Assembly: GCF_024228315.1 (NCBI RefSeq)
Contig: NZ_CP100454.1
Coordinates: forward strand, 2,914,001 to 2,978,000
Direction: 5' to 3'
Origin: Halomarina pelagica
GTDB taxonomy: Archaea; Halobacteriota; Halobacteria; Halobacteriales; Haloarculaceae
Length of the DNA stretch: 64,000 nt
Part shown: positions 1-64,000 of the stretch, in pieces
How the letters are laid out: every line of letters starts with the position of its first letter
Numbering within the stretch: the first letter of the stretch is position 1
The notes under the pieces: model-generated
What the model saw: only the letters and a program-made list of their open reading frames with translations
Databases searched by the model: none
What the model was told of the DNA's origin: nothing
Made by a program: the position numbers and the translations under genes

Positions 1-2
1 GG

Positions 3-716
3 GAGATCTCGAACCGCTCGCTCGACAGGCTCCCCGGGATCGGCGAGGCGACCCTGCCGGTGATTCTCGCGGTCGTCCTCGTCGCCTCCAACACCGTGGT
101 GACGACCTTCCTCGGCGAGTCGTACGTCCTCGGCCCCATCGACCTCGCCGCGATCACCGGCTTCCTCGGCAACCCGAACTTCGCGCTCACCGCCGCCGCG
201 CTCACCGCGGCGGCCACGTACCGCCGGTGGGCACCGTTCGACGACACGACGTGGAGCGACCAGCTGACGGAGGCGCTCAGGAGCGGCGGCAACATCGCCG
301 CGATCACCGCCGCCGGCGGCGCGTTCGGCGCGATGCTCGCGGCCGCCGGCATCGGCGACTTCGTCGCCGAGGCGCTCGCCGACGTCGGCCTCGGACTGCT
401 CGTCACCGCCTGGCTCATCGCCGCGCTCGTTCGCGTCGCGCAGGGGTCCGCGACCGTCGCCATGCTCACGACGGCGGGCATCGTCGCGCCGCTCGTCGGG
501 AGCCTCGCCGTCCACCCCGCCTACCTCGTGATGGCGATCGGTGCCGGCGGCAACATCGCCTCGTGGTACAACGACAGCGGGTTCTGGCTGGTGAAGGAGA
601 TCGGCGGCCTCACGCAACTGGAGACGCTCAAGACGTGGACCGTCCTGACGACGATCATCTCGGTGACGGGGCTGGCGGTGGTCCTCGTCATGTCGCGGAT
701 CGTCCCGCTCGCCTGA
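3..716 (+). CDS. GntP-type gluconate/proton symporter, C-terminal part (cut by window edge)
   Basis: The frame is open from the first bases, so the gene starts before the window; about 237 codons remain. The visible part is almost all hydrophobic, with at least five membrane spans and glycine-rich loops such as SGGNIAAITAAGGAFG and GAGGNIASWYNDSGFW. These resemble the conserved C-terminal half of the GntP family, which imports gluconate and related sugar acids with protons. A sugar-acid dehydratase and a KDG kinase lie just downstream, which supports gluconate or a similar acid as substrate. The exact substrate is inferred from context. Another Ion-Transporter-superfamily anion symporter is possible. 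Confidence 0.75.
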   Translation, partial: EISNRSLDRLPGIGEATLPVILAVVLVASNTVVTTFLGESYVLGPIDLAAITGFLGNPNFALTAAALTAAATYRRWAPFDDTTWSDQLTEALRSGGNIAAITAAGGAFGAMLAAAGIGDFVAEALADVGLGLLVTAWLIAALVRVAQGSATVAMLTTAGIVAPLVGSLAVHPAYLVMAIGAGGNIASWYNDSGFWLVKEIGGLTQLETLKTWTVLTTIISVTGLAVVLVMSRIVPLA

Positions 717-742
717 ACGCCGTCGAGCCGAGAGCCTCAAAC

Positions 743-750
743 TTTTACTA
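743..750 (+). promoter_or_regulatory. TATA-like promoter box of the sugar-acid dehydratase gene
   Basis: An A/T-rich stretch (ttttacta) in GC-rich DNA sits 22-29 bases before the ATG at 772, the usual haloarchaeal spacing for a leaderless transcript. It gives the dehydratase gene its own promoter behind the permease gene. Confidence 0.55.
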
Positions 751-771
751 ACGGGCGAGTGAACTCCCGCC

Positions 772-2001
772 ATGGCCAGGGACTACACCTCGCTTCACGA
801 CCCGAACGCGGAGTACACGATGCGGGAACTCTCCAGCGAGTCGATGGGCCTCGCGAACGACCGCGGCGCGCGCGACGTCGAGATCACGGACGTCCAGACG
901 GCGATGGTCGACGGAAACTTCCCGTGGACGCTGGTGCGCGTCTACACCGACGCGGGCGTCGTCGGCACCGGCGAGGCCTACTGGGGCGCGGGCGTCCCCG
1001 AACTCGTCGAGCGGATGACGCCGTTCGTCGTCGGCGAGAACCCGCTCGACATCGACCGCCTGTTCGAGCACCTCGTCCAGAAGATGTCCGGCGAGGGCTC
1101 GATCGAGGGCGTCACCGTCACCGCCATCTCGGGCATCGAGATCGCGCTGCACGACCTCGCCGGGAAGCTCCTCGACGTGCCCGCCTACCAGTTGCTCGGC
1201 GGGAAGTACCGCGACTCGATGCGCGTCTACTGCGACTGCCACACCGAGGAGGAGGCAGACCCCGAGGCCTGCGCCGACGAGGCAGAGCGCGTCGTCGAGG
1301 ACCTCGGCTACGACGCGCTGAAGTTCGACCTCGACGTGCCGAGCGGCTTCGAGAAGGACCGCGCGAACCGCCACCTCCGCCCCGGCGAGATCCGCCACAA
1401 GGCCGAGATCGTAGAGCGCGTCACCGAGCGCGTGAAGGACCGCGCCGACGTAGCGTTCGACTGTCACTGGACGTACACCGCAAACAGCGCCGAGCGCCTC
1501 GCCCGCGCCATCGAGGACTTCGACGTGTGGTGGCTCGAGGACCCCGTCCCGCCGGAGAACCACGACGTGCAGCGGGAGGTCACCCACGGGACGACGACCC
1601 CGATCACCGCCGGCGAGAACGTCTACCGCAAGCACGGCCACCGCCGCCTGCTCGAGGAGCAGGCCGTCGACATCGTCGCGCCGGACCTGCCGAAGGTCGG
1701 CGGCATGCGCGAGACGCGGAAGATCGCCGACATGGCGGACACCTACTACGTCCCGGTCGCGATGCACAACGTCTCCTCGCCGATCGCGACGATGGCGAGC
1801 GCGCAGGTCGGCGCGGCCATCCCGAACGCGCTCGCGGTCGAGTACCACTCCTACGAACTCGGCTGGTGGGACGACCTCGTCGAGGAGACCGTCATCGAGG
1901 ACGGGTACATCGAGATCCCCGAGAAGCCGGGCCTCGGCCTGACGCTCGACCTCGACGCCGTCGAGGAGCACCTCGTCGAGGGCGAGGAGCTGTTCGACTG
2001 A
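772..2001 (+). CDS. Enolase-superfamily sugar-acid dehydratase (gluconate/galactonate dehydratase type)
   Basis: A 409-residue mandelate racemase/muconate lactonizing enzyme family member. Metal ligands fit D230 (FDCHWTY), E256 (WLEDP) and E282 (GEN). K184 and D186 lie in LKFDLD, and H332 in AMHNVSSP is the likely catalytic base. This class removes water from sugar acids such as gluconate to give 2-keto-3-deoxy acids in the cytoplasm, feeding the semi-phosphorylative Entner-Doudoroff pathway of haloarchaea. The neighbours fit: a GntP-like permease upstream and a convergent KDG kinase downstream. The start is set by the TATA-like box at 743-750. Xylonate or galactonate cannot be excluded as the main substrate. 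Confidence 0.85.
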   Translation: MARDYTSLHDPNAEYTMRELSSESMGLANDRGARDVEITDVQTAMVDGNFPWTLVRVYTDAGVVGTGEAYWGAGVPELVERMTPFVVGENPLDIDRLFEHLVQKMSGEGSIEGVTVTAISGIEIALHDLAGKLLDVPAYQLLGGKYRDSMRVYCDCHTEEEADPEACADEAERVVEDLGYDALKFDLDVPSGFEKDRANRHLRPGEIRHKAEIVERVTERVKDRADVAFDCHWTYTANSAERLARAIEDFDVWWLEDPVPPENHDVQREVTHGTTTPITAGENVYRKHGHRRLLEEQAVDIVAPDLPKVGGMRETRKIADMADTYYVPVAMHNVSSPIATMASAQVGAAIPNALAVEYHSYELGWWDDLVEETVIEDGYIEIPEKPGLGLTLDLDAVEEHLVEGEELFD

Positions 2002-2068
2002 GCGGAGCGAAGTCGAGCAGAGACCACCTCCGGTGCGACCGAGTGGACTGGACCGGAATCGGCGCGCC

Positions 2069-3034
2069 CTAGCGGCTCACGTCGCGCCCGTCGTCGTCGA
2101 GGAACGCCGCCAGTTCCTCCCGCGTCGGTAGCCCCTCGATGTCGCCGGTCACCTGGGTCGCCAGCGCGCCGACCGCGTTCGCGCGCTCGGTCGCCTCGAC
2201 GGGCGAGCGACCGTCGAGCCGTCCCGACAGGTAGCCGGCGGCGAACCCGTCGCCCGCGCCGATGGGATCCACGACGCGCTCGACGGGCACGGCCGGAACG
2301 CGCTCGGCGACGCCCTCCGCCGCCACGAACGCCCCGTCCTCGCCGAGTTTGACGACGACCTCCTCGGCCCCGCGCTCGCGGAACTCCCGGGCGATCTCAC
2401 GGGGGTCGTCGGTCCCGAGGAGCACCTCGCCCTCGTCGAGACCCGGGAGGACGACGTCGGCCGCCGCCGCGAGCGGGAGGAGCGTCTCGCGCATCTCCGA
2501 CTCCGACCACAGCGAGAACCGGAGGTTGGGGTCGAACGAGACGCGCACCCCGAGGTCGGCGCACCGCTCGACGAGGTCGAAACAGAGGTCGCGACAGGTC
2601 GAAGACAGGGCCGGGGTGATGCCCGTCAGGTGGAGGTACGACGCGCCGGCGAGCGCCTCGTCGGGGACGTCCCCGGGTTCGAGGCGGCTGGCGGCCGAGT
2701 CGTGGCGGTAGTAGAAGACCCCGCCCTCGCCGGTCGCGCGCCGCTCCTTGAACATCAGGCCGGTCGGCGCGTCGGGATCGAACCGGACGTACCGCGTGTC
2801 GACGCCGGTCCCGCGGATGGTGTCGCGGACGTAGCGACCGTGCGGGTCGTCGCCGAGGCGACTCGCCCAGGCGACCGGGTGGTCCAACCGCGCGAGGCCG
2901 ACGGCGACGTTGCTCTCCGCGCCGCCGATGCGCTTACCGAACGCCGAGACGTACTGGAGCGGGCCCGTCTCCTTCGGATTCATGAGGACCATCGTCTCGC
3001 CGACGGTCACTACCGCAGGGTCGTGCGCTGTCAT
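2069..3034 (-). CDS. kdgK: 2-keto-3-deoxygluconate (KDG) kinase, PfkB family
   Basis: A 321-residue ribokinase/PfkB carbohydrate kinase. The N-terminus has the sheet motif [12 protein letters not shown] and an early GG ([16 protein letters not shown]). The C-terminal PfkB signature [14 protein letters not shown] carries the catalytic Asp and the anion hole. It should phosphorylate KDG with ATP to KDPG, the next step after the dehydratase encoded convergently at 772. The frame stays open further upstream, but the ATG at 3034 begins the family core, and the extra upstream residues would cross the regulator's promoter. It is transcribed divergently from the TrmB-type gene, which probably controls it. 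Confidence 0.85.
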
Positions 3035-3107
3035 AGTACTGGATTCCGAGCGACGTACTACTCGTCGTGGGGTAAATATTTTGCCTCGGAGCGCGCACAC
3101 ACGCCGC
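3035..3107. promoter_or_regulatory. Divergent promoter with two near-TrmB operator sites
   Basis: These 73 bases separate the KDG kinase and TrmB-family genes. At 3037-3050 the sequence reads TACT-N7-GAG. At 3059-3074 it reads TACTC-N7-GGTA, one mismatch from the reverse form of the published Halobacterium TrmB motif TACT-N7/8-GAGTA. The AT-rich box aaatatttt (3074-3082) sits about 26-34 bases before the regulator's ATG. The operator assignment is inference from the motif match and the adjacent gene. Confidence 0.5.
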
Positions 3108-4154
3108 ATGGGTTCGGACGACCTCCGCCGGCGGATGGAGTCGATGGGGGAGCGGTTCAACTTCGGGGAGTACGAGATCGAGGCCTACCTCGCGGTGCTC
3201 GACCACGGCGAGATGACCGCGAGCGACATCGCCGATCACACGAGCATCCCGCAGCCGCGCGTCTACGACACGGTGCGCAAGCTGAGCGATCGCGGGATGG
3301 TGGAGTTGCGCGAGTCGCGCCCGATGCGGGTCGTCGCGCTCGACCCGGACGACGTGTTCCCCGAGGTGCAGACCTCGCTCGGGGCGATGGTCGAGGAACT
3401 CGCGGACCGCTACACCGCCCCGACGCGGGAGACGGAGGCCGTCTCGCTCGTGAAGTCCCGCCCGAGCATCCTCCGGTACCTGGAGGCGATCATCGAGAGC
3501 GCGGAGTACGAACTCACGTGCTCGCTCACGCCCGACCTGCTTGCGCGCTTCGAGGATCGACTCGAAGCCGCCGTCGAGGCCGACGTGACCGTCGAACTGC
3601 TGGTGACGCCCGCCGCCGACGCGCCGTCCCCCGAGGAGTACGACTACGCCGCCGTCGCGACGGTGGCGCGGGCGCGCCGCGGGCTCACCACCCCGGTGAT
3701 GGCGGTCGCCGACGGGCAGCGCTCGGTCTACGCCACGCAGGACGCGCTCGACGGCGGATCGGAGCGCTACGGCGTCATCTTCAATCGCTCCTCGCTCGGC
3801 TTTCTCGTCTCCGGCTTCTTCAGCACCGTCCTCTGGACGACGGCCGACACGCTCCTCGATCACGTCGCGGGGCGGTCGTTCCCCCGTCAGTACGCCTCGA
3901 TCCGCCGCTGTCTGAAGGACCTCGGCGACGAACCTGGGACGTTCTACGCCCGGATCCGCGGGCGCGACGTCGTGACCGGCGAGCGCCGCACCGCCGTCGG
4001 CCGCATCGCCGAGGTGACGCTCGAACCGACCGCCGAACTCGCCACGCTCACGCTCGCGACCGACGACGGCGACGTGACCGTCGGCGGGCGCGTCGCCGCC
4101 CTGGAGGACATGGAGGCCCACGAGATCGTCGTCGACACGGAGCCGCTCGAATGA
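3108..4154 (+). CDS. TrmB-family sugar-responsive transcriptional regulator
   Basis: A 348-residue protein. The N-terminal winged helix (about residues 12-80) contains [23 protein letters not shown]-type helix-turn-helix sequence and the [14 protein letters not shown] wing. A linker helix and a C-terminal TrmB-type ligand domain of about 250 residues follow. In Halobacterium, TrmB represses or activates sugar and central metabolism genes depending on glucose. Near-consensus operator sites lie directly upstream, suggesting autoregulation and control of the divergent KDG kinase. The ATG at 3108 is preferred over upstream starts because it follows the AT-rich box and begins the family core. The last codon overlaps the HAD gene (ATGA). 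Confidence 0.85.
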
Positions 4155-5374
4155 ACTACTACGACCTCCTCTACGAGCTGTACGACGAGTTCGACGCGAA
4201 GACGCTGCTCGAGTACCAGAACTTCGTCGACGTGTTCCCCGCAATCGGGTCGCGCGTCGCGCTCGAACACTGGCGGCGCGCCAGCGACGAACTCGAGCGC
4301 AGGAAGGACGCCGTCCGGACGGCCTTTCCCGCGGGCGAGACGCTCGCCGCCGTCGCCGCCCACGCCACGCGCGACGAGGCGTTCACCGCGCTCGACCTCC
4401 TCGCGACGTACGACCGCGCGGTGAACGTGCTCGTGCTCGACGTGGACGAGACGCTGCGCTCGGCCGGCCAGACCGACAACGAGATCCCCCGCGACACGCT
4501 CCACCTCCTGACCGAACTCCACGAGGAGGGGATGCCGATCGTCATCTGCACCGGCCAGACGCTGGAGAACGTCAAGGGGTTCATCACGCAGGGGCTGGGC
4601 AACGAACTCGTCCACTCGGGGACGCTGAGCATCGTCTACGAGGCCGGCAACGGCGTCTTCACGCCGGGCCACGGGGCGGACACGAAGCGCCTGCTCTACG
4701 AGGGCCTCGACGAGACCGTGCGCGGCGTGTTCGACGAGGTGCGCGCGCGGGTCGTCTCGGACGCCCCCGAGGACATCCGCCGGGGCTGTCACCTGCAGGG
4801 CAACGAGTTCAACGTCACGCTCAAGCCCAACCACCAGACCGGTAGCCGCGAGGCCGTCGAGGTCATCGACCACGCGCTGTGCTACCTGCTCGATCTGGTC
4901 GGCGAGGCGACTCCCGACGGCGATCCCGAGGGCGCGCGGGCGTTCTACGCCGCCGCCGACCCCGAGATCCGGGAGGTGCTCGAACACCGCGGCGGCGTCC
5001 CCGACCTCGACGTGGGGGACGTCCCGGACGACGCGAGGGAACTCTTCGAGCGCGTCGACGTGGCCTACTACGAGGGCGACGCCGCCGAGGTCGGCAGCCT
5101 CGAACTCGACAAGGTGGCCGGCGTCCAGGCCGCCTTCGAGGTGCTCGGCGTCGACGACCCCTTCGCGCTCGTGATGGGCGACTCGAAGAGCGACCTCCGC
5201 GTGATGGAGTGGGTGGAGGCGAACGGCTGCGGCATCGCCGCCGCCCCCGAACACGCCTCCGAGGTCGTCCTCGAGCACGTCCTCTCGACGGACGAACTCG
5301 TCTTCGACCGCAACGACGCCACCTCCATGCTGCGGGTCGTCTACGCGCTCGACCGGCTGGCGGGACTGTCGTAG
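4151..5374 (+). CDS. HAD-superfamily phosphatase, translationally coupled to the TrmB-type regulator
   Basis: A 407-residue protein with HAD motif I DVDET (D97, D99), motif II as TGQT, and the late motif [11 protein letters not shown] near residue 345, so the acid residues for phosphoryl transfer are present. The first 90 residues form a helical extension that is unusual for a HAD enzyme. An insert (about 210-310) carries extra acidic helices. It shares an ATGA start-stop overlap with the TrmB gene, so the two are one operon. A sugar-phosphate or phosphosugar-acid substrate fits the context, but nothing in the sequence fixes it. Confidence 0.75.
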
Positions 5375-5539
5375 GCGGTGTATCTTCACGAACGATCGCG
5401 TGCGAGCGTCCGGACCGCGCTGACTGCTTTCGTCGGCGCGTTTCGACGTCCGTCACCGATTCACGTTCGTGCTGCGAGTGCCAGGTCTGGACATTCGTCC
5501 TAACTCCTATACGAGCATCCGATCTATAACCGACATAAT

Positions 5540-5836
5540 ATGGGTGCCGAGGCCACCGCTCGCGTCGTGAAGACGCCCGACGTCCTCCACGGCAAACCTC
5601 GCATCGAGGGGACCCGCATCGGCGTGTTCGCGATCGGCGAATCCATCCGACGGAGCGGTCAGACCGGCGAAGGCGTCCTCGACGGCTATCCCGATCTCTC
5701 TCACGAGCAGGTGATAGCGGCGCTTGAGTACTACGACGAGCACTCCGAAGCGATGGACATCCTCCGAACGCAACGTGAAGCCAACCGTCGCCGCGTCGAG
5801 CGACAGCCGCGCGCCCCCGTAGACGCCGATAGGTGA
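5540..5836 (+). CDS. DUF433-family antitoxin
   Basis: A 98-residue protein with the DUF433 pattern: VLHGKPRIEGTRIGVFAIGESI, then PDLSHEQVIAALEYYDEH. DUF433 proteins carry a helix-turn-helix-like fold and are the usual partners of DUF5615 PIN-like toxins. The next gene begins four bases downstream and is such a toxin. The ATG is preceded by an AT-rich stretch (ctataaccgac, near 5525). The C-terminal 25 residues are Arg-rich and may bind DNA or the partner. Confidence 0.75.
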   Translation: MGAEATARVVKTPDVLHGKPRIEGTRIGVFAIGESIRRSGQTGEGVLDGYPDLSHEQVIAALEYYDEHSEAMDILRTQREANRRRVERQPRAPVDADR

Positions 5837-5839
5837 CGC

Positions 5840-6094
5840 GTGTCGGGCAGTATCCGTCTTCTCCGTGATCAGAACGTCAACGAACAGTACGTCGACGCGT
5901 TCGCGGTCACGAACGACTGGGTCGTCTTTACCGGCGACGACGACTTCGAACGCGACCTCCCGTTCGGTGTCGTCCTCTATCACCAGGAGGGCCTCCCCGC
6001 ACCTGGTGTCGTTCTCGACGCGATCGAACTGATAGCCGATGCCTACGCCGACCACGGCGAGATCCTCGAATACGTCCCCGGGCAGTGGGTCTGA
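5840..6094 (+). CDS. DUF5615 PIN-like toxin, apparently shortened
   Basis: An 84-residue protein with a GTG start, four bases after the DUF433 gene. The pieces RLLRDQNVNEQYVDAF and NDWVVFTGDDDF match the first strand/helix and the later acidic strand of DUF5615 PIN-like proteins, which are presumed RNases. Two things are odd. The usual LLxDEN motif reads LLRDQN. The stretch normally lying between these pieces (a helix and strand, some 25-30 residues) is missing. The protein may be an inactivated toxin kept with its antitoxin. Family assignment is moderate; loss of activity is inference. Confidence 0.6.
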   Translation: MSGSIRLLRDQNVNEQYVDAFAVTNDWVVFTGDDDFERDLPFGVVLYHQEGLPAPGVVLDAIELIADAYADHGEILEYVPGQWV

Positions 6095-6241
6095 GCGCAC
6101 TCACGGCGTAGACTCCGACGCTCGACCGTGGACCCCCGTTCGAGCCGGCTCGTCAGCGGACGTAGTTCCGTCGCTCGCGTTCGGTGCTCGGGTTTCGAGG
6201 CCGGTTGGCTGTTGCCCCGTTCGCGCGGCCCTCCGACTGCC

Positions 6242-6838
6242 CTACCCCCACCCGAGCGCGTCGGGGAGGTCGCCGAACCCCCCGCCGTCGTACCGGTGCG
6301 CGGTCCACCCGGCGTTCCGCGCCCCCTCCACGTCGGCGTCGGCGTCTCCGACCATCGCATACTCGTCGGCGGGCAGTCGCTCCTCGGCGAGCCGAAACGG
6401 CGCGGCGTCGGGCTTGTGCGCGCCCGCCTCGTAGGAGGCGACGAACGCGTCGAAGTACCCGAAGAGCCCGTGGGCCCGCAGCTTGTGCTCCTGCCACTCC
6501 CTGACGCCGTTCGTGAGGACGCCCAGTTCGTACTCCGCCGAGAGCCGCGCGAGCGTCGCATCGGTGCCCCTCGGCGGGCGGGACAGTTCGACCTCGTGCG
6601 CCAGGAGCGCGTCCGCGAACTCGCCGGGATCGGAGCGCAGGCCGATCTCCGCGAACGCTCCCCGGACGGGATCCGGCTCGCACGCGTCGAACCGGGCGTA
6701 GAACGCCCCGCCGTAGCCGTCGATCGCCTCCTCGGGGAGGTCCCCCTCGATCGCGGCGACGGCGCTCCGGAGGACGTCGCCGTAGTCGCACGTGAGGCGG
6801 AGGAGCGTCCCGTCCAGGTCGAAGAAGATGGCTCTCAC
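6242..6838 (-). CDS. HAD-family hydrolase
   Basis: A 198-residue haloacid-dehalogenase-type phosphatase. Motif I is FFDLDGTLLRL at residues 5-15, motif II is VLTNGV, the motif III Lys lies in AHKPDAAPF, and motif IV is MVGDADADVEGARNAGW. All four catalytic motifs are intact, so a cytosolic phosphatase or dehalogenase activity is likely with unknown substrate. A GTG at 6838 is chosen because motif I begins three residues later; starting upstream would only add basic low-complexity residues. It stands alone. Confidence 0.8.
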   Translation of the reverse strand: MRAIFFDLDGTLLRLTCDYGDVLRSAVAAIEGDLPEEAIDGYGGAFYARFDACEPDPVRGAFAEIGLRSDPGEFADALLAHEVELSRPPRGTDATLARLSAEYELGVLTNGVREWQEHKLRAHGLFGYFDAFVASYEAGAHKPDAAPFRLAEERLPADEYAMVGDADADVEGARNAGWTAHRYDGGGFGDLPDALGWG

Positions 6839-6980
6839 GGGGAGTGGATTTCGACGCGATCGAGAAAGCACTACCCGTTCGAATCGGACTGGACCGCTCT
6901 CGGGACGGAGCGGGACGGGACGGGCTACGACGGCGGACGACGGCGGGTCGAGTTCGACTCGCCGGTCGCCTGCCGCGTGA

Positions 6981-7310
6981 CTACTCGCGGAACTCGAAGC
7001 GGACGCGGTCGCCCTGCTCGAGGGACGTACCGGCGAAGACGCGCTCCCAGTCCCCGCCGGACCGTCGGAGCGCGACGGTGTCGTGTCGGAGGCGGTCGCC
7101 CTGCAGCAGCGCGGGGCGGACCTGCACCCCGTAGCGGTCGGTCAGTCGCTCGACGGCGTCGCCGACCGTCGCGTCCGGCGACAGCGCCATCTGCGCGCGC
7201 TCGAGGCCGGCGCGGGCGACCAGCCAGCCGCGGAGTTCGACGCCGACGCCGATGGTCGCACCCGCCCCCGCGTCCCCGCTCGTCGCGTGTAGTCCCGTGC
7301 TCATAGTCAT
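6981..7310 (-). CDS. MoaD/ubiquitin-like beta-grasp protein
   Basis: A 109-residue protein. The central part, VELRGWLVARAGLERAQ followed by TVGDAVERLTDRYG and ending LEQGDRVRFEF, has the spacing of MoaD/ThiS beta-grasp proteins. It lacks the C-terminal Gly-Gly needed for thiocarboxylation or conjugation, so it is probably not an active sulfur carrier or SAMP modifier. A poly-T stretch about 25 bases upstream (7327-7335 on the plus strand) supports the start at 7310. It is divergent from fumC. Function is unknown. Confidence 0.55.
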   Translation of the reverse strand: MTMSTGLHATSGDAGAGATIGVGVELRGWLVARAGLERAQMALSPDATVGDAVERLTDRYGVQVRPALLQGDRLRHDTVALRRSGGDWERVFAGTSLEQGDRVRFEFRE

Positions 7311-7420
7311 ACGTTGGCACGAGGGGTCAAAAAGTTTACTCACCATCGAAAAAATAGCTCTCGGGTCCTCGGGACGACTTTCGGTGGGTTTTACCACCGT
7401 CCCGCGACTCTCGTACGCGT

Positions 7421-8830
7421 ATGAGCGACAACCAGTACCGCACGGAACGCGACAGTCTCGGGGAGATGCGGGTCCCGGCGGACGCCTACTGGGGTGCCCA
7501 GACCCAGCGCGCCGTGGAGAACTTCCCCATCTCCGGGATCACGTTCGGCCGCCGGTTCGTCCGGGCGCTCGGGGTCGTGAAGAAGGCCGCCGCGCGCGCG
7601 AACGTGGACCTCGGTCACGTCGACGAGGAGGCGGGCGAGGCCATCGTCGCCGCCGCGGACGAGGTCATCGCGGGCGAGCACGACGACCAGTTCCCCGTGG
7701 ACGTGTTCCAGACCGGCTCCGGCACGTCCTCGAACATGAACGCGAACGAGGTCATCGCCAACCGCGCGAGCGAGATCCTGGGACAGGAGGTCGGCTCACG
7801 ACACGTCCACCCGAACGACCAGGTGAACTTCGGGCAGTCGAGTAACGACGTGATCCCGACGGCGATGCACGTGAGCGCGCTGGAGGCCGTCGAGCGCGAC
7901 CTGCTCCCGGCGCTCTCCCGCCTCAGCGACGAACTCGCGGCGAAGGAGGCGGACTTCGACGGCGTCGTCAAGACCGGCCGCACGCACCTGCAGGACGCCA
8001 CGCCCGTCCGCCTCGGCCAGGAGTTCGGCGGCTACCGGACGCAGGTCGAGAAGGGCATCGAGCGCGTCCGGGACACGACCGACCACCTCGCCGAACTCGC
8101 GCTCGGCGGGACGGCCGTCGGGACGGGGCTCAACACCGACCCCGAGTTCCCCGAACTCGCCGCCGAGTACATCGCCGAGGAGACGGACCTCCCGTTCCGC
8201 GAGGCGGACAACCACTTCGAGGCGCAGGCCGCCCACGACGCGATGGCCGAGGCCCACGGCGCGCTGCGGGTCGTCGCCGGCTCGCTCAACAAGATCGCGA
8301 ACGACCTCCGCCTGCTCGCCTCCGGCCCGCGCAACGGCCTGGGCGAGATCGACCAGCCCGAGAACCAGCCCGGCTCCTCGATCATGCCCGGGAAGATCAA
8401 CCCGGTCGTCGCCGAGGCCGTCAACCAGGTCCACAAGCAGGTCGTGGGCAACGACGCCGCGGTGGCCGCCGGGGCCGCCGAGGGGCAACTCGATCTCAAC
8501 CTCTACAAGCCCGTCATCGCGCACAACTTCCTCGAGTCGGCGGAGATCCTCGCCAACGCCAGCGACGTCTTCGGCGAGCGCTTCGTCGCCAAGCTGGAGG
8601 CCGACCGCGAGCACTGCGAGGCGGCGGTCGAGCGATCCATGGCGATCGCGACGGCGCTCAACCCCCACATCGGCTACGACAGGGCCGCCGAGGTGGGCAA
8701 GACGGCGCTCGAGGAGGACAAGACCGTCCGCGAGGTGGCGATCGAGAAGGGCTACGTCACCGAGGAGGAGGCCGACGCGATCCTCGACCCGCGCGAGATG
8801 ACCGAGCCCGGCATCCTCGGGGGGGACTGA
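7421..8830 (+). CDS. fumC: Class II fumarate hydratase
   Basis: A 469-residue homotetrameric fumarase/aspartase-family enzyme of typical length. Conserved regions are FQTGSGTSSNMNANEVIANRA, HPNDQVNFGQSSNDVIPTAMH, TGRTHLQDATPVRLGQE and the signature GSSIMPGKINPV, which carries the catalytic serine loop. It interconverts fumarate and malate in the citric acid cycle. Within the superfamily the HPNDxVN and TGRTHLQDA motifs favour fumarase over aspartase or argininosuccinate lyase. A TATA-like box (ttttacca, about 7388-7395) lies some 26-33 bases before the ATG, and the 110-base upstream gap is shared with the divergent MoaD-like gene. Confidence 0.95.
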   Translation: MSDNQYRTERDSLGEMRVPADAYWGAQTQRAVENFPISGITFGRRFVRALGVVKKAAARANVDLGHVDEEAGEAIVAAADEVIAGEHDDQFPVDVFQTGSGTSSNMNANEVIANRASEILGQEVGSRHVHPNDQVNFGQSSNDVIPTAMHVSALEAVERDLLPALSRLSDELAAKEADFDGVVKTGRTHLQDATPVRLGQEFGGYRTQVEKGIERVRDTTDHLAELALGGTAVGTGLNTDPEFPELAAEYIAEETDLPFREADNHFEAQAAHDAMAEAHGALRVVAGSLNKIANDLRLLASGPRNGLGEIDQPENQPGSSIMPGKINPVVAEAVNQVHKQVVGNDAAVAAGAAEGQLDLNLYKPVIAHNFLESAEILANASDVFGERFVAKLEADREHCEAAVERSMAIATALNPHIGYDRAAEVGKTALEEDKTVREVAIEKGYVTEEEADAILDPREMTEPGILGGD

Positions 8831-9005
8831 GCGTCGCGACGACATCCGTCATCGGTCTCCTCGTCTCGTTCGCGACTGTGGACGAGCCCCGCACGTCATC
8901 TCCTCGCAATCCCGCCGCGCTGCGGAGTTGCGCCGAAAAGTTCGTTTTCGTCGCCACGTCACATGTACCGCAGCATGTATGCTCTACGAGGTGCTAGACG
9001 TAGCC

Positions 9006-9272
9006 ATGACGACCACAGCTCCCACTGAAGAGACGAAAGTGAGCGACCGGGGGATGGTCACTATCCCGGCGGCGATCCGTCGCCGCCTGGACATCGAGGC
9101 GGGCGACAAACTCCGGTGGGCTACCACCGACACGGGCGAGCTGACCGTCGAGGTCGTTCGGCAGCGCTACGGCGCGTTCGACGACGACACCCTGAAGGCC
9201 GACCTCGGCGGTGACAGCCTCGAAACACACGATCTCGCCGGATACGAACCGGAGTTCGCGGAGGACGTCTGA
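9006..9272 (+). CDS. AbrB/SpoVT-type antitoxin (VapB-like)
   Basis: An 88-residue protein with the swapped-hairpin AbrB fold: VSDRGMVTIPAAIRRRLDIEAGDKLRW, followed by an acidic C-terminal tail that would contact the toxin. Its stop overlaps the start of the PIN-domain gene by one base (TGATG), so both are translated together. The pair is a type II toxin-antitoxin module; the AbrB domain normally also binds and represses the module's own promoter. The ATG at 9006 is the last one before the domain; a slightly earlier start is possible. Confidence 0.8.
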   Translation: MTTTAPTEETKVSDRGMVTIPAAIRRRLDIEAGDKLRWATTDTGELTVEVVRQRYGAFDDDTLKADLGGDSLETHDLAGYEPEFAEDV

Positions 9273-9703
9273 TGGCGGTCGCGGTCGTCGACAGTAACGT
9301 CCTCATCGACTACAAGAACACCGGAGCCGGCGACCGTCACGACCGGGCAGAGGACATCGTGCGGGGGATGGACGCCGACGAACTCCCGACGGGTCGGGTG
9401 ACGAATTACACCCTGCTCGAGACGCTGAACTGGATTCACGAGCGCCAGCGCCACGATATTGCGGTCGACCTCCACCGTCGACTCGCCGACTCGGCGGGCT
9501 TCGAACTCGTCCACTGCGCACAGAAGGACTTCCATCGCGCTGTCGACCTCTTCGAAACCTACGAGGGGCTCGCGTTCGGCGATGCGACCATCGCCGCGTA
9601 CATGGAGCGCGAGGACATCGAGTACCTCTACAGCTTCGACGGTGACTTCGACACCCTCGGCTGGGTAATGCGCCTCGATACACCCGAGAATCCGTACGGC
9701 TGA
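9272..9703 (+). CDS. VapC-type PIN-domain RNase toxin
   Basis: A 143-residue PIN domain. The acidic metal-binding residues are all visible: Asp in VVDSNVLIDY near the N-terminus, Glu in TLLETLNW near 48, Asp in FGDATIAAYM near 105, and Asp in SFDGDFDTLGW near 125. This looks like a complete Mg-dependent endoribonuclease. It is coupled to the AbrB-type antitoxin immediately upstream. The target RNA cannot be told from sequence. Confidence 0.85.
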   Translation: MAVAVVDSNVLIDYKNTGAGDRHDRAEDIVRGMDADELPTGRVTNYTLLETLNWIHERQRHDIAVDLHRRLADSAGFELVHCAQKDFHRAVDLFETYEGLAFGDATIAAYMEREDIEYLYSFDGDFDTLGWVMRLDTPENPYG

Positions 9704-9927
9704 ACGTCGCATCGACGGCTCGCGAGAGCGAGGGGCGCGGCCGACCGGCGGAGGGACACTCGCTCGTTCGCTCACTCGTCGGCGCAACGGAGCCGTTCAC
9801 CTCCACGTCCGGGCCGTCGCTTCTCACCACGCCGCCGCGACGGCGACTTCGGGCTCTTCCAGAGGTAGTCTCGCCGCGCCCGCGGCATTGGCCGGATTTT
9901 TATCGCTCCCCGCCTCACCCACGAGCA

Positions 9928-11784
9928 ATGAGCGAGTACGACTACGAGGACCTCGGTCTCGTGGCGGGCCTCGAGATCCACCAGCAGCTCGACACCGCCG
10001 CGAAGCTCTTCTGTGACTGTCCGACGGAGCGCCGCGAGCCGGAGGAGGCGGTCCGCACCGTGACGCGGTACCTCCACCCGACGCGCAGCGAACTGGGCGA
10101 GATCGACGAGGCCGCCCTGGAGGAGAGCCGCGTCGACCGGGAGTTCCAGTACCTCGGATACGACACGACCTGCCTCGTCGAGGAGGACGACGAGCCGCCC
10201 CACCGAGTCGACGAGGAGGCGCTCGACGTGGCCCTGGAGATCGCCCAACTGCTCGACGCGACCCCGGTGGACGCGGCGCACGTGATGCGCAAGATCGTCG
10301 TGGACGGCTCGAACACGTCAGGGTTCCAGCGCTCGACGCTGATCGCCACCGACGGCGAGATCGAGACCGAGGAGGGGCCGGTCCGCATCGCGGACATGCT
10401 CCTGGAGGAGGAGAGCGCCGGTCGGATCGAGGAGACCGAGGAGGGCGTCGTCTACTCGCTCGATCGGCTGGGCATCCCCCTCGTCGAGATCGGCACGGAG
10501 CCGGACGTCCGCTCGCCCGAGCAGGCCCGGGACGCGGCCGCCCGGATCGGCATGTTACTCCGCTCGACCGGACACGTGAAGCGTGGGCTCGGCACCATCC
10601 GCCAGGACGTGAACGTCTCCATCGCGGAGGGCGCGCGGGTCGAACTCAAGGGGGTCCAGAGCCTCGACGACATCGACGACATCGTCCGCGAGGAGGTTCG
10701 CCGGCAGGTCGAACTGGTCGAGATCGGGAGGGAACTCCGGGAGCGCGGCGCGAGCGTCGGCGAGCCGCGGGACGTGACCGAGGTCTTCGAGGGCACCGAC
10801 AGCGGCGTCGTCGCGTCGGCGGAGGCGGTAGTCGCCGTCCCGCTGTTCGGCTTCGACGGGCTCGTCGGCCGGGAGATCCAGCCCGATCGCCGTCTCGGGA
10901 CGGAGTTCTCTGACCACGCGAAGCGCGCCGGTGCGGGCGGGATTTTCCACACCGACGAACTCCCCGCCTACGGCGTCACCGAGGACGAAGTCGCCGCGCT
11001 GCGCGAGGCGGTGGGGGCGGACGAGGCGGACGCCGTCGCGCTCGTCGCCGCCTCCCGGGCGGTCGCGGAGCGGGCCGTCGACGCCGTGGCGGAGCGCGCC
11101 CGCTCCGCGATCGAGGGCGTCCCCGAGGAGACGCGCGGCGCGAACGCCGACGGCACCTCCCGCTACCTCCGGCCGCTCCCCGGCGCGGCCCGCATGTACC
11201 CCGAGACGGACGTGCCGCCCGTCCCGCTCGACCCGACGGAGGTCGAGACGCCGGAACTGCTCACCGAGAAGGTCGACCGCTACGTCGCGGAGTACGGCCT
11301 CGACGCGGGGCTGGCCGAGCAGGTCGCCTACGGCCGCCGGATGCCGGTCTTCGAGGCGGCCGTCGAGGACGGTATCGACGCCACGCTCGCGGCCGGAACG
11401 GTCGAGTCGACCGTGACGGAACTGCGCCGCGACGACGTGCCCGTCGAGCAGCTCCGCGACGAGCACTTCCTCGACGTGCTCGCGCTCGTGGACGCGGGCG
11501 ACCTCGCCAAGGAGGGCGTCGGCGACGTGCTGCGCGCGCTCGCAGAGGACCCGACGCTCACCGCGGCCGAGGCGGCCGAGGAGGCGGGCCTGTCCGGCGT
11601 CGACGAGGCCGAGGTGCGAGAGACGGTCGCCGAGGTCGTCGAGCGAAACGGGGAGCAGGTCGAGGCGGAGGGGATGGGCGCGTTCTCCGCGCTCATGGGC
11701 GAGGCCATGGGCGCGCTCCGCGGCAGGGCCGACGGCGAGGTGGTGAGCACGGTTCTGCGCGAGGAGATCCAGAAGCGGGCGTAG
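9928..11784 (+). CDS. gatE: Glutamyl-tRNA(Gln) amidotransferase subunit E
   Basis: A 618-residue archaeal GatE. The start DLGLVAGLEIHQQLDTAAKLFC, the motif PLVEIGTEPD and IRQDVNVSI are typical of the GatB/GatE cradle domain. An AspRS-like insert (about 280-420) and the C-terminal YqeY-like tail (EGMGAFSALMGEAMGALRGRADG) follow. Together with GatD it converts Glu-tRNA(Gln) to Gln-tRNA(Gln) in archaea that lack glutaminyl-tRNA synthetase. The TATA-like box ttttatcg (9897-9904) lies 24-31 bases before the ATG. gatD is not adjacent in this window. Confidence 0.95.
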   Translation: MSEYDYEDLGLVAGLEIHQQLDTAAKLFCDCPTERREPEEAVRTVTRYLHPTRSELGEIDEAALEESRVDREFQYLGYDTTCLVEEDDEPPHRVDEEALDVALEIAQLLDATPVDAAHVMRKIVVDGSNTSGFQRSTLIATDGEIETEEGPVRIADMLLEEESAGRIEETEEGVVYSLDRLGIPLVEIGTEPDVRSPEQARDAAARIGMLLRSTGHVKRGLGTIRQDVNVSIAEGARVELKGVQSLDDIDDIVREEVRRQVELVEIGRELRERGASVGEPRDVTEVFEGTDSGVVASAEAVVAVPLFGFDGLVGREIQPDRRLGTEFSDHAKRAGAGGIFHTDELPAYGVTEDEVAALREAVGADEADAVALVAASRAVAERAVDAVAERARSAIEGVPEETRGANADGTSRYLRPLPGAARMYPETDVPPVPLDPTEVETPELLTEKVDRYVAEYGLDAGLAEQVAYGRRMPVFEAAVEDGIDATLAAGTVESTVTELRRDDVPVEQLRDEHFLDVLALVDAGDLAKEGVGDVLRALAEDPTLTAAEAAEEAGLSGVDEAEVRETVAEVVERNGEQVEAEGMGAFSALMGEAMGALRGRADGEVVSTVLREEIQKRA

Positions 11785-11824
11785 GAGAGCGGACGCGGGG
11801 GTGACGTGACGGACGCCGCTCGCG

Positions 11825-12952
11825 TCAGTCGGTCTCGGCGGCGACCGCCCGCCGCCCCGCGATCGTCTCGTGGAGCCACCCGTCGACGGAGAACGGTCCC
11901 GCGCCGGTGATCAGCAGGGCGGAGGTCAGCCCGAACAGCGAGACGTGCGCGAGCACCGGGTCGTCCGGGAGGCCGAACAGCGTCGTGGTGAGGAGGAGGA
12001 ACGCGACGGCGGAGAACGCCCGGGTGAACAGCCCGAGGACGAGCATCACGCCGACGAGGATCTCCACCAGCCCGGCCCCGACGACCCACAGCTCCGGCCC
12101 GACGGGGACGACCGCGGTGAGGTCGTACTTCGCGACGACCGCCAGCGCGACGCCGGGGTTCATGAGCTTCTCGACCAGCCCGAGGTAGGCGAACGCGAGG
12201 CCGAGGCCGACGCGGACCACGGTCGGGACGAACGCGGTGTACGGCTCGATCCGCTCGCCGAGGGGCACCGCGAGCCGCCGGTAGACGGGGTCGACGCGGG
12301 AGTAGGCGGTCCGCTCGTCCGCGGCGACGGCGGCGATGAGGTCGTCGGCGCTCGGTCGGCCGCCGCCGAGCAGGGCGATTGCGACGAAGCCGGGGACGTA
12401 CTCGAACGCGAGCAGGAGCGCCGGGAAGGCGACGACGCCCGCGAGGTACGCGGCGAGGCCGACGAGGGCGACGAGGCGGGTCGCGAGACCGAACAGGAGC
12501 AGGAAGCCGACGGCGAGACCGAACAGCCGGACGAACACCCCGCTCAGGTCGCCGAACGCCGGCGCGAACGCCTCGGCGTGGACGAGCGGCGAGAAGTAGT
12601 AACCGTTGAAGCCCGCGCCGACCAGCGGCAGGCCGAGGCTCAGCCGGAACAGCCACGGGAGCAGGTCGTCGTACCCCGCGAGCGCCCCGCGGACGGCGTC
12701 GACGTCGCGTCCGAGGGGGCGAACCCAGAGGTACGCGCCCAGCGCGGCGAGGAGTCCGACCGCCCCCGCCCCGAGGACGAACAGGTTGAACGGGTTCGAC
12801 AGCGTCTCGACGAGGAAGCGCAGCGCCTCGACGGCCGCGCCGCGATCGACGACGTACCGGACGTGCGCGCTCGCGACGCCGCTCGCCCCGAGGAACGCGA
12901 CGGAGAGGAACGCGACGAGCAGCGACGCGGTGCGCGCGATGGACGATCTCAT
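11825..12952 (-). CDS. DoxX-family integral membrane protein
   Basis: A 375-residue protein starting with a basic N-terminus and a hydrophobic signal/anchor, followed by about eight membrane spans in two groups. The C-terminal group (RVGLGLAFAYLGLVEKLMNP, then VVGAGLVEILVGVMLVLGLFTR) matches the DoxX four-helix pattern. The first half contains a similar, weaker repeat. DoxX proteins take part in membrane redox or detoxification complexes in other organisms; here the role is unknown. It is the last of three same-strand envelope genes, after the multi-pass protein and the beta-propeller gene. Confidence 0.65.
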   Translation of the reverse strand: MRSSIARTASLLVAFLSVAFLGASGVASAHVRYVVDRGAAVEALRFLVETLSNPFNLFVLGAGAVGLLAALGAYLWVRPLGRDVDAVRGALAGYDDLLPWLFRLSLGLPLVGAGFNGYYFSPLVHAEAFAPAFGDLSGVFVRLFGLAVGFLLLFGLATRLVALVGLAAYLAGVVAFPALLLAFEYVPGFVAIALLGGGRPSADDLIAAVAADERTAYSRVDPVYRRLAVPLGERIEPYTAFVPTVVRVGLGLAFAYLGLVEKLMNPGVALAVVAKYDLTAVVPVGPELWVVGAGLVEILVGVMLVLGLFTRAFSAVAFLLLTTTLFGLPDDPVLAHVSLFGLTSALLITGAGPFSVDGWLHETIAGRRAVAAETD

Positions 12953-13009
12953 GACCGGGGGTTGTCCGTCGGGTCTGATAAGTCCGTCCTCGATGGACGC
13001 GGGCCGGCG

Positions 13010-14464
13010 TCACGCGACCGGTCGCGAGACGACCCAGAGCGACAGGACGGTGTACCCGACCATCAGGGCCGTGAGGGGGAGGTGGGGGACGGTCGCCGTC
13101 CGCCGGTCGGTCCGGGCGGCGATGACGCCGTGGGCGGCGACGACCGCGAGGACGTGCCCCCCGACGATGACGACGACCTGCGTCCCCCAGAACGCCGCGA
13201 TCGGGAGCCACGCCAGCGGCTCGACGGCGAGCGCGACGTCGAACCACCCCGCGACCGTCGTCACGAGCCGCCCGAACCCGCGAACGACGTAGGCGTAGTT
13301 GTGGGCGAACTCGTACGCCGCGGCGATCGGGAGGACCGTCGGGGCGACGACCGTCGCGGCGGCCCGCGGCGAGGACGAGAGGCCGACCGTGGCGGTCGCG
13401 ACGACGACGAGCGCGAACGCCGCGAGGAACAGCCCGAACCCCAGCAGGTAGATCGGAACGCTCACCGACGCGCCCGCCCCGGTCAGCTCGCGCACGGCGA
13501 AGAGGACCGACTGGTAGGAGAGCGTCTCCGCGAACCCGTCGAAGCTCACCGTGTACACCATCGCGACGACGAACGCGACGCGGGCCGGATCGCGGATCGG
13601 GCGCGTACACTCGCGCCACGGCGCGCGCGCGACGACGCGGTAGCCATCCCCCGGCGGTCGTTCGACCCCGAGGGGCGCGACGCGACCCAACAGGCGATAG
13701 AGGACCTCGAACAGGTCCGCGTCGCGGAACCACGTCGGTCCGAAGAGCAATCCGCCGGCGTACATGACGGCGGCGTACCCGACGAGGAGCGCCGCCGTCA
13801 GGGTCGGCTCGCGCGGGATCACGGTCAGGTTCTCGACGATGCCGACCGCGAGGCAGAACCAGAGCAGGGCGGGCCAGGCACCCAGCCGGGAGGGGTACTC
13901 GACGACGGAGAGCGCTCGCCCCTCGACCGCGCAGGTCGCCCGGTACAGCGTCCGCCACGGCGAGAGGGCGGTCCACGGACTCCCGACGAGCATCGACGCG
14001 AGCGCGAGTCCCTTCAGCCAGACGGCCCACGTGAAGACGACCGAGAAATTCGTGACCGCCTGTCGACCGAGGAGGCCCGCGGCGATCGTCGTCACGAACA
14101 GCAGGAAGAAGGCGACCCGCGCGGCGCGCCGTACGAGGGTTCCCGTCCGGTCCGAGAGCCGGGCCACGACGATCCCCGGCGGGCGTGAGCGCGAGTCGGG
14201 CGAGTCGGTATCCGCGTACGCGAGGTAGCCCGCCGTCACCGCGACGGTCGCCCCCGCCCCGAGGTAGAGATACGGGAGAGGGATCGGCGCGTCGAACCGG
14301 GCCCCGCCGCCGTGGGCCGCCGCCGGCCCGGCGAACGCGCACAGCCCGGCCGCGAGGACGGCGGCCAGGAGGATCGCCCGCCGGATGGGGCGAGCGCGCT
14401 GGGCACGTCGGGCACGTGGGGTGCGCCGTGAGCGCCGGGCGTGGAACCGTCGATCGCGCCTCAT
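13010..14464 (-). CDS. Large multi-pass membrane protein, unknown function
   Basis: A 484-residue protein. A very basic N-terminus of about 28 residues leads into a hydrophobic stretch ending in AHGGGA, which looks like a signal or signal anchor, then about ten further membrane spans. Polar conserved-looking patches inside the membrane region (NFSVVFTWAVWLKGLALASM, SPWRTLYRATC, AYEFAHNYAY) could form a channel or enzyme site. I do not recognise the family. Its ATG overlaps the stop of the upstream beta-propeller gene (positions 14461-14464), so the two are translationally coupled. Confidence 0.7.
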   Translation of the reverse strand: MRRDRRFHARRSRRTPRARRAQRARPIRRAILLAAVLAAGLCAFAGPAAAHGGGARFDAPIPLPYLYLGAGATVAVTAGYLAYADTDSPDSRSRPPGIVVARLSDRTGTLVRRAARVAFFLLFVTTIAAGLLGRQAVTNFSVVFTWAVWLKGLALASMLVGSPWTALSPWRTLYRATCAVEGRALSVVEYPSRLGAWPALLWFCLAVGIVENLTVIPREPTLTAALLVGYAAVMYAGGLLFGPTWFRDADLFEVLYRLLGRVAPLGVERPPGDGYRVVARAPWRECTRPIRDPARVAFVVAMVYTVSFDGFAETLSYQSVLFAVRELTGAGASVSVPIYLLGFGLFLAAFALVVVATATVGLSSSPRAAATVVAPTVLPIAAAYEFAHNYAYVVRGFGRLVTTVAGWFDVALAVEPLAWLPIAAFWGTQVVVIVGGHVLAVVAAHGVIAARTDRRTATVPHLPLTALMVGYTVLSLWVVSRPVA

Positions 14465-15708
14465 CCGCCGTCGCCCCCGCGGTAGTTCAGGAGGACGACG
14501 CGCCCGTCGCCGTAGCGGGCGAGGATCTCGGCCGCCGGATCGTCGTCGACGTTCGCGAGCGTCGGGTACGTCCGGATCGGGACGTCGCGGTCGTACGCCG
14601 CGCGCTCCTCGCCGGAGGCGGGGTCGAGCACGGCGACCGTGCCCGATCCCGTCACCGCGACGAGGTCCGGCTGACCGTCACCGGTGACGTCGCCCACCAC
14701 GGGCGGCGGGGTCGACGGCGATTCCTGCCGGGCGACGGTCGTCGTCCACTCCTCGTCGCCGGTGGTCCCCTCGAGAACGGTGACGCGACCGTCCGTCCGG
14801 CTGAGGTAGACCTCGACGGTCCCGTCGCCGTCGCCGTCGGTGACCGCGTGGAGCCGGGGGGACCCGCGGCGGTCGGCGGTCCACTCGCGCTCGCCCGTCT
14901 TCCCGTCGAGCGCGACGACGGACGCCGTGTCGGTGACGTACACCTCCGGCTGGTCGTCCCGGTCGGCCTGCGCGGTGACGAGGTCGTACCCCCCGACGGG
15001 GACGGTCCACTGCACCTCGCCGTTCGCGTTCAGCAGGACGGTCCGGTCCAGCGCGCTCACGAGCACGTCGCGCGACCCGTCGCCGTCCACGTCGCGCACG
15101 ACCGGCTCGGCGTAGACGATCTCGCCGAAGCTGTGGTGCCAGCGCGGCGTCCCGGTCGCCGTCGCGACGACGAGGTTTCCGTAGAGGTCGACGGTGACGA
15201 TCTCCTTCCCGGGGGAAGCGGTGAGGTTGGCGACGGTCGGACGGCTGTAACCGTAGCGCTCGGTCGGGATCCGGAACTCCTCGCTCCCGTCGCCCGCGTC
15301 GTAGACGATCGTCGCGTTCTCGGTCGTCCCGACGATCACCTCCAGCGTGCCGTCGCCGTCGAGGTCCTCGATCGCGGGTTCGGTCAGCGCGTGACTGAAG
15401 CACCGCTCTGCGGGCATGCCGGTGCGCCATAGCACCGTCCCGTTCGAGGGCGCGAGTCGAACGAGCGAACAGGTCGCGTTCGTCATCTCGTCGACTCCCG
15501 GTACCCCCGCGACCGGCGCGACGACGACCGAGCCGTTCGGTCCGACGCCGACGGCGTGGTGGTTCCGGTCGTTCGCGCGCGCCGTGTCGCTCACCCACGT
15601 CTCGTGGAGGTCGCCGTCGCTCGCCGTCACGAGACTGAACCCGTACCACCCGACCCCGAGCAGGGCGGCGAAGACGAGCACGACCAGGATTCCGGTTCTG
15701 AACCGCAT
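14461..15708 (-). CDS. Membrane-anchored FG-GAP/PQQ-like beta-propeller protein
   Basis: A 415-residue protein. Residues 7-25 form one hydrophobic N-terminal anchor, and the rest should lie outside the cell. The outer part has about seven blades with repeated acidic calcium-binding loops: DLDGDGTLE, DVDGDGSRD, DGDGDGTVE and DVTGDGQPD. Blade sequences of the kind GKTGEREW and GTTGDEEW resemble PQQ-type propellers. Such proteins bind ligands or partners at the cell surface. It is the first gene of a three-gene same-strand group with the multi-pass protein (4-base overlap) and the DoxX gene. An extracytoplasmic sensor or assembly factor for those membrane proteins is plausible but unproven. Confidence 0.75.
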   Translation of the reverse strand: MRFRTGILVVLVFAALLGVGWYGFSLVTASDGDLHETWVSDTARANDRNHHAVGVGPNGSVVVAPVAGVPGVDEMTNATCSLVRLAPSNGTVLWRTGMPAERCFSHALTEPAIEDLDGDGTLEVIVGTTENATIVYDAGDGSEEFRIPTERYGYSRPTVANLTASPGKEIVTVDLYGNLVVATATGTPRWHHSFGEIVYAEPVVRDVDGDGSRDVLVSALDRTVLLNANGEVQWTVPVGGYDLVTAQADRDDQPEVYVTDTASVVALDGKTGEREWTADRRGSPRLHAVTDGDGDGTVEVYLSRTDGRVTVLEGTTGDEEWTTTVARQESPSTPPPVVGDVTGDGQPDLVAVTGSGTVAVLDPASGEERAAYDRDVPIRTYPTLANVDDDPAAEILARYGDGRVVLLNYRGGDGG

Positions 15709-15786
15709 CGACTACCGTCGCTTGTTCGAGGGCGTATACGTATCCGTCGAATCCCGGTTCGGGGACCTCCCGAACGACGACGCGCG

Positions 15787-16509
15787 CTACCGGGGCTCCC
15801 GATCCCGGATCCGGTTCTCGGCGCGGCGGAACACGCCGTGGAGCGTGCTCACCTCGCGGGTGGTCGGGTGGGCGCGCCCGAGCAGCCGACGCCACAGGCG
15901 AACCGTCTTCGGGCGCTTCTCCTCGACCAGTCCCGCCGCGTCGACGAACGAGGCGAACTGCTCGTGGAGCGCCTCGACGTCGCGCTCCGGCGCGCGGTCG
16001 ATCTCCGTCGGGTGCTGGGTCTCCCCGACGGTCAGCGAGCGCAGTTCGTAGAGCGTGATCGTCGCGGCCTGCGCGAGGTTGAGGACGGGGTAGTCGGCGC
16101 TCGCCGGGATCGAGCAGACCTCGTCGAGGCGTTCGAGTTCCTCGTTGGTGAGGCCGATCCGCTCGCGGCCGAAGACGACGCAGGTGTCCGCGCGCACGCC
16201 GCGCAGCGACGCGGCGAGTTCCCGCGGCGTCCGGAAGGGGTAGCGCACGTGGTGGCGGTCGTCCTCGTTCGTGATCGCCGTGCAGCCGACCGTGTGGAAG
16301 TTCTCCACGAGGAAGTCGAACGACACCTCCCGCGCGTTCGGGAGGACGTCCTCGCGGGCCTGGCCGGCGAAGCCGTACGCCTCGCCGTCGCGGTCGAGGT
16401 CGGGGGGATCGACCAGGTAGAGGTCGGTCAGCCCGAAGTTCTTCATCGCCCGGGCGATGCTCCCCACGTTCCCCGGCGTCTTCGCGTCGACGACGGCCAC
16501 CGAGATCAT
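15787..16509 (-). CDS. SpoU/TrmH-family RNA 2'-O-methyltransferase (TrmJ-like)
   Basis: A 240-residue SPOUT methyltransferase. The N-terminal block VVDAKTPGNVGSIARAMKNFGL and the late knot motifs VFGRERIGLTNEEL and PVLNLAQAATITLYEL are the three SpoU motifs, including the Asn/Arg and Ser/Asn residues at the SAM knot. A C-terminal helical extension of about 70 residues fits TrmJ, which methylates tRNA position 32. The start at 16509 is set by the ATGA overlap with the upstream zinc-binding protein gene, giving a two-gene operon. Other SpoU targets in rRNA or tRNA are possible. Confidence 0.85.
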   Translation of the reverse strand: MISVAVVDAKTPGNVGSIARAMKNFGLTDLYLVDPPDLDRDGEAYGFAGQAREDVLPNAREVSFDFLVENFHTVGCTAITNEDDRHHVRYPFRTPRELAASLRGVRADTCVVFGRERIGLTNEELERLDEVCSIPASADYPVLNLAQAATITLYELRSLTVGETQHPTEIDRAPERDVEALHEQFASFVDAAGLVEEKRPKTVRLWRRLLGRAHPTTREVSTLHGVFRRAENRIRDREPR

Positions 16510-17030
16510 ACGTCGAGGTCGGAGAAGTCGACGCCGAGGGCCTTCCGTTCCTCCTCGCTCATGTTCGCCAGCTCCTCCTCGAGCGGGTCGAGCTGCGGGT
16601 TCGGATCGGGTTGCTTCACGCCGTCCGGGTCGGTGTCGACGTGTTCGGTCCCCTCGTAGTCGTCGGGCGCGCGCCCCCCGTCGGCGAACCACTGGTGGAA
16701 GGCGTTCTGCATGTGCCGGCTCCCCGCCAGTTCGTGGCCCATCTCCTCGCGGAACCAGTAGAGGAAGTCGGCCTCGTGCCGGTCGCACAGCAGCACCTCC
16801 CCGAGCGGTTCGCCGTAGACGACCTGCGCCTGTCGGCACTTGCGTTGCTCCGCCTTGCCGTGGATCAGCCAGCAGGCGTCACACGGCTTGGTCACCAGCG
16901 TGGTCAGTCGCGCGATGCGTTCGCGGTCGTCCTCGGGGATGCGCGCCATCGGCTTCAGGTCGCCGTCGTCGTCGAGGATCGACTCCTCGTCGAACCGCCA
17001 CCCGCGAAGCCCGATACTCACCTTCGCCAT
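16506..17030 (-). CDS. Conserved haloarchaeal protein with a Cys-rich zinc-binding core
   Basis: A 174-residue protein. Cysteines lie in PCDACW, KCRQAQ and LCDRHE, a spacing compatible with one zinc site. The C-terminal third is acidic and disordered (DTDPDGVKQPDPNPQLDPLEEE) and ends in a helix. I do not recognise an experimentally known function. It is coupled by ATGA overlap to the TrmJ-like methyltransferase, so a role in RNA handling or modification is reasonable but inferred only from operon position. Confidence 0.65.
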   Translation of the reverse strand: MAKVSIGLRGWRFDEESILDDDGDLKPMARIPEDDRERIARLTTLVTKPCDACWLIHGKAEQRKCRQAQVVYGEPLGEVLLCDRHEADFLYWFREEMGHELAGSRHMQNAFHQWFADGGRAPDDYEGTEHVDTDPDGVKQPDPNPQLDPLEEELANMSEEERKALGVDFSDLDV

Positions 17031-17140
17031 GTGTCGGGGTATCCGACGCGACGTGAAAAGCGGCGTGTTTGGCGTCTCGCGGAGGTGTTCGACGCGCCGG
17101 GACCGGTCGGCCTTTGGTGCGTCCGCCCCGAGCGTACGGT

Positions 17141-18331
17141 ATGCGGAACGTAGACGCCGCGGGACTCGGCATCGGGGACGACTACCCCCCGCGTATCATG
17201 GGCGTGCTGAACGTCAGCGAGGAGTCGCCGTACGAGCCGAGCGTGTTCGACGACCCGGGGGAGGCCGCGGCCTACGTCGACGAGTCGCTCGTCGGCGAGG
17301 GGGCGGACATCGTGGACGTGGGCCTCGAGTCGGCAAACAAGCGGTTCGAGGTGCTCACCGCGGAGGAGGAACTCGCGCGCCTCGACACCGCCGTCGAGAC
17401 GATCGGGAGCGTCTCCGGCGACGCCGTCTTCTCCATCGAGACGCGCTACCACGAGGTCGCCGAGGCGGCGCTTTCGCGGGGGTTCGACGTGGTCAACGAC
17501 GTCTGCGGGTTCGCCGACCCCGAGATGCCGCGCGTCTGTGCGGAGTTCGACGCCGCGGTCGTGAAGATGGCCAGCCCCCCCGACCTCGGACGCCCCGGCG
17601 CGGTCGAGGAGGGGGACTGGCCGGCGCGGAGCGGCGACGACGGGCGCGACCGGACGTACGTCGACGACGTCTACGAGGCGCTCCGGCAGAACGGCTTCAC
17701 CGACAAGACCGTCCTCGACCCCGCCTTCGGCGGCTGGTCGGAGGCGAAGACCCTGGCCGACGACCGCGAGACGTTCCGTCGCCTGCGGGAGTTCCGCGGC
17801 TTCGGTCGCCCCCTCCTCGTCTCGATCAACCGGAAGAACTTCCTCCGGGAGATCGCCGGGTGGTCGACCGAGGAGGCGCTCCCCGTCAGCCTCGCCGCGA
17901 CCGCGATGGCCGTCGAGCGCGGCGCGCACGTGATCCGAACGCACGACGTGGCCGCGACGCGCGACGCGGCGCTCGTCGGCGAGGCGTTCGCCCGCGAGCG
18001 CGTCCGCGTCCGCGACGGGGCCGTCGGCGTCGAGGAACTCGACGTGACGACGCCCGGCGAGGCGGCGCGCCACCTCGACCGGGTCGGGGCCGACCCCGAC
18101 CGCGGCGACGACGCCGTGACGCGTACGTTCGAGGTGACGGGACTCGCCGCCGCCGAGCGCGAACGCCTGGCGGCGCTGACCGCCGACTCGACCGCCGAGT
18201 TCGTGCCGGGAACCGACGGCGACCTGCTGTTCGGCTCGCCCGCCACCCTCCGTACGCTGGCCGAGGCGGACCTCGACGGCGATCTACTGGACGCGCTTCG
18301 TGAGGTTTCCGAAATCGTGACGTACAAGTAA
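17141..18331 (+). CDS. Dihydropteroate synthase-like protein (FolP homolog, divergent)
   Basis: A 396-residue protein. The first 290 residues follow the DHPS TIM barrel: IMGVLNVSEESPY near residue 16, IVDVGLESANKRFEVL near 55, DVVNDVCGFADPE near 115, LDPAFGG near 190 and GAHVIRTHDVAATRDA near 265. The usual NVTPDSF and ESTRPG motifs are altered to NVSEESPY and ESANKRF, so substrate use may differ from bacterial FolP. About 100 extra C-terminal residues are unassigned. An mptE gene follows, which makes the pterin diphosphate that a DHPS consumes, so a pterin cofactor role is likely. Confidence 0.75.
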   Translation: MRNVDAAGLGIGDDYPPRIMGVLNVSEESPYEPSVFDDPGEAAAYVDESLVGEGADIVDVGLESANKRFEVLTAEEELARLDTAVETIGSVSGDAVFSIETRYHEVAEAALSRGFDVVNDVCGFADPEMPRVCAEFDAAVVKMASPPDLGRPGAVEEGDWPARSGDDGRDRTYVDDVYEALRQNGFTDKTVLDPAFGGWSEAKTLADDRETFRRLREFRGFGRPLLVSINRKNFLREIAGWSTEEALPVSLAATAMAVERGAHVIRTHDVAATRDAALVGEAFARERVRVRDGAVGVEELDVTTPGEAARHLDRVGADPDRGDDAVTRTFEVTGLAAAERERLAALTADSTAEFVPGTDGDLLFGSPATLRTLAEADLDGDLLDALREVSEIVTYK

Positions 18332-18438
18332 GAGAAAACTTATACCATGAGGGAGAATACGAACGGGTGCGAGCCGGGGGGCCACGCGGGTAGGGGTACT
18401 CAAGTGGCCCTTCGGCCCATCGGTATTTCCGGCGACCC
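18332..18438 (+). promoter_or_regulatory. Promoter and GC-rich leader of mptE
   Basis: A clear TATA-like box (acttatacc, 18338-18346) lies nearly 95 bases before the mptE ATG, much farther than the usual 25-30. If it is the promoter, the transcript has a leader of about 65-70 bases. The leader contains the hairpin GGCC-CTTC-GGCC near 18405-18416. This is unlike the leaderless neighbours. Whether the leader regulates mptE is unknown. Confidence 0.4.
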
Positions 18439-19128
18439 ATGCTCGTGAGCGACTGGCTCGCCGTCTACGAGGTGATCCTGGCCGACTTCGGCTTCGACCG
18501 CGCGAGCGACGAGCGCGCACGCGACCGGCTGGCGGAACTCACCGACGCCTTCGACCTCGACCGACTCGCGAGCGTCGAGGGGAGCACCGTCGCCGTCGCC
18601 GGGGCGGGGCCGTCGCTCGCGGACGAACTCGCGGTCGCCCGCCGGGCGGACGTCGTCTTCGCCGCCTCCAGCGCCGCCGACGTGCTCCGCGCGGAGGGCG
18701 TCCGGGTGGACCTGATGGTGACCGACCTCGACAAGAACCCCGCGACCGCCGTCCAGCTCACCCACGAGGGGACGCCGGTGGCCGTCGCCGCCCACGGCGA
18801 TAACGTCCCCGCCCTCGTGGAGTGGGTCCCGCAGATGACCCGCCGGAACGTCCTCCCGACGACGCAGGCCGAGCCCGCGGGGCCGGTGGTGAACCTCGGC
18901 GGGTTCACCGACGGCGACCGCGCCGCGTTCGTCGCGGACCACCTCGGGGCGGCCGCGCTGACCTTCCCCGGGTGGGACTTCGACGACCCCGAGGTCGACC
19001 CGATGAAACGTCGCAAGCTGGCGTGGGCGGAGCGGCTCCTCCGCTGGCTGGAACTGCGCCGCGACGAGCGGTTCGCGGTGCTCGACGGGCGGCGCGAGGG
19101 GGTGGACGTGAGCGCGCTGCCGGTGTGA
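18439..19128 (+). CDS. mptE: 6-hydroxymethyl-7,8-dihydropterin diphosphokinase, archaeal MptE type
   Basis: A 229-residue DUF115-family enzyme. The family core is visible: VAVAGAGPSLADEL near residue 52, VFAASSAADVLRAEGVRVDLMVTDLD near 72-98 with the acidic Mg-binding VTDLD, then VAVAAHGDN and NLGGFTDGDRA. It pyrophosphorylates 6-hydroxymethyldihydropterin with ATP, replacing bacterial FolK in archaea, for folate or methanopterin. The DHPS-like gene just upstream is the natural next enzyme. The start follows a long structured leader, so an alternative start cannot be ruled out. Confidence 0.88.
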   Translation: MLVSDWLAVYEVILADFGFDRASDERARDRLAELTDAFDLDRLASVEGSTVAVAGAGPSLADELAVARRADVVFAASSAADVLRAEGVRVDLMVTDLDKNPATAVQLTHEGTPVAVAAHGDNVPALVEWVPQMTRRNVLPTTQAEPAGPVVNLGGFTDGDRAAFVADHLGAAALTFPGWDFDDPEVDPMKRRKLAWAERLLRWLELRRDERFAVLDGRREGVDVSALPV

Positions 19129-19187
19129 GTACGGCTCGGCACGCGCCGCACGGAAAGCACTTACTGCTCGTCGATGGATACGGGGCC

Positions 19188-19616
19188 ATGTTACTCAGGG
19201 CGCTCCTCCTCGGCCGTGACCGATCGGCGACGCGCCGGTGGCTCGCCGTCGCGGCGCTCCTGTTTTTCGTCTCGCTCGCGTACTTCGCCGGGGTAAAGCG
19301 GTTCGACGCCCCTCCAGTCGTTCTCGTCGCGCTCTGGTGGGAGGGATACGCGCTCCTGCTCGGCGTCGCCGTCGTCGTGCAGGCGTTCGAGAACGACGGC
19401 CTCCTCGTGAGTTGGCTGCTGACGTTCGTTGCGGTGGCCGGCGTCGTGCTCAACTACGGCGGCATCGCGCTGACGGGCGCTCCGCCGTCGCTGCTGGAAC
19501 TCGTAGCCCTCGCCGCGGTCGGCAGTGCCGTTGCGGCGCTGACGCTCGGTACGGTCGCGTTCGCCGTCGGCGCGGGTCTGCGCCGCATCGTAGCGAAGCG
19601 GAGTACGTTCGCCTGA
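19188..19616 (+). CDS. Small four-span membrane protein, unknown
   Basis: A 142-residue protein with four predicted membrane segments, at roughly residues 17-35, 43-65, 70-92 and 103-130, and basic ends. An AT-richer box (cacttactg, about 19157-19165) lies roughly 25 bases before the ATG at 19188. No recognisable motif; no partner can be inferred from the convergent quinone oxidoreductase gene downstream. Confidence 0.6.
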   Translation: MLLRALLLGRDRSATRRWLAVAALLFFVSLAYFAGVKRFDAPPVVLVALWWEGYALLLGVAVVVQAFENDGLLVSWLLTFVAVAGVVLNYGGIALTGAPPSLLELVALAAVGSAVAALTLGTVAFAVGAGLRRIVAKRSTFA

Positions 19617-19621
19617 ATTCG

Positions 19622-20617
19622 CTACGGAACCAGCACGACCTTCCCGCTCGTCTCGCGGTTCTCGATGGCGCGGTGGGCGTCCGCGGCGTCCGCGAGCGGG
19701 AAGGTGTGCCCGACCTGCACCGAGAGGTCGCCGGCGGTCAGCAGTTCGGTGAGGTGCGGGACGGCGCGCAGGACCCGCTGAGGGTCGCGCTGGAGGCCCT
19801 GCCCGAGGTGGTAGCCGACGACCTCGAAGTTGTTGAAGAGGAGCGTCGCGGTGTCCGGTCGGCCGGGCTCGCCGCTCGCCGCGCCGTAGACGACCATCCG
19901 CCCGAAGTGCGCGAGGCAGTCGAGGCTGCGCTCGGTGGTCTCGCCGCCGACGCCGTCGAGCACGAGGTCGACGCCCTCCCCGTCGGTGATCTCGCTCACC
20001 TCCTCGGCGAAGTCCGCCTCGACGTAGTTGATCGGGTGGTCGCAGCCGAGGTCCGCCGCGAGGTCGAGCTTCTCCGCGGTGCTCGCGGTGCCGAACACCT
20101 CCGCGCCCGCCTCGCTCGCGAGTTGCACGGCGGCGGTGCCGACGCCCCCGGCGGCGGCGTGGATCAGGACGCGCTTCCCTTCGTTCTCGCCCTCCGCCTC
20201 GCTCTCCAGTCCGCCCCACTCGAACAGGCAGTTGTGCGCCGTGAGGAACTGGACGGGGAACCCGGCGGCCTCCTCGAAGCTCATCCCCTCGGGAACGTCG
20301 AACAGGCCGTCCGCGTCCGCGACGGCGTACTCGGCGTACCCCGACCGGCCGACCATGCCGACGACGCGGTCGCCCTCAGCGAACCCGTCGACGCCCTCGC
20401 CGACGGCGTCCACCACGCCCGCGACCTCCATGCCGGGGACGTAGGGGGGAGTTGGGCCGCCCTGGTAGTGGCCGCGCCGCTGCATGATGTCGGCGAAGTT
20501 GACGCCGATCGCGCGCGCGTCGATCCGAACCTGCCCCTCGCGCGGTTCCGGGACGTCGCGCTCGACGACCTCGATCGTGTCCGCGTCGCCGAACGCCGTC
20601 ACCTCGATGGCCTTCAT
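19622..20617 (-). CDS. NADPH:quinone oxidoreductase (zeta-crystallin-like MDR family)
   Basis: A 331-residue zinc-independent medium-chain dehydrogenase. It starts MKAIEVTAFGDADTIEVVERDVPEP, has the quinone-reductase motif GVNFADIMQRRGHYQG near residue 40, and the Rossmann loop HAAAGGVGTAAVQLASEAGAEV near 150. The structural zinc cysteines of alcohol dehydrogenases are absent. It should reduce quinones or activated alkenes with NAD(P)H in the cytosol. Upstream in-frame codons are Arg/Pro-rich and not part of the family, so the ATG at 20617 is used. It is divergent from the FAD-linked dehydrogenase gene. Confidence 0.88.
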   Translation of the reverse strand: MKAIEVTAFGDADTIEVVERDVPEPREGQVRIDARAIGVNFADIMQRRGHYQGGPTPPYVPGMEVAGVVDAVGEGVDGFAEGDRVVGMVGRSGYAEYAVADADGLFDVPEGMSFEEAAGFPVQFLTAHNCLFEWGGLESEAEGENEGKRVLIHAAAGGVGTAAVQLASEAGAEVFGTASTAEKLDLAADLGCDHPINYVEADFAEEVSEITDGEGVDLVLDGVGGETTERSLDCLAHFGRMVVYGAASGEPGRPDTATLLFNNFEVVGYHLGQGLQRDPQRVLRAVPHLTELLTAGDLSVQVGHTFPLADAADAHRAIENRETSGKVVLVP

Positions 20618-20741
20618 GTTCCGGTCGTCGGGCGGGGACGGTATAAACGGTCGCCGGACGCCCGCGGGCCCGCACGTCCGAGCATCGCACGTCCGCACGT
20701 CGGGAACACACTTATCCCGGTGCGGTCGGGTCTCTCGTCAC

Positions 20742-22172
20742 ATGGCCTACGACTGTTCCTTCCTCGCCGACCTCGACGTGGACGCGTCCTTCGAGGCTGA
20801 CGACCGGGAGAGCCACGCCGCGGACTGGGGCACGCAGGAGACGGGCGCGGCGGTCCGACCCGACGCCGTCGTCTGGCCCGAGTCGACCGAGGAGGTGGCC
20901 GCCGTCCTCTCGGCGGCGAACGACCGCGGCGTTCCCGTCACGCCCTACGCGGCGGGGACGAGCCTGGAGGGCAACGCCGTCCCCGTCCACGAGGGGGTCA
21001 GCATGGACGTGACGCGGATGGACGCGATCCTCGACGTGCGGCCGGACGACTTCCAGGTGGACGTCCAGCCGGGGGTCATCGGCGAGCGGATCGACGAGGC
21101 GCTGGCCGAGCACGGGCTGTTCTTCCCGCCGATGCCCGCCTCGGCCGACATCTCCACCATCGGCGGGATGATCGTCAACGACGCGAGCGGGATGAAGACC
21201 GTGAAGTACGGCGAGGTGGGCGACTGGGTGCTCGAACTGGAGGCCGTCCTCGCCGACGGTTCGGTGATCACGACGGGGAGCAAGGCCGTCAAGACCTCCG
21301 CGGGCTACAACCTGACGGACCTGCTCGTCGGCAGCGAGGGCACCCTCGCGGTCGTCACGCGCGCGACGCTCGAACTCGAGCGCCTCCCCGAACAGGTCCG
21401 CGCCGGGCGGGCCGTCTTCGGGGACCTCGACGACGCGACGACCGCTATCTTCGAGACCATCCGCTCGGGCGTTGACGTGGCGACGATCGAACTCATCGAC
21501 GACGTGAGCGCCGGGATGGCGAACGATTACCTCGGGACGGACCTCCCCGACGCGCCGATGGTCTTCCTCGAGTTCCACGCGAACCACGGGATCGAGGCGG
21601 AGATCGACCGCTGTCGCGAGGCGTTCGAGGCGAACGGCGTCGTCCGCTTCGAGATCGCCGAGGACGAGGCCGAGATGGCGAGCCTCTGGCGCGCCCGCCG
21701 GGAACTCGCGCTCGCGCTCCGGAGCTACGACGAGGTCCTGAAACCGCTCACGCCGGGGGACGTCACCGTTCCGATCAGCACGTATCCGGACGTGGTGCGC
21801 TACGCGAAGGAGCTGAGCGCCGAGCACGATCTCATCATCCCCACGTTCGGCCACGCGGGCGACGGTAACGTCCACTACGCGGTGTTCGCGGATCGGTCGG
21901 ATCCGGAGATGGTCGCCCTCGCCCGCGACGTCCACGGGAAGATCGTCCGCCGGGCGATCGAGTTCGGCGGCACCTGCACCGGCGAACACGGCGTCGGCCT
22001 CGGCAAGCGCGAGTACCTCGAACTCGAACACGGGCCGGAGGCGGTGGAGGCGATGCGCCGGATCAAGCGCGCGCTCGACCCGAGGGACACGCTCAACCCG
22101 GGGAAGATGTTTCCCGAGACCGCCGAGGGAAAGCGCGTGGTCGCCGACCCCGACCCCGATCCCGACGACTGA
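20742..22172 (+). CDS. FAD-linked D-lactate/glycolate-type dehydrogenase (GlcD family)
   Basis: A 476-residue FAD-binding oxidoreductase. The FAD_binding_4 domain includes GVPVTPYAAGTSLEGNAVPV (about 68-88), the STIGGMIVNDASGMKTVKYGE loop (about 140-160), and LLVGSEGTLAVVT. The C-terminal FAD-oxidase domain ends with TFGHAGDGNVHYAVF and GTCTGEHGVGLGKREYL, typical of GlcD/Dld proteins. It oxidises a 2-hydroxy acid and passes electrons to the respiratory chain. The TATA-like cttatcc box (20710-20716) lies about 28 bases before the ATG. No GlcF-like FeS partner is next to it. Confidence 0.85.
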   Translation: MAYDCSFLADLDVDASFEADDRESHAADWGTQETGAAVRPDAVVWPESTEEVAAVLSAANDRGVPVTPYAAGTSLEGNAVPVHEGVSMDVTRMDAILDVRPDDFQVDVQPGVIGERIDEALAEHGLFFPPMPASADISTIGGMIVNDASGMKTVKYGEVGDWVLELEAVLADGSVITTGSKAVKTSAGYNLTDLLVGSEGTLAVVTRATLELERLPEQVRAGRAVFGDLDDATTAIFETIRSGVDVATIELIDDVSAGMANDYLGTDLPDAPMVFLEFHANHGIEAEIDRCREAFEANGVVRFEIAEDEAEMASLWRARRELALALRSYDEVLKPLTPGDVTVPISTYPDVVRYAKELSAEHDLIIPTFGHAGDGNVHYAVFADRSDPEMVALARDVHGKIVRRAIEFGGTCTGEHGVGLGKREYLELEHGPEAVEAMRRIKRALDPRDTLNPGKMFPETAEGKRVVADPDPDPDD

Positions 22173-22192
22173 TCGCCGACGAACGCCGGCGG

Positions 22193-23575
22193 CTACCGGT
22201 AGCCGAGCGCCTCCAGCCGTCGCTCGATCGACGCGGGCGTCTCGTCCGCCGACTCCTTGCCGTCCGCCGCCGAGTCGAGGCGTTCGGCGTGCCGCTCGAC
22301 CGCCCGATGGAGCCGTCGCACCGTCGGCGCGTGGTCGGACGCTCCCGCGAGGTCGCGACGCTCGCCCGAGTCGGCGGAGCGGTCGTACAGCTCGCGGCGG
22401 CCGGAATCGGTGTGATAGATGTACGTGAATCGGTCGGTCCGGGCGCTCACGAGGAGTTCTCCGTCGGCGGGCCGCCGCGGGATCGGCTGCTGGGTAACGC
22501 GCTCTCCCCGGACGGCGACCGAGAGCACCGGCTCGCGGGCGGGGCGCTCGCCGTCCCGGACGGTCGGGAGGAGGCTCTCGGCGTCGAGGTCGGGCGCGGG
22601 GACGCCCATCGCCTCGCAGACCGTCGGCGGGATCGAGCGCAGGCCGACCGGCGCGGTGACGGTCCGCGGCGGGGCGTCGGGCGCGTCGACCACGAGCGGG
22701 ACGTTGATGAGTTCCGAGTAGAGCTTCGGGTAGTGCGCGAGGTGACCGTGGTCCATGAACTCCTCGCCGTGGTCGCCCGCCACGATCACGCAGGTCTCCT
22801 CGCGCAGCCCCGCCGCCGAGAGCGCGTCGAGGAGCCGACCGACGCTCGCATCCACCTGGTGGGCCGCGCCCTCGTAGCAGGTCCGGAGGTCCGCGAGCGC
22901 CCGGTCGCCGACCTCGCGGCCGAGGCCCGCCCGAATGTGCGCCCGGAGCATCGACGCGGTGCCCGTCGCGCCGCCGACCGCCCGGACGTGCCGCGGCGCG
23001 GGGACGTACGGCGTGTGCGTGTCCATGTAGTGTACCCAGAGGAAGAGCGGGCGGTCCGCCGCCCGGACGCACTCGACGGCCCGGCGCTCCAGGGCGCGGA
23101 GGTGCGACGTGTCGACCGCGGGGTGGTCGCCCTCGCCGCGGGCGATCCCGACGGCGCGGCGACCGGGCGCGGCGACGAGCTGGAGCCACCCGCCGACGGT
23201 CGGGTGGGCGGCGAGCAGGCGGTCGATCCCGGACCCGTCGAGCCACGTCTCGAACGCGTCGAACCCGCGGTCGTACCCCCAGTGCTCGCTCAGGAAGCCG
23301 TTCGCGGCGTTGAGTCCGACCGTCTGGACGCCACCCGCGCGGAGGCGCTCGGCGAGCGTCGGCCGCGAGGAGGGACCGAGGCGATCTCCCTCCGCGAACA
23401 CGGGGTCCGAGCCGAGGACGCTCGGGAAGGAGAAGGGCGTCCAGTTGCCGTGCGCGTAGGCGCGCGTAAAGTGCGCTCCCTCCCGGGCGAGCGCGCTCAC
23501 GGTGGGCATGGCCGCGAGCGCGTCAGCCCGGAGGGAGTCGACGGTGACCAGGAGGGTGACGGCGTGCGTATCCAC
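22193..23575 (-). CDS. Sulfatase/alkaline-phosphatase-superfamily enzyme
   Basis: A 460-residue protein. It starts LLVTVDSLRADALAAMPTVSALA, the N-terminal metal-binding Asp pattern, and later has WVHYMDTHTPYVP and VIVAGDHGEEFMDHGHLAHYPKLYSELINVPLV, which supplies the second metal-site Asp/His. The usual C/S-x-P-x-R active-site motif is replaced by TPFSFPS (GNWTPFSFPSVLG), so formylglycine formation is unlikely. It may be a phosphoethanolamine-transferase-like or phosphodiesterase-type member, possibly acting on surface polysaccharides or glycoproteins. No signal peptide is seen. Confidence 0.75.
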   Translation of the reverse strand: MDTHAVTLLVTVDSLRADALAAMPTVSALAREGAHFTRAYAHGNWTPFSFPSVLGSDPVFAEGDRLGPSSRPTLAERLRAGGVQTVGLNAANGFLSEHWGYDRGFDAFETWLDGSGIDRLLAAHPTVGGWLQLVAAPGRRAVGIARGEGDHPAVDTSHLRALERRAVECVRAADRPLFLWVHYMDTHTPYVPAPRHVRAVGGATGTASMLRAHIRAGLGREVGDRALADLRTCYEGAAHQVDASVGRLLDALSAAGLREETCVIVAGDHGEEFMDHGHLAHYPKLYSELINVPLVVDAPDAPPRTVTAPVGLRSIPPTVCEAMGVPAPDLDAESLLPTVRDGERPAREPVLSVAVRGERVTQQPIPRRPADGELLVSARTDRFTYIYHTDSGRRELYDRSADSGERRDLAGASDHAPTVRRLHRAVERHAERLDSAADGKESADETPASIERRLEALGYR

Positions 23576-23703
23576 GTGTGAGACACCTCGGAAGCGGTAG
23601 GTAACCCTTGCTAGGGGGGGACAATAGCTGATCGGGTTGCTATCCGTGACTCGATAGGGCTATGGAGGCGTTCGGACGCGAGAGCACCGCGGAACGGCGT
23701 CGG

Positions 23704-23747
23704 TCAGTCGTGGACCAGCACGTCCAGCACCACGAGATCGTCGGTCG
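23704..23747 (-). repeat. Repeat copy A: diverged 3' end of the TPP-enzyme gene
   Basis: About 40 of 44 bases match the first 44 bases of the repeat at 27266, starting exactly at the stop codon. Read on the minus strand it encodes LVVLDVLVHD and a stop. No rest of the enzyme gene is attached. It is the oldest-looking of three copies (A, B and C at 23704, 25434 and 27266). Confidence 0.65.
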
Positions 23748-23833
23748 ATGTCGATACGTGGACGCTATGGGTCGGTATCGAGGCGAATGTTGCGGTCCGT
23801 CAGCGCCGCTGCTCGCGGCGTTACCGACGTTGC

Positions 23834-24961
23834 TCAGGCGAATACGCGTAGAACGACGTACCCGTTCGCCGTTCGGAGTCGCTCTATCGTATCGAACTGG
23901 GAGAGATGGGCACGTAGATCGAGTTCACGACGATGGACGACCGCAAGTTCGCCGTCGGGAGCGAGAACGTCGTGTATCCCGGAGAATAGCTCGGAGAGTA
24001 CATCAGCACCCGCGTGGGTTGGTGGATTACAGAACACCCGATCGAACGTCTGATCGGCGACGCCCTCGGCGCAATCAGCAGTCACAACGGTCCCATCTAC
24101 CCCGGATGCACGGAGGCTGCACTCCGCACACGAGGTCGCTACCCGGTCATCGTCGCTGAGCCACACGTCACAGTCCGCGACGCGGCCAGCGTATGTCCCG
24201 ACAACACCGTATCCACAGCAGATATCCAGTACCTTCTCGCCGTCTTCGATGGTCGTCGTTTCCAACAATAACCGTGTACCGCTGTCCAATTGAGATGGGG
24301 AAAACAACCCTGGGACGGTGATGAGCGAGAGCGTGACACCGTTTATCTCTACGCCGAGTTCTCGCGGCGTGGCGTAGGTTGGTGGCTCAAATGACGGTGG
24401 CCGAGTCGCCTCGAGGAGAACGCACCCGTCGTACTCAGAGCGCTGTTCGACGGTTGCAGCGAGCTCGCGCAAACACTGTTCGTACCGCGTGAGGCCGGTT
24501 CGCTTCGATGCCGCTATGTAGAGACTGCCGCCAGGTCGTAGGACAGAAAGGGCATCCGCGATGCGTTGCTGTCCGACGGACAGCGGAGTGTAGGGTTTCG
24601 GAGCGTATGCGACGGTGTCGAACGACCAGTCGAGAGTCGTGATATCTGCGACGAGCGTGGTTGTTGCGTCCGCGTCGTTCTCGATAGCGTTACGCTCACA
24701 GAGTCGCGTGGCGCGAGCGCTCGACGACGCCATGTGAACGGCGTCAGCGCGATCAGCGAGAACGACGCCGACGACGCCGTAGTTCGCTTCTAGACTGAGG
24801 AAATGCCCGAGATCGGTTTCCCAGAGAGATTCGACCAGGAGGAGTTCAGCGTTCCGGAAGGAGCGTTTCGAACAGACTCCGTCCGCGGTGTGGAATCGAT
24901 AGATTGACCGTGCGCCCGAGACGCGCGATTTGAGGGCCAGTTCGTAGGGTGCGTACCTCAT
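23834..24961 (-). CDS. RsmC/RlmG-like class I SAM methyltransferase with two MTase domains
   Basis: A 375-residue protein. The C-terminal half has the SAM motif KVLDICCGYGVVGTYAGRV (about 240-258), the acidic strand after it, and the catalytic motif FCNPPTHAG (about 308-316), the form used by guanine-N2 methyltransferases RsmC and RlmG. The N-terminal half is a degenerate copy of the same fold, also typical of that family. It probably modifies rRNA. The base composition is less GC-rich than the neighbours and the gene lies between repeat copies A and B, so acquisition by transfer is likely. The ATG at 24961 begins MRYAPYELAL; nine codons upstream is another possible start. Confidence 0.75.
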   Translation of the reverse strand: MRYAPYELALKSRVSGARSIYRFHTADGVCSKRSFRNAELLLVESLWETDLGHFLSLEANYGVVGVVLADRADAVHMASSSARATRLCERNAIENDADATTTLVADITTLDWSFDTVAYAPKPYTPLSVGQQRIADALSVLRPGGSLYIAASKRTGLTRYEQCLRELAATVEQRSEYDGCVLLEATRPPSFEPPTYATPRELGVEINGVTLSLITVPGLFSPSQLDSGTRLLLETTTIEDGEKVLDICCGYGVVGTYAGRVADCDVWLSDDDRVATSCAECSLRASGVDGTVVTADCAEGVADQTFDRVFCNPPTHAGADVLSELFSGIHDVLAPDGELAVVHRRELDLRAHLSQFDTIERLRTANGYVVLRVFA

Positions 24962-25433
24962 CGAGCGCCCCCTCCGAATAACGGCCAAAGCGGGCGAAAT
25001 CGGCGACCGGAGTCATAGTCGGTGTGGATGCGATGCTGTCGACTGTGGTGTGACCGACGCGATGGTGCGTTGGGCATTTAGGTGGGTTCGGCAGGTCATA
25101 ATTTGGACGACCAGACAGCCCACGCACTGCGCTTCAGCTGGTGAGAACCTGTAAAATCGGTTCACGCACGGCTAAGCGCAGGGCGCGAACCAAGTGCCGA
25201 TCAGCGTGACGCTTCGGTGAGAATCACAACCCATCGTAATCCGGTTGGGTCACCGAACCGCCCACAGTCGGCGAGCCGGCCGAACCTATCCTCGCTTTCG
25301 CGCGGTGACGTGCGTCACCGAAATACGAAGCTCGGCCCGAAGCTCTTGTTCAATCTACCTCCGCGTTCGTACTCCCTGTATTAAAAATTCGTGTTCGTGG
25401 GTGTCGGGATGACGTTCGGGGGCGCGACGTCCG
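24962..25433. other. Gene-free stretch with a 16-base palindrome
   Basis: No credible coding region is seen on either strand. The stretch contains the palindrome GGTGACG-TG-CGTCACC at 25304-25319, a possible operator, and an AT-rich box (tattaaaaattc, 25379-25390) close to repeat copy B. Nothing else is recognised. Confidence 0.4.
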
Positions 25434-25491
25434 TCAGTCGTGCACCAGCACGTCCAGCACCACGGGACCGTCCGTCGCCAGCGCCTCCTCG
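25434..25491 (-). repeat. Repeat copy B: exact 58-base copy of the TPP-enzyme gene 3' end
   Basis: All 58 bases are identical to 27266-27323, again starting at the stop codon. On the minus strand it encodes EEALATDGPVVLDVLVHD and a stop. A further 9-base match (GAACGCCGG, 25509-25517) continues after a 17-base insert. The perfect identity implies a recent duplication. Confidence 0.8.
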
Positions 25492-25518
25492 GTGCGTATC
25501 GGTTCGTTGAACGCCGGT

Positions 25519-25953
25519 TCAGGAGCACTCGCCCTGCGCGAGTGCGTTCAGTCGGTCGCCGAGGTTAATGACGAACACCATCCGGTAGCAATCGACGTTC
25601 TCCGGACGGATGCCGGTGTCCTCCGGCGTCACCCGCAGCCAGCGTTCCCGTCCGTCGAGGCGGAAGGAGAACCGATAACTTCCGCGTTCGTCGGGCCAGT
25701 CGGAAAACTCGATGCCCGTCGGACTCGACGGATCGTCCGCGCCCTCGATCGTCCGTTCGGCGACGCGTATCGGATCGCCTTCGTATTCGACCGCGAGTTC
25801 GAATCTCTCCTCGGTCTCGCGGCGATTGAGAACGTCGACCGCCTCTAGCCGTATCTGTTTGTCTGATCGTGGTTTTGGAACACCGAGGGTTGAACAGCCC
25901 GCAAGGAGGGACAGCGACACGAAGCCTGCTTTCAGGAGTGTCCGTCTATTCAT
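25519..25953 (-). CDS. Small Tat/lipobox-type lipoprotein
   Basis: A 144-residue protein starting MNRRTLLKAGFVSLSLLAGC: twin arginines, a hydrophobic stretch and a lipobox (LLAGC) with the lipidated Cys at residue 20, as in most haloarchaeal lipoproteins. The remainder is a beta-rich acidic domain (about 35-144) with no motif I recognise. It should sit on the outer face of the membrane. It lies between repeat copies B and C, next to another exported protein, so both may be cargo of the same acquisition event. Confidence 0.7.
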   Translation of the reverse strand: MNRRTLLKAGFVSLSLLAGCSTLGVPKPRSDKQIRLEAVDVLNRRETEERFELAVEYEGDPIRVAERTIEGADDPSSPTGIEFSDWPDERGSYRFSFRLDGRERWLRVTPEDTGIRPENVDCYRMVFVINLGDRLNALAQGECS

Positions 25954-25997
25954 CGCTATTCATAGAGGTCAGAATTATAAAAAGAGGATGGATCTAC

Positions 25998-27041
25998 TCA
26001 GATTGATGAAGTCGAAGTTCTCGCGGTAAATGGAAGAAATACGCGATAAACCGCTCCATGGTCGGCCATCTCCTGTACCTCCGCATACGGTGGTAGATCT
26101 TTGTGACGAACCCGCTTAGAGGGGAATGTATCTATGATTTCCCTAGTATCCATCCCCGTAGCGTTTTTTTCGGTGATTGATGACTGCTGTGACAGCACTG
26201 AATTAATATTTGGGTCCTCGGTAGTCAGCCACCATTCAACGTCGGCATACGGGACTTCATATGGATCATTAACTGTTGGTATGCTTGCCTCCTGTCGAGT
26301 GGTCACTCTCACTTCATCACCTATATCGCGACTCGTAATTGCAAACCGGAGAGTGTTTGTACAGTCATGAGGGTAGCTAGGTTTATATTCGAATTTTGGT
26401 CCCCATTCCTCTTCGTCATCAGGTGTTGAACCGTATTCGTTTGCTAATGCGTCGATAAACTCAGCGACTGCAATGTATGTGCCTGCAGTCTCCGACACTG
26501 CACCGATGGCTGCCTCTGCAGCGTTTTTCATCTGCTCTCCGTAAAAGTCAGAAGAAGCAGGTTCATCGTCGCGAGATGCACCTATCCATTCGCCAGTCCC
26601 GCCAACTTGGCTAACGATCGCACACTCATTTGGTTTGTGATTCGTGACTGTTGCTTTCTGATGGATGATGGATCGATTTTTATACCAAGTACTTCCTCCT
26701 CCAGGTCGGTCAAGCGATGTGAAGTGGCCAGCAGTGACGAAGTCATGCAGGTAGCCACCGCCATCGTAGTTCGGATTCGTGTACGAACCGTAATAATCCG
26801 ACTCAATACCTGCTACTCCCAAATAATCCCGACCATTGTACGTCTTTTGTACAGGATTTGTTTCGTAGATTTCGACAGGATAGTCACCTCCACCACATGG
26901 ATCCGGACCACAGGTCAAATCGTTTTGTTCTAGGTCACGTGCTTTAACGGGCATAGATGACCCGAGGAGAGCAGCGCTGCTAGCGAATACGACCGACTTC
27001 AGGTACCTTCGTCGACTTCTTCCCGGATTATCTTCTGCCAC
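25998..27041 (-). CDS. Tat-exported protein of unknown function (AT-rich gene)
   Basis: A 347-residue protein with a Tat signal (SRRRYLKSVVFASSAALLGSS at residues 9-29, likely cut near VKA-RD). The mature part has a close Cys pair in CGPDPCGGG, and DFVTAGHFTSLD and NHKPNECAIVSQVGG, with some resemblance to secreted trypsin-like folds (a His after TAGH). A catalytic triad cannot be confirmed. The gene is much more AT-rich than the chromosome around it, and its promoter region (27042-27265) is extremely so. Transfer from a lower-GC source is the simplest explanation. Confidence 0.65.
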   Translation of the reverse strand: MAEDNPGRSRRRYLKSVVFASSAALLGSSMPVKARDLEQNDLTCGPDPCGGGDYPVEIYETNPVQKTYNGRDYLGVAGIESDYYGSYTNPNYDGGGYLHDFVTAGHFTSLDRPGGGSTWYKNRSIIHQKATVTNHKPNECAIVSQVGGTGEWIGASRDDEPASSDFYGEQMKNAAEAAIGAVSETAGTYIAVAEFIDALANEYGSTPDDEEEWGPKFEYKPSYPHDCTNTLRFAITSRDIGDEVRVTTRQEASIPTVNDPYEVPYADVEWWLTTEDPNINSVLSQQSSITEKNATGMDTREIIDTFPSKRVRHKDLPPYAEVQEMADHGAVYRVFLPFTARTSTSSI

Positions 27042-27265
27042 TCGATACAGTTTATACGTAGAGTATTTATACCTTTCCTACACTAGATTACTACTGCTAT
27101 AACTCTACTTTGGATAAAATAATACTGTAGTATTCGATTATATTTGTACTAATATATTGGTCGTATATACCATATAATATATCGAAAACACATAAATTTA
27201 TACAATATTAAATTAATAAAACGATTTAAATGTTCCAGGAATGTAGATGGTAAACCGCATGTCTA
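27042..27265. other. Extremely AT-rich intergenic stretch
   Basis: About 220 bases, mostly A and T, with runs such as atatattggtcgtatatacc. They lie between the start of the Tat-exported gene and the stop codon of the TPP enzyme. The sequence is unlike any other part of the window. It holds the exported gene's promoter but no gene. Confidence 0.6.
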
Positions 27266-28972
27266 TCAGTCGTGCACCAGCACGTCCAGCACCACGGGAC
27301 CGTCCGTCGCCAGCGCCTCCTCGAACGCCGGCGCGATCTCCTCCTCGCGCTCCACGAGGCGACCCGTCGCGCCGTGGCTCTCGGCGTTCGTCGGGATGTC
27401 CACCGGCGGCTCGAAGTCCATGCCGACGTAGTCGTGATCCGAGTCCTCGCCCCCGAAGATGGCGTTCGTGTTGTCCTTCAGGATGCGGTAGTTGCGGTTG
27501 TCGGGGACGACGACCGTGAGGTCCACGTCGTAGCGCGCCGCCGAGTAGAGCGCGTGGGGGTAGTAGAGGTACGACCCGTCGCCGACGTAGCCGACGACCT
27601 GCCGGGGGTCGTCGGACTCGCGCTCCGCGATGGCCGCGCCCACCGAGGCGGGCAGGCCGTAGCCCAGGCCGCCGCCCTTGTTCGAGATCAGCTGCTCGGC
27701 CCCCATCGGCCAGCGCAGGAGCAGGGGGTACTTCGCGGTGATCCCCTCGTCCACGACGTAGGCGTCCGGCGCGACCGAGCGCAGGGCGTCCACGAGGCCG
27801 GCCTTCGAGGCCCGCGGGTCGTCCGGGTCGGCGTCGCCGCGGCCGATCTTCTCCATCGTATCGGCGAGCGACTCCTTCAGCGCGCGGACCTTCTCGACGC
27901 GCTCCGCACGCGTCTCCTCGTCGACGCGCGCCGCGACGCGCTCGGCGAGGTCGGCCATCACGTCGCCGGGATCGCCGAGGATCGCCGCGTCGGCGCGCTG
28001 TTGCTTGGCGAGGTCGTGAGCGTTCGTCCCGACGTGGATCCGGGTCGCGTGGTCGGGAACGAGCGGGTTCTCGTGGCGCAGGAGCGTCGTGTTGGTCGAG
28101 CAGCCGACGAACGCGAGCGCGTCGCTGTTCATCAGCATCGACGCGAAGCCCTCCTGGGGCGGGATGTGCGACACCCAGAGTTCGTGGTCGGTCGGGAAGT
28201 TCACCTCGCAGGCGAGCATCTCGCCGTGGACGCGCGCGCCGCAGGCCTCCGCGAGGTCGACGGCCGCCTCGACGGCCTCGTATCCCGACCGGGCGATCTC
28301 GTCGCCGAGGACGAACACCGGCGCGTCGGCCTCGGCGAGCAGGTCGGCGGCCGCGTCGATCTGCGCCTCGTCGCCCCGCCCGGCGGTCGGGATCGGCCCG
28401 AGCGCCTCGGGCTCGAGGTCCGTCTCCGCGAGCATCACGTCCATCGGGAGCGCGAGGAAGACGGGGCCGGTGGGCGGCGTCAGCGCGATGCGGAACGCCC
28501 GGCGGAGCAACCCGGGGAGCGCGCGCACGTCGGTCACCTCCGCGTCGAACTTCGTGAACTGCCGGACCATCTCCTGGAGATCGCCCGAGAGTAGCGGTTC
28601 CTCGTGGCGGAAGTCGAGTTCGTGGTTCCCGGCGGTGACGACGATCGGCGCGCCGACCCACTTCGCGGCGTAGAGGTTGCCGAGGCCGTGGGCGAGGCCG
28701 GGCGTGATGTGCAGGTTCACGACGCCCGCCGGCATCACCGACGGGTCGTGGTGGCCGTGGTAGCGCCGCGTCTGGGCGTACCCCGAGGCCATCCCCACGG
28801 CGACGTCCTCGTGCAGGCCGAGGACGTAGTCGAGGTCGCTGTGGGAGAGCGCCTCGAGAACCGGGAGTTCGGTCGTCCCGGGGTTCCCGAAGACGCGCGT
28901 GACGCCGTACCGTTCGAGGGTGGCGACGAACAGGTCCGCGCCGGTGGAGCCGTCTGCGTCAGTCATCGCCAC
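27266..28972 (-). CDS. TPP-dependent decarboxylase/acetolactate synthase-like enzyme (benzoylformate decarboxylase type)
   Basis: A 568-residue thiamine-diphosphate enzyme in three domains. The PYR domain has FGNPGTTELPVLEAL and the catalytic Glu in GLHEDVAVGMASGYA. The central domain lies at about 190-340. The PP domain has the TPP/Mg motif GYVGDGSYLYYPHALYSAARYDVDLTVVVPDNRNYR. The GNPGTTELP start favours benzoylformate or phenylpyruvate-type decarboxylases over acetolactate synthase. No small regulatory subunit gene is nearby. The last 58 bases of the gene are repeated at 25434 and, diverged, at 23704. Confidence 0.82.
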   Translation of the reverse strand: MAMTDADGSTGADLFVATLERYGVTRVFGNPGTTELPVLEALSHSDLDYVLGLHEDVAVGMASGYAQTRRYHGHHDPSVMPAGVVNLHITPGLAHGLGNLYAAKWVGAPIVVTAGNHELDFRHEEPLLSGDLQEMVRQFTKFDAEVTDVRALPGLLRRAFRIALTPPTGPVFLALPMDVMLAETDLEPEALGPIPTAGRGDEAQIDAAADLLAEADAPVFVLGDEIARSGYEAVEAAVDLAEACGARVHGEMLACEVNFPTDHELWVSHIPPQEGFASMLMNSDALAFVGCSTNTTLLRHENPLVPDHATRIHVGTNAHDLAKQQRADAAILGDPGDVMADLAERVAARVDEETRAERVEKVRALKESLADTMEKIGRGDADPDDPRASKAGLVDALRSVAPDAYVVDEGITAKYPLLLRWPMGAEQLISNKGGGLGYGLPASVGAAIAERESDDPRQVVGYVGDGSYLYYPHALYSAARYDVDLTVVVPDNRNYRILKDNTNAIFGGEDSDHDYVGMDFEPPVDIPTNAESHGATGRLVEREEEIAPAFEEALATDGPVVLDVLVHD

Positions 28973-29017
28973 TCGTGATCTCGGAGGGTTGATAAAGCTG
29001 TGCGGCGACCGCCTCGA

Positions 29018-30031
29018 TCATCGCCCGCTCTCCGTCGGCGCGAGCGCGTCGATGGTCGCACCGATCTCGTCGGGGTCGGCCCCCCGCGGGAAGGAGACGG
29101 AGACGGCGTCGACGCCGTCGATGGCCTCGAACTCGGCGAGCCGCTCTCCGGCCTCGTCGGGTGTCCCCGCGACCGCGAGCGAGTCGAGCAGGTCGTCGTC
29201 GACGGCGGCCATCGCGGCCGCGCGGTCCCCGTCCTGCCAGGCGTCGTACACCGCGCGGGCGGTCTCCTCGTACCCCTGGCGGGCGAGGTTGTCGCGGTAG
29301 AACGTGCCCATCCCTCCGACGTAGAACGCGGTGTGTTGCCTGACGAGTTCGCGGGCGCGCTCGCGGTCGGGGAGCGCGGCGCAGGTCAGCGCGAGCGTGA
29401 CGCGCACGTCGTCGGAGTCGCGCTCGCCCTTCTCGGCCCCGCGTTCGAGGTCCTCGACGCGATCGGCGATCCCGTCGGCGGTGAGCATGAGCGCGTGCCA
29501 GCCGTCGGCGAAGCGCCCCGCTAGCTCGACCGCCTTCGGTCCCATCCCGGCCACCTCGACCGGCGGGACGGGGTCCGGGGGCGTACAGCGCAGGCGGAAG
29601 CCAGAGAGGTCGAAGTACTCGCCGTCGTACTCCACCTCCTCGCCCGAGAGCACCCGCTTTACGACGTCGACCGTCTCGCGCGTCCGGCGGAGCGGGTTGC
29701 CGTAGTCGACGCCGTGCCAGTTCTCGATGACGATGGGGCCACTCGGACCGAGGCCGAGGCGGAAGCGACCCCCCGAGACCTCCTGTAGCGTGGCCGCGGT
29801 CTGGCCGATGAGTGCCGGCGAGCGCGAGTAGATCGGCATGATGCTCGTCCCGAGGTCGATCGAGTCGGTGCCCTCGGCGATGCTCGTCAGCACGACGGCC
29901 GCGTTTCGCCCCCACGTCTCGGGGATCCACGCCGCGTCGTAGCCGAGGTCCTCGGCGCGCCGGGCCTGCTCGACGAACGCCCCGACGCTCGCCTGGGCCG
30001 CGACCGGGAGGAAGACGTCTCTGTCGGTCAT
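29018..30031 (-). CDS. F420-dependent luciferase-like (LLM) oxidoreductase
   Basis: A 337-residue TIM-barrel LLM protein: VEQARRAEDLGYDAAWIPETWGRNA near the N-terminus, then IDLGTSIMPIYSRSPALIGQTAATL and GGRFRLGLGPSG, the flavin/F420 phosphate-binding segment. Family members include methylene-H4MPT reductase (Mer) and F420-dependent alcohol or sugar dehydrogenases, with hydride transfer on F420. The ATG at 30031 overlaps the stop of the SDR gene (ATGA), so the two form an operon. A second LLM gene lies at 38612. The substrate is unknown. Confidence 0.85.
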   Translation of the reverse strand: MTDRDVFLPVAAQASVGAFVEQARRAEDLGYDAAWIPETWGRNAAVVLTSIAEGTDSIDLGTSIMPIYSRSPALIGQTAATLQEVSGGRFRLGLGPSGPIVIENWHGVDYGNPLRRTRETVDVVKRVLSGEEVEYDGEYFDLSGFRLRCTPPDPVPPVEVAGMGPKAVELAGRFADGWHALMLTADGIADRVEDLERGAEKGERDSDDVRVTLALTCAALPDRERARELVRQHTAFYVGGMGTFYRDNLARQGYEETARAVYDAWQDGDRAAAMAAVDDDLLDSLAVAGTPDEAGERLAEFEAIDGVDAVSVSFPRGADPDEIGATIDALAPTESGR

Positions 30032-30807
30032 ATCTCGGTGGTCTCCTCGATCCGCGGGACGCCGCGTGCCACGATCGTCTCGCCCACGACGTACGAGGAG
30101 GCGTCGCTGGCGAGGAACTGCACGACGTCGGCGATCTCCTCGCTCAGGCCGATCCGCCGCTTCACCTCGTGTCGGTCGATCTCGTCGGCGGTGACGCCCA
30201 TCTGGCTCGCGACGCCCGGCGTGGCGACGAACCCCGGCGCGACGCAGTTGACGCGCACGTCGTCGCCCGCCCACTCGTAGGCGAGCGTCGTCGTGAGGTT
30301 CACCACGCCCGCCTTCGCCGCGCCGTAGTGGCTCATGTACGGCGACCCGTCGGTGCCCGCGACGCTCGCGAGGTTGACGATGCTCCCGCCGCCGTGCTCG
30401 CGCATGTGAGCGCCGGCGGCCTGCGAGCAGTGGAACGTGCCGTGGAGGTTGATGTCCACGATCGTCTTCCAGCCGTTCTCCGAGATGTCGTCGAACCCGG
30501 CCATGAACGACGCGCCCGCGTTGTTGACGAGGACGTCCAGCCCGCCGAACTCCTCGACGGTCGCCTCGACCAGCGCCTCGACGGCGGGCCGGTCGCGCAC
30601 GTCGCACTCGACCGCGAGCACGTCGCCCGGCGCGCCGGACTCGCGGATGCCCGCCGCGACCTCGTCTACCTTCTCCTGGGAGCGCGAGGAGACGACGACG
30701 TTCGCGCCGTCCCCGGCGAAGCGCTCCGCGGTCACCCGTCCGATCCCCTGCGAGGACCCGGTGACGACGACGGTCTTCCCCGCCACGCTGAACTGTTCGG
30801 TGCTCAT
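30028..30807 (-). CDS. Short-chain dehydrogenase/reductase
   Basis: A 259-residue classical SDR. It has the Rossmann motif VTGSSQGIGRVTAERFAGDG at about residue 14, NNAGASF near 92, catalytic Ser in VNLASVAGTDGS, and YGAAKAGV with the Tyr-x-x-x-Lys pair (about 160-165). The basic residue pattern after the first strand (SSRSQEKV) favours NADP. It is coupled by a 4-base overlap to the F420-dependent oxidoreductase gene, suggesting consecutive redox steps on one substrate. Confidence 0.88.
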   Translation of the reverse strand: MSTEQFSVAGKTVVVTGSSQGIGRVTAERFAGDGANVVVSSRSQEKVDEVAAGIRESGAPGDVLAVECDVRDRPAVEALVEATVEEFGGLDVLVNNAGASFMAGFDDISENGWKTIVDINLHGTFHCSQAAGAHMREHGGGSIVNLASVAGTDGSPYMSHYGAAKAGVVNLTTTLAYEWAGDDVRVNCVAPGFVATPGVASQMGVTADEIDRHEVKRRIGLSEEIADVVQFLASDASSYVVGETIVARGVPRIEETTEI

Positions 30808-30969
30808 CCGATCTCACCCTGGCTCTCGATTACCATCGTTCACGTCTACAACCGTGCGGTATAACATTAGTCCGACGGTCGCCGCGAGCGGTTACCATCG
30901 CTAGGCGAGCCGCCGGCGAGCGCTGACGGGAACACCACCCTTATCGCCCGCCGGCGGGTTGCTCCACCG

Positions 30970-31944
30970 ATGACGGATCGCCGGAGCGACGCGCCGCCCG
31001 CCGTCCACCGCATCGAGTTCGACGTGGAGTGGCCGCCGGGACACGTCGCCAGCTACCTCGTGGACTGCGACGAGCCGACGCTGATCGACGCCGGGATGCC
31101 CGGATCCGACGCGGAGCGCGTCCTCCGCGAGCGCCTCGCCGAGTGCGGGCGCGACCTCGCGGACGTCGAGCACCTCGTCCTCACGCACCCCCACGTGGAT
31201 CACGTCGGACAGGTCGGCGCGGTCGTCGAGGCGGCCGATCCGACCGTGTACGCCCCCGCGGGGATCCGCGAGCGGTTCGACCGCGACGCGGACGACCTCG
31301 CCGCCGCCGTCCGCGCGAACGCCGTCGGCGCGGGGCTGACCGGCGACGCGCTCGACACCGCCGTCTCGATGGCCGTCGGGTCGCTGGAGCGGAACCGCGA
31401 CCTCCTCCCGCCCGCCGCCGTCGACGTGTGGGTGTCGGACGGCGAGCGCGTCGAGGTGGCCGGGACACCCGTCGAGGTGATCCACACGCCGGGCCACCAG
31501 GCGGATCACTGCTGCTTCCGGGTCGACCTCGGCGAGCCGACGCTCGTCTCCGGCGACGCGGCCATCGAGCCGTTCCGACCGGTCGCCCTCCACGTCGGCC
31601 TCGACCGCGGCGTCGAGGGGGCCATCGCCGCCTTCTACGGCGCGCTCGACCGCCTCGCCGCGGTGGACGTCGCGCGCGTCTACCCCGGCCACGGCCCCGT
31701 CCACGACGACCTGGCGGGGGCGGTCGCCCGCGACCGCGCGTCCCTCGACCGCACGCTCGATCGGACGGCGGAGCGGGTCGAGGCGGGGGCGGAGACGGCC
31801 GCCGAGATCGCCCGCGAGCGGGCGGGCGACCGTGACATCGCCTACATCATCGCGGAGGTGGTGGGCGCGCTCCGCCACCTCGAGGCCGAGGGGCGGATCG
31901 ACGCGACCGTCGAGGACGGCGTCCGGCGCTACCGACCCCGGTAG
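30970..31944 (+). CDS. Metallo-beta-lactamase-fold hydrolase
   Basis: A 324-residue MBL-fold protein. The zinc motif HxHxDH reads THPHVDHVGQ near residue 78. Further ligands lie in HTPGHQADHCC (His near 177) and the Asp in LVSGDAAIEP; the last His is in YPGHGPVHDD. All positions are present. The C-terminal 80 residues are helical, as in the LACTB2/glyoxalase II-like branch. It probably hydrolyses a thioester, lactone or phosphodiester. It follows divergently from the SDR/LLM operon. Confidence 0.82.
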   Translation: MTDRRSDAPPAVHRIEFDVEWPPGHVASYLVDCDEPTLIDAGMPGSDAERVLRERLAECGRDLADVEHLVLTHPHVDHVGQVGAVVEAADPTVYAPAGIRERFDRDADDLAAAVRANAVGAGLTGDALDTAVSMAVGSLERNRDLLPPAAVDVWVSDGERVEVAGTPVEVIHTPGHQADHCCFRVDLGEPTLVSGDAAIEPFRPVALHVGLDRGVEGAIAAFYGALDRLAAVDVARVYPGHGPVHDDLAGAVARDRASLDRTLDRTAERVEAGAETAAEIARERAGDRDIAYIIAEVVGALRHLEAEGRIDATVEDGVRRYRPR

Positions 31945-32044
31945 CCCGTCCGAACGCCGACGGTACCGATCCCGCGACCGCCGCCGTCGCCGCCCCCGAC
32001 GTCGGCCGCGATAGCTTCATTAGCCCCTCGCCCGGCCATCCGCC

Positions 32045-32755
32045 ATGGCCGACTACGACGCCGTCTTCTTCGACATCGGGGGCGTGCTACTCGACCTCTC
32101 GTCGGTTCGGTCGGGGTACGTCGCCTTCCTCGAGGCGTTCGCCGACGAACAGGGCATCGACGACCCCGACGGGCTGATCGAGGACTGGAAGCGGGCGCTC
32201 GGGTCGTACTTCGCGTCGCGCGACGGGACCGTCTACCGGACGGCCCGGCCGGGCTACCAGCGGGCGCTCGAGGCGGCCGTCGGGCGGGAGGTGGCCGAGG
32301 AGGAGTGGTTCCCCCTGTTCGCGGAGTCGACGCTCGAACACGTCCAGCCGTCCCGGTTCGCCAAGGAGGTGGTCTCGACGCTCGACGACGCGGGCCACTA
32401 CCTCGGCGTCATCAGCGACATCGACCACTGGGAGGCAGAGCGCATCCTCGGGAAGTTCGACGTACTCAGACACTTCGACCACGTGACGACCAGCGAGGAG
32501 GTCGGACGGACGAAGCCCGACCCGGCGATGTTCGAGGCCGCGCTCGGGAAGGCTCCCGAACACGTCGAACCGGGGCGCTCGCTCTACGTCGGCGACCGCT
32601 ACCGCCACGACATGCGCGGCGGCTCGCGGGCGGGCCTCGTCACCGTCGCGCTCGGGGGGAGCGCCGCCGAGCGGGCCGCGGAGGACCCACACGACGCGGT
32701 GGACTACGTCGCGGCGGACCTGTCGGACCTGCTCGAGATCGCCGGCCTGCGGTGA
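32045..32755 (+). CDS. HAD-family hydrolase
   Basis: A 236-residue HAD enzyme: motif I FFDIGGVLLDL (second Asp replaced by Gly, as in several HAD branches), motif II in GVISDIDHWE, motif III Lys in GRTKPDPAMFEAAL near 160, and motif IV YVGDRYRHDMRGGSRAGL. An AT-richer box (cttcatt) lies about 25-30 bases before the ATG. The cap is the small helical C1 type. The phosphatase substrate is unknown. Confidence 0.82.
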   Translation: MADYDAVFFDIGGVLLDLSSVRSGYVAFLEAFADEQGIDDPDGLIEDWKRALGSYFASRDGTVYRTARPGYQRALEAAVGREVAEEEWFPLFAESTLEHVQPSRFAKEVVSTLDDAGHYLGVISDIDHWEAERILGKFDVLRHFDHVTTSEEVGRTKPDPAMFEAALGKAPEHVEPGRSLYVGDRYRHDMRGGSRAGLVTVALGGSAAERAAEDPHDAVDYVAADLSDLLEIAGLR

Positions 32756-32879
32756 GCGCCGGGGGCGACCCGTCCCGCCGACCTCGACCGCGCCGGATCG
32801 CTCGCGCCTCGGCGGTTAAAAACGGTCGCGCATGCCGCAGGGTAACTATTTGAGCGGCCTGCGCGTCGTACCGCCCGCA

Positions 32880-33656
32880 ATGGACTTCGGACTCGACGAC
32901 AGGACGGCCCTCGTGACCGGCGGGGGCGGGCGGATCGGGAGCGAGGACTGCCGCGTGCTGGCGGCGGAGGGCGCGGAGGTGATCGCCCTCGACGTGGACC
33001 TCGACGCGGCCGAGCGAGTGGCGGACGAGATCGAGGAATCGGGCGGGACGGCCCACGCGGTCGCGTGCGACCTCACCGACCGCGAGGACGTGGCCGACAC
33101 CGTCGCCGCGCTGGAGGAGGAGACCGGCGGCATCGACGTGCTGATCAACAACGCGGCGATGGTCGACGCCCGCGCGCGGGTGAAGGACTACGACGACGAG
33201 ATCTGGGACCGCGACGTGTCGATCAACCTCACCGGGGCCTACAACGTCACCCGGGAGGTGTTCCCCGGCATGCTCGAACGCGAGTGGGGGCGGGTGATCA
33301 ACATGTCCTCGATGGCGGGCTGGCAGGGCGGCTTCGGGCAGCTCTCCTACGCCGCGACGAAGGCGGCGCTCATCGGCTTCGGCAAGACGCTGGCGCTCGA
33401 GGGCGCGCAGAAGGGCGTCACGAGCAACGTCGTCGCGCCGAACATCGTGGTCGAGGCGCTGGCCGACCTGCCCATCGAGCAACTGGAGGAGGTCGACCCG
33501 TACTTCGCCCGCATCGCCAGGGCGACTCCCATGCGCAAGCTGGGGACGGAGGCGGACGTGGCGACCCTGATCGCCTTCCTCTGCTCCGAGCAGGCGGGGT
33601 ACGTCACCGGGCAGGTCGTCGGCGTCACCGGCGGCATCGACCTCTTCAGCTTCTGA
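32880..33656 (+). CDS. Short-chain dehydrogenase (3-oxoacyl-ACP reductase-like)
   Basis: A 258-residue SDR. It has VTGGGGRIGSEDCRVLAAEG at about residue 12, an acidic ALDVDLD after strand 2 suggesting NAD preference, NNAAM near 90, catalytic Ser in INMSSMAGWQ, and YAATKAAL for Tyr/Lys (about 157-161). C-terminal GGIDLF is typical. It probably acts on a hydroxyacyl-CoA or similar alcohol. The TATA-like box taactattt (32842-32850) places the start at 32880. It is convergent with the acyl-CoA synthetase gene. Confidence 0.87.
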   Translation: MDFGLDDRTALVTGGGGRIGSEDCRVLAAEGAEVIALDVDLDAAERVADEIEESGGTAHAVACDLTDREDVADTVAALEEETGGIDVLINNAAMVDARARVKDYDDEIWDRDVSINLTGAYNVTREVFPGMLEREWGRVINMSSMAGWQGGFGQLSYAATKAALIGFGKTLALEGAQKGVTSNVVAPNIVVEALADLPIEQLEEVDPYFARIARATPMRKLGTEADVATLIAFLCSEQAGYVTGQVVGVTGGIDLFSF

Positions 33657-33705
33657 CGATCCCGAGGCGTCGACGGGGGGACCGCCGACCGACCTCGGGA
33701 ACGGC

Positions 33706-35703
33706 TCAGTCGTTCGCGTTCGCGTCCGCGGCGGCGCGCTCCCGCGGGCGGTCGTAGATCCTCCGCACCTCCTCCTCGTAGCGCGCGAGGACGTTGCGGC
33801 GCTTCTTCTTCAGCGAGGGCGTGAGCAGGTCGTTCTCCGGCGTCCACTCCTCGGGGACGAGTTCGAAGCGCTTGATCCGCTCGTACGTCTCCAGGCCCTC
33901 GTTGACGCGCTCCACGGCCTCGCCGACGAACGCGCGAACGCGCTCGTCCTCGCAGACGGCCGCCGGGTCGTCCGGGAGGTCGACGTCCTGCTCGCGCGCC
34001 CACTCGCGGACGGCCTCGAGGTTGGGGACGACGAGCGCCCCGACGAACTTCTCGTCGTCGCCGACGACCATCACCTGTTCGACGCGGTCGACGGTGGCGA
34101 ACGCGTCCTCGATGGGACCGGGTGCGACGTTCTTGCCGGTCGAGAGCACGAGCAGTTGCTTGAGGCGGTCGCGGAAGATCAGGTAGCCGTCCTCGCTCTG
34201 CTCGACGATGTCGCCGGTTCGGAGGTACCCGTCGTCCGTGAACGCCGCCTCGGTGGCGTCGGGTCGGTTCCAGTACCCCGCCGTCACGTTCGGACCCCGC
34301 ACCAGCAACTCGCCGACCCGTCCGCCCGCCTCCTCGGGCGATCGCTGATCCGCGGGGACGACCGACTCGTCGAGCCGCACCTCCACGTCCACGAGCGGCG
34401 GACCGAGCGTCCCCGGGCGGATGTCCTCCGGCGGGTTGGCGGAGACGACGGGGGCCGTCTCGGTGAGGCCGTACCCCTCGCAGATGGTCAGCCCCATGCC
34501 GACGAACAGCCGGGCGAGATCCGTAGAGAGGCTCCCGCCCCCGCTGATGAACAGCTCGACGTTCCCGCCGAGGCCCTCGCGGACCGTGCTGTAGACGAGG
34601 CGGTCGGCGAGGGCGTGCTGGAGGCGGAGGAGCGGGCCGGGGGCCTCCGTTCGCGCCCGCTCTCGGGCGACCCCGACGGCCCACTCGAAGATCCGCGACT
34701 TGATCTTCGACTCGCTCGCCTGCTCGCGCATCCCGCTGAAGATGCGCTCGTAGATGCGCGGGACGCTCGTCGCGCCCGTCGGCCTCACCAGTTTGATGTC
34801 GTCCGCGACGGTGTCCGTGCTCTCGGCGTAGGCGACGCACGTCCCGCTCGCGAACGGGACGAAGTGCCCCGCCGTGCGCTCGAAGACGTGCGCGAGCGGG
34901 AGAAACGAGAGCGTCGTCGAGTCGTCGTCGATCGTCGGTACCTCCGGCGGGCGGTCCGGGCGCGGGCCGAAGCGCTTGCGGACCTGATTGACGTTCGCCC
35001 GGAAGTTGCCGTGCGTGAGCTGTACGCCCTTCGGCTCGCCAGTCGTCCCCGACGTGTAGATGAGGCTCGCGAGGTCGTCGAGGTCGCGCGAGTCGAGCCA
35101 GGACCGGTACTCGCCCTCGTCGAACGCCTCGCGGCCCCGCTCGTACACCTCCCCGAGCGTGAACACGTCGTCGCGGTCCTCGCGCCCGCCCCCCTCGTCG
35201 ATCACCGCGATAAACGAGAGGTCGAGGTCGTCCTCCACCTCGAGGACGCGATCGAGCGACTCGCCGTTCTCGACGACGACGCCCGTCGCGCCCGGGTCGG
35301 AGAGCAGGTACCGCACCTGCTCCGGGGTCGATTCGACGTACACGGTCGTCACGACCGCGCCCGCCGCGAGGAGCGCGAAGTCCGCCTGCGCCCACTCCAT
35401 CCTGGTGTTCGCGAAGATCCCGACGCGATCGCCGGACGCGACGCCGAGGTCGCGAAAGCCCGCCGCGAGCGCGCGGACGATCCCGCGCATCTCCGCGTAC
35501 GTGAGCGTCGCGTAGTCGCCGCTCGGAGCCGCGGGCACCGCGCCGGCCGCCACGAGCGAGCGGTCGTACACGCCCCCCTTGTACCGCTGGGCCGGCCGGT
35601 TCGCGTTGCGCTCCGCGCTCGCCTCGAACAGGTGCGGGATCGTGTCGTCGCCGATCACCTCGTCGGCGTACGCACGCTCGGCGCGCTCCCTGTCGCTCGT
35701 CAC
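33706..35703 (-). CDS. Long-chain fatty acyl-CoA synthetase (FadD15/AMP-forming)
   Basis: A 665-residue adenylate-forming ligase. Core motifs are LIYTSGTTGEPKGVQLTHGNF (P-loop-like A3), FLPLAHVFERTAGHFV, the ICEGYGLTETAPVVSANPPE A5 region, and YLRTGDIVEQSEDGYLIFRDRLKQLLVLSTGKNVAPGPIE (A7-A8). The length and GLTET/LSTGKNVAP pattern fit the long-chain (FACL/AMP-binding, CaiC-unlike) group. It activates fatty acids with ATP and CoA, probably at the membrane, for beta-oxidation. Several acyl-CoA genes lie within the next 14 kb. Confidence 0.9.
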   Translation of the reverse strand: MTSDRERAERAYADEVIGDDTIPHLFEASAERNANRPAQRYKGGVYDRSLVAAGAVPAAPSGDYATLTYAEMRGIVRALAAGFRDLGVASGDRVGIFANTRMEWAQADFALLAAGAVVTTVYVESTPEQVRYLLSDPGATGVVVENGESLDRVLEVEDDLDLSFIAVIDEGGGREDRDDVFTLGEVYERGREAFDEGEYRSWLDSRDLDDLASLIYTSGTTGEPKGVQLTHGNFRANVNQVRKRFGPRPDRPPEVPTIDDDSTTLSFLPLAHVFERTAGHFVPFASGTCVAYAESTDTVADDIKLVRPTGATSVPRIYERIFSGMREQASESKIKSRIFEWAVGVARERARTEAPGPLLRLQHALADRLVYSTVREGLGGNVELFISGGGSLSTDLARLFVGMGLTICEGYGLTETAPVVSANPPEDIRPGTLGPPLVDVEVRLDESVVPADQRSPEEAGGRVGELLVRGPNVTAGYWNRPDATEAAFTDDGYLRTGDIVEQSEDGYLIFRDRLKQLLVLSTGKNVAPGPIEDAFATVDRVEQVMVVGDDEKFVGALVVPNLEAVREWAREQDVDLPDDPAAVCEDERVRAFVGEAVERVNEGLETYERIKRFELVPEEWTPENDLLTPSLKKKRRNVLARYEEEVRRIYDRPRERAAADANAND

Positions 35704-35805
35704 GGCATCACCGGGTCGGTTCTATTCCACCCTATCATTGATTATGGTTTGTGGGGTGCACCCATATGACTCTCCTTGAACTGGCAGCCGCGGAGAACGA
35801 GTTGT

Positions 35806-36297
35806 CTAGCCCTCCGCGACCTCCCGGAGTACGTCGTACGCCTCCTGGCCGTAGGCGACGACGCGCACGTCCGAGAGCGCCGCCGGTTCGAACGCCCGCA
35901 CCTCCTCGCAGACGATCCTCGCCCCTTCGCGGAGGTCGAACCCCGCGGCCCCGGTGCCGAGTATCGGAACCGCCACGGACGTACAGCCGAGGTCGTCAGC
36001 GAGTTTCAGACTGCTGCGCGTCGCCTCGCGGACGCTCTCGGCGGTGGCGCGCCCCCCGGCGGGCATCGCGGCGGCGTGGACGACGTAGTCGGCGGGAAGG
36101 TCGAACCCGTCCGTCTCCACCGCCCCGCCCAGTTCGATCGGTCCCTTCGCGACCGCGGCCTCGGCGAGCGCCTCGCCGCCCGCGCGCCGGAGCGCCCCCG
36201 CGACGCCCGACCCCATCGCGAGGCCGGTGTTCGCCGCGTTCACGACGGCGTCGACGTCCTCCCGGGCGACGTCACCCTCCTCGACGGTGAACTCCAT
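35806..36297 (-). CDS. Macro-domain protein (ADP-ribose-binding/hydrolase)
   Basis: A 163-residue single macro domain: VVNAANTGLAMGSGVAGALRRAGG (about 23-46) is the phosphate/ribose-binding block, and VAVPILGTGAAGFD (about 110-123) the second loop. Such domains remove ADP-ribose from proteins, deacetylate O-acetyl-ADP-ribose or bind ADP-ribose. A sirtuin, the producer of O-acetyl-ADP-ribose, is encoded about 10 kb away. The ATG at 36297 begins the family core; the frame upstream is threonine/arginine-rich non-coding shadow. Confidence 0.85.
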   Translation of the reverse strand: MEFTVEEGDVAREDVDAVVNAANTGLAMGSGVAGALRRAGGEALAEAAVAKGPIELGGAVETDGFDLPADYVVHAAAMPAGGRATAESVREATRSSLKLADDLGCTSVAVPILGTGAAGFDLREGARIVCEEVRAFEPAALSDVRVVAYGQEAYDVLREVAEG

Positions 36298-36397
36298 GGC
36301 TTTGCTCGCTCCCCGAGGTACAAAGGGGTGTTCACGGTCACCGTATCGCACAGCTGCGAGGGCGGTCCGCGTCGATGGCGTCGCGGCCGTCGGATCG

Positions 36398-37387
36398 TCA
36401 CACCTCGAGGACGAGCGCCTCCCCCTCCCGCTCGAACTCGGTGTCGAACCGCTTCGAGCGGTCGCGCACGCGCTCGCGACACCAGCGCGCGGCGTCGCCG
36501 CGCGCCTCGTGGACGCGGTAGTCGCGGATCTCCGTGGGGTGCAGGCGGACCTCCTCGATCGCCGCGTCCGCGCGAACCTCGAACAGGAAGCTCCGATCGT
36601 TCCTGAGATCGGGGTCGACGGCGTAGTCGTCGACGAAGTCTCCCGCGTCGTAGAGGATCGGCGCGCCGTCGTACACCTCGATCCCGTGGAAGACGTGGGC
36701 GCTGTGGCCGTGGATGAGGTCGACGCCCCGGTCAACGAGCCAGCGGGCGAACGCCTCGAACGCGGGCGGGGGCTCCGTGACCATGTTCGGTCCCCAGTGG
36801 AGCGACGCGACGAGGAGGTCGGGGGAGGGTTCGCTCGCCCGCGACAGCGCCTCCCCCGCGCGACGGCGGGTCCTCTCGTTCTCGACGTCGATCTCGACGT
36901 GCGCGGTCCCCGGCGCGTCCGCCGTGGCGGCGTACTCGGGGGTGTTGTCCGTGAGCGAGACGACCGCGACGTCGAGACCGTCGATCGTCACGCGGGCGGG
37001 TTCGAGCGCCGCGTCGAGGTCCCGCCCCGCGCCGGCGTGAGCGATCCCCGCCGCGTCGAGGTGGTCGAGCGTGTCCTCCAGCGCCACCTCCCCGAAGTCG
37101 AGGACGTGGTTGTTCGCGAGCGCGCAGCAGTCCACGCCCGCCGTCTCGAGGGCCGGGATCGCCCACCTCGGATCGGCCCGGAAGTGGAACGGGCGGTACG
37201 TGCGCGTCCAGCGCGTCCCCCGCGTCGAGAGACAGCACTCGAGGTTGACGAGCGTCGCGTCGAGGTCCCGCAGGCGATCGAGGACGGTCCCCCAGACGGC
37301 TTCCGGGGGCCGGCGACGCTGGCGCTCGTCGACCGTCCGCCCGAGCATGACGTCGCCCGTCAGTCCGATCCGTCTCGTCCCCGCCAT
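36398..37387 (-). CDS. CapA-family metallophosphatase-like protein
   Basis: A 329-residue CapA/PgsA-type protein: IGLTGDVMLGRTVD at the N-terminus with the metal Asp, NLECCLS, CALANNHVLDFGE near 90, SLHWGPNM near 195 and GHSAHVFHGIEVYDG near 235 with paired His. The family is linked to poly-gamma-glutamate or capsule synthesis in bacteria and halophiles. No signal peptide and no PgsBC partners are seen here, so the function may differ. Confidence 0.82.
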   Translation of the reverse strand: MAGTRRIGLTGDVMLGRTVDERQRRRPPEAVWGTVLDRLRDLDATLVNLECCLSTRGTRWTRTYRPFHFRADPRWAIPALETAGVDCCALANNHVLDFGEVALEDTLDHLDAAGIAHAGAGRDLDAALEPARVTIDGLDVAVVSLTDNTPEYAATADAPGTAHVEIDVENERTRRRAGEALSRASEPSPDLLVASLHWGPNMVTEPPPAFEAFARWLVDRGVDLIHGHSAHVFHGIEVYDGAPILYDAGDFVDDYAVDPDLRNDRSFLFEVRADAAIEEVRLHPTEIRDYRVHEARGDAARWCRERVRDRSKRFDTEFEREGEALVLEV

Positions 37388-37850
37388 CCCCTCGCCATTG
37401 GCGTGCCGCGGACAAAACGCCTTCTGCGATTCGCGGCGGTTGTGCGGAGTCCTCCCCCGTGAAGAGCGACACGCGTCCGATACGATCAGGTTTCGCGGCT
37501 ATTCCGGGTCGATCGTTCGTCACGCGAGCCGATAAACCAAAAGACTCTCAAGTCTCCACCTGATCCGTCGGGATAGGGCGAGATCCCTGCCACGATACGG
37601 GTCGATGACGGGCGGACTCGGGCCGGTCCGAAATCATCACACTCGTTCCGAGTCCGACCCCGTGACCCCGGCCGGACGGGGAGCCCGAACCGGGCGATCG
37701 CCCTCTCGTGTGCCATCACGGCGCTTCGCACGCCGGTGGGTTCGTGTGCCATTCGAACGTCGTGCCACCGGCCGTGCGACGCCTTCTGCGCGCTATCGAC
37801 GGCGAGCGCGGCCGTCGTCTCGTTCGATAACTCTTACAGAAAGACGAGGG
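37388..37850. other. Gene-free stretch before a mobile-element relic
   Basis: No coding region I can support; open frames here are Arg/Ser-rich without family features. The left part must hold the promoter of the CapA-type gene (start at 37387). The right part runs into the decayed TnpB element. Confidence 0.35.
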
Positions 37851-37856
37851 GAAAGT

Positions 37857-37874
37857 CCACGACTAAAGTCGTGG
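37857..37874. repeat. Hairpin typical of IS200/IS605-type element ends
   Basis: CCACGACT and AGTCGTGG form an almost perfect inverted repeat with a 2-4 base loop, followed by gctgaatcc. Hairpins of this kind mark ends or guide-RNA regions of IS200/IS605/IS1341-type elements in haloarchaea. A TnpB fragment begins about 90 bases downstream. Confidence 0.5.
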
Positions 37875-37967
37875 GCTGAATCCGACAAACAACGACACGA
37901 CCTACGAGCGATAGCAAGCCCGAGTCTCCAACGTCAGGGTGTTCTTTCGACGCACTGGTCGCCGCGT

Positions 37968-38130
37968 GTGAACGAGAAACCACACGATTTCTGGGCGTAC
38001 CGCCGATTCATCAGCCGCCTCGAAGACGTGTGTGAGGAATACGGCATCACGGTTGAGGAAGAATCCGAGGCGTGGACGAGTCAGGAGTGCCCCGAGTGCG
38101 GCGAACGCGACGCAACCGTTCGCCACGAGG
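37968..38130 (+). pseudogene. TnpB (IS200/IS605 family) C-terminal remnant
   Basis: The frame encodes [18 protein letters not shown], then [21 protein letters not shown], the end of the RuvC-like domain and the first CxxC of the TnpB zinc finger. The second CxxC and the C-terminal Asp region are lost, as is everything upstream of about the last quarter. It is clearly a decayed RNA-guided transposon nuclease. No intact copy is in the window. Confidence 0.7.
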
Positions 38131-38378
38131 GTACCTCGCGCTCGCACGGACAGCCGTGAAGGGCACCATCAACCGTTTCCTACGTCCGTTCCGCGCAGCC
38201 CGGAATCAACGCTACCTGAATTCGACACTGTCCCATGGTCGATCGGCGTCGGGTTCCCTTCCGACACTCTCTCGACCCCGTCGAGGCGATGACGTATACG
38301 ACACGAGACCCGAGCGAGCGGGTAGCCATCCAGCGCACCCAGTGTTGAGAACCGACGAAAGCAATCGGCCGAATCCCT

Positions 38379-38522
38379 CGAACGAGGTTGTTGTCGCACA
38401 CGTACGGTGAGATCATCGATCACGATATTGTCTACAACGCGCTCCAGGATCTCGACCGTTATCGGCTGTTCGTCCGGGCGGTCCGGAACTACCTCGATTC
38501 CGTCGACGCGCTTGACGACGGA
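38379..38522 (+). pseudogene. HepT-like (HEPN/DUF86) toxin remnant
   Basis: The frame reads RTRLLSHTYGEIIDHDIVY, then NALQDLDRYRLFVRAVRNYLD, the C-terminal half of a HepT HEPN RNase around its R-x4-6-H-x-Y motif. The N-terminal half and any MntA-type partner are missing, and the frame runs on into unrelated sequence. Assignment is by motif only. Confidence 0.5.
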
Positions 38523-38611
38523 CTCCGTCGAGGCGCAGACGGAGACGACACAAACGCCATCGCGCTGAACGAGTACCGATTCCGCACCGCGACCTCCCGT
38601 CCCGGAGCGCC

Positions 38612-39592
38612 CTACAGCCGCTCGGGGGCGAGTTCCTCCAGCGTCCGCTCGGCGAGATCCCCCGCGCCGTTGGGGATGGTGACGAGCGGGCGGTCGATGA
38701 CGTCGACCGCCGCGACCTCGCGCAACTGCTCGCGCGCCTCCTCCGGCGACCCCGCGACGCCGAGCGCCCGCACCATCCCGTCGGTGACGGCCGCGGTCGC
38801 CTCGCCGCGGTCACCGTCGCGCCACAGCGTCGCCACCCGCTCCGCCTCCTCGGGGAAGCGTCCGGCGACCGCCCGCTCGTACCCCCTGCCGCTACCCACG
38901 TAGTAGGCGAGGTGCTCGCGCACCTTCTGGCGGGCCTCCTCGCCGTCGTCGCTGACGCACGCGGGGACGTACGGCGCGACGGCGACGTCGTCCGGGTCGC
39001 GGCCCGCCTCCTCCGCGTGCTCCGCGACGTACTCGAACGCCTCGGGGAGGTCGCGGAAGGGGACGTTGTGGGGGATCCAGCCGTCGCAGAGGCGGGCGAC
39101 GACCCGGCGGTTCGCCCTCCCGAGCGCCGCGTGGTAGATCGGCACGTCCGCGCCGAGCGCGGGGAAGTCGGCGGCGTGGAACACCTCGCCGTCGTAGTTC
39201 ACGCGCCCGTCGTCGGCGAGGAACCGCTTCGTCAGCTCGATGGTCTCGTGGGCGCGGCGGACGGGGTTCGGGTCGTCCCAGTCCTGCCCGTGGAGGTCCT
39301 CGATCGCCTTTTTCGTGCTCGTCCCGACGCCGAGGGTGAACCGGCCGTCCGAGACGCGGTCGAGCGTCGCCGCGGTCATCGCGAGGACGGCGGGCGTGCG
39401 CGAGTAGACGTTGACGATGGCGGTCCCGAGTTCGATGCGGTCGGTCCGCGCGGCGACGTCGGTGAGCCTGACGATCGCGCTCTCGTGCCAGAGTTCGGGG
39501 ACCCAGGCGGAGTCGTAGCCCAGTTCCTCCGCGCGGATCGCGAAGTCGGTCGGGTCGGAGACAGCCGCCGGGACGAGGACGCCGAGGTGCAT
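38612..39592 (-). CDS. F420-dependent luciferase-like (LLM) oxidoreductase, second copy
   Basis: A 326-residue LLM TIM barrel: MHLGVLVPAAV start, AIRAEELGYDSAWVPELWHESA, RIELGTAIVNVYSRTPAVLAMTAATL and GRFTLGVGTSTKKAIEDLHG. It resembles the LLM protein at 29018 in the same segments but is clearly diverged. The TATA-like box catttatg lies about 25-30 bases before the start at 39592, which excludes the nine in-frame codons upstream. Hydride transfer with F420 is expected; the substrate is unknown. Confidence 0.85.
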   Translation of the reverse strand: MHLGVLVPAAVSDPTDFAIRAEELGYDSAWVPELWHESAIVRLTDVAARTDRIELGTAIVNVYSRTPAVLAMTAATLDRVSDGRFTLGVGTSTKKAIEDLHGQDWDDPNPVRRAHETIELTKRFLADDGRVNYDGEVFHAADFPALGADVPIYHAALGRANRRVVARLCDGWIPHNVPFRDLPEAFEYVAEHAEEAGRDPDDVAVAPYVPACVSDDGEEARQKVREHLAYYVGSGRGYERAVAGRFPEEAERVATLWRDGDRGEATAAVTDGMVRALGVAGSPEEAREQLREVAAVDVIDRPLVTIPNGAGDLAERTLEELAPERL

Positions 39593-39665
39593 GCTACCAC
39601 CGTCCGGGCGCAGGTACATAAATGGTCACTCGCGCCGTCGGATCGTCGGCGCGTTCGTTCCCCGA

Positions 39666-40826
39666 TTACTTCACCGCGCCCGCCTCCCGGAGCGCGGCGA
39701 TGCGGTCCGCGGGGAGTCCGGCCTCGCGCAGCACCTCGTCGGTGTGCTCGCCGTGGCCGGGGACCCGCTCGTCGCCGTCGGGGAGGTCGGTGACGGCGGG
39801 GAACCCGAGGCGGGGAGGTGCGCTGTCGCCGCGCTCGATCATCCCCCGGGCCTCGAACTGCGGGTCGCGGACGGCCTCGCGGGGCGAGTAGACCCCGTCG
39901 ACGGTGCCGTCCACGTCGCGGAACGTCTCCACCCACTCGTCGCGCGGGCGGGTCAGGAACACGTCGGCGAGCGCCTCGCGCAGCGCCGCGCGCTCGTCCG
40001 GGTCCTCGGTCATGTGCGCGTCGATCAGGTCCTCGCGGTCGACCGCCTCGCAGAACGCCCGCCAGAACTGCGGTTCGAGTGCGGCGAGGGTGACGTACTC
40101 ACCGTCGGCCGCCTCGTAGACGTCGTACCAGGGGTAGCCGCCGGTGAGCGGCGTCTCGCCGGGACGGGTGTCCTCGCCCGCGAGCGACTGCGCGGCGAGC
40201 GACTGCGAGAACGACAGCACCACGTCGGTCATCCCCACGTCCACGTACGTCCCCTCGCCGGTGCGCTCGCGGGTGAGCAGGGCGCTCACGACGCCGAAGG
40301 CGGCGAACAGGCCGCCCGCGAGGTCCGCCACCTGGTAACCGGGCACCACCGGGCGGTCGCGCGGACCGGCGCGCGTCACGTCGAGCAGGCCCGCCCGCCC
40401 GACGTAGTTGACGTCGTGGCCCGCGCGCTCCGCCTCGGGACCGGTCTGGCCGTAGCCCGTGACCGAGCAGTAGACGATCTCGGGGTTGCGCGCGCGGAGC
40501 GTGTCGTAATCGACGCCGAGGCGATCGACGACGCCCGGCCGGAACCCCTCGATCACGGCGTCGGCCTCCTCGACGAGCGCGTAGACCGCCTCGCGGCCCC
40601 CCTCGTCCTTGAGGTCGACGGCGACGCTTCGCTTGCCCCGGTTCACCGCGTCGAACACCGCGCCCACGCCGCGATCCGTCAGCGGTTCCATGTGCCGGGC
40701 GTAGTCGCCGGTGCCCGCGTCCTCGATCTTCACCACGTCCGCGCCCATGTCGGAGAGCAGTTGCGTCGCGTAGGGACCGGGGAGCAGTCGCGTCAGGTCG
40801 AGCACGCGGATGCCGCGGAGATCCAT
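39666..40826 (-). CDS. CaiB/BaiF family CoA transferase (class III)
   Basis: A 386-residue type III CoA transferase: MDLRGIRVLDLTRLLPGPYATQLLSDMGADVVKIE at the start, RGKRSVAVDLKDEGGREAVYAL near 70, the catalytic Asp in VDVGMTDVVLSF near 190, and GGYPWYDVYEAADGEYVTLAALEPQFW. It moves CoA between an acid and an acyl-CoA (for example with succinyl-CoA), or acts as a racemase in the AMACR subgroup. Adjacent acyl-CoA ligase and dehydrogenase genes fit acid activation for breakdown. Confidence 0.88.
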   Translation of the reverse strand: MDLRGIRVLDLTRLLPGPYATQLLSDMGADVVKIEDAGTGDYARHMEPLTDRGVGAVFDAVNRGKRSVAVDLKDEGGREAVYALVEEADAVIEGFRPGVVDRLGVDYDTLRARNPEIVYCSVTGYGQTGPEAERAGHDVNYVGRAGLLDVTRAGPRDRPVVPGYQVADLAGGLFAAFGVVSALLTRERTGEGTYVDVGMTDVVLSFSQSLAAQSLAGEDTRPGETPLTGGYPWYDVYEAADGEYVTLAALEPQFWRAFCEAVDREDLIDAHMTEDPDERAALREALADVFLTRPRDEWVETFRDVDGTVDGVYSPREAVRDPQFEARGMIERGDSAPPRLGFPAVTDLPDGDERVPGHGEHTDEVLREAGLPADRIAALREAGAVK

Positions 40827-41002
40827 GCGACGACTCCGGCCGCGGGGGACATATACTGTCGGCCGTGACCGCCGAACGACGTCACCCGACGAGATCGCGT
40901 TCACGTCGTACGAGGCGCTGGCGTAGAGCGACGTGCCCTCCCGGGAGAGGGATCGTCGGGCGAACACCTATGCCCTCGGTGTGCGATCACGTCCCACGCG
41001 CT

Positions 41003-42634
41003 ATGATGGACGCCCAACTCACCGTGGCCGGGTTGCTCGACCGCGCGGCCGACCTCTTTCCCGACCGTGAGATCGTCACGAAGCGGCCGGACGGGGGCCT
41101 CCACCGGTACACCTACGCGGACGCTCACAGTCGGATCTGTCAGCTCGCGCACGCGCTCGACGACCTCGGAGTCGAGCGGGGCGAGCGGATCGCCACCGTC
41201 GCGGCGAACGACCACCGCCACCTGGAACTGTACTTCGCGCCGCCGTGCTCCGGCCGGTCGATCCACATGTGCAACGTGCGCCTGCCCGACGAGCACTTCC
41301 GGTACATCGTGAACGACGCCGAGGACCGGGTGCTGTTCGTCGACCCGGCGTTCGTCGAGAAGGTGGAGGCCAACGCCGACGCCCTCGAGACCGTAGAGCG
41401 GTACGTCGTGCTGGCCGACGAGGTCCCCGAGACCTCCCTCGACCCCGTGATCGCCTACGAGGACCTCGTCGCGGGCTACCCGACGGCGTACGACTGGCCC
41501 GACCTCGACGAGTGGGACGAGTGCGGGATGTGCTACACCTCGGGGACGACGGGGAGGCCGAAGGGCGTCGCCTACACCCACCGCGCCATCTACCTCCACA
41601 GCCTCATGTGCGGGCACGTCGACGCCAACGGGATCGGCGAGTCCGATGTCGTCCTCCCCGTCGTCCCGATGTTCCACGCCAACGGGTGGGGCATCCCCTA
41701 CGCCGCGACGTTCGTCGGCGCGAAGCAGGTCCTCCCGGGCGTCCACACCGACCCGGGGTCGGTCGCGGAACTCGTCGCGGACGAGGGGGTGACCGTCTCG
41801 GCCGCCGTCCCGACGATCTGGCTGGAGATGGCCGAGTACCTCGACGAGCACCCCGAGGTGGACATCTCGAACGTCGACCGCCTGACCGTCGGCGGGAGCG
41901 CCCCGCCCGAGTCCCTCATCCGGCGGTACGACGAGGAGTACGACGCACCGATCGTCCAGGGCTGGGGGATGACCGAGACTACGCCGCTGGGGACGCTCAG
42001 CACGCTCCGGAAGGAACTGCGGGATCTCCCGAAGGAAGAACAGTACCGCTACCGCGCCACGGCGGGGATGCCCGTCCCCGGGATCGAGGTTCGGATCCGC
42101 GATAGCAGTGGAAACGACGTCCCCCGCGACGGCGAGTCGATGGGCGAACTCCAGATCCGCGGCCCGTGGGTGGCCGGGGAGTACCACAACCGGCCGGACG
42201 CGAACCGCGAGTCGTTCACCGAGGACGGGTGGCTCCGGACGGGCGACATCGCGACGATGGACGAGCACGGCTACGTCGACGTCAAGGACCGGACGAAGGA
42301 CGTGATCAAGTCCGGCGGGGAGTGGATCTCCAGCGTCGAACTGGAGAACGAACTGATGGCCCACGACGCCGTCGCGGAGGCGGCCGTCGTCGCCGTCGAC
42401 CACGAGACGTGGCAGGAGCGCCCCCTCGCGTGCGTCGTCCTCCGCGAGGGCGCGGACGCCTCCGCGGACGACCTGCGCGAGCACCTCGCAGAGCGCTTCC
42501 CGAAGTGGTGGCTCCCCGACGCGATCGAGTTCCTCGATTCGATCCCGCGCACCTCGACCGGGAAGTTCGACAAGCGGACGCTGCGCGAGCAGTACGACGA
42601 CGTAGTGCTGGAGGGGGAGCGGGAGGAGGCGTGA
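41003..42634 (+). CDS. Medium/long-chain acyl-CoA synthetase (AMP-forming)
   Basis: A 543-residue ligase starting MMDAQLTVAGLLDRAADLFPDREIVTK. Motifs: CYTSGTTGRPKGVAYTHRA, FHANGWGIPYAATFVGAKQVLPG, GWGMTETTPLG, WLRTGDIATMDEHGYVDVKDRTKDVIKSGGEWIS, and the catalytic Lys in RTSTGKFDK near the C-terminus. The set matches the AlkK/FadD medium-chain group. It should make acyl-CoAs for the acyl-CoA dehydrogenase encoded 67 bases downstream on the same strand. Upstream in-frame codons are Arg-rich and rejected. Confidence 0.9.
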   Translation: MMDAQLTVAGLLDRAADLFPDREIVTKRPDGGLHRYTYADAHSRICQLAHALDDLGVERGERIATVAANDHRHLELYFAPPCSGRSIHMCNVRLPDEHFRYIVNDAEDRVLFVDPAFVEKVEANADALETVERYVVLADEVPETSLDPVIAYEDLVAGYPTAYDWPDLDEWDECGMCYTSGTTGRPKGVAYTHRAIYLHSLMCGHVDANGIGESDVVLPVVPMFHANGWGIPYAATFVGAKQVLPGVHTDPGSVAELVADEGVTVSAAVPTIWLEMAEYLDEHPEVDISNVDRLTVGGSAPPESLIRRYDEEYDAPIVQGWGMTETTPLGTLSTLRKELRDLPKEEQYRYRATAGMPVPGIEVRIRDSSGNDVPRDGESMGELQIRGPWVAGEYHNRPDANRESFTEDGWLRTGDIATMDEHGYVDVKDRTKDVIKSGGEWISSVELENELMAHDAVAEAAVVAVDHETWQERPLACVVLREGADASADDLREHLAERFPKWWLPDAIEFLDSIPRTSTGKFDKRTLREQYDDVVLEGEREEA

Positions 42635-42701
42635 GGATGGCCGAGAAAGCGTAACGGCGGGGGCACCGAGCGATTAAGTCGCCCCGCCCGAACGTCGAGG
42701 T

Positions 42702-43925
42702 ATGACAACGCAGGACGCGCCGTCGTCGGGCGTGAGCTTCGAGACGACCGAGGAGTGGCGGCTCATCCGGTCCAGCCTCGACGAGTTCATAGAGCGGGAG
42801 GTGGCGGCGCTCGAGGACGACCTGGGCGAGACGTGGTCGAACCCGCGCCTGCGCCACGAGGCCGACGGCCGCCTCGTCCCGGAGGTGGTCGAGGCGATCG
42901 AGGAGGTCCGCCGGCGGAGCGCCGAGGCGGGCTTCTACGCCATGAACGTGCCGGAGGAGGCGGGCGGCGAGGGCGTCTCGAACGTGACGTGGTACCGCGC
43001 GAAGAAGCACGTCGCGAGCCACGGCCCCGGCCTGTCGCGGCACGTCCTCGCGGGGCCGGAGGGACCGAAGCCGCTGCTCCTCCAGGCGGAGGGCGAGCAG
43101 GTCGAGCGGTACCTGGAGCCGACGGTGCGCGCCGAGAAGTCCGCCGGGTTCGCGCAGACGGAACCCGGGGCGGGCTCGGACTCGCCCGCGATGCGGACGC
43201 GCGCGGAGCGCGACGGCGACGAGTGGGTGCTGAACGGCACGAAGCAGTGGATCACGAACGCCCCCTACGCCGACTTCCTGCAGGTGTTCGCGCGGACGAC
43301 CCCGCGGGAGGAGGCCGGGCGCTACGGCGGGATCACCTGCTTCCTCGTCGAGCGAGACGAGTACGAGGTCGGGAGCCTCAACAACGCCGTCGGCTCCGTC
43401 GGCCGGCAGGCCGAGGTCCACCTCGACGACGTGCGCCTCGGCGACGAGCGCGTGCTCGGCGAGGTCGGCGAGGCGTTCTACGCGGCGATGGGCTTCCTCT
43501 CGCTCGGGCGGATGGAACTCGGTGCTGAGGCGGTCGGACTGTCGGCGTTCCTCCTCGATCGGGCGACGGCGTACGCGCGGGACCGCGAGGCGTTCGGGCG
43601 GCCGATCGGGGCGTTCCAGGGTGTCTCGCACAAACTCGCGGCGGGACGGGCGAAGAGCTACGCGGCCGACGCGGCGGGGTACCGGCTCGCGTGGACGATG
43701 GACGAGGAGGAGGAGGCGATCGAGGCGTCCTCGATCTTCAAGTGGTTCGCCACGCGGGCGCTCTGGGAGGTCGCGGACGCGACGGTGCAGGTCCACGGCG
43801 GCAACGGCCTGAGCGAGGACAACCCGTTCGTGGACGCGCTGCAGTACGCCCGCATCCTCCGGATCGTCGAGGGGACCGACGAGATACAGCTCGAGACCAT
43901 CGCGAAGCAGATGGGCGTCAGGTAG
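42702..43925 (+). CDS. Acyl-CoA dehydrogenase
   Basis: A 407-residue FAD-dependent acyl-CoA dehydrogenase: FAQTEPGAGSDSPAMRTRA and WVLNGTKQWITNAPYADFLQVF for the FAD/substrate lid, FGRPIGAFQGVSHKLA, and the C-terminal VHGGNGLSEDNPFVDALQYARILRIVEGTDEIQ with the usual region for the catalytic base nearby. It catalyses the first oxidation step of acyl-CoA breakdown, with electrons leaving via ETF. The TATA-like gattaagtc (42672-42680) lies about 25 bases before the ATG. Confidence 0.9.
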   Translation: MTTQDAPSSGVSFETTEEWRLIRSSLDEFIEREVAALEDDLGETWSNPRLRHEADGRLVPEVVEAIEEVRRRSAEAGFYAMNVPEEAGGEGVSNVTWYRAKKHVASHGPGLSRHVLAGPEGPKPLLLQAEGEQVERYLEPTVRAEKSAGFAQTEPGAGSDSPAMRTRAERDGDEWVLNGTKQWITNAPYADFLQVFARTTPREEAGRYGGITCFLVERDEYEVGSLNNAVGSVGRQAEVHLDDVRLGDERVLGEVGEAFYAAMGFLSLGRMELGAEAVGLSAFLLDRATAYARDREAFGRPIGAFQGVSHKLAAGRAKSYAADAAGYRLAWTMDEEEEAIEASSIFKWFATRALWEVADATVQVHGGNGLSEDNPFVDALQYARILRIVEGTDEIQLETIAKQMGVR

Positions 43926-43945
43926 GTGGCGGTCCGGAGCCGGCG

Positions 43946-44416
43946 CTACAGCTCGGTGACCGCCTCCTCGACCGCCTCGCGCGGGACGGGCGAGATCCAG
44001 TCGTCGGCCACCCACGCGTCGCGGACGGTCCGCTCTCCGTCGAGGACGAAGACGGCCCGCATCGGCGTCGACGTGTTCGCCATCCCCGCACGCGGGGTGA
44101 GGAGGTCGTACGCCTCGCTCGCCGCGCCGTCCACGTCCGCGAACATCCGGAAGGGGCTGTCGAGGTAGCGGACGAAGGCGTTGACGGCGTAGGGGCCGTC
44201 CCGGCTGACGCCGAGGACGGGCACGTCGAACGCGTCCCAGCCGGCGCGGTCGTAGCGCTTCCACCAGTTCTCCGCGATGGCGGAGAACGCGAACGCCGAG
44301 AACACGAGCACGCCGCCGCCGTCGAGCGCCGTAGAGAGGCGCGTCGAGCGGAACGTCTCGCCGGTACAGAGCAACGACTCGAAGTCGGGGGCGCGGTCGC
44401 CGGGGGTCGGTGGCAT
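43946..44416 (-). CDS. Peroxiredoxin-like redoxin without the peroxidatic Cys
   Basis: A 156-residue AhpC/TSA-type thioredoxin fold: PPTPGDRAPDFESLLCTGETFR start, LVFSAFAFSAIAENWWKRYD where the peroxidatic PxxxTxxC motif should be, VPVLGVSRDGPYAVNAF, and VFVLDGERTVRDAWV. The TxxC cysteine is replaced by Ala/Ser, leaving one Cys near residue 17. It may be a non-peroxidase redoxin or use another residue. It is divergent from the glutaredoxin gene 76 bases away, so the pair may share control. Confidence 0.75.
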   Translation of the reverse strand: MPPTPGDRAPDFESLLCTGETFRSTRLSTALDGGGVLVFSAFAFSAIAENWWKRYDRAGWDAFDVPVLGVSRDGPYAVNAFVRYLDSPFRMFADVDGAASEAYDLLTPRAGMANTSTPMRAVFVLDGERTVRDAWVADDWISPVPREAVEEAVTEL

Positions 44417-44492
44417 GGCACACCTCTCGTCGGGACGGAGGAAAAGCCCGCGGTCGTGAGGGTTTTTACCACTGGAACCCCTTCCACCGGTC

Positions 44493-44738
44493 ATGACGCG
44501 AACGCTCTACCGGCTGGAGGGCTGTCCGTACTGCGAACTGGTCGTCGACAAGCTCGACGAACTCGACCTCGACTTCGAGAGCGTCTGGGTGGAGGGGCTC
44601 CACTCGAAGCGCGACGAGGTGAAGCGCGTCTCCGGCCAGCGCGCGGTGCCGGTGCTCGTCGACGACGAGCGCGGACTCACGATGGGAGAGAGCGCGAACA
44701 TCGTCGACTACCTCGAACGCTCCTACGGCGCGGCCTGA
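44493..44738 (+). CDS. Glutaredoxin-like protein
   Basis: An 81-residue glutaredoxin fold: TLYRLEGCPYCELVVDKLDELDL with the CPYC active site at residues 11-14, the cis-Pro in QRAVPVLVDDE near 53, and MGESANIVDYLERSYG at the end, resembling the glutathione-S-transferase N-domain type. Haloarchaea use gamma-glutamylcysteine rather than glutathione, so that thiol is the likely partner. The TATA-like ggtttttacc (about 44460-44469) is about 25-33 bases before the ATG. Confidence 0.85.
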   Translation: MTRTLYRLEGCPYCELVVDKLDELDLDFESVWVEGLHSKRDEVKRVSGQRAVPVLVDDERGLTMGESANIVDYLERSYGAA

Positions 44739-44804
44739 CCGCCGTGTCATTTCAGTCCGAGTGACACACCTATTTATAGATCGATGAGAAACCGTCGGAC
44801 GAGG

Positions 44805-44963
44805 ATGCCAAGCTGCCAGAACTGCGAGTCGTTTGTGACGGAAGCGTACGTACGAGTGTTCGCCCCGCAGGGGATGGAGTCGGTTCGGGTCTGCCCTCGG
44901 TGTGAGGATAAACTGCGCGACGGCGCGGAGATACGCCAGGCGCGGTCGTCGCGCGGGAACTGA
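44805..44963 (+). CDS. Small zinc-ribbon protein
   Basis: A 52-residue protein with two CxxC pairs: SCQNCESF at residues 3-10 and VCPRCEDKL at 29-37, enough for one zinc site. The TATA-like box ctatttatag (44770-44779) lies 26-35 bases before the ATG, which supports real expression. Such mini zinc ribbons are common in haloarchaea; the function is unknown. Confidence 0.72.
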   Translation: MPSCQNCESFVTEAYVRVFAPQGMESVRVCPRCEDKLRDGAEIRQARSSRGN

Positions 44964-44972
44964 TCGAGCGGC

Positions 44973-45374
44973 CTACTCGTCGAGGCTGTGCGGGTCGAGC
45001 CCCGGATCGTCGACCGCCGGCGCGCCGAGCGCGAGGACGATCCCCGGCTCGTCGCCGACGTTCCGGTGGCCGTGTCCCGTCATCGGGCCGGCGGCGTAGA
45101 ACGTCCCCGGCCCGGCCTCGACGATCTCCTCCTCGCCCGACTTGCCGACCTTGAGCGAGAACGTCCCCTGGAGGACGTAGTACAGTTCCTCCTGTTCGGC
45201 GTGGGCGTGGTACTGGATCTCCTCGCCGGGGTCGAAGTACCAGAGTTTCACCTTCAGGTTCTCCGTTCCGAGCGCCTCGTCGATCGCCCGGGTGTCGAGG
45301 TCCGGGGGGACCTCGTCGATCTGCGAGAGGTCGGTGATCGGGACGTCGTCGGTGTGGACGATCTCGTAGCCCAT
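44973..45374 (-). CDS. Cupin-domain protein
   Basis: A 133-residue single-cupin barrel. Motif 1 reads YHAHAEQEELYYVLQGTF (His, His, Glu metal ligands about residues 57-63) and motif 2 PGTFYAAGPMTGHGHRN (His about 100-102). The metal-binding residues look complete. Roles range from sugar isomerases to dioxygenases and small-molecule binding. It ends 9 bases from the small zinc-ribbon gene (convergent). Its promoter overlaps the end of the sirtuin gene. Confidence 0.83.
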   Translation of the reverse strand: MGYEIVHTDDVPITDLSQIDEVPPDLDTRAIDEALGTENLKVKLWYFDPGEEIQYHAHAEQEELYYVLQGTFSLKVGKSGEEEIVEAGPGTFYAAGPMTGHGHRNVGDEPGIVLALGAPAVDDPGLDPHSLDE

Positions 45375-45408
45375 GCTATGAGGGAACAGGCACGCCGATT
45401 ACAAATAC

Positions 45409-46161
45409 CTAGTAGTCGGCGAGAGCGTCGCGGATGCGTGGGAGTGCCTCGGTCGCGTCCGCGCGGAAATCGTACTCGGCCCGCCCCGAGAGGGCGGTGC
45501 GCTCCCGATTGACGACGACGAGCGTCGCGCCGCGCCCGGCGGCCTCGCGCGGCAGACTGGCGGCCGGTTCGACCGACAGCGACGACCCCACGACGAGGAC
45601 GGCGTCGGCGCGCTGGGCCATCGCGTGGGCCCGGTACCAGGCGTAGTCGGGCAGTCGCTCCCCGAAGAGCACCACGTCGGGCTTCAGGAGGCCGTCGCAG
45701 CGCCGACAGCGCGGCGGGAGGTCGGCGGCGCGGGACCGCACCGCGTCCAGGTCGTCGGTCCCCCCGCAGTCGGTGCAGACGACCCGCTCGCCGTTGCCGT
45801 GGAGTTCGACGACGCGGTCGCTCCCGGCCGCCTGGTGGAGGCCGTCGACGTTCTGGGTGATCACGCCCCCGATGTGGCCCTCGCGTTCGAGCGCCGCGAG
45901 CGCCTCGTGGGCGCGGTTCGGCTCGCGCCCCTCCCCGTACAGTTCCTCGACGAGGGCGAGGCGGTCGTCCCAGAACCCCTCCGGGTCGGCCTCGAAGCGG
46001 CTGATGTGGAAGTCCTCCGGGTCGTAGCGCGTCCAGACGCCGTCCGATCCGCGGAAGTCGGGGATACCGGAGGCGGTGCTCACCCCCGCGCCCGTCATCG
46101 CGACCGCGCGCTCCGCGTCGCCGAGCGCGCCCGCCGCGAACCGGAGTTCGTCCTCGTCCAT
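45409..46161 (-). CDS. SIR2-family NAD-dependent protein deacetylase (sirtuin)
   Basis: A 250-residue sirtuin: AVAMTGAGVSTASGIPDFRG (about 18-37, NAD-binding), ITQNVDGLHQAAGSDRVVELHGNG with the catalytic His near 122, zinc cysteines in CTDCGG and CRRCDG, and VVGSSLSVEPAASLP near 200. All hallmark residues are present. It removes acyl groups from lysines using NAD, giving O-acetyl-ADP-ribose; a macro-domain protein at 35806 could process that product. An acyl-CoA-rich region on both sides suggests control of metabolic enzymes. Confidence 0.92.
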   Translation of the reverse strand: MDEDELRFAAGALGDAERAVAMTGAGVSTASGIPDFRGSDGVWTRYDPEDFHISRFEADPEGFWDDRLALVEELYGEGREPNRAHEALAALEREGHIGGVITQNVDGLHQAAGSDRVVELHGNGERVVCTDCGGTDDLDAVRSRAADLPPRCRRCDGLLKPDVVLFGERLPDYAWYRAHAMAQRADAVLVVGSSLSVEPAASLPREAAGRGATLVVVNRERTALSGRAEYDFRADATEALPRIRDALADY

Positions 46162-46288
46162 GTGCGCGCAAGGGGACGCGGCCGCAAAAGGGCGCGGGCG
46201 GACCTCGAATCGACGAACAGTCGCGGGGACGGGCGGGCGTCGAGCGACGCGAGCGTCGCCTCCGTGTGCGAGAAGGTGGGAGGCCCTC

Positions 46289-47497
46289 TCAGAACTCGGG
46301 GAGGTTCGCCAGTTCGCCCTCCGCTACCTCCTCGAAGGCGTCGCGGGCGATGACGCGCTTGTGGACCTCGTCCGCGCCGTCGACGAGGCGGAACGCGCGA
46401 ACCGCCTGGTAGAAGTCGGAGATCGGGAGGTCGCGGCTGATGCCCGCGCCGCCGCAGGCCTGCAGGGAGAAGTCGATGGTCTCCTGTGCGGCGTTCGCCG
46501 CGAACACCTTGCACATCGAGACGGGGACGCGCGCCTCGCCGCCCTCGGTGATCTCGCGGGCGGCGTGGCGGACCATCGTCCGTGTCGCGTGTAGCCGCGT
46601 CTCGTAGTCGGCCACCTCGAACCGGAGAGACTGCTTCTCGTCGAGCGTCGAGCCGAACGCCTCGCGGTCGGCCATGTACGCCTTCGCGATGTCGAGCGCG
46701 CGGGTCGCCATGCCGGTGAAGCGCATGCAGTGGGTCAGGCGGGCGGGACCGAGGCGCTGCTGGGCGTGCGTGAACCCCTCGTTTAGCTCCCCGAGCAGGT
46801 TCTCCTCGGGGATCCGCACGCCGTCGTACTCGATCTCGGCGTGGCTCTCGTGGATGAGGCCCTGTCCGAGGTGGGGGATGTCGCGGACGACGTTCACGCC
46901 GTCGGCGTCGGCAGGGACGAGGAAGAGCGACGTCCCGGCGTAGGGGTGGGCGTCCATGTCGGTGCGCGCCATCACGATCAGCACGTCGGCCTCGCTCCCC
47001 TGCGTCGTCCACCACTTGTGGCCGTCGATCACCCACTCGTCGCCGTCCTTCTCCGCCCTCGTGCGCATCATCTTCGGGTCCGACCCCGCCCCCTGCTTGG
47101 GTTCGGTCATCGAGAACGCGGAGACGAGATCGCCCGCCACGAGCGGCCGCAGGTACTCCTCCTTCTGTTCCTCGGTGCCGACGAGTTCGATGGTGTGCAT
47201 GTTCCCCTCGTCGGGCGCGTCGACGCGCATCGCGGGCGCGCCGAGGATCGACCGGCCGGCCTCCTCGAACAGCGGGAGCACGTCGCGGAAGGCGACGCCC
47301 ATCCCGCCCCACTCCTCGCCGATCTGCGGGCAGTAGACGCCGTACTCGTGGGCCGCCTCGCGCAGGTCGGCGACGACCGAGTCGGGGACCGACCCCTCGC
47401 GCTGGTACTCGCGTTCGGTCGGGACGACGACCTCGTTCATGAACTCGCGGGCGCGGTCTCTCAGTTCCAGGGCCTCCGATGAGTCGTGATACTCCAT
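46289..47497 (-). CDS. Acyl-CoA dehydrogenase, second copy
   Basis: A 402-residue acyl-CoA dehydrogenase: MEYHDSSEALELRDRAREFM start, FSMTEPKQGAGSDPKMMRTRA, WVIDGHKWWTTQGSEADVLIV and FGSTLDEKQSLRFEVADYETRLH. The C-terminus CGGAGISRDLPISDFYQAVRAFRLVDGADEVHKRVIARDAFEE fits the ACAD10/11-like branch. The APH-like kinase gene, divergent at 47630, is the usual partner of ACAD10/11, which in animals are fused kinase-dehydrogenases that handle 4-hydroxy acids. The TATA-like catttacaat lies upstream. Confidence 0.9.
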   Translation of the reverse strand: MEYHDSSEALELRDRAREFMNEVVVPTEREYQREGSVPDSVVADLREAAHEYGVYCPQIGEEWGGMGVAFRDVLPLFEEAGRSILGAPAMRVDAPDEGNMHTIELVGTEEQKEEYLRPLVAGDLVSAFSMTEPKQGAGSDPKMMRTRAEKDGDEWVIDGHKWWTTQGSEADVLIVMARTDMDAHPYAGTSLFLVPADADGVNVVRDIPHLGQGLIHESHAEIEYDGVRIPEENLLGELNEGFTHAQQRLGPARLTHCMRFTGMATRALDIAKAYMADREAFGSTLDEKQSLRFEVADYETRLHATRTMVRHAAREITEGGEARVPVSMCKVFAANAAQETIDFSLQACGGAGISRDLPISDFYQAVRAFRLVDGADEVHKRVIARDAFEEVAEGELANLPEF

Positions 47498-47616
47498 ACC
47501 ATCTCCTACGAGTACACCATTGTAAATGGATAGGTCGATTCTCACCGAACGATGTACGACGGAAGCGGTGCGGGCGCAAACTTATTCGTACTCGCACCGC
47601 GAGTGCGTGAACAATG

Positions 47617-47622
47617 GGAGGT
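47617..47622 (+). promoter_or_regulatory. Shine-Dalgarno site deciding a GTG start
   Basis: GGAGGT ends seven bases before the GTG at 47630. Most host genes here lack such a site, so it decides in favour of 47630 over codons 26 further upstream. A TATA-like cttattcg at 47581-47588 is consistent with a short leader. Confidence 0.55.
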
Positions 47623-47629
47623 ACGACAC

Positions 47630-48721
47630 GTGAGCGAGGGTAGCGAGGGTAGCGAGGACTACTTCGAGCGCATCGTCGACCCCGACCGGCTGGCCGACTA
47701 CCTCGAGGCGGAACTCGGCCCTGCAGCGGAGTTCCACGTCGAGCACCACAAGGAGGGCCACTCGAACGAGACGCTGTTCGTCACGTGGGGCGACCGCGAC
47801 CTCGTCATCAGGCGGCCGCCGCCGGGGGAGATCGCGGAGAACGCCCACGACGTGCTCCGCGAGCACCGCGTCGTCGACGCGCTCCAGGGGACCGACGTAC
47901 CGCTCCCGCGGACGGTCCTCGCGTGCGACGACCACGCGATCGTGGGGAGCGACTTCTACGTCATGGAGCGCGTCGAGGGCGACGTCTTCCGGGGGAGCGA
48001 ACCCGACCGGTTCGCGACGCCCGACGCTCGGCGGCGGGTGGGCGAGGAACTCGTCGACACGCTCGCGATCGTCCACGAGGTGGACTACGAGGCGGTCGGC
48101 CTCGACGACCTCGGCTACCCGCCGGGGTTCACCGAGCGACAGGTCAGGCGCTGGTCGGAACAGCTCATGTGGGCGTTCGACGTCACCGCCGAGGAGCGCG
48201 AGGTCCCCGAACTCTACGGCGTGATGGAGTGGCTCTCCGACAACGTCCCCGACGACCCGCCCGCCACGCTCGTCCACGGCGACTACAAGCTCGACAACGT
48301 CATGTACGGTCCCGGTTCCGACCCGGAGATCGTCGCCGTCTTCGACTGGGAGATGAGCACGCTGGGCGACCCCCTCACCGACCTGGGCTGGATGCTCTCC
48401 TACTGGTGGGACGAGGGCGACCCCGCCCCGCCCGCGGCCACCGACACGCTCACCTCGACGTTCATGACCCGCGAGGGCTACCCGACCCGCCGCGACCTCG
48501 TCGAGCGCTACGAGGCGCGGACCGGGATCGCCTACGGCGAGGAGGAGGACCGATTCTACCGCACGCTCGCGGTCTACAAGCTCGCCGGGCTCGGCGAGAT
48601 GTTCTTCCGGCGCTACCTGGAGGGTAACTCCGACGACCCGATGTACCCGAAGATGCGCGAGGGCGTCCCGCAACTGGCCGCGCGCGCCCGGCGCATCATC
48701 GACGGCGAGGAACCGCTCTGA
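47630..48721 (+). CDS. APH-family phosphotransferase (ACAD10/11 kinase-like)
   Basis: A 363-residue aminoglycoside-phosphotransferase-fold kinase. It has EGHSNETLFVTWGDRDLVIRRPP (glycine-rich strand and ATP-binding residues, about 35-57), the catalytic loop VHGDYKLDNVM near 221-231, the metal Asp in VFDWEMSTLGDPLTDLGW near 242-259, and LAGLGEMFFRRYL. In the ACAD10/11 system this kinase phosphorylates 4-hydroxyacyl-CoA before elimination. The divergent acyl-CoA dehydrogenase supports that role here. Start GTG is chosen from the Shine-Dalgarno site. Confidence 0.85.
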   Translation: MSEGSEGSEDYFERIVDPDRLADYLEAELGPAAEFHVEHHKEGHSNETLFVTWGDRDLVIRRPPPGEIAENAHDVLREHRVVDALQGTDVPLPRTVLACDDHAIVGSDFYVMERVEGDVFRGSEPDRFATPDARRRVGEELVDTLAIVHEVDYEAVGLDDLGYPPGFTERQVRRWSEQLMWAFDVTAEEREVPELYGVMEWLSDNVPDDPPATLVHGDYKLDNVMYGPGSDPEIVAVFDWEMSTLGDPLTDLGWMLSYWWDEGDPAPPAATDTLTSTFMTREGYPTRRDLVERYEARTGIAYGEEEDRFYRTLAVYKLAGLGEMFFRRYLEGNSDDPMYPKMREGVPQLAARARRIIDGEEPL

Positions 48722-48782
48722 TCCGTCGGCGCGCACCCGACGGCACTCGCAATTTAAGCCGATCGACGTTGGACCGTGATCC

Positions 48783-50411
48783 ATGGCGGCTCTCGACTGG
48801 TACTGGCTCCTGATCCAGCGGCTCGCCCTCCTCGTCGCCGCGCTCGCCTCGCTGCTCGCGCTCCGCGCGCTGAGCGACGGCGACCCGATGCGCTCGGTCA
48901 GACGACGGCTCCTCCTCGGCGTCCCGTGGGGGACGCTCACCGCCACGGGGGTCGTGGCCGCGGTCTACCTGTTCGTCCAGAACGGCCTCGCTCACCCCTA
49001 CGCGCCGACCGTCATCCCGTACCGTTCTTGGTCGTACTTCTACCCGGTTGGCGTGCTCGTCTCGCCGTTCGCCCACGCGAGCTTCGGCCACCTGTTCGGC
49101 AACCTCGTCGCGACGCTGACGCTCGGATCGCTCGCGGAGTACGCGTGGGGGCACTTCCCCCGCGAACGCGGCGCGCAGGCGTTCTCCGATCTCCGGACGA
49201 ACCCGGTCGCCCGGATCGGCGCGTTCGTCGCCGCGAGCCTCCTGGTCGGCGTCCTCACGGGCGTCTTCGCGCTCGGGCCCTCGGTGGGTTTCTCGGGGGT
49301 CATCTTCGCCTTCGCCGGGTTCGCGCTGCTTCGCTATCCAATCGGGACGCTCGTGGCGCTGCTGGTCGGCGACCTCCTCTCGCTCGGGTACAACGCGCTC
49401 CGAACGCCCGCGTTCACGCAGGCGGGCCACGCCGCCTACGTCACGCCCTGGTGGGCCGACATCGCCATCCAGGGACACGCGTTCGGGCTGTTCGTCGGCG
49501 CGCTGCTCGGAGCGCTCCTGTTCGACCGGCGCGACGAGCGCCCCCCCGCCGCCCGCGTCTGGCTCGGGGCGCTCCTGTTCGTCGTCGCCCAGGGGCTCTG
49601 GGCGGTCTACCTCCCGCGCGGGGGCGGGGAGTACACGCTCTATCGCGCCGTCGGCGTGGCGCTCGGGTTCGCCATCGCCCTCCTGCTCACGGGCGCGGCG
49701 CGGGCGACCGATCGAACGGTCGTAGAGCGGATCGACCTCTCCTCGCGCGAACTGTCGTTCGGGTTCGTGCTGGCGGTCGTGCTGGCGCTCGCGGTCGTCG
49801 CCGTCCCGTTCAACCTCTTCGTCGTCGCGGACGCGGAGGCGGGGGTCGCGGGCGACAACAGCCTCTCGGTGGGCGACTACACCGTCTTCTACGCCGAGAG
49901 CGTCCCCAACCAGTACGTCTCCGCGGTCGACGTCCCCGCCTTCAGGGAACGGACGGCCGTGAACGCGAGCGGCGTCATCGTCGTCAGTCCGGAGCGCAAC
50001 ATCTGGTGGGAGGTCGTCTCCGACGACCGCCTCGCCTACGACGGCACCCAGGAGATCTACGTCGGCGGCCTCGGCTGGCGCGAGGCGATCACCGTCGATC
50101 GCACCGCGTGGGACGCGGTCGGCAACGAGACGACCTACACCGTCCACCTCGAACACGGTGATCGGCGGAAACTGGTGTACGTCGGCGAGTCGGTCCGCGC
50201 CGAACCGACCGTGGAGGGGCGGAACGTCACGATCTTCCCCGGCGACCCGTTCACCCTCGTCGTCACGAGCGACGGCCGGACCCTCGGCTCCGCGCCGATT
50301 CCGGAGAAGAACGCCACGACGAGCGTCGGGAACCTCACCTTCGTCCGCGAGGAGGACCGGATCTACGCGACGGCCGACGACTCTCGAGTCCGGGTGGCGA
50401 CGAAGGGGTGA
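48783..50411 (+). CDS. Rhomboid-family intramembrane serine protease with extracytoplasmic domain
   Basis: A 542-residue protein. The first 360 residues carry about nine membrane spans with rhomboid motifs: SPFAHASFGHLFGNLVA (about 98-114), the catalytic Ser in GFSGVIFAFAG (about 170) and the catalytic His in IQGHAFGLFVGALLG (about 240). After the last span a 180-residue soluble domain follows, with no cysteine motif, likely outside the cell. Rhomboids cut membrane proteins within the bilayer. The TATA-like aatttaagcc (48751-48760) is 23-32 bases upstream. The fused domain may recruit substrates; that is inference. Confidence 0.88.
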   Translation: MAALDWYWLLIQRLALLVAALASLLALRALSDGDPMRSVRRRLLLGVPWGTLTATGVVAAVYLFVQNGLAHPYAPTVIPYRSWSYFYPVGVLVSPFAHASFGHLFGNLVATLTLGSLAEYAWGHFPRERGAQAFSDLRTNPVARIGAFVAASLLVGVLTGVFALGPSVGFSGVIFAFAGFALLRYPIGTLVALLVGDLLSLGYNALRTPAFTQAGHAAYVTPWWADIAIQGHAFGLFVGALLGALLFDRRDERPPAARVWLGALLFVVAQGLWAVYLPRGGGEYTLYRAVGVALGFAIALLLTGAARATDRTVVERIDLSSRELSFGFVLAVVLALAVVAVPFNLFVVADAEAGVAGDNSLSVGDYTVFYAESVPNQYVSAVDVPAFRERTAVNASGVIVVSPERNIWWEVVSDDRLAYDGTQEIYVGGLGWREAITVDRTAWDAVGNETTYTVHLEHGDRRKLVYVGESVRAEPTVEGRNVTIFPGDPFTLVVTSDGRTLGSAPIPEKNATTSVGNLTFVREEDRIYATADDSRVRVATKG

Positions 50412-50489
50412 GCGCCCAGTTGGCGCGCGACGACGGGCTTGCGACGGTCGCACCCCCAGAATACGTGTGCGTCGGGGCAGGGAGCGCAA

Positions 50490-50682
50490 CGATCGCGGGC
50501 AGTACGTCGGGACGTTCACGGCGGCCTGGGAGGCGTTTCGGCGCTACGACGATCAGCGAATCTCCTTCGTGGACGCGACGAGCGCGGTACTCGCTCGCGA
50601 GGCGGGGATCCGGTACGTCTTCGGGTACGACTCCGATTTCGCGACGCTCGGGTTCACGCGCGTTCCCGCGACGCGCCGGTGA
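50490..50682 (+). pseudogene. VapC (PIN-domain) toxin C-terminal remnant
   Basis: The frame encodes QYVGTFTAAWEAFRRYDDQ, then RISFVDATSAVLAREAGIRY and FGYDSDFATLGF, the C-terminal half of a PIN domain with two of its acidic residues. The N-terminal DxN half and an antitoxin gene are missing. It lies just behind the rhomboid gene and is a toxin-antitoxin relic. Confidence 0.6.
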
Positions 50683-50721
50683 CGCCGGCGCGCCGATACC
50701 CCCACTTCCGGCCGTCCATCG

Positions 50722-51348
50722 TCACCGCCACTCGATCCGGTAGACCTCCGTCTCGATGGTCCGCCGGGCCTCGCCGTGGAAGTCGAACTGCCGCTCGAGG
50801 TCGAGGGCGGCCGCGAAGGCGTCGGTGACCTCGCCGCCCTCGTCGGCGACGAACGCCTCGACGAATCTCCGACTATTCGCGTTGTGAATCGAGTAGGAGA
50901 CGTCGGCGACCGTCGCGACGGCGGCGAGAAAGGCGCGGTCGGCGTGGCGGTTCCCCCGCTGCGCGCCGAACGGCGGGTTCATCAGGACGGTCGCGGGCCG
51001 CGAGCGGGAGTCGAGGCAGATCGGCGGGCGGGTCGCGTCGGCGAGCACCCACCGGACGCGGTCGTCCGCGTCGAGTCGGACGGCGTTCCCGCGGGCGACG
51101 GCGAGCGCGGTGGGGTCGCGGTCGAGGCCGACCACCCTCCCCGCGCCCGCGAGCGCCGCCCCGATCGCGAGCACTCCCGTCCCGCACCCGAGGTCGAGGA
51201 CCGTCCCCTCCAGGTCGCCCCGCAGGGACGCGAGGTGGACGAGGTGGGCGGCGACGTCAGCGGGCGTGGGGTACTGCTCCCACTCGACGCGCGGGTCGTC
51301 GAACCCCGCGACCGATTCGAGCGCGCGTTCGAGCGTGCGTCGCGCCAT
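50722..51348 (-). CDS. METTL5-like rRNA adenine/guanine N-methyltransferase
   Basis: A 208-residue class I methyltransferase: EQYPTPADVAAHLVHLA before the SAM loop TVLDLGCGTGVLAIGAALAGA (about 52-72), the acidic strand VVGLDRDPTAL, and the catalytic NPPFGAQRGNRHADRAFL near 125, whose NPPFG form is that of archaeal/eukaryal METTL5. METTL5 makes m6A in small-subunit rRNA. Start 51348 is preferred because an A/T-richer box lies roughly 25-30 bases upstream and the added N-terminal residues are low complexity. Confidence 0.85.
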   Translation of the reverse strand: MARRTLERALESVAGFDDPRVEWEQYPTPADVAAHLVHLASLRGDLEGTVLDLGCGTGVLAIGAALAGAGRVVGLDRDPTALAVARGNAVRLDADDRVRWVLADATRPPICLDSRSRPATVLMNPPFGAQRGNRHADRAFLAAVATVADVSYSIHNANSRRFVEAFVADEGGEVTDAFAAALDLERQFDFHGEARRTIETEVYRIEWR

Positions 51349-51502
51349 GTCGGTCGGGACGGCGCGCGCTCGAACAAGAGTTTCTATCCGACCATCCGTT
51401 TCCATCCGCCCGTCCTCCCTCTCCATCCCTCCGTCCACTCCTCACCACCCGTCCGCCCCCTCCCGCGGATAGATTCATCACCCCTCGTACCTATCGGGTA
51501 TC

Positions 51503-51673
51503 ATGACCTGTCCGCGGTGCGACTCGACGCTCGAACGATACGCCCTCGACGGGGAGACGGCGCTGGCCTGTCGAGCCTGCGGCTACCTGGGCGTGACGGT
51601 GAACCACGAGAGCGAGCGACGGAAGTCAGAGAGCTGGGAGGCGGCGCTCGCGCGCTTCCGTGGAGAGAGTTAG
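51503..51673 (+). CDS. Small zinc-ribbon protein
   Basis: A 56-residue protein with MTCPRCDSTLERY at the start and ACRACGYLGV at about residues 23-32: two CxxC pairs forming one zinc ribbon, followed by a charged helix. It is similar in plan to transcription-factor-type zinc ribbons. It ends four bases before the convergent salactin fragment. No function can be assigned. Confidence 0.7.
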   Translation: MTCPRCDSTLERYALDGETALACRACGYLGVTVNHESERRKSESWEAALARFRGES

Positions 51674-51677
51674 TCGG

Positions 51678-52482
51678 TTAGTTCTCCGCCGAGGCGGCTT
51701 CCTCCTCCGCGTCCGCGCTTCCTTCGGATTCGCCGTCCGAGACGGACCGTTCGACCGCTTCGCTCCGGTTCGGGGAGCCTCCCGCGTCCTCTCCCTCCTC
51801 GCTCCGGGCCGCGACGAGCGCGCCGCGGGCGACGCTGTAGAGCGGTTCGCGCGCGCTGCGCACGTCGCTGATGGAGAACGGGATGTTCGCGTCCTTCAGG
51901 TGGTCCGCGAACAGCGCCTCGAAGCCCCGTGGACTCGACGTGCCGCCCGTGACGACGACGGGCACGTCGAGGCCCTCCTCGATGTCCTCCTCGTCCACCT
52001 CGCGGGTGATGTTCTCGATGACGTAGTCGAGCAGGTTCTCGTAGTAGATGGCGAGCGCGCCCTCGACGCCCCCGACGTCCGTGCGGAAGTCGAGTTCGAA
52101 GTCGTCCTCCTTGATGGAGGTGACCTTGTCGATAGGTTTGCCCGTCGCCTGCGCGGCCTGCTCGTCGATCCAGTCGCCCCCGCGGGCGATGGAGAAGGTC
52201 ATCACGGGCACGGCGTAGTAGGCGAGACAGACGTTCGTCATGCCCGCGCCGAAGCTGATGCCGAGGCCGGTGAAGTTGTTGTCCGCGAGTTCGGAGTAGA
52301 TGACCGCCATCCCCTCGTTGATGGGTTCGGGGTCGTATCCGACGTCCCCGAGGAACGACTCCAGGGTCTTCTGGTGGTAGAGCACCGAGACGTCCGAGTC
52401 GATGGGGTCGGCGGGAACCGAGTAGTGGATGCGCTCGCCCGGTCGCTCCGGTTCGCCCGCCACCTGCTCGATGATGAGCTTC
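51678..52482 (-). pseudogene. Salactin gene, 3' fragment (interrupted by the integrated element)
   Basis: The fragment encodes about 267 residues of an archaeal actin of the salactin type: [21 protein letters not shown], the phosphate-binding [44 protein letters not shown] and [16 protein letters not shown], with a disordered acidic C-tail. The N-terminal 98 residues lie 11.2 kb away at 63676-63969. The frame enters the element at codons AAG-CTC and meets no ATG there; only a GTG a few codons inside could start it. In Halobacterium, salactin forms dynamic filaments from the pole and helps chromosome partitioning. As it stands the gene is split. Confidence 0.9.
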
Positions 52483-52485
52483 TTT
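52471..52485. other. attL: left junction of the integrated element
   Basis: ATGATGA-GCT-TCTTT. The left arm is host (salactin) sequence, the right arm is element. The core shared with attR is GAGCTTC at 52476-52482. Confidence 0.8.
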
Positions 52486-52540
52486 GTGTTTGAATGTAAT
52501 AGAAAATGTCTATACTCTACCCCGAGATAGTCTAACTGCG

Positions 52541-53074
52541 ATGCCAGAACGAAGCCAGATAAACATTCGAATTGCCCCCGAGATGAAAGAGCAGTGGGAG
52601 GCCGCCATCGAGGATCACCCTGAGGCCCGGACGCTCACCGACTTAATCCGAATTAGCGTCACGCACGAGTTATACGACCGCCAAGCAACCGATGAGACGG
52701 TCTCTGACGACCCGAAGCTTGGCGAGATATTAGAGGGCGTCCGATCGATTCAATCCGCTCAGGAAGACCTCACGAGCCGCATAGACCAACTGGAACGAGA
52801 GGTCAAGCACCGACCGGAGGTGACGAACATGGCGGGCCGGATCTACGATCGGCTCCCCGATCTGAAGCCCGGTATAGAAGACTGGAAACTCCATGTCGAG
52901 AGATACCGGCCAGAAGAGTACACGGTGTGGCCGGGGACCGTGGAGGCCCTCGCTGAGGCGCTCGAAGAACCGGAGTATCGTGTCCGAGAGGGTGCGGAGT
53001 ACCTGGCGGAAAACGATATCGACGTTCGCACCGAGACTGTCGGTGGCGAAGAGCGATTCTGGAGGATAGAATGA
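52541..53074 (+). CDS. RHH / coiled-coil / winged-helix DNA-binding regulator
   Basis: A 177-residue protein. Residues 1-45 ([19 protein letters not shown], then [14 protein letters not shown]) look like a ribbon-helix-helix DNA-binding unit. Residues 58-90 form a coiled coil ([19 protein letters not shown]). Residues 115-177 form a winged helix ([21 protein letters not shown], then a wing with [11 protein letters not shown]). It is coupled to the integrase gene by ATGA overlap and lies next to attL, the place for a recombination-directionality or repressor protein. The ATG at 52541 is used because the RHH strand begins there. Confidence 0.75.
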
Positions 53075-54030
53075 ACGAATACATCGAGGTCTACTTGGAG
53101 TTGGTCAAGGACGACAAGAGCGAGGGGACGTATGCGGTTCGCAAATCGTGTCTGAAGCAGTTTGACGAGTGGATCGAGACTGAAGGATATGACCTGGGAG
53201 AGATATCGGCTCTTGAACTACGGAAGTATTTCAAAAAGCTCCTCGATGAAGGATGCTCTTCGACCTACGTCGTCAGCCACTACAACTCCGTCAGAGGTCT
53301 CTACAATCTCCTGACGAGCAACTCGATCGGCCTTCGAGAGGATCACCCCTTCGATGAGAAGCTCCTCAAGTCGCTACATAATAAGCATAACAAACGGACG
53401 AAGAAGCGCGAGGACGGCAAACCGATCTACCTCTCCGAGGACGACGTTGATATCCTATGTCGGTACGTTCCGAAGCCCAAGCTCCGAAACCGGCTCCTCT
53501 TCCGCTTGATGCTTCACACCGGGGTCCGACAATCAGAGGCCGCGAGGATCAAGTTGGAGAACATGAACCGTGAGAAGCGATCGATCGAGATCCCCACCAG
53601 GAAGATCGAGGGGGAGCCGATTCGAGTCGTGTCCTGGCAACCGAGCTTGGACCTGCTCATGGACCGCTGGATCGACGTAGAGCGTAACGCCTACAACCAC
53701 GCTTCGGAGAGTCCGTATTTGTTCGTCTCCGCTCGCTCTGACCGGATCATAGACGAGTATCCGAACGACATTCTCCGAAAGGCCGCCAAATCCGCCGAGG
53801 AGGATGGCCACGAGTATCTCAACGAAGTGCTCTATCACGATGCCGCGGGGATGCCGCGTTACCGGTACACGGCTCACAGTCTCCGTCACGGATGCGCCTA
53901 CCATCTCCTGAAGGCGGGGACTCACCTTCGAACCATTCAGAAATACCTCGGTCACACCGATGTAGAGCGGACTGAGGTCTACCTCCAACTCACCGACGAC
54001 GACGTACTGGATACGGTTAAGTGGGGCTGA
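53071..54030 (+). CDS. int: Tyrosine recombinase (integrase) of the element
   Basis: A 319-residue XerC/D-type integrase. The N-terminal SAM-like domain is at about 1-95. Catalytic residues are R153 (HTGVRQSEA), probably K178, H269 and R272 (AHSLRHG), H295 (KYLGHTD) and the nucleophile Y304 (TEVYLQL); all are present, so it looks active. It should join and excise the element at the GAGCTTC core in the salactin gene. The attachment site flanks its own operon. One YAGAGRYCTCTR motif lies inside the gene (53293). Confidence 0.92.
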   Translation: MNEYIEVYLELVKDDKSEGTYAVRKSCLKQFDEWIETEGYDLGEISALELRKYFKKLLDEGCSSTYVVSHYNSVRGLYNLLTSNSIGLREDHPFDEKLLKSLHNKHNKRTKKREDGKPIYLSEDDVDILCRYVPKPKLRNRLLFRLMLHTGVRQSEAARIKLENMNREKRSIEIPTRKIEGEPIRVVSWQPSLDLLMDRWIDVERNAYNHASESPYLFVSARSDRIIDEYPNDILRKAAKSAEEDGHEYLNEVLYHDAAGMPRYRYTAHSLRHGCAYHLLKAGTHLRTIQKYLGHTDVERTEVYLQLTDDDVLDTVKWG

Positions 54031-54105
54031 CCCCCTCTCCTCAGAGACCTCTACGATGCTCCTCCGGGGCTAACAGTCAAGTTCTTCGACCCTAATCCTG
54101 GGGCC

Positions 54106-54282
54106 ATGCATCCGAAGCTCCTCAGTATCGCCCTCGGGGTGGCGGTCTTGATCGGTACCGTCCTCGTTGGCTTCCTCTTCGCCGGACCGTATAGCCCGAT
54201 ATTCCATATCGCCGGGATGCTCGCCGCAATCCTCGTCCAACGGATAACCGAACGGCGATTATCGGCCGAAATCGCCACGTAG
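54106..54282 (+). CDS. Two-span mini membrane protein of the element
   Basis: A 58-residue protein with hydrophobic segments at about residues 5-27 (LLSIALGVAVLIGTVLVGF) and 32-45, then a charged tail ITERRLSAEIAT. It follows the integrase by 75 bases on the same strand. It could be a membrane-associated virus-like or superinfection-control protein; there is no family evidence. Its stop overlaps the start of a YAGAGRYCTCTR motif (54281). Confidence 0.55.
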   Translation: MHPKLLSIALGVAVLIGTVLVGFLFAGPYSPIFHIAGMLAAILVQRITERRLSAEIAT

Positions 54283-54663
54283 AGGCCTCTAAAGTCGGGA
54301 GGAAGCTTATTATGACCTTCATCGTAGCCAGAATTGGACCCAACCAAGAAAGACTCCCGCGACTAACGGAGACCAGGAATCACCGCGATCCCCTTCGGGG
54401 AGGCTCCCACTTTTTCATTTCATCGACCCTCGATCCCGTACTTTCGCCACTGAGCGATTTCTCGCTCTCGGTGGCTCCTACTTACCCGTCGAGACGAAGG
54501 TGCTCTCTCAGGGCTAACTGTGGCCCCTGACGAGACGGCATAAGTGATAGTCACCTTAGAGAGATGCCCACGGTTCACCAACAATCCGAAATCTACACTC
54601 CTTCGAAATACCCACCGCCAAAATTTCTCATAGATTGAAGTATCGAGGGTAGTCAAGTGGGGT
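54283..54663. other. Gene-free stretch with several hairpins
   Basis: No convincing gene on either strand. Hairpins are visible: TCCCC-TT-CGGGGA near 54389-54400, CCACTGAGCGA/TCGCTCTCGGTGG near 54447-54474, and TCAGGG...CCCTGA near 54507-54530. The stretch could encode a structured RNA or hold the promoter of the 206-residue membrane protein; the sequence alone does not decide. Confidence 0.4.
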
Positions 54664-55284
54664 ATGAGCGATGAACCGGATTGGATGAGAATGCTACACC
54701 ATCTCTATGAAAACGGAGGGAGAATATCGACTACAAAGTACGTATATCAGAGGATTGATGGAGAGTTTGAATTAGTAGATCCCAATGCACCTGATGCACA
54801 ACTTGGACCACTCTTAGAAGATATTAGGGACGAAGTGCCATTTCCATCGGTGCAGGAAGCGCTTGACGCCCTACAGACTCTCGACAGACTGGATTTAGCG
54901 GAGTGGGAAGATTCAGGCGGCTCGGCGTACCTCGCCCTCAACCAACGAGGATTTGACGTTATTCACGAACGGGAGTTGCGGAAGCAACAGCACGAATTAA
55001 CCGAGGCGCAAAACGAAGCAAGCCATAGAATGGTGGCACTCACGTTCTTTCTCGTTCTCGTCTCGGTCCTGCAAGCGGGGACCGCTCTCTTTTCCATGAG
55101 TTGGGGGATTGGAAAGGTAATAATGGCATTACTGACGCTCCTAACGACGGCCGTAGTCCTCTTCTATGCCTTTTTCGACCTTCCCAAGTTGTCAACCTCG
55201 GAGGCGTCTGAAATCAACCCCTCGGAGGAAATGCGAGCGTCTGAGGCAAAGACGGCTGAGGTCACCGATGAGGTATCGGAATGA
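54664..55284 (+). CDS. Winged-helix plus two-transmembrane protein of the element
   Basis: A 206-residue protein. Residues 1-105 look like a winged helix-turn-helix (MLHHLYENGGRISTTKYVYQ, then ALDALQTLDRLDLAEWEDSGGSAYLAL). A short coiled coil follows (about 108-122). Two membrane spans (about 122-145 and 150-172) come next, then a Ser/Glu-rich cytosolic tail (about 175-206). Its codon use is more AT-rich than other element genes, so it may have a separate origin. A membrane-tethered regulator or defence/exclusion effector is plausible; no family is recognised. Confidence 0.65.
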   Translation: MSDEPDWMRMLHHLYENGGRISTTKYVYQRIDGEFELVDPNAPDAQLGPLLEDIRDEVPFPSVQEALDALQTLDRLDLAEWEDSGGSAYLALNQRGFDVIHERELRKQQHELTEAQNEASHRMVALTFFLVLVSVLQAGTALFSMSWGIGKVIMALLTLLTTAVVLFYAFFDLPKLSTSEASEINPSEEMRASEAKTAEVTDEVSE

Positions 55285-55995
55285 CCTCTGAATGCAAGGG
55301 GGGATCTCGATCCCCAGTATGACACGGTTGCGGAACCGGAACCGCCTGACCCCGCTCCGAGGGGCTTTTCCCGGGTCGTAGGGGAGTGTGCATCTCCGCT
55401 TTCTACGGTGGGGCTTGACGGCCGTTGAACCGCGATTGTCCTTTGATCCTGACCGACTTAAATCCGACGCCGTCATGCGATTCTCAGAGGTCTCTGAGAG
55501 CAATTGTGAGGACGACGCGGAGAAGCTCCCGGTCGTACCAGTTGGCACACCAAGGGAGCCCCCCCACTCCTCTATTTCCGATGGGACATGTCAGATTATC
55601 TAATATCGGACACATACTATGACTGGGGGGGGGAGTAGTAAGGAGTAGTGGGGGAGGGGGGAGAGAATAGAACAGGGACAATACCCATATGGGTAGCGCC
55701 GATTTTCCTGAGCCGGATTAAATCGCTCTCGTGGCACTCGGATAGGAACATTGTCCATTCTGGTAACGAAAAGAGTTATCATGATATACTATGTCACGGA
55801 GATTGGGGCGCTTCGGCAGTACGGTCGAATACGTCCCTGATCCCCACCTGTGTACGGACGGAGGACCACCTCCGTTTTCCCCACTGCAATCTTCAATTCA
55901 GAGACCTCTGAGCCGAAAATCGCAATACAGGAAGCGACGTGAAGAGATTAGTAACGCGACAGGTTCAAGTACATTACCGTTCTCTATACGAGTAG
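55285..55995. other. Gene-free 0.7-kb stretch with G-tracts and inverted repeats
   Basis: No frame has convincing coding features. Signals: GGGGATC-TC-GATCCCC at about 55301-55316, just after the membrane-protein gene; YAGAGRYCTCTR motifs at 55486 and 55900; and plus-strand G runs of 9, 5 and 6 at 55625-55661, a potential G-quadruplex. The word ATACTATG occurs on both sides of the G-tract (55614 and 55785 area). A replication origin or regulatory hub ahead of the primase-polymerase gene is possible. Confidence 0.45.
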
Positions 55996-56163
55996 ATGCG
56001 AGACACCCACACGACGATTACCGTCCCCAGGTACGCTAAGAGGGCGCTCGAAGCCGACAAAAACGAGAACTTCCACGAGAAGATCCCGTGGTGGGTGTAC
56101 ATCACTGAGGGTCTCGGAGTCGACGTGGAGGAGTACAAGGAGGAATCGGAGGTGACCGCCTAA
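55996..56163 (+). CDS. RHH-like mini-protein of the element
   Basis: A 55-residue protein: HTTITVPRYAKRALEADKNE, then IPWWVYITEGLGVDVEEYKEE. A short strand followed by two helices and an acidic tail is the ribbon-helix-helix plan, and it shares this plan with the mini-proteins at 58970 and 59098. It could regulate element genes. It ends just before a hairpin and a T-run. Confidence 0.6.
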   Translation: MRDTHTTITVPRYAKRALEADKNENFHEKIPWWVYITEGLGVDVEEYKEESEVTA

Positions 56164-56211
56164 CGCCCCGCTCAAGGGCGTTTAACAAAGATTTCCGGGG
56201 TTGACCCCCGG
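56164..56211 (+). terminator. Two hairpins, possible terminator
   Basis: CGCCC...GGGCG (56164-56180) is followed by TTTAAC, then CCGGGG-TTGAC-CCCCGG (56195-56211). Position after the mini-gene and before the primase-polymerase gene suggests transcript ending or mRNA structure. There is no long T-run, so confidence is limited. Confidence 0.4.
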
Positions 56212-56345
56212 AGAGGGTAATCGGCGTTGGCGCGCCGACATACCGAGCCTCTGGTTGTCTGCCAATTTGGCTCAACTTCTCCTACAATCCAAGCGGCGAT
56301 AAATTCTCCGCTTTGGGGTCAGCCCGGGGTCAATCGTGATCCCAA

Positions 56346-58238
56346 ATGATCCAAACCAACACTCAAATTTCGACCGCCGCCGGAACGCCTCTCGCTCCTC
56401 GCTCCGAGCAGAATGTCCTTCCCGAGGCTATGACTGTCGTCGATCAGTGGATTTGCTGGCTCCCCACGGAGACGGGATCTAAGCCTCCTCGGGCCGCCTT
56501 TAATCAATCGACGTGGATCGATTCGTTCATCGACCCCCTCGATCCAGGCCATTGGGGATCGTTCTCAGAGGCCTCTACGTTTGTGGACAAGCACCCCGAG
56601 TACGGCCTCGGATTCGTTCTCACAGAGCACGATCCGTTCGCTCTCATCGATCTCGACAAAGTAAGGGACCCTGATACGGGCGAGGTCCCCCCCGTCGTCG
56701 CCTCCCTCATCGACAGAGCAGGCTCGTATGCCGACGTGAGTATGTCGGGGACCGGGGTGCATGTCCTCGTCCGGGGTGAGTTGCCCTCGCACATCGACCG
56801 CCTAAGCAAGACCCCTCTGCCTGAGGACGAGGACTTTTCTGAGGCGTCGATCGAAATCTACGATTCGGGTCAGTACACGGTCATGACCGGCGCTCACCTC
56901 GTCGACACCCCGACGACGATTAACGACGGCCAGGCTCTGCTTGATGAGCTTGTCGACGAGTATGGGCCAGAGGTCGATCCCGATCCCTCCCCCTCCTCTG
57001 AGTCAGAGGCCTCTGAGGTTCCTATCTCGGTAGACGTGGAATCTCGGCTCCGCGGTGCCATGTACCTCGATTCGAAGCTCCGTCTCCTCTACGGAGGTTG
57101 CTACTCGGATGCTGGATTCGCCGGGGATCGATCGGCCGCCGAATGCTCGCTTGCTGAGCGGCTTGGTTGGTGGTTCTACCGCGACTCTGAGACCGTCGAG
57201 AAGCTCATCAGCCGGTCCATGAAGGAATCTCCCCGGACGGACCGGGGTAAGCCTCGTAAGTGGATCAAAGAGGGAGGCGGCTATCGTGAGTCCGTCCTAC
57301 AGTACGCTGAGGCCAATCCTGAGCGCTTATATGATGGAGAGCTATCGAGACACCGCTCTCTCGTCAGCGACCGGCTCATGTCGGCCGTCCTTGATGCGTT
57401 AATCTCCATGGGTTGCGCTTCGACGAAGGAGATTCAGGACTACCTCGCCGAGGAGCATGAAATTGAGAGATCTACCAGACAGATTCGGCGGGCCGCGGGT
57501 CTGATGGAGGATAGTGGCCTCATCTCCTATCACCGCTCTGGGAACTACCGCTATTGGCAATTCTCAGAGGTCTCTCAGACCGAGGACGAGAGAAGCCCGT
57601 CGGAGCGTTCCGAGCCGGATGAGGGGTCTACTACTCGCCCGGAGGAAAAATCGTTCTCGGGCGAATCTGAGAGGTCTGAGGGCGGACTGATTCCGGAGTG
57701 GTACGATCCCGACGAGTACGGGGGGACACCGGTCCAAGAGGCCGCCGAGATGGATTCGCCGGAGAGCCCCCGGGAGCCGACTGTCTTTGCTCAAGAATTG
57801 GTCGCTCACATCGACGCTGGGACGGTCTCCGAGATTCCCCTCGGGTGCTTGGTGGAGTCGATCGGGGAGGTCGTCGATGCTGACCTCGTCCGGAGGGCCT
57901 TGGAGAAGGAGGACCGGGAGAAGGCTCGTCGTCTCCTTGATACTCGTCTGAGGGATTTGGAGGACCGACAGGCCTCCAGGGAATCGCTCCCCTCGATCGA
58001 CGAGGTGGCCGCTCAACTCGAAGCGTCAGAGGAGGAGCCAGAGGTCTCTGAGGCAGTCGAAGAACAACCAGAGGGTCGACACCAATCGTCGCCAATCTCC
58101 TCCCCGGAGTCAGAGGTCTCTGAGCAAATCGAATCGGTCACGGTGGTCTGGCCGGTCGCGGTTCTGGATAGGCCGCTCGACATTCTTCCCCCGCCGTCGG
58201 TGGGAGTGGCGAAGGGCCGATTAACGGGGATCGTTTGA
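56346..58238 (+). CDS. NrS-1-like primase-polymerase with C-terminal winged helix
   Basis: A 630-residue protein. Residues 28-150 match the NrS-1 polymerase/AEP-type prim-pol: QWICWLP near 34, GLGFVLTEHDPFALIDLD with metal acids D102 and D104, and SMSGTGVHVLVRG with H139. The helical PriCT-like part follows (about 235-325: SAAECSLAERLGWWFYRD, SPRTDRGKPRKWI). Residues 335-400 form a winged helix (ASTKEIQDYLAEEHEIERSTRQIRR). The last 230 residues are acidic and mostly disordered, with repeated SEVSE/SEASE. No helicase domain is present. It should prime and copy element DNA at an origin. It holds five YAGAGRYCTCTR motifs. Confidence 0.8.
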   Translation: MIQTNTQISTAAGTPLAPRSEQNVLPEAMTVVDQWICWLPTETGSKPPRAAFNQSTWIDSFIDPLDPGHWGSFSEASTFVDKHPEYGLGFVLTEHDPFALIDLDKVRDPDTGEVPPVVASLIDRAGSYADVSMSGTGVHVLVRGELPSHIDRLSKTPLPEDEDFSEASIEIYDSGQYTVMTGAHLVDTPTTINDGQALLDELVDEYGPEVDPDPSPSSESEASEVPISVDVESRLRGAMYLDSKLRLLYGGCYSDAGFAGDRSAAECSLAERLGWWFYRDSETVEKLISRSMKESPRTDRGKPRKWIKEGGGYRESVLQYAEANPERLYDGELSRHRSLVSDRLMSAVLDALISMGCASTKEIQDYLAEEHEIERSTRQIRRAAGLMEDSGLISYHRSGNYRYWQFSEVSQTEDERSPSERSEPDEGSTTRPEEKSFSGESERSEGGLIPEWYDPDEYGGTPVQEAAEMDSPESPREPTVFAQELVAHIDAGTVSEIPLGCLVESIGEVVDADLVRRALEKEDREKARRLLDTRLRDLEDRQASRESLPSIDEVAAQLEASEEEPEVSEAVEEQPEGRHQSSPISSPESEVSEQIESVTVVWPVAVLDRPLDILPPPSVGVAKGRLTGIV

Positions 58239-58277
58239 GAGCAAACAGGACGGTCACAGAGTGGTTTCAATCACGAT

Positions 58278-58361
58278 ATGCAGTCGACTACGGACCCAAG
58301 CAAGAACCGCAGGAGAACGGAAACTGAGGCCGCTGAGGCCATGGTAGAGGTGGGACGATGA
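58278..58361 (+). CDS. Possible 27-residue micro-protein coupled to the next gene
   Basis: ATG at 58278 opens 27 codons, rich in Arg, Thr and Glu, whose stop overlaps the start of the next gene (ATGA at 58358). Only the tight coupling supports it; it may simply be leader sequence. Low confidence. Confidence 0.3.
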   Translation: MQSTTDPSKNRRRTETEAAEAMVEVGR

Positions 58362-58645
58362 ACCAGGATGTTCCAGAGCGGCATTTTCCTGATCGACAGG
58401 AGCCCTTCCCTGAGCTCCCCCGCTGTCTCCGGTGTCGAGCCCTGTCTCCCCCCGACGGAGGAGATTTCCCGTTCCGTCTCGACTACCGGATCGAAACGCT
58501 CGACGGGGATCTAATTCAGGAAGTGAGCGGGTCGGTCTGCTCACTCGACTGCCTGAAATGGGTAAATGCTCGTCCGTCCCTCTACTCGGAGGATTTCGAG
58601 GAGCCCCCGGAACCTGAATTTGAAATGGAGGGAGTCCCTCGATGA
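58358..58645 (+). CDS. Small Cys-rich zinc-binding protein
   Basis: A 95-residue protein: LPRCLRCRALSPPDGGDFPF at about residues 24-43 gives one CxxC, and GSVCSLDCLKWVNARPSLY at about 61-79 gives a CxxxC, likely one zinc site. The ends are acidic. It is coupled by ATGA overlap to the next zinc-finger gene. Element-encoded zinc mini-proteins of this type are common in haloviruses; role unknown. Confidence 0.65.
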   Translation: MNQDVPERHFPDRQEPFPELPRCLRCRALSPPDGGDFPFRLDYRIETLDGDLIQEVSGSVCSLDCLKWVNARPSLYSEDFEEPPEPEFEMEGVPR

Positions 58646-58881
58646 CCCCGAACCAGTTTGAGGAGTTTTGTGGGGTCGACCCTTGGGATGACGAGGACGA
58701 TAACTCAGAGGACTCTGAGGATTGGGTGACTCCCGACCCGATAGTAGTCCATGAAAATGTCGCCAGATGCGAGGTCTGCGGGTGGCTCGGAGCCAGGCAT
58801 GCCTACAAGCAACATGCGTATCGGCATGACCCTGAGTACGAGCCGCCCCCGCAGAGCCGTCCTCCGGCTGATAGATCCTAA
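58642..58881 (+). CDS. C2H2-like zinc-finger mini-protein
   Basis: A 79-residue protein with an acidic first half (DPWDDEDDNSEDSEDW) and a C2H2-like finger CEVCGWLGARHAYKQHAYRH at about residues 43-62. A GGAGG site precedes the ATG, and it overlaps the previous gene by four bases. DNA or RNA binding is likely. The acidic stretch is encoded over a near-copy of the element motif (58707). Confidence 0.68.
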   Translation: MTPNQFEEFCGVDPWDDEDDNSEDSEDWVTPDPIVVHENVARCEVCGWLGARHAYKQHAYRHDPEYEPPPQSRPPADRS

Positions 58882-58969
58882 TCGATCTACGGCGCTCCTT
58901 CATCATGTGCACATTTTAGTACAGTGTCACTTTTAAACTACGGTCTCCAATTGAAGACTGTAGAAAACT

Positions 58970-59098
58970 ATGGCAGATAAAGGATCTACCATTTGGGTTA
59001 AGAAATCCACGAAGGAGCGCCTCTCGAAGATCAAGCCCGACGGCTGTTCGTGGGATCTGATGCTTCGAACCAACCTTCTCGGGGAGGGTGACCGTTAA
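58970..59098 (+). CDS. RHH-like 42-residue mini-protein
   Basis: A 42-residue protein, MADKGSTIWVKKSTKERL then SWDLMLRTNLLGEGDR. The pattern strand, K-K-S-T, helix, N-x-L-L resembles a minimal ribbon-helix-helix unit and parallels the neighbour at 59098 and the protein at 55996. Its stop overlaps the next ATG (TAATG). Confidence 0.6.
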   Translation: MADKGSTIWVKKSTKERLSKIKPDGCSWDLMLRTNLLGEGDR

Positions 59099-59298
59099 TG
59101 ACGGACTACGAGCTCGTCCTCATTCGAAAAGAGACGGTCGACGCCATTCGAGAGCGTCACAACTGTCCGGCTTCAATCGACGCCTACCTCCGCAATAAAC
59201 TGAATCTCGGACTCGACGCGGACCACCCTTCGCAGAGTGAACTCGACTCCGAGAAGGCCACCGCTGAGAGCGCCGCGCCGAGTGACGTGCGGTACTGA
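59098..59298 (+). CDS. RHH-like 66-residue mini-protein
   Basis: A 66-residue protein, DYELVLIRKETVDAIRERHN then SIDAYLRNKLNLGLDADHP and an acidic tail. Same plan as the 42-residue protein it overlaps (TAATG): strand, (K/R)-x-T, helix, N-x-L-(N/L)-L. It starts behind a GGAGGG site. The two may form a heterodimeric regulator or antitoxin-like pair. Confidence 0.62.
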   Translation: MTDYELVLIRKETVDAIRERHNCPASIDAYLRNKLNLGLDADHPSQSELDSEKATAESAAPSDVRY

Positions 59299-59303
59299 GC
59301 TTC

Positions 59304-60737
59304 ATGGTCAGCGTCGAGAACGTCGTAGAGCACGGTCGGAAACAGGGAGTCGCTGACCTCACAGGTCTCAGGACGGTCGCTTCGTTCATGCTCGACGGCA
59401 AGTGGCCCGGAGACCACCCTGCCGAGGCCTCTGAGAAAGGTCGGAATCGGCTTCTCAAGCTGTACCGTCCCAAGGTCGCCAAGGCCGTCGCCTCAGAGTC
59501 CTCAGAGGGCTCTAAGTTGCTCGAAAAGTCGGGCCACGTGGAGCGCCTGTCGTTCAAGGCCCAACTCGGTGGTCAGGTCCGCCCGATTTTCAAAGAGGAC
59601 GACCGCTTCATTATCTGGGGACCGGCTTCGGTGGAGGTCGTCGACAACGAGGGGGACCGTGTATCCGCTGAGGCCTTGGAGGACGCCCTTCCGCAACTCC
59701 TGAAGCGAGCGAGACTCAGTGTCGAACACTCGGACCAACTCGTAGGCGACATTTTGGAGCGCTTCGAGACGGACGAGCCGGTTACGATCGAGATAGACGG
59801 TGAGACCTATAAGCGGGATACGTTCCCGACGGCGGTCTTAGAGTTGGAGAGTCAGCCTCCCGCTCTCTACGTCGCCGGGGAAGTGTGGGACGATTCCAGA
59901 TTCGCCCGGGAGATGCGCGAGAGGATCGAGGCCGGTGAAATCGACTCCTACAGCATCTCCGGTGAGGCCCTCGTCACCAAGACTTCCGTCGAAGGTGGAC
60001 AGCTTGTCGACGATATCCTTGAGATGGACCTCTCGGCCGTCACCTTGTGCGAACAAGGGATGAATCAGCGAGCGAAGTTCGCCGTCGTCGCCAAAGACGA
60101 AAGCGGGGGGTCGACCGCGTCCCCGCTGGGTATCCGAGCGGTCGCCAAATCAGCAGTAGACAAAATGTCAGAAATCAACGACAGAGAGGAGCTAATTAGC
60201 ACCTTCGAGGAGACCCTAGAGGGCTACGGAGTCGTTTCAGTCAACCAGATGGAGGCCTACGTCGAGAATCGCCTTCAGAAGGAGCTTGAAAGCGAGGAGG
60301 TCGACGACGAGGACGAGGACGAGGAGGAAATGATTGCCGACGCCTTCGATGAGGACCCTCACTCGTATGGACTCGACGATCTACAGGAGGTCCTCCCAGC
60401 GGACGTGTGGGAGATTGTGAGGGCATATCTGGCCGATCCCGAGGAGAACCCCGTCGACGACCTGGAATCGCCTGAGGCGGACGCTGAGGGCGAAGAGATG
60501 GAAAAGGCGATGCCTCCGGCCCTTCGGAATGTGTACGAGCGGGTGCAGTCGCCCGGTCCGGTCTCTAAGGCCGCCGGACCGTCGTACAGCGGAGGCAACA
60601 TGGGGGAGGTCCCTACCTCAGAGATGCTTCTGAAGTCCGTCTACGACCGCCTGGGGGGCTCTGAAATGGTCGAGAAGAGCGACCCCAAGTCGGTCTCTGA
60701 GACGGTGCTCGACGACATGTACGACAGGGGGCTCTAA
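59304..60737 (+). CDS. Prohead protease (XkdF/S78-like) fused to a scaffold-like C-terminus
   Basis: A 477-residue protein. Residues 95-265 match the XkdF-type prohead protease: FIIWGPASVEVVDNEGDRVS, catalytic His H142 in SVEHSDQLVGD, PALYVAGEVWDDSRFAREM, catalytic Ser S217 in IDSYSISGEAL and LSAVTLCEQGMNQRAKFAVVAKDE. A different, Lys-rich N-terminus (1-90) precedes it. The C-terminal 200 residues are acidic and repetitive and end with three copies of a motif like (V/M)Y(D/E)R. In HK97-type viruses this protease cuts the scaffold inside the immature capsid. No capsid gene follows. Confidence 0.75.
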   Translation: MVSVENVVEHGRKQGVADLTGLRTVASFMLDGKWPGDHPAEASEKGRNRLLKLYRPKVAKAVASESSEGSKLLEKSGHVERLSFKAQLGGQVRPIFKEDDRFIIWGPASVEVVDNEGDRVSAEALEDALPQLLKRARLSVEHSDQLVGDILERFETDEPVTIEIDGETYKRDTFPTAVLELESQPPALYVAGEVWDDSRFAREMRERIEAGEIDSYSISGEALVTKTSVEGGQLVDDILEMDLSAVTLCEQGMNQRAKFAVVAKDESGGSTASPLGIRAVAKSAVDKMSEINDREELISTFEETLEGYGVVSVNQMEAYVENRLQKELESEEVDDEDEDEEEMIADAFDEDPHSYGLDDLQEVLPADVWEIVRAYLADPEENPVDDLESPEADAEGEEMEKAMPPALRNVYERVQSPGPVSKAAGPSYSGGNMGEVPTSEMLLKSVYDRLGGSEMVEKSDPKSVSETVLDDMYDRGL

Positions 60738-60937
60738 TGCCAAAGTGTCCCAGGTGTCCGGAATGCGGAGCGTCGATCCCGATGCGCTCCTCGCTCACTT
60801 CGACGTATAGAGCGCCGCTCTCGAAGACTTGCACCGGGTGTGAGGCCGACCTTCCCGACTCCCTCTTTCCTAACGTAGAGGCATCTCAGAGAGACTGGGA
60901 GAGCCGTCGGGAGGAGATTCTCCGGTGGATCGGGTGA
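60737..60937 (+). CDS. Zinc-ribbon mini-protein
   Basis: A 66-residue protein starting MPKCPRCPECGASIPMRSS and with KTCTGCEADLPDSLF near 31-45: three CxxC-type pairs in the first half, at least one zinc site. Its ATG overlaps the stop of the protease gene by one base (TAATG), so it is made with it and may act in capsid assembly. Confidence 0.65.
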   Translation: MPKCPRCPECGASIPMRSSLTSTYRAPLSKTCTGCEADLPDSLFPNVEASQRDWESRREEILRWIG

Positions 60938-60944
60938 ATGAGCC

Positions 60945-61337
60945 ATGGCACTTCCATTGAATGAACGGACCCACTCCGGGGCGACCTCCACGGGACCGTC
61001 GGACTCGCATCGGGTAAATGGGCATTACCTCGTCGCCTTGTTCGTAGAGGCCTCTAACTACGACTCCGCTAACGACTCCGTCGAAGCGGTGGTTGAAGCC
61101 TCACCTGACGGTCAGCTATGGACTCCCCTCCGTGGGGAGGATGGGTCGAAGCTCATCGTCGGAGATGCGGAGCTTGCCTCCCCTGGGACCGCCTACGCTT
61201 CCGTGAGAGGCGCTATGAGCGAATTTCTCCGAGTGAACGTCACCACCCTCAGTGACGCCTCAGGATCGGACCTCACGGTTGATACGCACCTCCTGGGAGG
61301 TGGGTGGCCCGGCCCGGCGCAGAGCGGGGGTCGCTGA
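60945..61337 (+). CDS. Beta-rich structural candidate protein
   Basis: A 130-residue protein with alternating strands and glycine turns: GHYLVALFVEASNYDSAND, VVEASPDGQLWTPLRGEDGS and VRGAMSEFLRVNVTTLSDASGS. VEASPDGQLWTPL-type segments recur in phage decoration, head-fibre and neck proteins. It sits between the prohead protease operon and the TerS-like gene, the position of head genes in tailed viruses. Calling it structural is inference. Confidence 0.5.
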   Translation: MALPLNERTHSGATSTGPSDSHRVNGHYLVALFVEASNYDSANDSVEAVVEASPDGQLWTPLRGEDGSKLIVGDAELASPGTAYASVRGAMSEFLRVNVTTLSDASGSDLTVDTHLLGGGWPGPAQSGGR

Positions 61338-61360
61338 ATGACCCAGCGGACGGTGTACAA

Positions 61361-62017
61361 ATGACCTTCACCCACCCCACTCCTGAAATGAGCCGAAATA
61401 ACGATCCAAAGTTGCGAAGCCGCAAGGTCCGTGTGGCTGTCGCCCTCCAAAAATACTGGCAAGAGGGCTGGCAGAAACAGGAAATAGCCGAGTATCTCGG
61501 TGTGACGCCTCAGACCGTCTCTGAGTACTTCTCCGACCCCATGGCGGAAGAGGTGGAGGAGATGTTGGCAGAGGATGCCGCCGCCGTCCGTCTCGACCTC
61601 GCTAAGCGCTTCCTCGATCGATTGGAGCGGCTCGACAAGATGGAGGAGAAGCTCCTCAGAGCCACTCAAATGATCCCTACGGGATGGGAGCTTGAGGAGG
61701 TCGAAGGGGAGGTCCTTCCCCCAGAGGGCTCTGCTCACACCGAGGAGGGTGGCCCCTCTCGATCCCTGCCGAAGCCGGTCGTCACCGAGTATATCGAGGT
61801 ACCCGATGTGACCGACGACCTCAGAGGGGTCTGGGATGAAATCCGGAAAACTGAGGAACAAATCGAGGACCTCCTTGGCCTCGAAGCCCCCTTCCGCGCC
61901 GAAGTTGAGGCCGAAGTCGAACGTCGGAGCGTAGAGACGAAGATTTGGAGGATGGAGGCCACGGGGGACTACCCTGAGCAACCCGTCTATGACGAGAAGC
62001 CGGAGGAAGTTCGATGA
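61361..62017 (+). CDS. TerS-like helix-turn-helix protein
   Basis: A 218-residue protein. The first 70 residues hold a homeodomain-like HTH (RVAVALQKYWQEGWQKQEIA, EYLGVTPQTVSEYFSD), as in small terminase subunits that recognise packaging sites. The rest is mostly alpha-helical coiled coil with a central acidic loop (LPPEGSAHTEEGG) and a C-terminal helix, fitting an oligomeric TerS ring. No large terminase gene follows, so packaging would need a helper virus. The ATG at 61361 is used; 61388 is an alternative. It overlaps the next gene (ATGA). Confidence 0.6.
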   Translation: MTFTHPTPEMSRNNDPKLRSRKVRVAVALQKYWQEGWQKQEIAEYLGVTPQTVSEYFSDPMAEEVEEMLAEDAAAVRLDLAKRFLDRLERLDKMEEKLLRATQMIPTGWELEEVEGEVLPPEGSAHTEEGGPSRSLPKPVVTEYIEVPDVTDDLRGVWDEIRKTEEQIEDLLGLEAPFRAEVEAEVERRSVETKIWRMEATGDYPEQPVYDEKPEEVR

Positions 62018-62253
62018 ACGCCAGAGACCTCTTGGAGGAGTGGGAAGCCGGGGAGAAAACGGGAGTCCGTCCGTCGAGAGCGCAGGTTCTCCGGCCCCAT
62101 CTCATCGAGTACACCAGTTTGTACGTCCCCCACCGACACGCCGCGTTAGAAGCCTGGCTTCCTCGATTCCGAGGGCAAATTACTCGCTTCCTTCGCGAGG
62201 CCGCTGAAGCAGAGGAGGAAGAGGAGGCCCTCGCTTCAGAGGCTTCAGATTAG
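62014..62253 (+). CDS. Small helical protein coupled to the TerS-like gene
   Basis: A 79-residue protein, MNARDLLEEWEAGEKTGVRP then IEYTSLYVPHRHAALEAWLP, ending in a Glu/Ala-rich helix. It overlaps the TerS-like gene by four bases and has a GGAGG site. It may assist packaging; no family recognised. One motif copy (62023) overlaps its first codons. Confidence 0.55.
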   Translation: MNARDLLEEWEAGEKTGVRPSRAQVLRPHLIEYTSLYVPHRHAALEAWLPRFRGQITRFLREAAEAEEEEEALASEASD

Positions 62254-62341
62254 CCTGAGAGACATTCTTTGCCTTCTGTGCTCCCTAACACTAGGAGAGT
62301 CATTGAATCGCTGAGAACGAGCGTGGTGGCCTCTGAGCTTA

Positions 62342-62716
62342 CTATCGGTAGAAGTCTTCGATCGCCTTCCTCGAAGCACCGATAGTATCCTCTGCGGTCT
62401 CTACGGCCGCTTTGAGAGCCTCACCATCGTCCGAGAGAACTACTTCCCCTGTCTCCCGGTTGTGATCCACGATCCCGTGCTGGCTCAGCTTCGGGAGATG
62501 ACAGTGATATAACGAGATGTGTGCCTCTTGCACGCATCCCGTCTTTGCGTCCGCTATAGACTCACCTGTCTCATCCTCTACGATCGCTTTCACGAGCGCC
62601 TGCCGAGTAGCCATTCCACCGTTCGCCGCTATCGTTTTGACAACGGACCGACGGCGCGCATTGGACAGCAACCCAAGCGCCGTATCAGGAGCCGTTGTCG
62701 GGTCCCACGCCGACAT
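62342..62716 (-). CDS. DUF7344/ArsR-like winged-helix regulator
   Basis: A 124-residue protein with the haloarchaeal DUF7344 pattern: LGLLSNARRRSVVKTIAANG, then VQEAHISLYHCHLPKLSQHG and IVDHNRETGEVVLSDDGEAL as wing. These winged-helix proteins are common on haloarchaeal mobile elements and act as repressors. It is read against the plus-strand block and convergent with it, so it may be the lysogeny-type switch. It could be the protein that binds the element's repeated palindrome, but nothing shows that directly. Confidence 0.75.
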   Translation of the reverse strand: MSAWDPTTAPDTALGLLSNARRRSVVKTIAANGGMATRQALVKAIVEDETGESIADAKTGCVQEAHISLYHCHLPKLSQHGIVDHNRETGEVVLSDDGEALKAAVETAEDTIGASRKAIEDFYR

Positions 62717-62856
62717 TTTGTTTCCACCTGTGTCTCCTACCCATTCTGTTCCTCTCTAATGGGTGCTTGGGTTGCATGTGACACGCTTTCATAACCCCGT
62801 GACTATTGCTGTCAATTCGATTAAATCCAGTGAAAATCGCTTATTATTGGCTGTTG

Positions 62857-63021
62857 TCACCCTCGAAGGCCCCGATCGATCGCGCACTTCCCACAGTAGT
62901 CCTTGCCGTCCTCCTCTCGCCATTGGAGCCACTCCTCCTCGCGGTACATCCTTTCGCAATCGGCGCAAATCCGATCGGGGACCGGTTCACGGAAATCGAC
63001 CATAGGGTCTTCTCGTTCCAT
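62857..63021 (-). CDS. Zinc-ribbon mini-protein
   Basis: A 54-residue protein: VPDRICADCERMYREEEWLQ, then EDGKDYCGKCAIDRGLRG, giving two CxxC pairs about 20 residues apart. The start lies one base from a motif copy (63022-63031), so binding there could control it. Acidic and compact; probably a nucleic-acid-binding accessory protein. Confidence 0.6.
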   Translation of the reverse strand: MEREDPMVDFREPVPDRICADCERMYREEEWLQWREEDGKDYCGKCAIDRGLRG

Positions 63022-63193
63022 AGAGGCCTCTGAGTACTACTCGGACTTAGGTATCTCCCTCGGCGGGCAAATCCCCGAGAAGCTCACAGTTTTACCTCGA
63101 AGACATTCATTGCCCTCTGTGGTCTATCCTACTCGGATAATCGCGGACGCTCTCAGGAAGGGCGTGAGTGGGCTTGGAATCGAAGAGAGGGGG

Positions 63194-63343
63194 TCAGTCG
63201 ATCCGAGAGTAGCGCTTTCCTCGAAGGACGAGGTCCCCCTCTCCCGTGATATGCGCATCTCCCGGGCTAAGGTCTCCTTTGATGTGAGCGAAACAGAGCC
63301 CGGCTCCGTTAATTGTAGAACCGTCGTCGGACTCCCATAGCAT
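63194..63343 (-). CDS. Small beta-rich mini-protein, paralogue of the one at 63392
   Basis: A 49-residue protein, MLWESDDGSTINGAGLCFAH then GDLSPGDAHITGEGDLVLRG and ending KRYSRID. The second half aligns with the neighbour at 63392 over PGD..., G...V...G, R-I-(D/E) at the C-terminus. Evidence is the shared ending motif and the coding frame; no function known. Confidence 0.5.
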   Translation of the reverse strand: MLWESDDGSTINGAGLCFAHIKGDLSPGDAHITGEGDLVLRGKRYSRID

Positions 63344-63391
63344 GAGCGAGGGGAGGCCCTCACGGGGCTTCAAACCCCGGGGTAGGGGCTA

Positions 63392-63550
63392 TTATTCGAT
63401 CCTTTGGAAGGGCTCGCCGTGGATGTAGACCGTTTCCCCGTCGGGAGACCACTCAATGTCGCCAGGGTAGACCCGATCCCGAAGGAGAGCCTCGATGAGG
63501 ATTTCTCCCTCCACTTGCTCCCCCGACCGAGATTGATAGACCGTCGCCAT
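63392..63550 (-). CDS. Small beta-rich mini-protein, paralogue of the one at 63194
   Basis: A 52-residue protein, MATVYQSRSGEQVEGEILIE then DRVYPGDIEWSPDGETVYIH and ending GEPFQRIE. It shares the closing PGD...G...V...G....RI(E/D) pattern with the 63194 gene. It is the minus-strand gene nearest attR. Could be a Gam-like or antitoxin-like factor; unknown. Confidence 0.55.
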   Translation of the reverse strand: MATVYQSRSGEQVEGEILIEALLRDRVYPGDIEWSPDGETVYIHGEPFQRIE

Positions 63551-63672
63551 GTCAGAATTAGAAGATGCGGCAATATAATCCGTTGGGTTTGGTCGGGAGG
63601 TAACCCGCTACCCTCGAAGTACCGGCAAAGGGGGCCGATAGTGTGTAGACATTATGCAGAATATGGAATTTT

Positions 63673-63687
63673 AAAGAGCTTCATCAT
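63673..63687. other. attR: right junction of the integrated element
   Basis: AAAGA-GCT-TCATCAT. The left arm belongs to the element, the right arm to the salactin gene. The shared core GAGCTTC is at 63676-63682. Confidence 0.8.
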
Positions 63688-63969
63688 GGGGATGGCGCTC
63701 TTCTCGTCGTTCGAGAGGATGCCGCGCTGCATCGGGCGGCGCGTCTCCTGCTTGAAGATGTTCGCGAAGCTGAGCGCGTCGTCGCCGACGACGTACACGG
63801 CGTCGTCCTTCCGGATGTGGAGGACGTCGCTCCGTGAGAGCATCTGCTCTGCCATGTCCGAGTACTCGATCTCGACGAACGAGTTGCGCTGCTGTACGAA
63901 CACCGTCTCCTCCGCGTCCTGCTTCCCGGAGATGATGTTCATCGTGCCGACGTCGATCCCCTTTGCCAT
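63676..63969 (-). pseudogene. Salactin gene, 5' fragment (interrupted by the integrated element)
   Basis: It encodes the first 98 residues of the actin: [40 protein letters not shown] and [20 protein letters not shown], ending SAIPMMKL at the element junction. Seven element-coded residues then follow before a stop at 63652, so the frame would give a 105-residue truncated protein. Joining it to the fragment at 51678-52482 restores [14 protein letters not shown] in frame without a stop, 363 residues in all. An AT-rich box (minus strand, about 63993-64000) lies upstream. Confidence 0.92.
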
Positions 63970-64000
63970 AGTCGGGCGGTATCACTACAGCGTAATAAAC

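Follow-up and report, generated by a model that had tools for sequence, protein, structure and literature searches.

Insertions bounded by copies of a TPP-enzyme gene 3' end in Halomarina pelagica, one of them carrying a methyltransferase gene behind a conserved structured leader RNA

Of 68 archaeal mobile elements, 14 are integrated in the 3'-distal part of a protein gene (PMC6563490). The attachment sites of archaeal elements are 40 to 50 bp long, and the target gene is restored (PMC8371274). Successive insertions at one site, with a repeat between them, are known from tandem casposons in one gene (PMC6563490). Archaea have few known or predicted cis-regulatory RNAs (PMC7247131), and most transcripts of Haloferax volcanii are leaderless (PMC3986360). 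Elsewhere, inducible rRNA methylases of the Erm type (PMC5118997), riboswitches and ribosomal-protein leaders (PMC7247131) are the closest described regulatory systems.

The locus described here lies in a window of 64,000 nucleotides, the whole stretch of DNA analysed, from the chromosome of Halomarina pelagica (NZ_CP100454.1, positions 2,914,001 to 2,978,000). Two inserts, E1 and E2, are found at the 3' end of a gene for a TPP-dependent enzyme. In window coordinates, the features of the target and the insert borders are:

27266-28972, minus strand: gene of a TPP-dependent, benzoylformate-decarboxylase-like enzyme, 568 aa (Pfam TPP_enzyme N, M and C), the intact integration target
27266-27323, minus strand: copy 1, the 3' end of the TPP gene and gene-side junction of E1, 58/58 with copy 2
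25434-27265, minus strand: insert E1, apparently the newer, 1832 bp including copy 2 and 1774 bp unique, absent from the sister species (G004)
25434-25491, minus strand: copy 2, repeat of the TPP 3' end where E1 meets E2, 58/58 with copy 1 and with a 53-bp match to copy 3
23704-25433, minus strand: insert E2, apparently the older, 1730 bp with copy 3 included, no more than a single transcription unit, absent from G004
23704-23747, minus strand: copy 3, outermost and diverged TPP 3' end (40/44), with the chromosome resuming at 23703 and a junction equal to the empty site of G004

The best NCBIfam model for the TPP enzyme was PRK07092, with a score below its cut-off, and the orthologue in G004 showed 96% amino acid identity. 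A repeat search between 20 and 30 kb of the window gave one outstanding family (D1; 27261-27323, 25429-25491 and 23699-23761). The other families in this region were short and about 63-81% alike, which is unremarkable in coding DNA of 70% G+C. In the whole genome the 3' end of the TPP gene occurred three times only, each time in the orientation of the gene. An earlier note on this DNA, made from its letters, had listed 58 identical bases at 25434 and 27266 and a match of 40 of 44 bases at 23704; the repeat search returned both, as 27266-27323 against 25434-25491 and as 23704-23747 against the gene end. The same note let all copies start at the stop codon. This was correct for the gene and the middle copy, but the match between the middle and the outer copy (25425-25477 with 23695-23747; 47 of 53 shared bp identical) extended 9 bp past the stop codon, so that only the gene/middle pair ends exactly there. 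Three of the four differences in the outer copy were unique to it and the fourth was the base of G005 and most relatives, a pattern which indicates that the outer copy was free to drift. No clear dyad was found in the 58-bp core.

In G004 the stop codon of the TPP gene was followed directly by the homologue of window position 23703 and beyond. When 300 bases of the TPP gene end and 300 bases after the outer copy were joined and compared with G004, 580 of 600 bases (96.7%) were identical and no gap occurred; the DNA of the region as a whole was about 93% identical. The 3562 bp from 23704 to 27265 are therefore an insertion, and the empty site that the earlier note had proposed to look for in related strains exists. 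The cargo was likewise absent from the TPP gene end of the other congeners fetched. The unique DNA of the inserts contained 48-61% G+C, compared with 71-72% in the flanks, and the stretch 27060-27265 only 26%.

The gap-free empty site also rejects the alternative given in the earlier note, namely tandem duplication of the TPP gene and subsequent loss of all but the 3' ends. Such a history would account for repeats in direct order that all derive from one gene. It would leave the different G+C content of the DNA between the repeats and its absence from this site in G004 and the other congeners unaccounted for; no TPP remnant was present beyond the repeats and no relative with partial copies was found, and this explanation is scarcely credible. 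Full-length tandem TPP copies shrinking in place, which the note had named as the observation that would speak against integration, were seen in no relative. Of the 146 family genomes, only this one, G118 and G162 had the gene end more than once, and none of the others showed an array of the E1+E2 type. The match of G118, the only close double match, was rejected as an array and consisted of two full-length TPP paralogues; the matches of G162 lay on two contigs, one of which begins with a TPP fragment while the other has a full-length gene.

Both sides of the TPP gene differed between the genomes compared. G004 and G005 contained about 3.2 kb directly before the gene that are missing from the window (29011-29033; 4699-7964 of locus L034), probably as the result of a deletion at the opposite end of the TPP gene. 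In G004 this DNA encodes a TAXI-type solute-binding protein and a fused TRAP permease. G005 (10045-10094 of locus L035) lacked the sulfatase gene found after the site in both the window and G004, and variability hence extends to this side of the TPP gene.

The locus is best read as foreign DNA that was acquired in two steps, one older than the other, and is bounded by copies of the TPP 3' end. The order, E2 and then E1, would follow from the divergence of the repeats only, as the gene/middle pair is perfect and the outer copy diverged. It is reasonably probable that both inserts entered the TPP gene end by recombination of circles and that E2 brought a complete unit regulated by an RNA switch. 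Two DNA circles, each with a copy of the TPP 3' end, would have recombined successively with the gene end, and after each crossover of the Campbell type the gene would have been intact again, with its displaced 3' end beyond the insert. E2, with cargo from another haloarchaeal family, would have entered first and its outer repeat would since have diverged. E1 would have entered later between the TPP gene and E2, leaving the perfect 58-bp pair. The interpretation of the earlier note, integration into the end of a gene in two events of different age, holds in the light of the G004 empty site and the divergence of the repeats.

The most likely agent would be a site-specific recombinase that acted in trans or has since been lost. 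This putative enzyme is placed outside the inserts because no integrase lies within them and the array is absent from the 146 family genomes. As already noted from the letters, no integrase or integrase remnant was present inside the insert, and all PF00589 matches of the genome were located outside 23704-27265. The search for a remote integrase using this site, also suggested in the earlier note, yielded none that could be attributed to the TPP site. A search of the vicinity of 20 further copies of the E2 unit gave no homologue of the integrases of this genome, and the att-core pattern was not found in viral contigs. A tyrosine recombinase (53071-54030) and a primase-like protein (56346-58238) are encoded in window 52484-58238, about 26 kb from the repeats; this region is a candidate for a separate integrated element.

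The inserts share with the archaeal elements in the 3' ends of protein genes (PMC6563490, PMC8371274) direct repeats of the 3' end of the target gene at both borders, a restored gene, repeats of about 40-60 bp and an empty site in a close relative that is precise to the repeat. With 44-58 bp and a restored gene, the repeats agree with archaeal integrase sites, whose att length is 40-50 bp (PMC8371274). Unlike those elements, the inserts are far smaller (1.7-1.8 kb each) and carry no integrase, replication or virus genes, so that the integrase expected within an element of the tyrosine-recombinase type is missing. A TPP-enzyme gene is not described as a target of archaeal integrated elements in the portions of the two papers considered. 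The repeat between successive insertions resembles the tandem casposons of PMC6563490, but the inserts lack Cas1 and terminal inverted repeats. No transposase was found among the annotated ORFs, and the search between 20 and 30 kb gave no inverted-repeat pair at the two borders. Casposon target duplications are much shorter than the repeats found here.

The main rival explanation dispenses with an integrase. Circular fragments that happened to have a TPP 3' end, perhaps supplied by a relative through mating or transformation, would have been caught by single-crossover homologous recombination over 44-58 bp. The lack of an integrase in or near the inserts and repeats of pure host gene sequence suit this explanation, and an identical inner pair is expected if the donor DNA came from the same species. 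On the other hand, 44-58 bp are short for such recombination, and two independent events would have had to share, by coincidence, almost the same border at the stop codon; capture by homology is therefore considered rather unlikely. The layout of gene end, E1, copy, E2 and copy, with all genes on the minus strand and inserts of about 1.7-1.8 kb without integrase, would also agree with an integron-like system. The TPP 3' end would then be a fixed entry site for cassettes that each end in a copy, the newest being nearest to the entry, with all genes in one direction and a distant recombinase. Such a system is very unlikely, since the array occurs in this genome only, no recombinase was identified and the E2 unit is present in 20 other genomes without flanking gene-end repeats.

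According to the favoured reading, successive recombination of circles, E1 is the newer insert. The cargo named in the earlier note, an RsmC-like methyltransferase, a lipoprotein and an AT-rich exported protein, was as described there. Two of these genes belong to E1:

25998-27041, minus strand: exported protein with twin-arginine-type signal, 347 aa, an orphan without homologues found
25519-25953, minus strand: lipoprotein ORF, 144 aa, lipobox LLAGCS

The DNA upstream of the gene of the exported protein is AT-rich (27060-27265). No relative of this protein was found in 59 genomes, plasmids, phages and viral contigs; the only matches in genome contigs were spurious. It had no match in the PDB, which was searched with this protein only, and the single-sequence AlphaFold model was uninformative (pLDDT 29). 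Neither E1 protein matched a Pfam, NCBIfam or PHROG entry, and the lipoprotein gave only weak N-terminal matches to other lipoproteins. No DNA relatives of E1 were present among the loci compared.

E2 did have a DNA relative. From 25397 to 23844 it aligned at 73% DNA identity with G038, a genome of another family. As this homology spans the TATA-like box to the end of the methyltransferase gene, E2 is hardly more than one transcription unit. The unit consists of the TATA-like box, a structured leader RNA of about 280 nt, a leader ORF of 39 codons and the RsmC-like methyltransferase gene, in this order:

25379-25387, minus strand: TATA-like box TTTTTAATA, about 25 bases before the start of the RNA, from sequence
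25187-25354, minus strand: 5' domain of the structured leader RNA (model R1), from covariance model and covariation
25078-25196, minus strand: 3' domain of the leader RNA with competing helices, from conserved helix pairing
25183-25191/25159-25167, minus strand: helix alpha
25181-25189/25119-25127, minus strand: helix beta
25119-25125/25080-25086, minus strand: helix gamma
24958-25077, minus strand: leader ORF, 39 codons; its stop codon and the methyltransferase start share the sequence ATGA, as in nearly all relatives
23834-24961, minus strand: RsmC-like class I methyltransferase, 375 aa from ATG (Pfam MTS 2e-46; PDB 1dus, 2pjd)

The methyltransferase resembles the rRNA guanine-N2 methyltransferases RsmC and RlmG and MJ0882 (PDB 2pjd, 4dcm and 1dus) in its C-terminal MTS domain, its two-domain length and its best sequence matches. 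It differs from RsmC and RlmG in being patchy in haloarchaea and below the NCBIfam cut-offs. With 85 bits against a cut-off of 295 for the RsmC equivalog, it cannot be assigned to RsmC (16S G1207), and the score for RlmG was also too low. Its putative substrate is rRNA. A search of a defence library gave a methylase-domain match only. Enzymes of this type were present in 41 of 391 genomes of the class and in no viral contig. In the tree, the E2 enzyme grouped with G383 of another family (99/93), next to members of families f6 and f5, and family f1 required at least three changes. On the evidence of this tree the E2 gene has been transferred horizontally, since the window copy groups with another family and several changes of family are forced.

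Taken by itself, the insertion adds a small new example to a known process; the unexpected part is found on E2, in its structured leader and leader ORF. The earlier note had recognized the methyltransferase as cargo but had missed the structured RNA that accompanies it on the older insert. The stretch upstream of the methyltransferase gene was far better conserved than the surrounding DNA, a T-rich stretch occupied the position of the TATA-like box in most relatives, and individual leader sequences folded alike in the 5' domain. With a covariance model of 163 positions for this domain, the RNA was found in 38 of 391 haloarchaeal genomes, with scores of up to 152 bits and nearly always directly before the methyltransferase gene. 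In 37 sequences 92.6% of the pair cells were standard pairs compared with 82.3% after shuffling, double changes occurred in 18 of 31 pairs, and the covariation score was 0.372 compared with 0.190 for shuffled alignments and at most 0.10 for slid partners; these figures lean upward because related sequences were used and were aligned by fitting them to the model. Despite this, the slid controls make the structure secure, and the leader RNA has a conserved secondary structure with covariation. A match of the model at 4023-4152 of the window (26.7 bits) lies in a coding region and was taken as chance.

The window member had no match in Rfam 15 at E≤1, and ten other leader loci gave only tRNAs and two sub-threshold microRNA matches. 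Comparison with the host rRNA operon gave chance-level matches only, so mimicry of rRNA was not seen. The leader looks like a previously undescribed archaeal RNA switch.

In the 3' domain, helix beta excludes both alpha and gamma, and gamma ends 2 bases before the AUG of the leader ORF. Mutually exclusive helices reaching a start codon, as in a cis-regulatory leader, are thus present. Alpha and gamma were paired in 93.1% of cells and beta in 94.4%, compared with at most 63% in slid controls; compensatory changes in the alternative helices were few (5 and 7 cells). The minimum-energy fold of the window leader contained the beta side. The leader ORF comprised about 35-60 codons and ended in the ATGA overlap in nearly all loci. 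Its substitutions were even over the codon positions, without bias, and its peptide sequence is therefore hardly constrained, in keeping with a leader ORF; a short Q-H-R motif recurs in it. In Haloferax volcanii, ATGA overlaps are coupled by termination-reinitiation (PMC6728339).

These features make the leader a candidate translational switch in archaea. Alpha and gamma would sequester the start of the leader ORF and beta would free it; translation of the ORF would then feed the methyltransferase through the ATGA overlap. It is proposed tentatively that the leader may belong to a new class of archaeal translational RNA switches, sensing a signal (perhaps a metabolite or an inhibitor directed at the ribosome) and controlling a horizontally moving rRNA-methylase-like enzyme by exclusive helices and a coupled leader ORF. 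The logic would be comparable to that of the inducible Erm methylases, but in haloarchaea. With Erm-type methylases (PMC5118997) and with riboswitches and ribosomal-protein leaders (PMC7247131) it would share a methylase gene behind a leader ORF, alternative helices and a predicted gating of translation. Unlike these systems it is archaeal, has a long structured RNA before the leader ORF and a hardly conserved leader peptide, and shows no likeness to rRNA.

Two exceptions speak for the leader as an independent module. In G007 the 5' domain (87.5 bits; 7887-8026 of locus L198, minus strand) preceded a polysaccharide-flippase-like gene, with a small ORF overlapping the start of that gene, and in G284 the RNA was present without the methyltransferase. 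The same two copies would be expected of a free small RNA acting in trans, with a gene that is no more than a neighbour of the methyltransferase gene. This is quite unlikely, as the order of RNA, leader ORF and methyltransferase with the ATGA overlap is kept in nearly all genomes, helix gamma ends so close to the leader AUG, and the leader ORF overlaps the next gene even in G007. If the leader is a switch, its passage with the methyltransferase across many haloarchaeal families would provide a concrete and testable case of RNA-based translational control. The insertions show a route by which single regulated genes may enter a haloarchaeal chromosome at the end of a metabolic gene without a visible integrase.

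The surroundings of other copies of the unit were varied. In 5 of 20 loci (L163, L167, L149, L151 and L158), some of them close kin, the methyltransferase unit was located within about 1.3 kb of a tRNA gene, and in two of the five about 50-70 bases from a tRNA-Ser gene. This is suggestive of tRNA-linked insertion of the unit. In L156 (G104) the unit was flanked by a direct repeat of 35 bp (91%), at a distance of about 4.2 kb on the left and 4.8 kb on the right. Haladaptatus caseinilyticus ZJ1 carried the unit on plasmid unnamed6, with the RNA at 339399-339558 of NZ_CP111042.1 (90 bits) and the methyltransferase WP_266083113.1.
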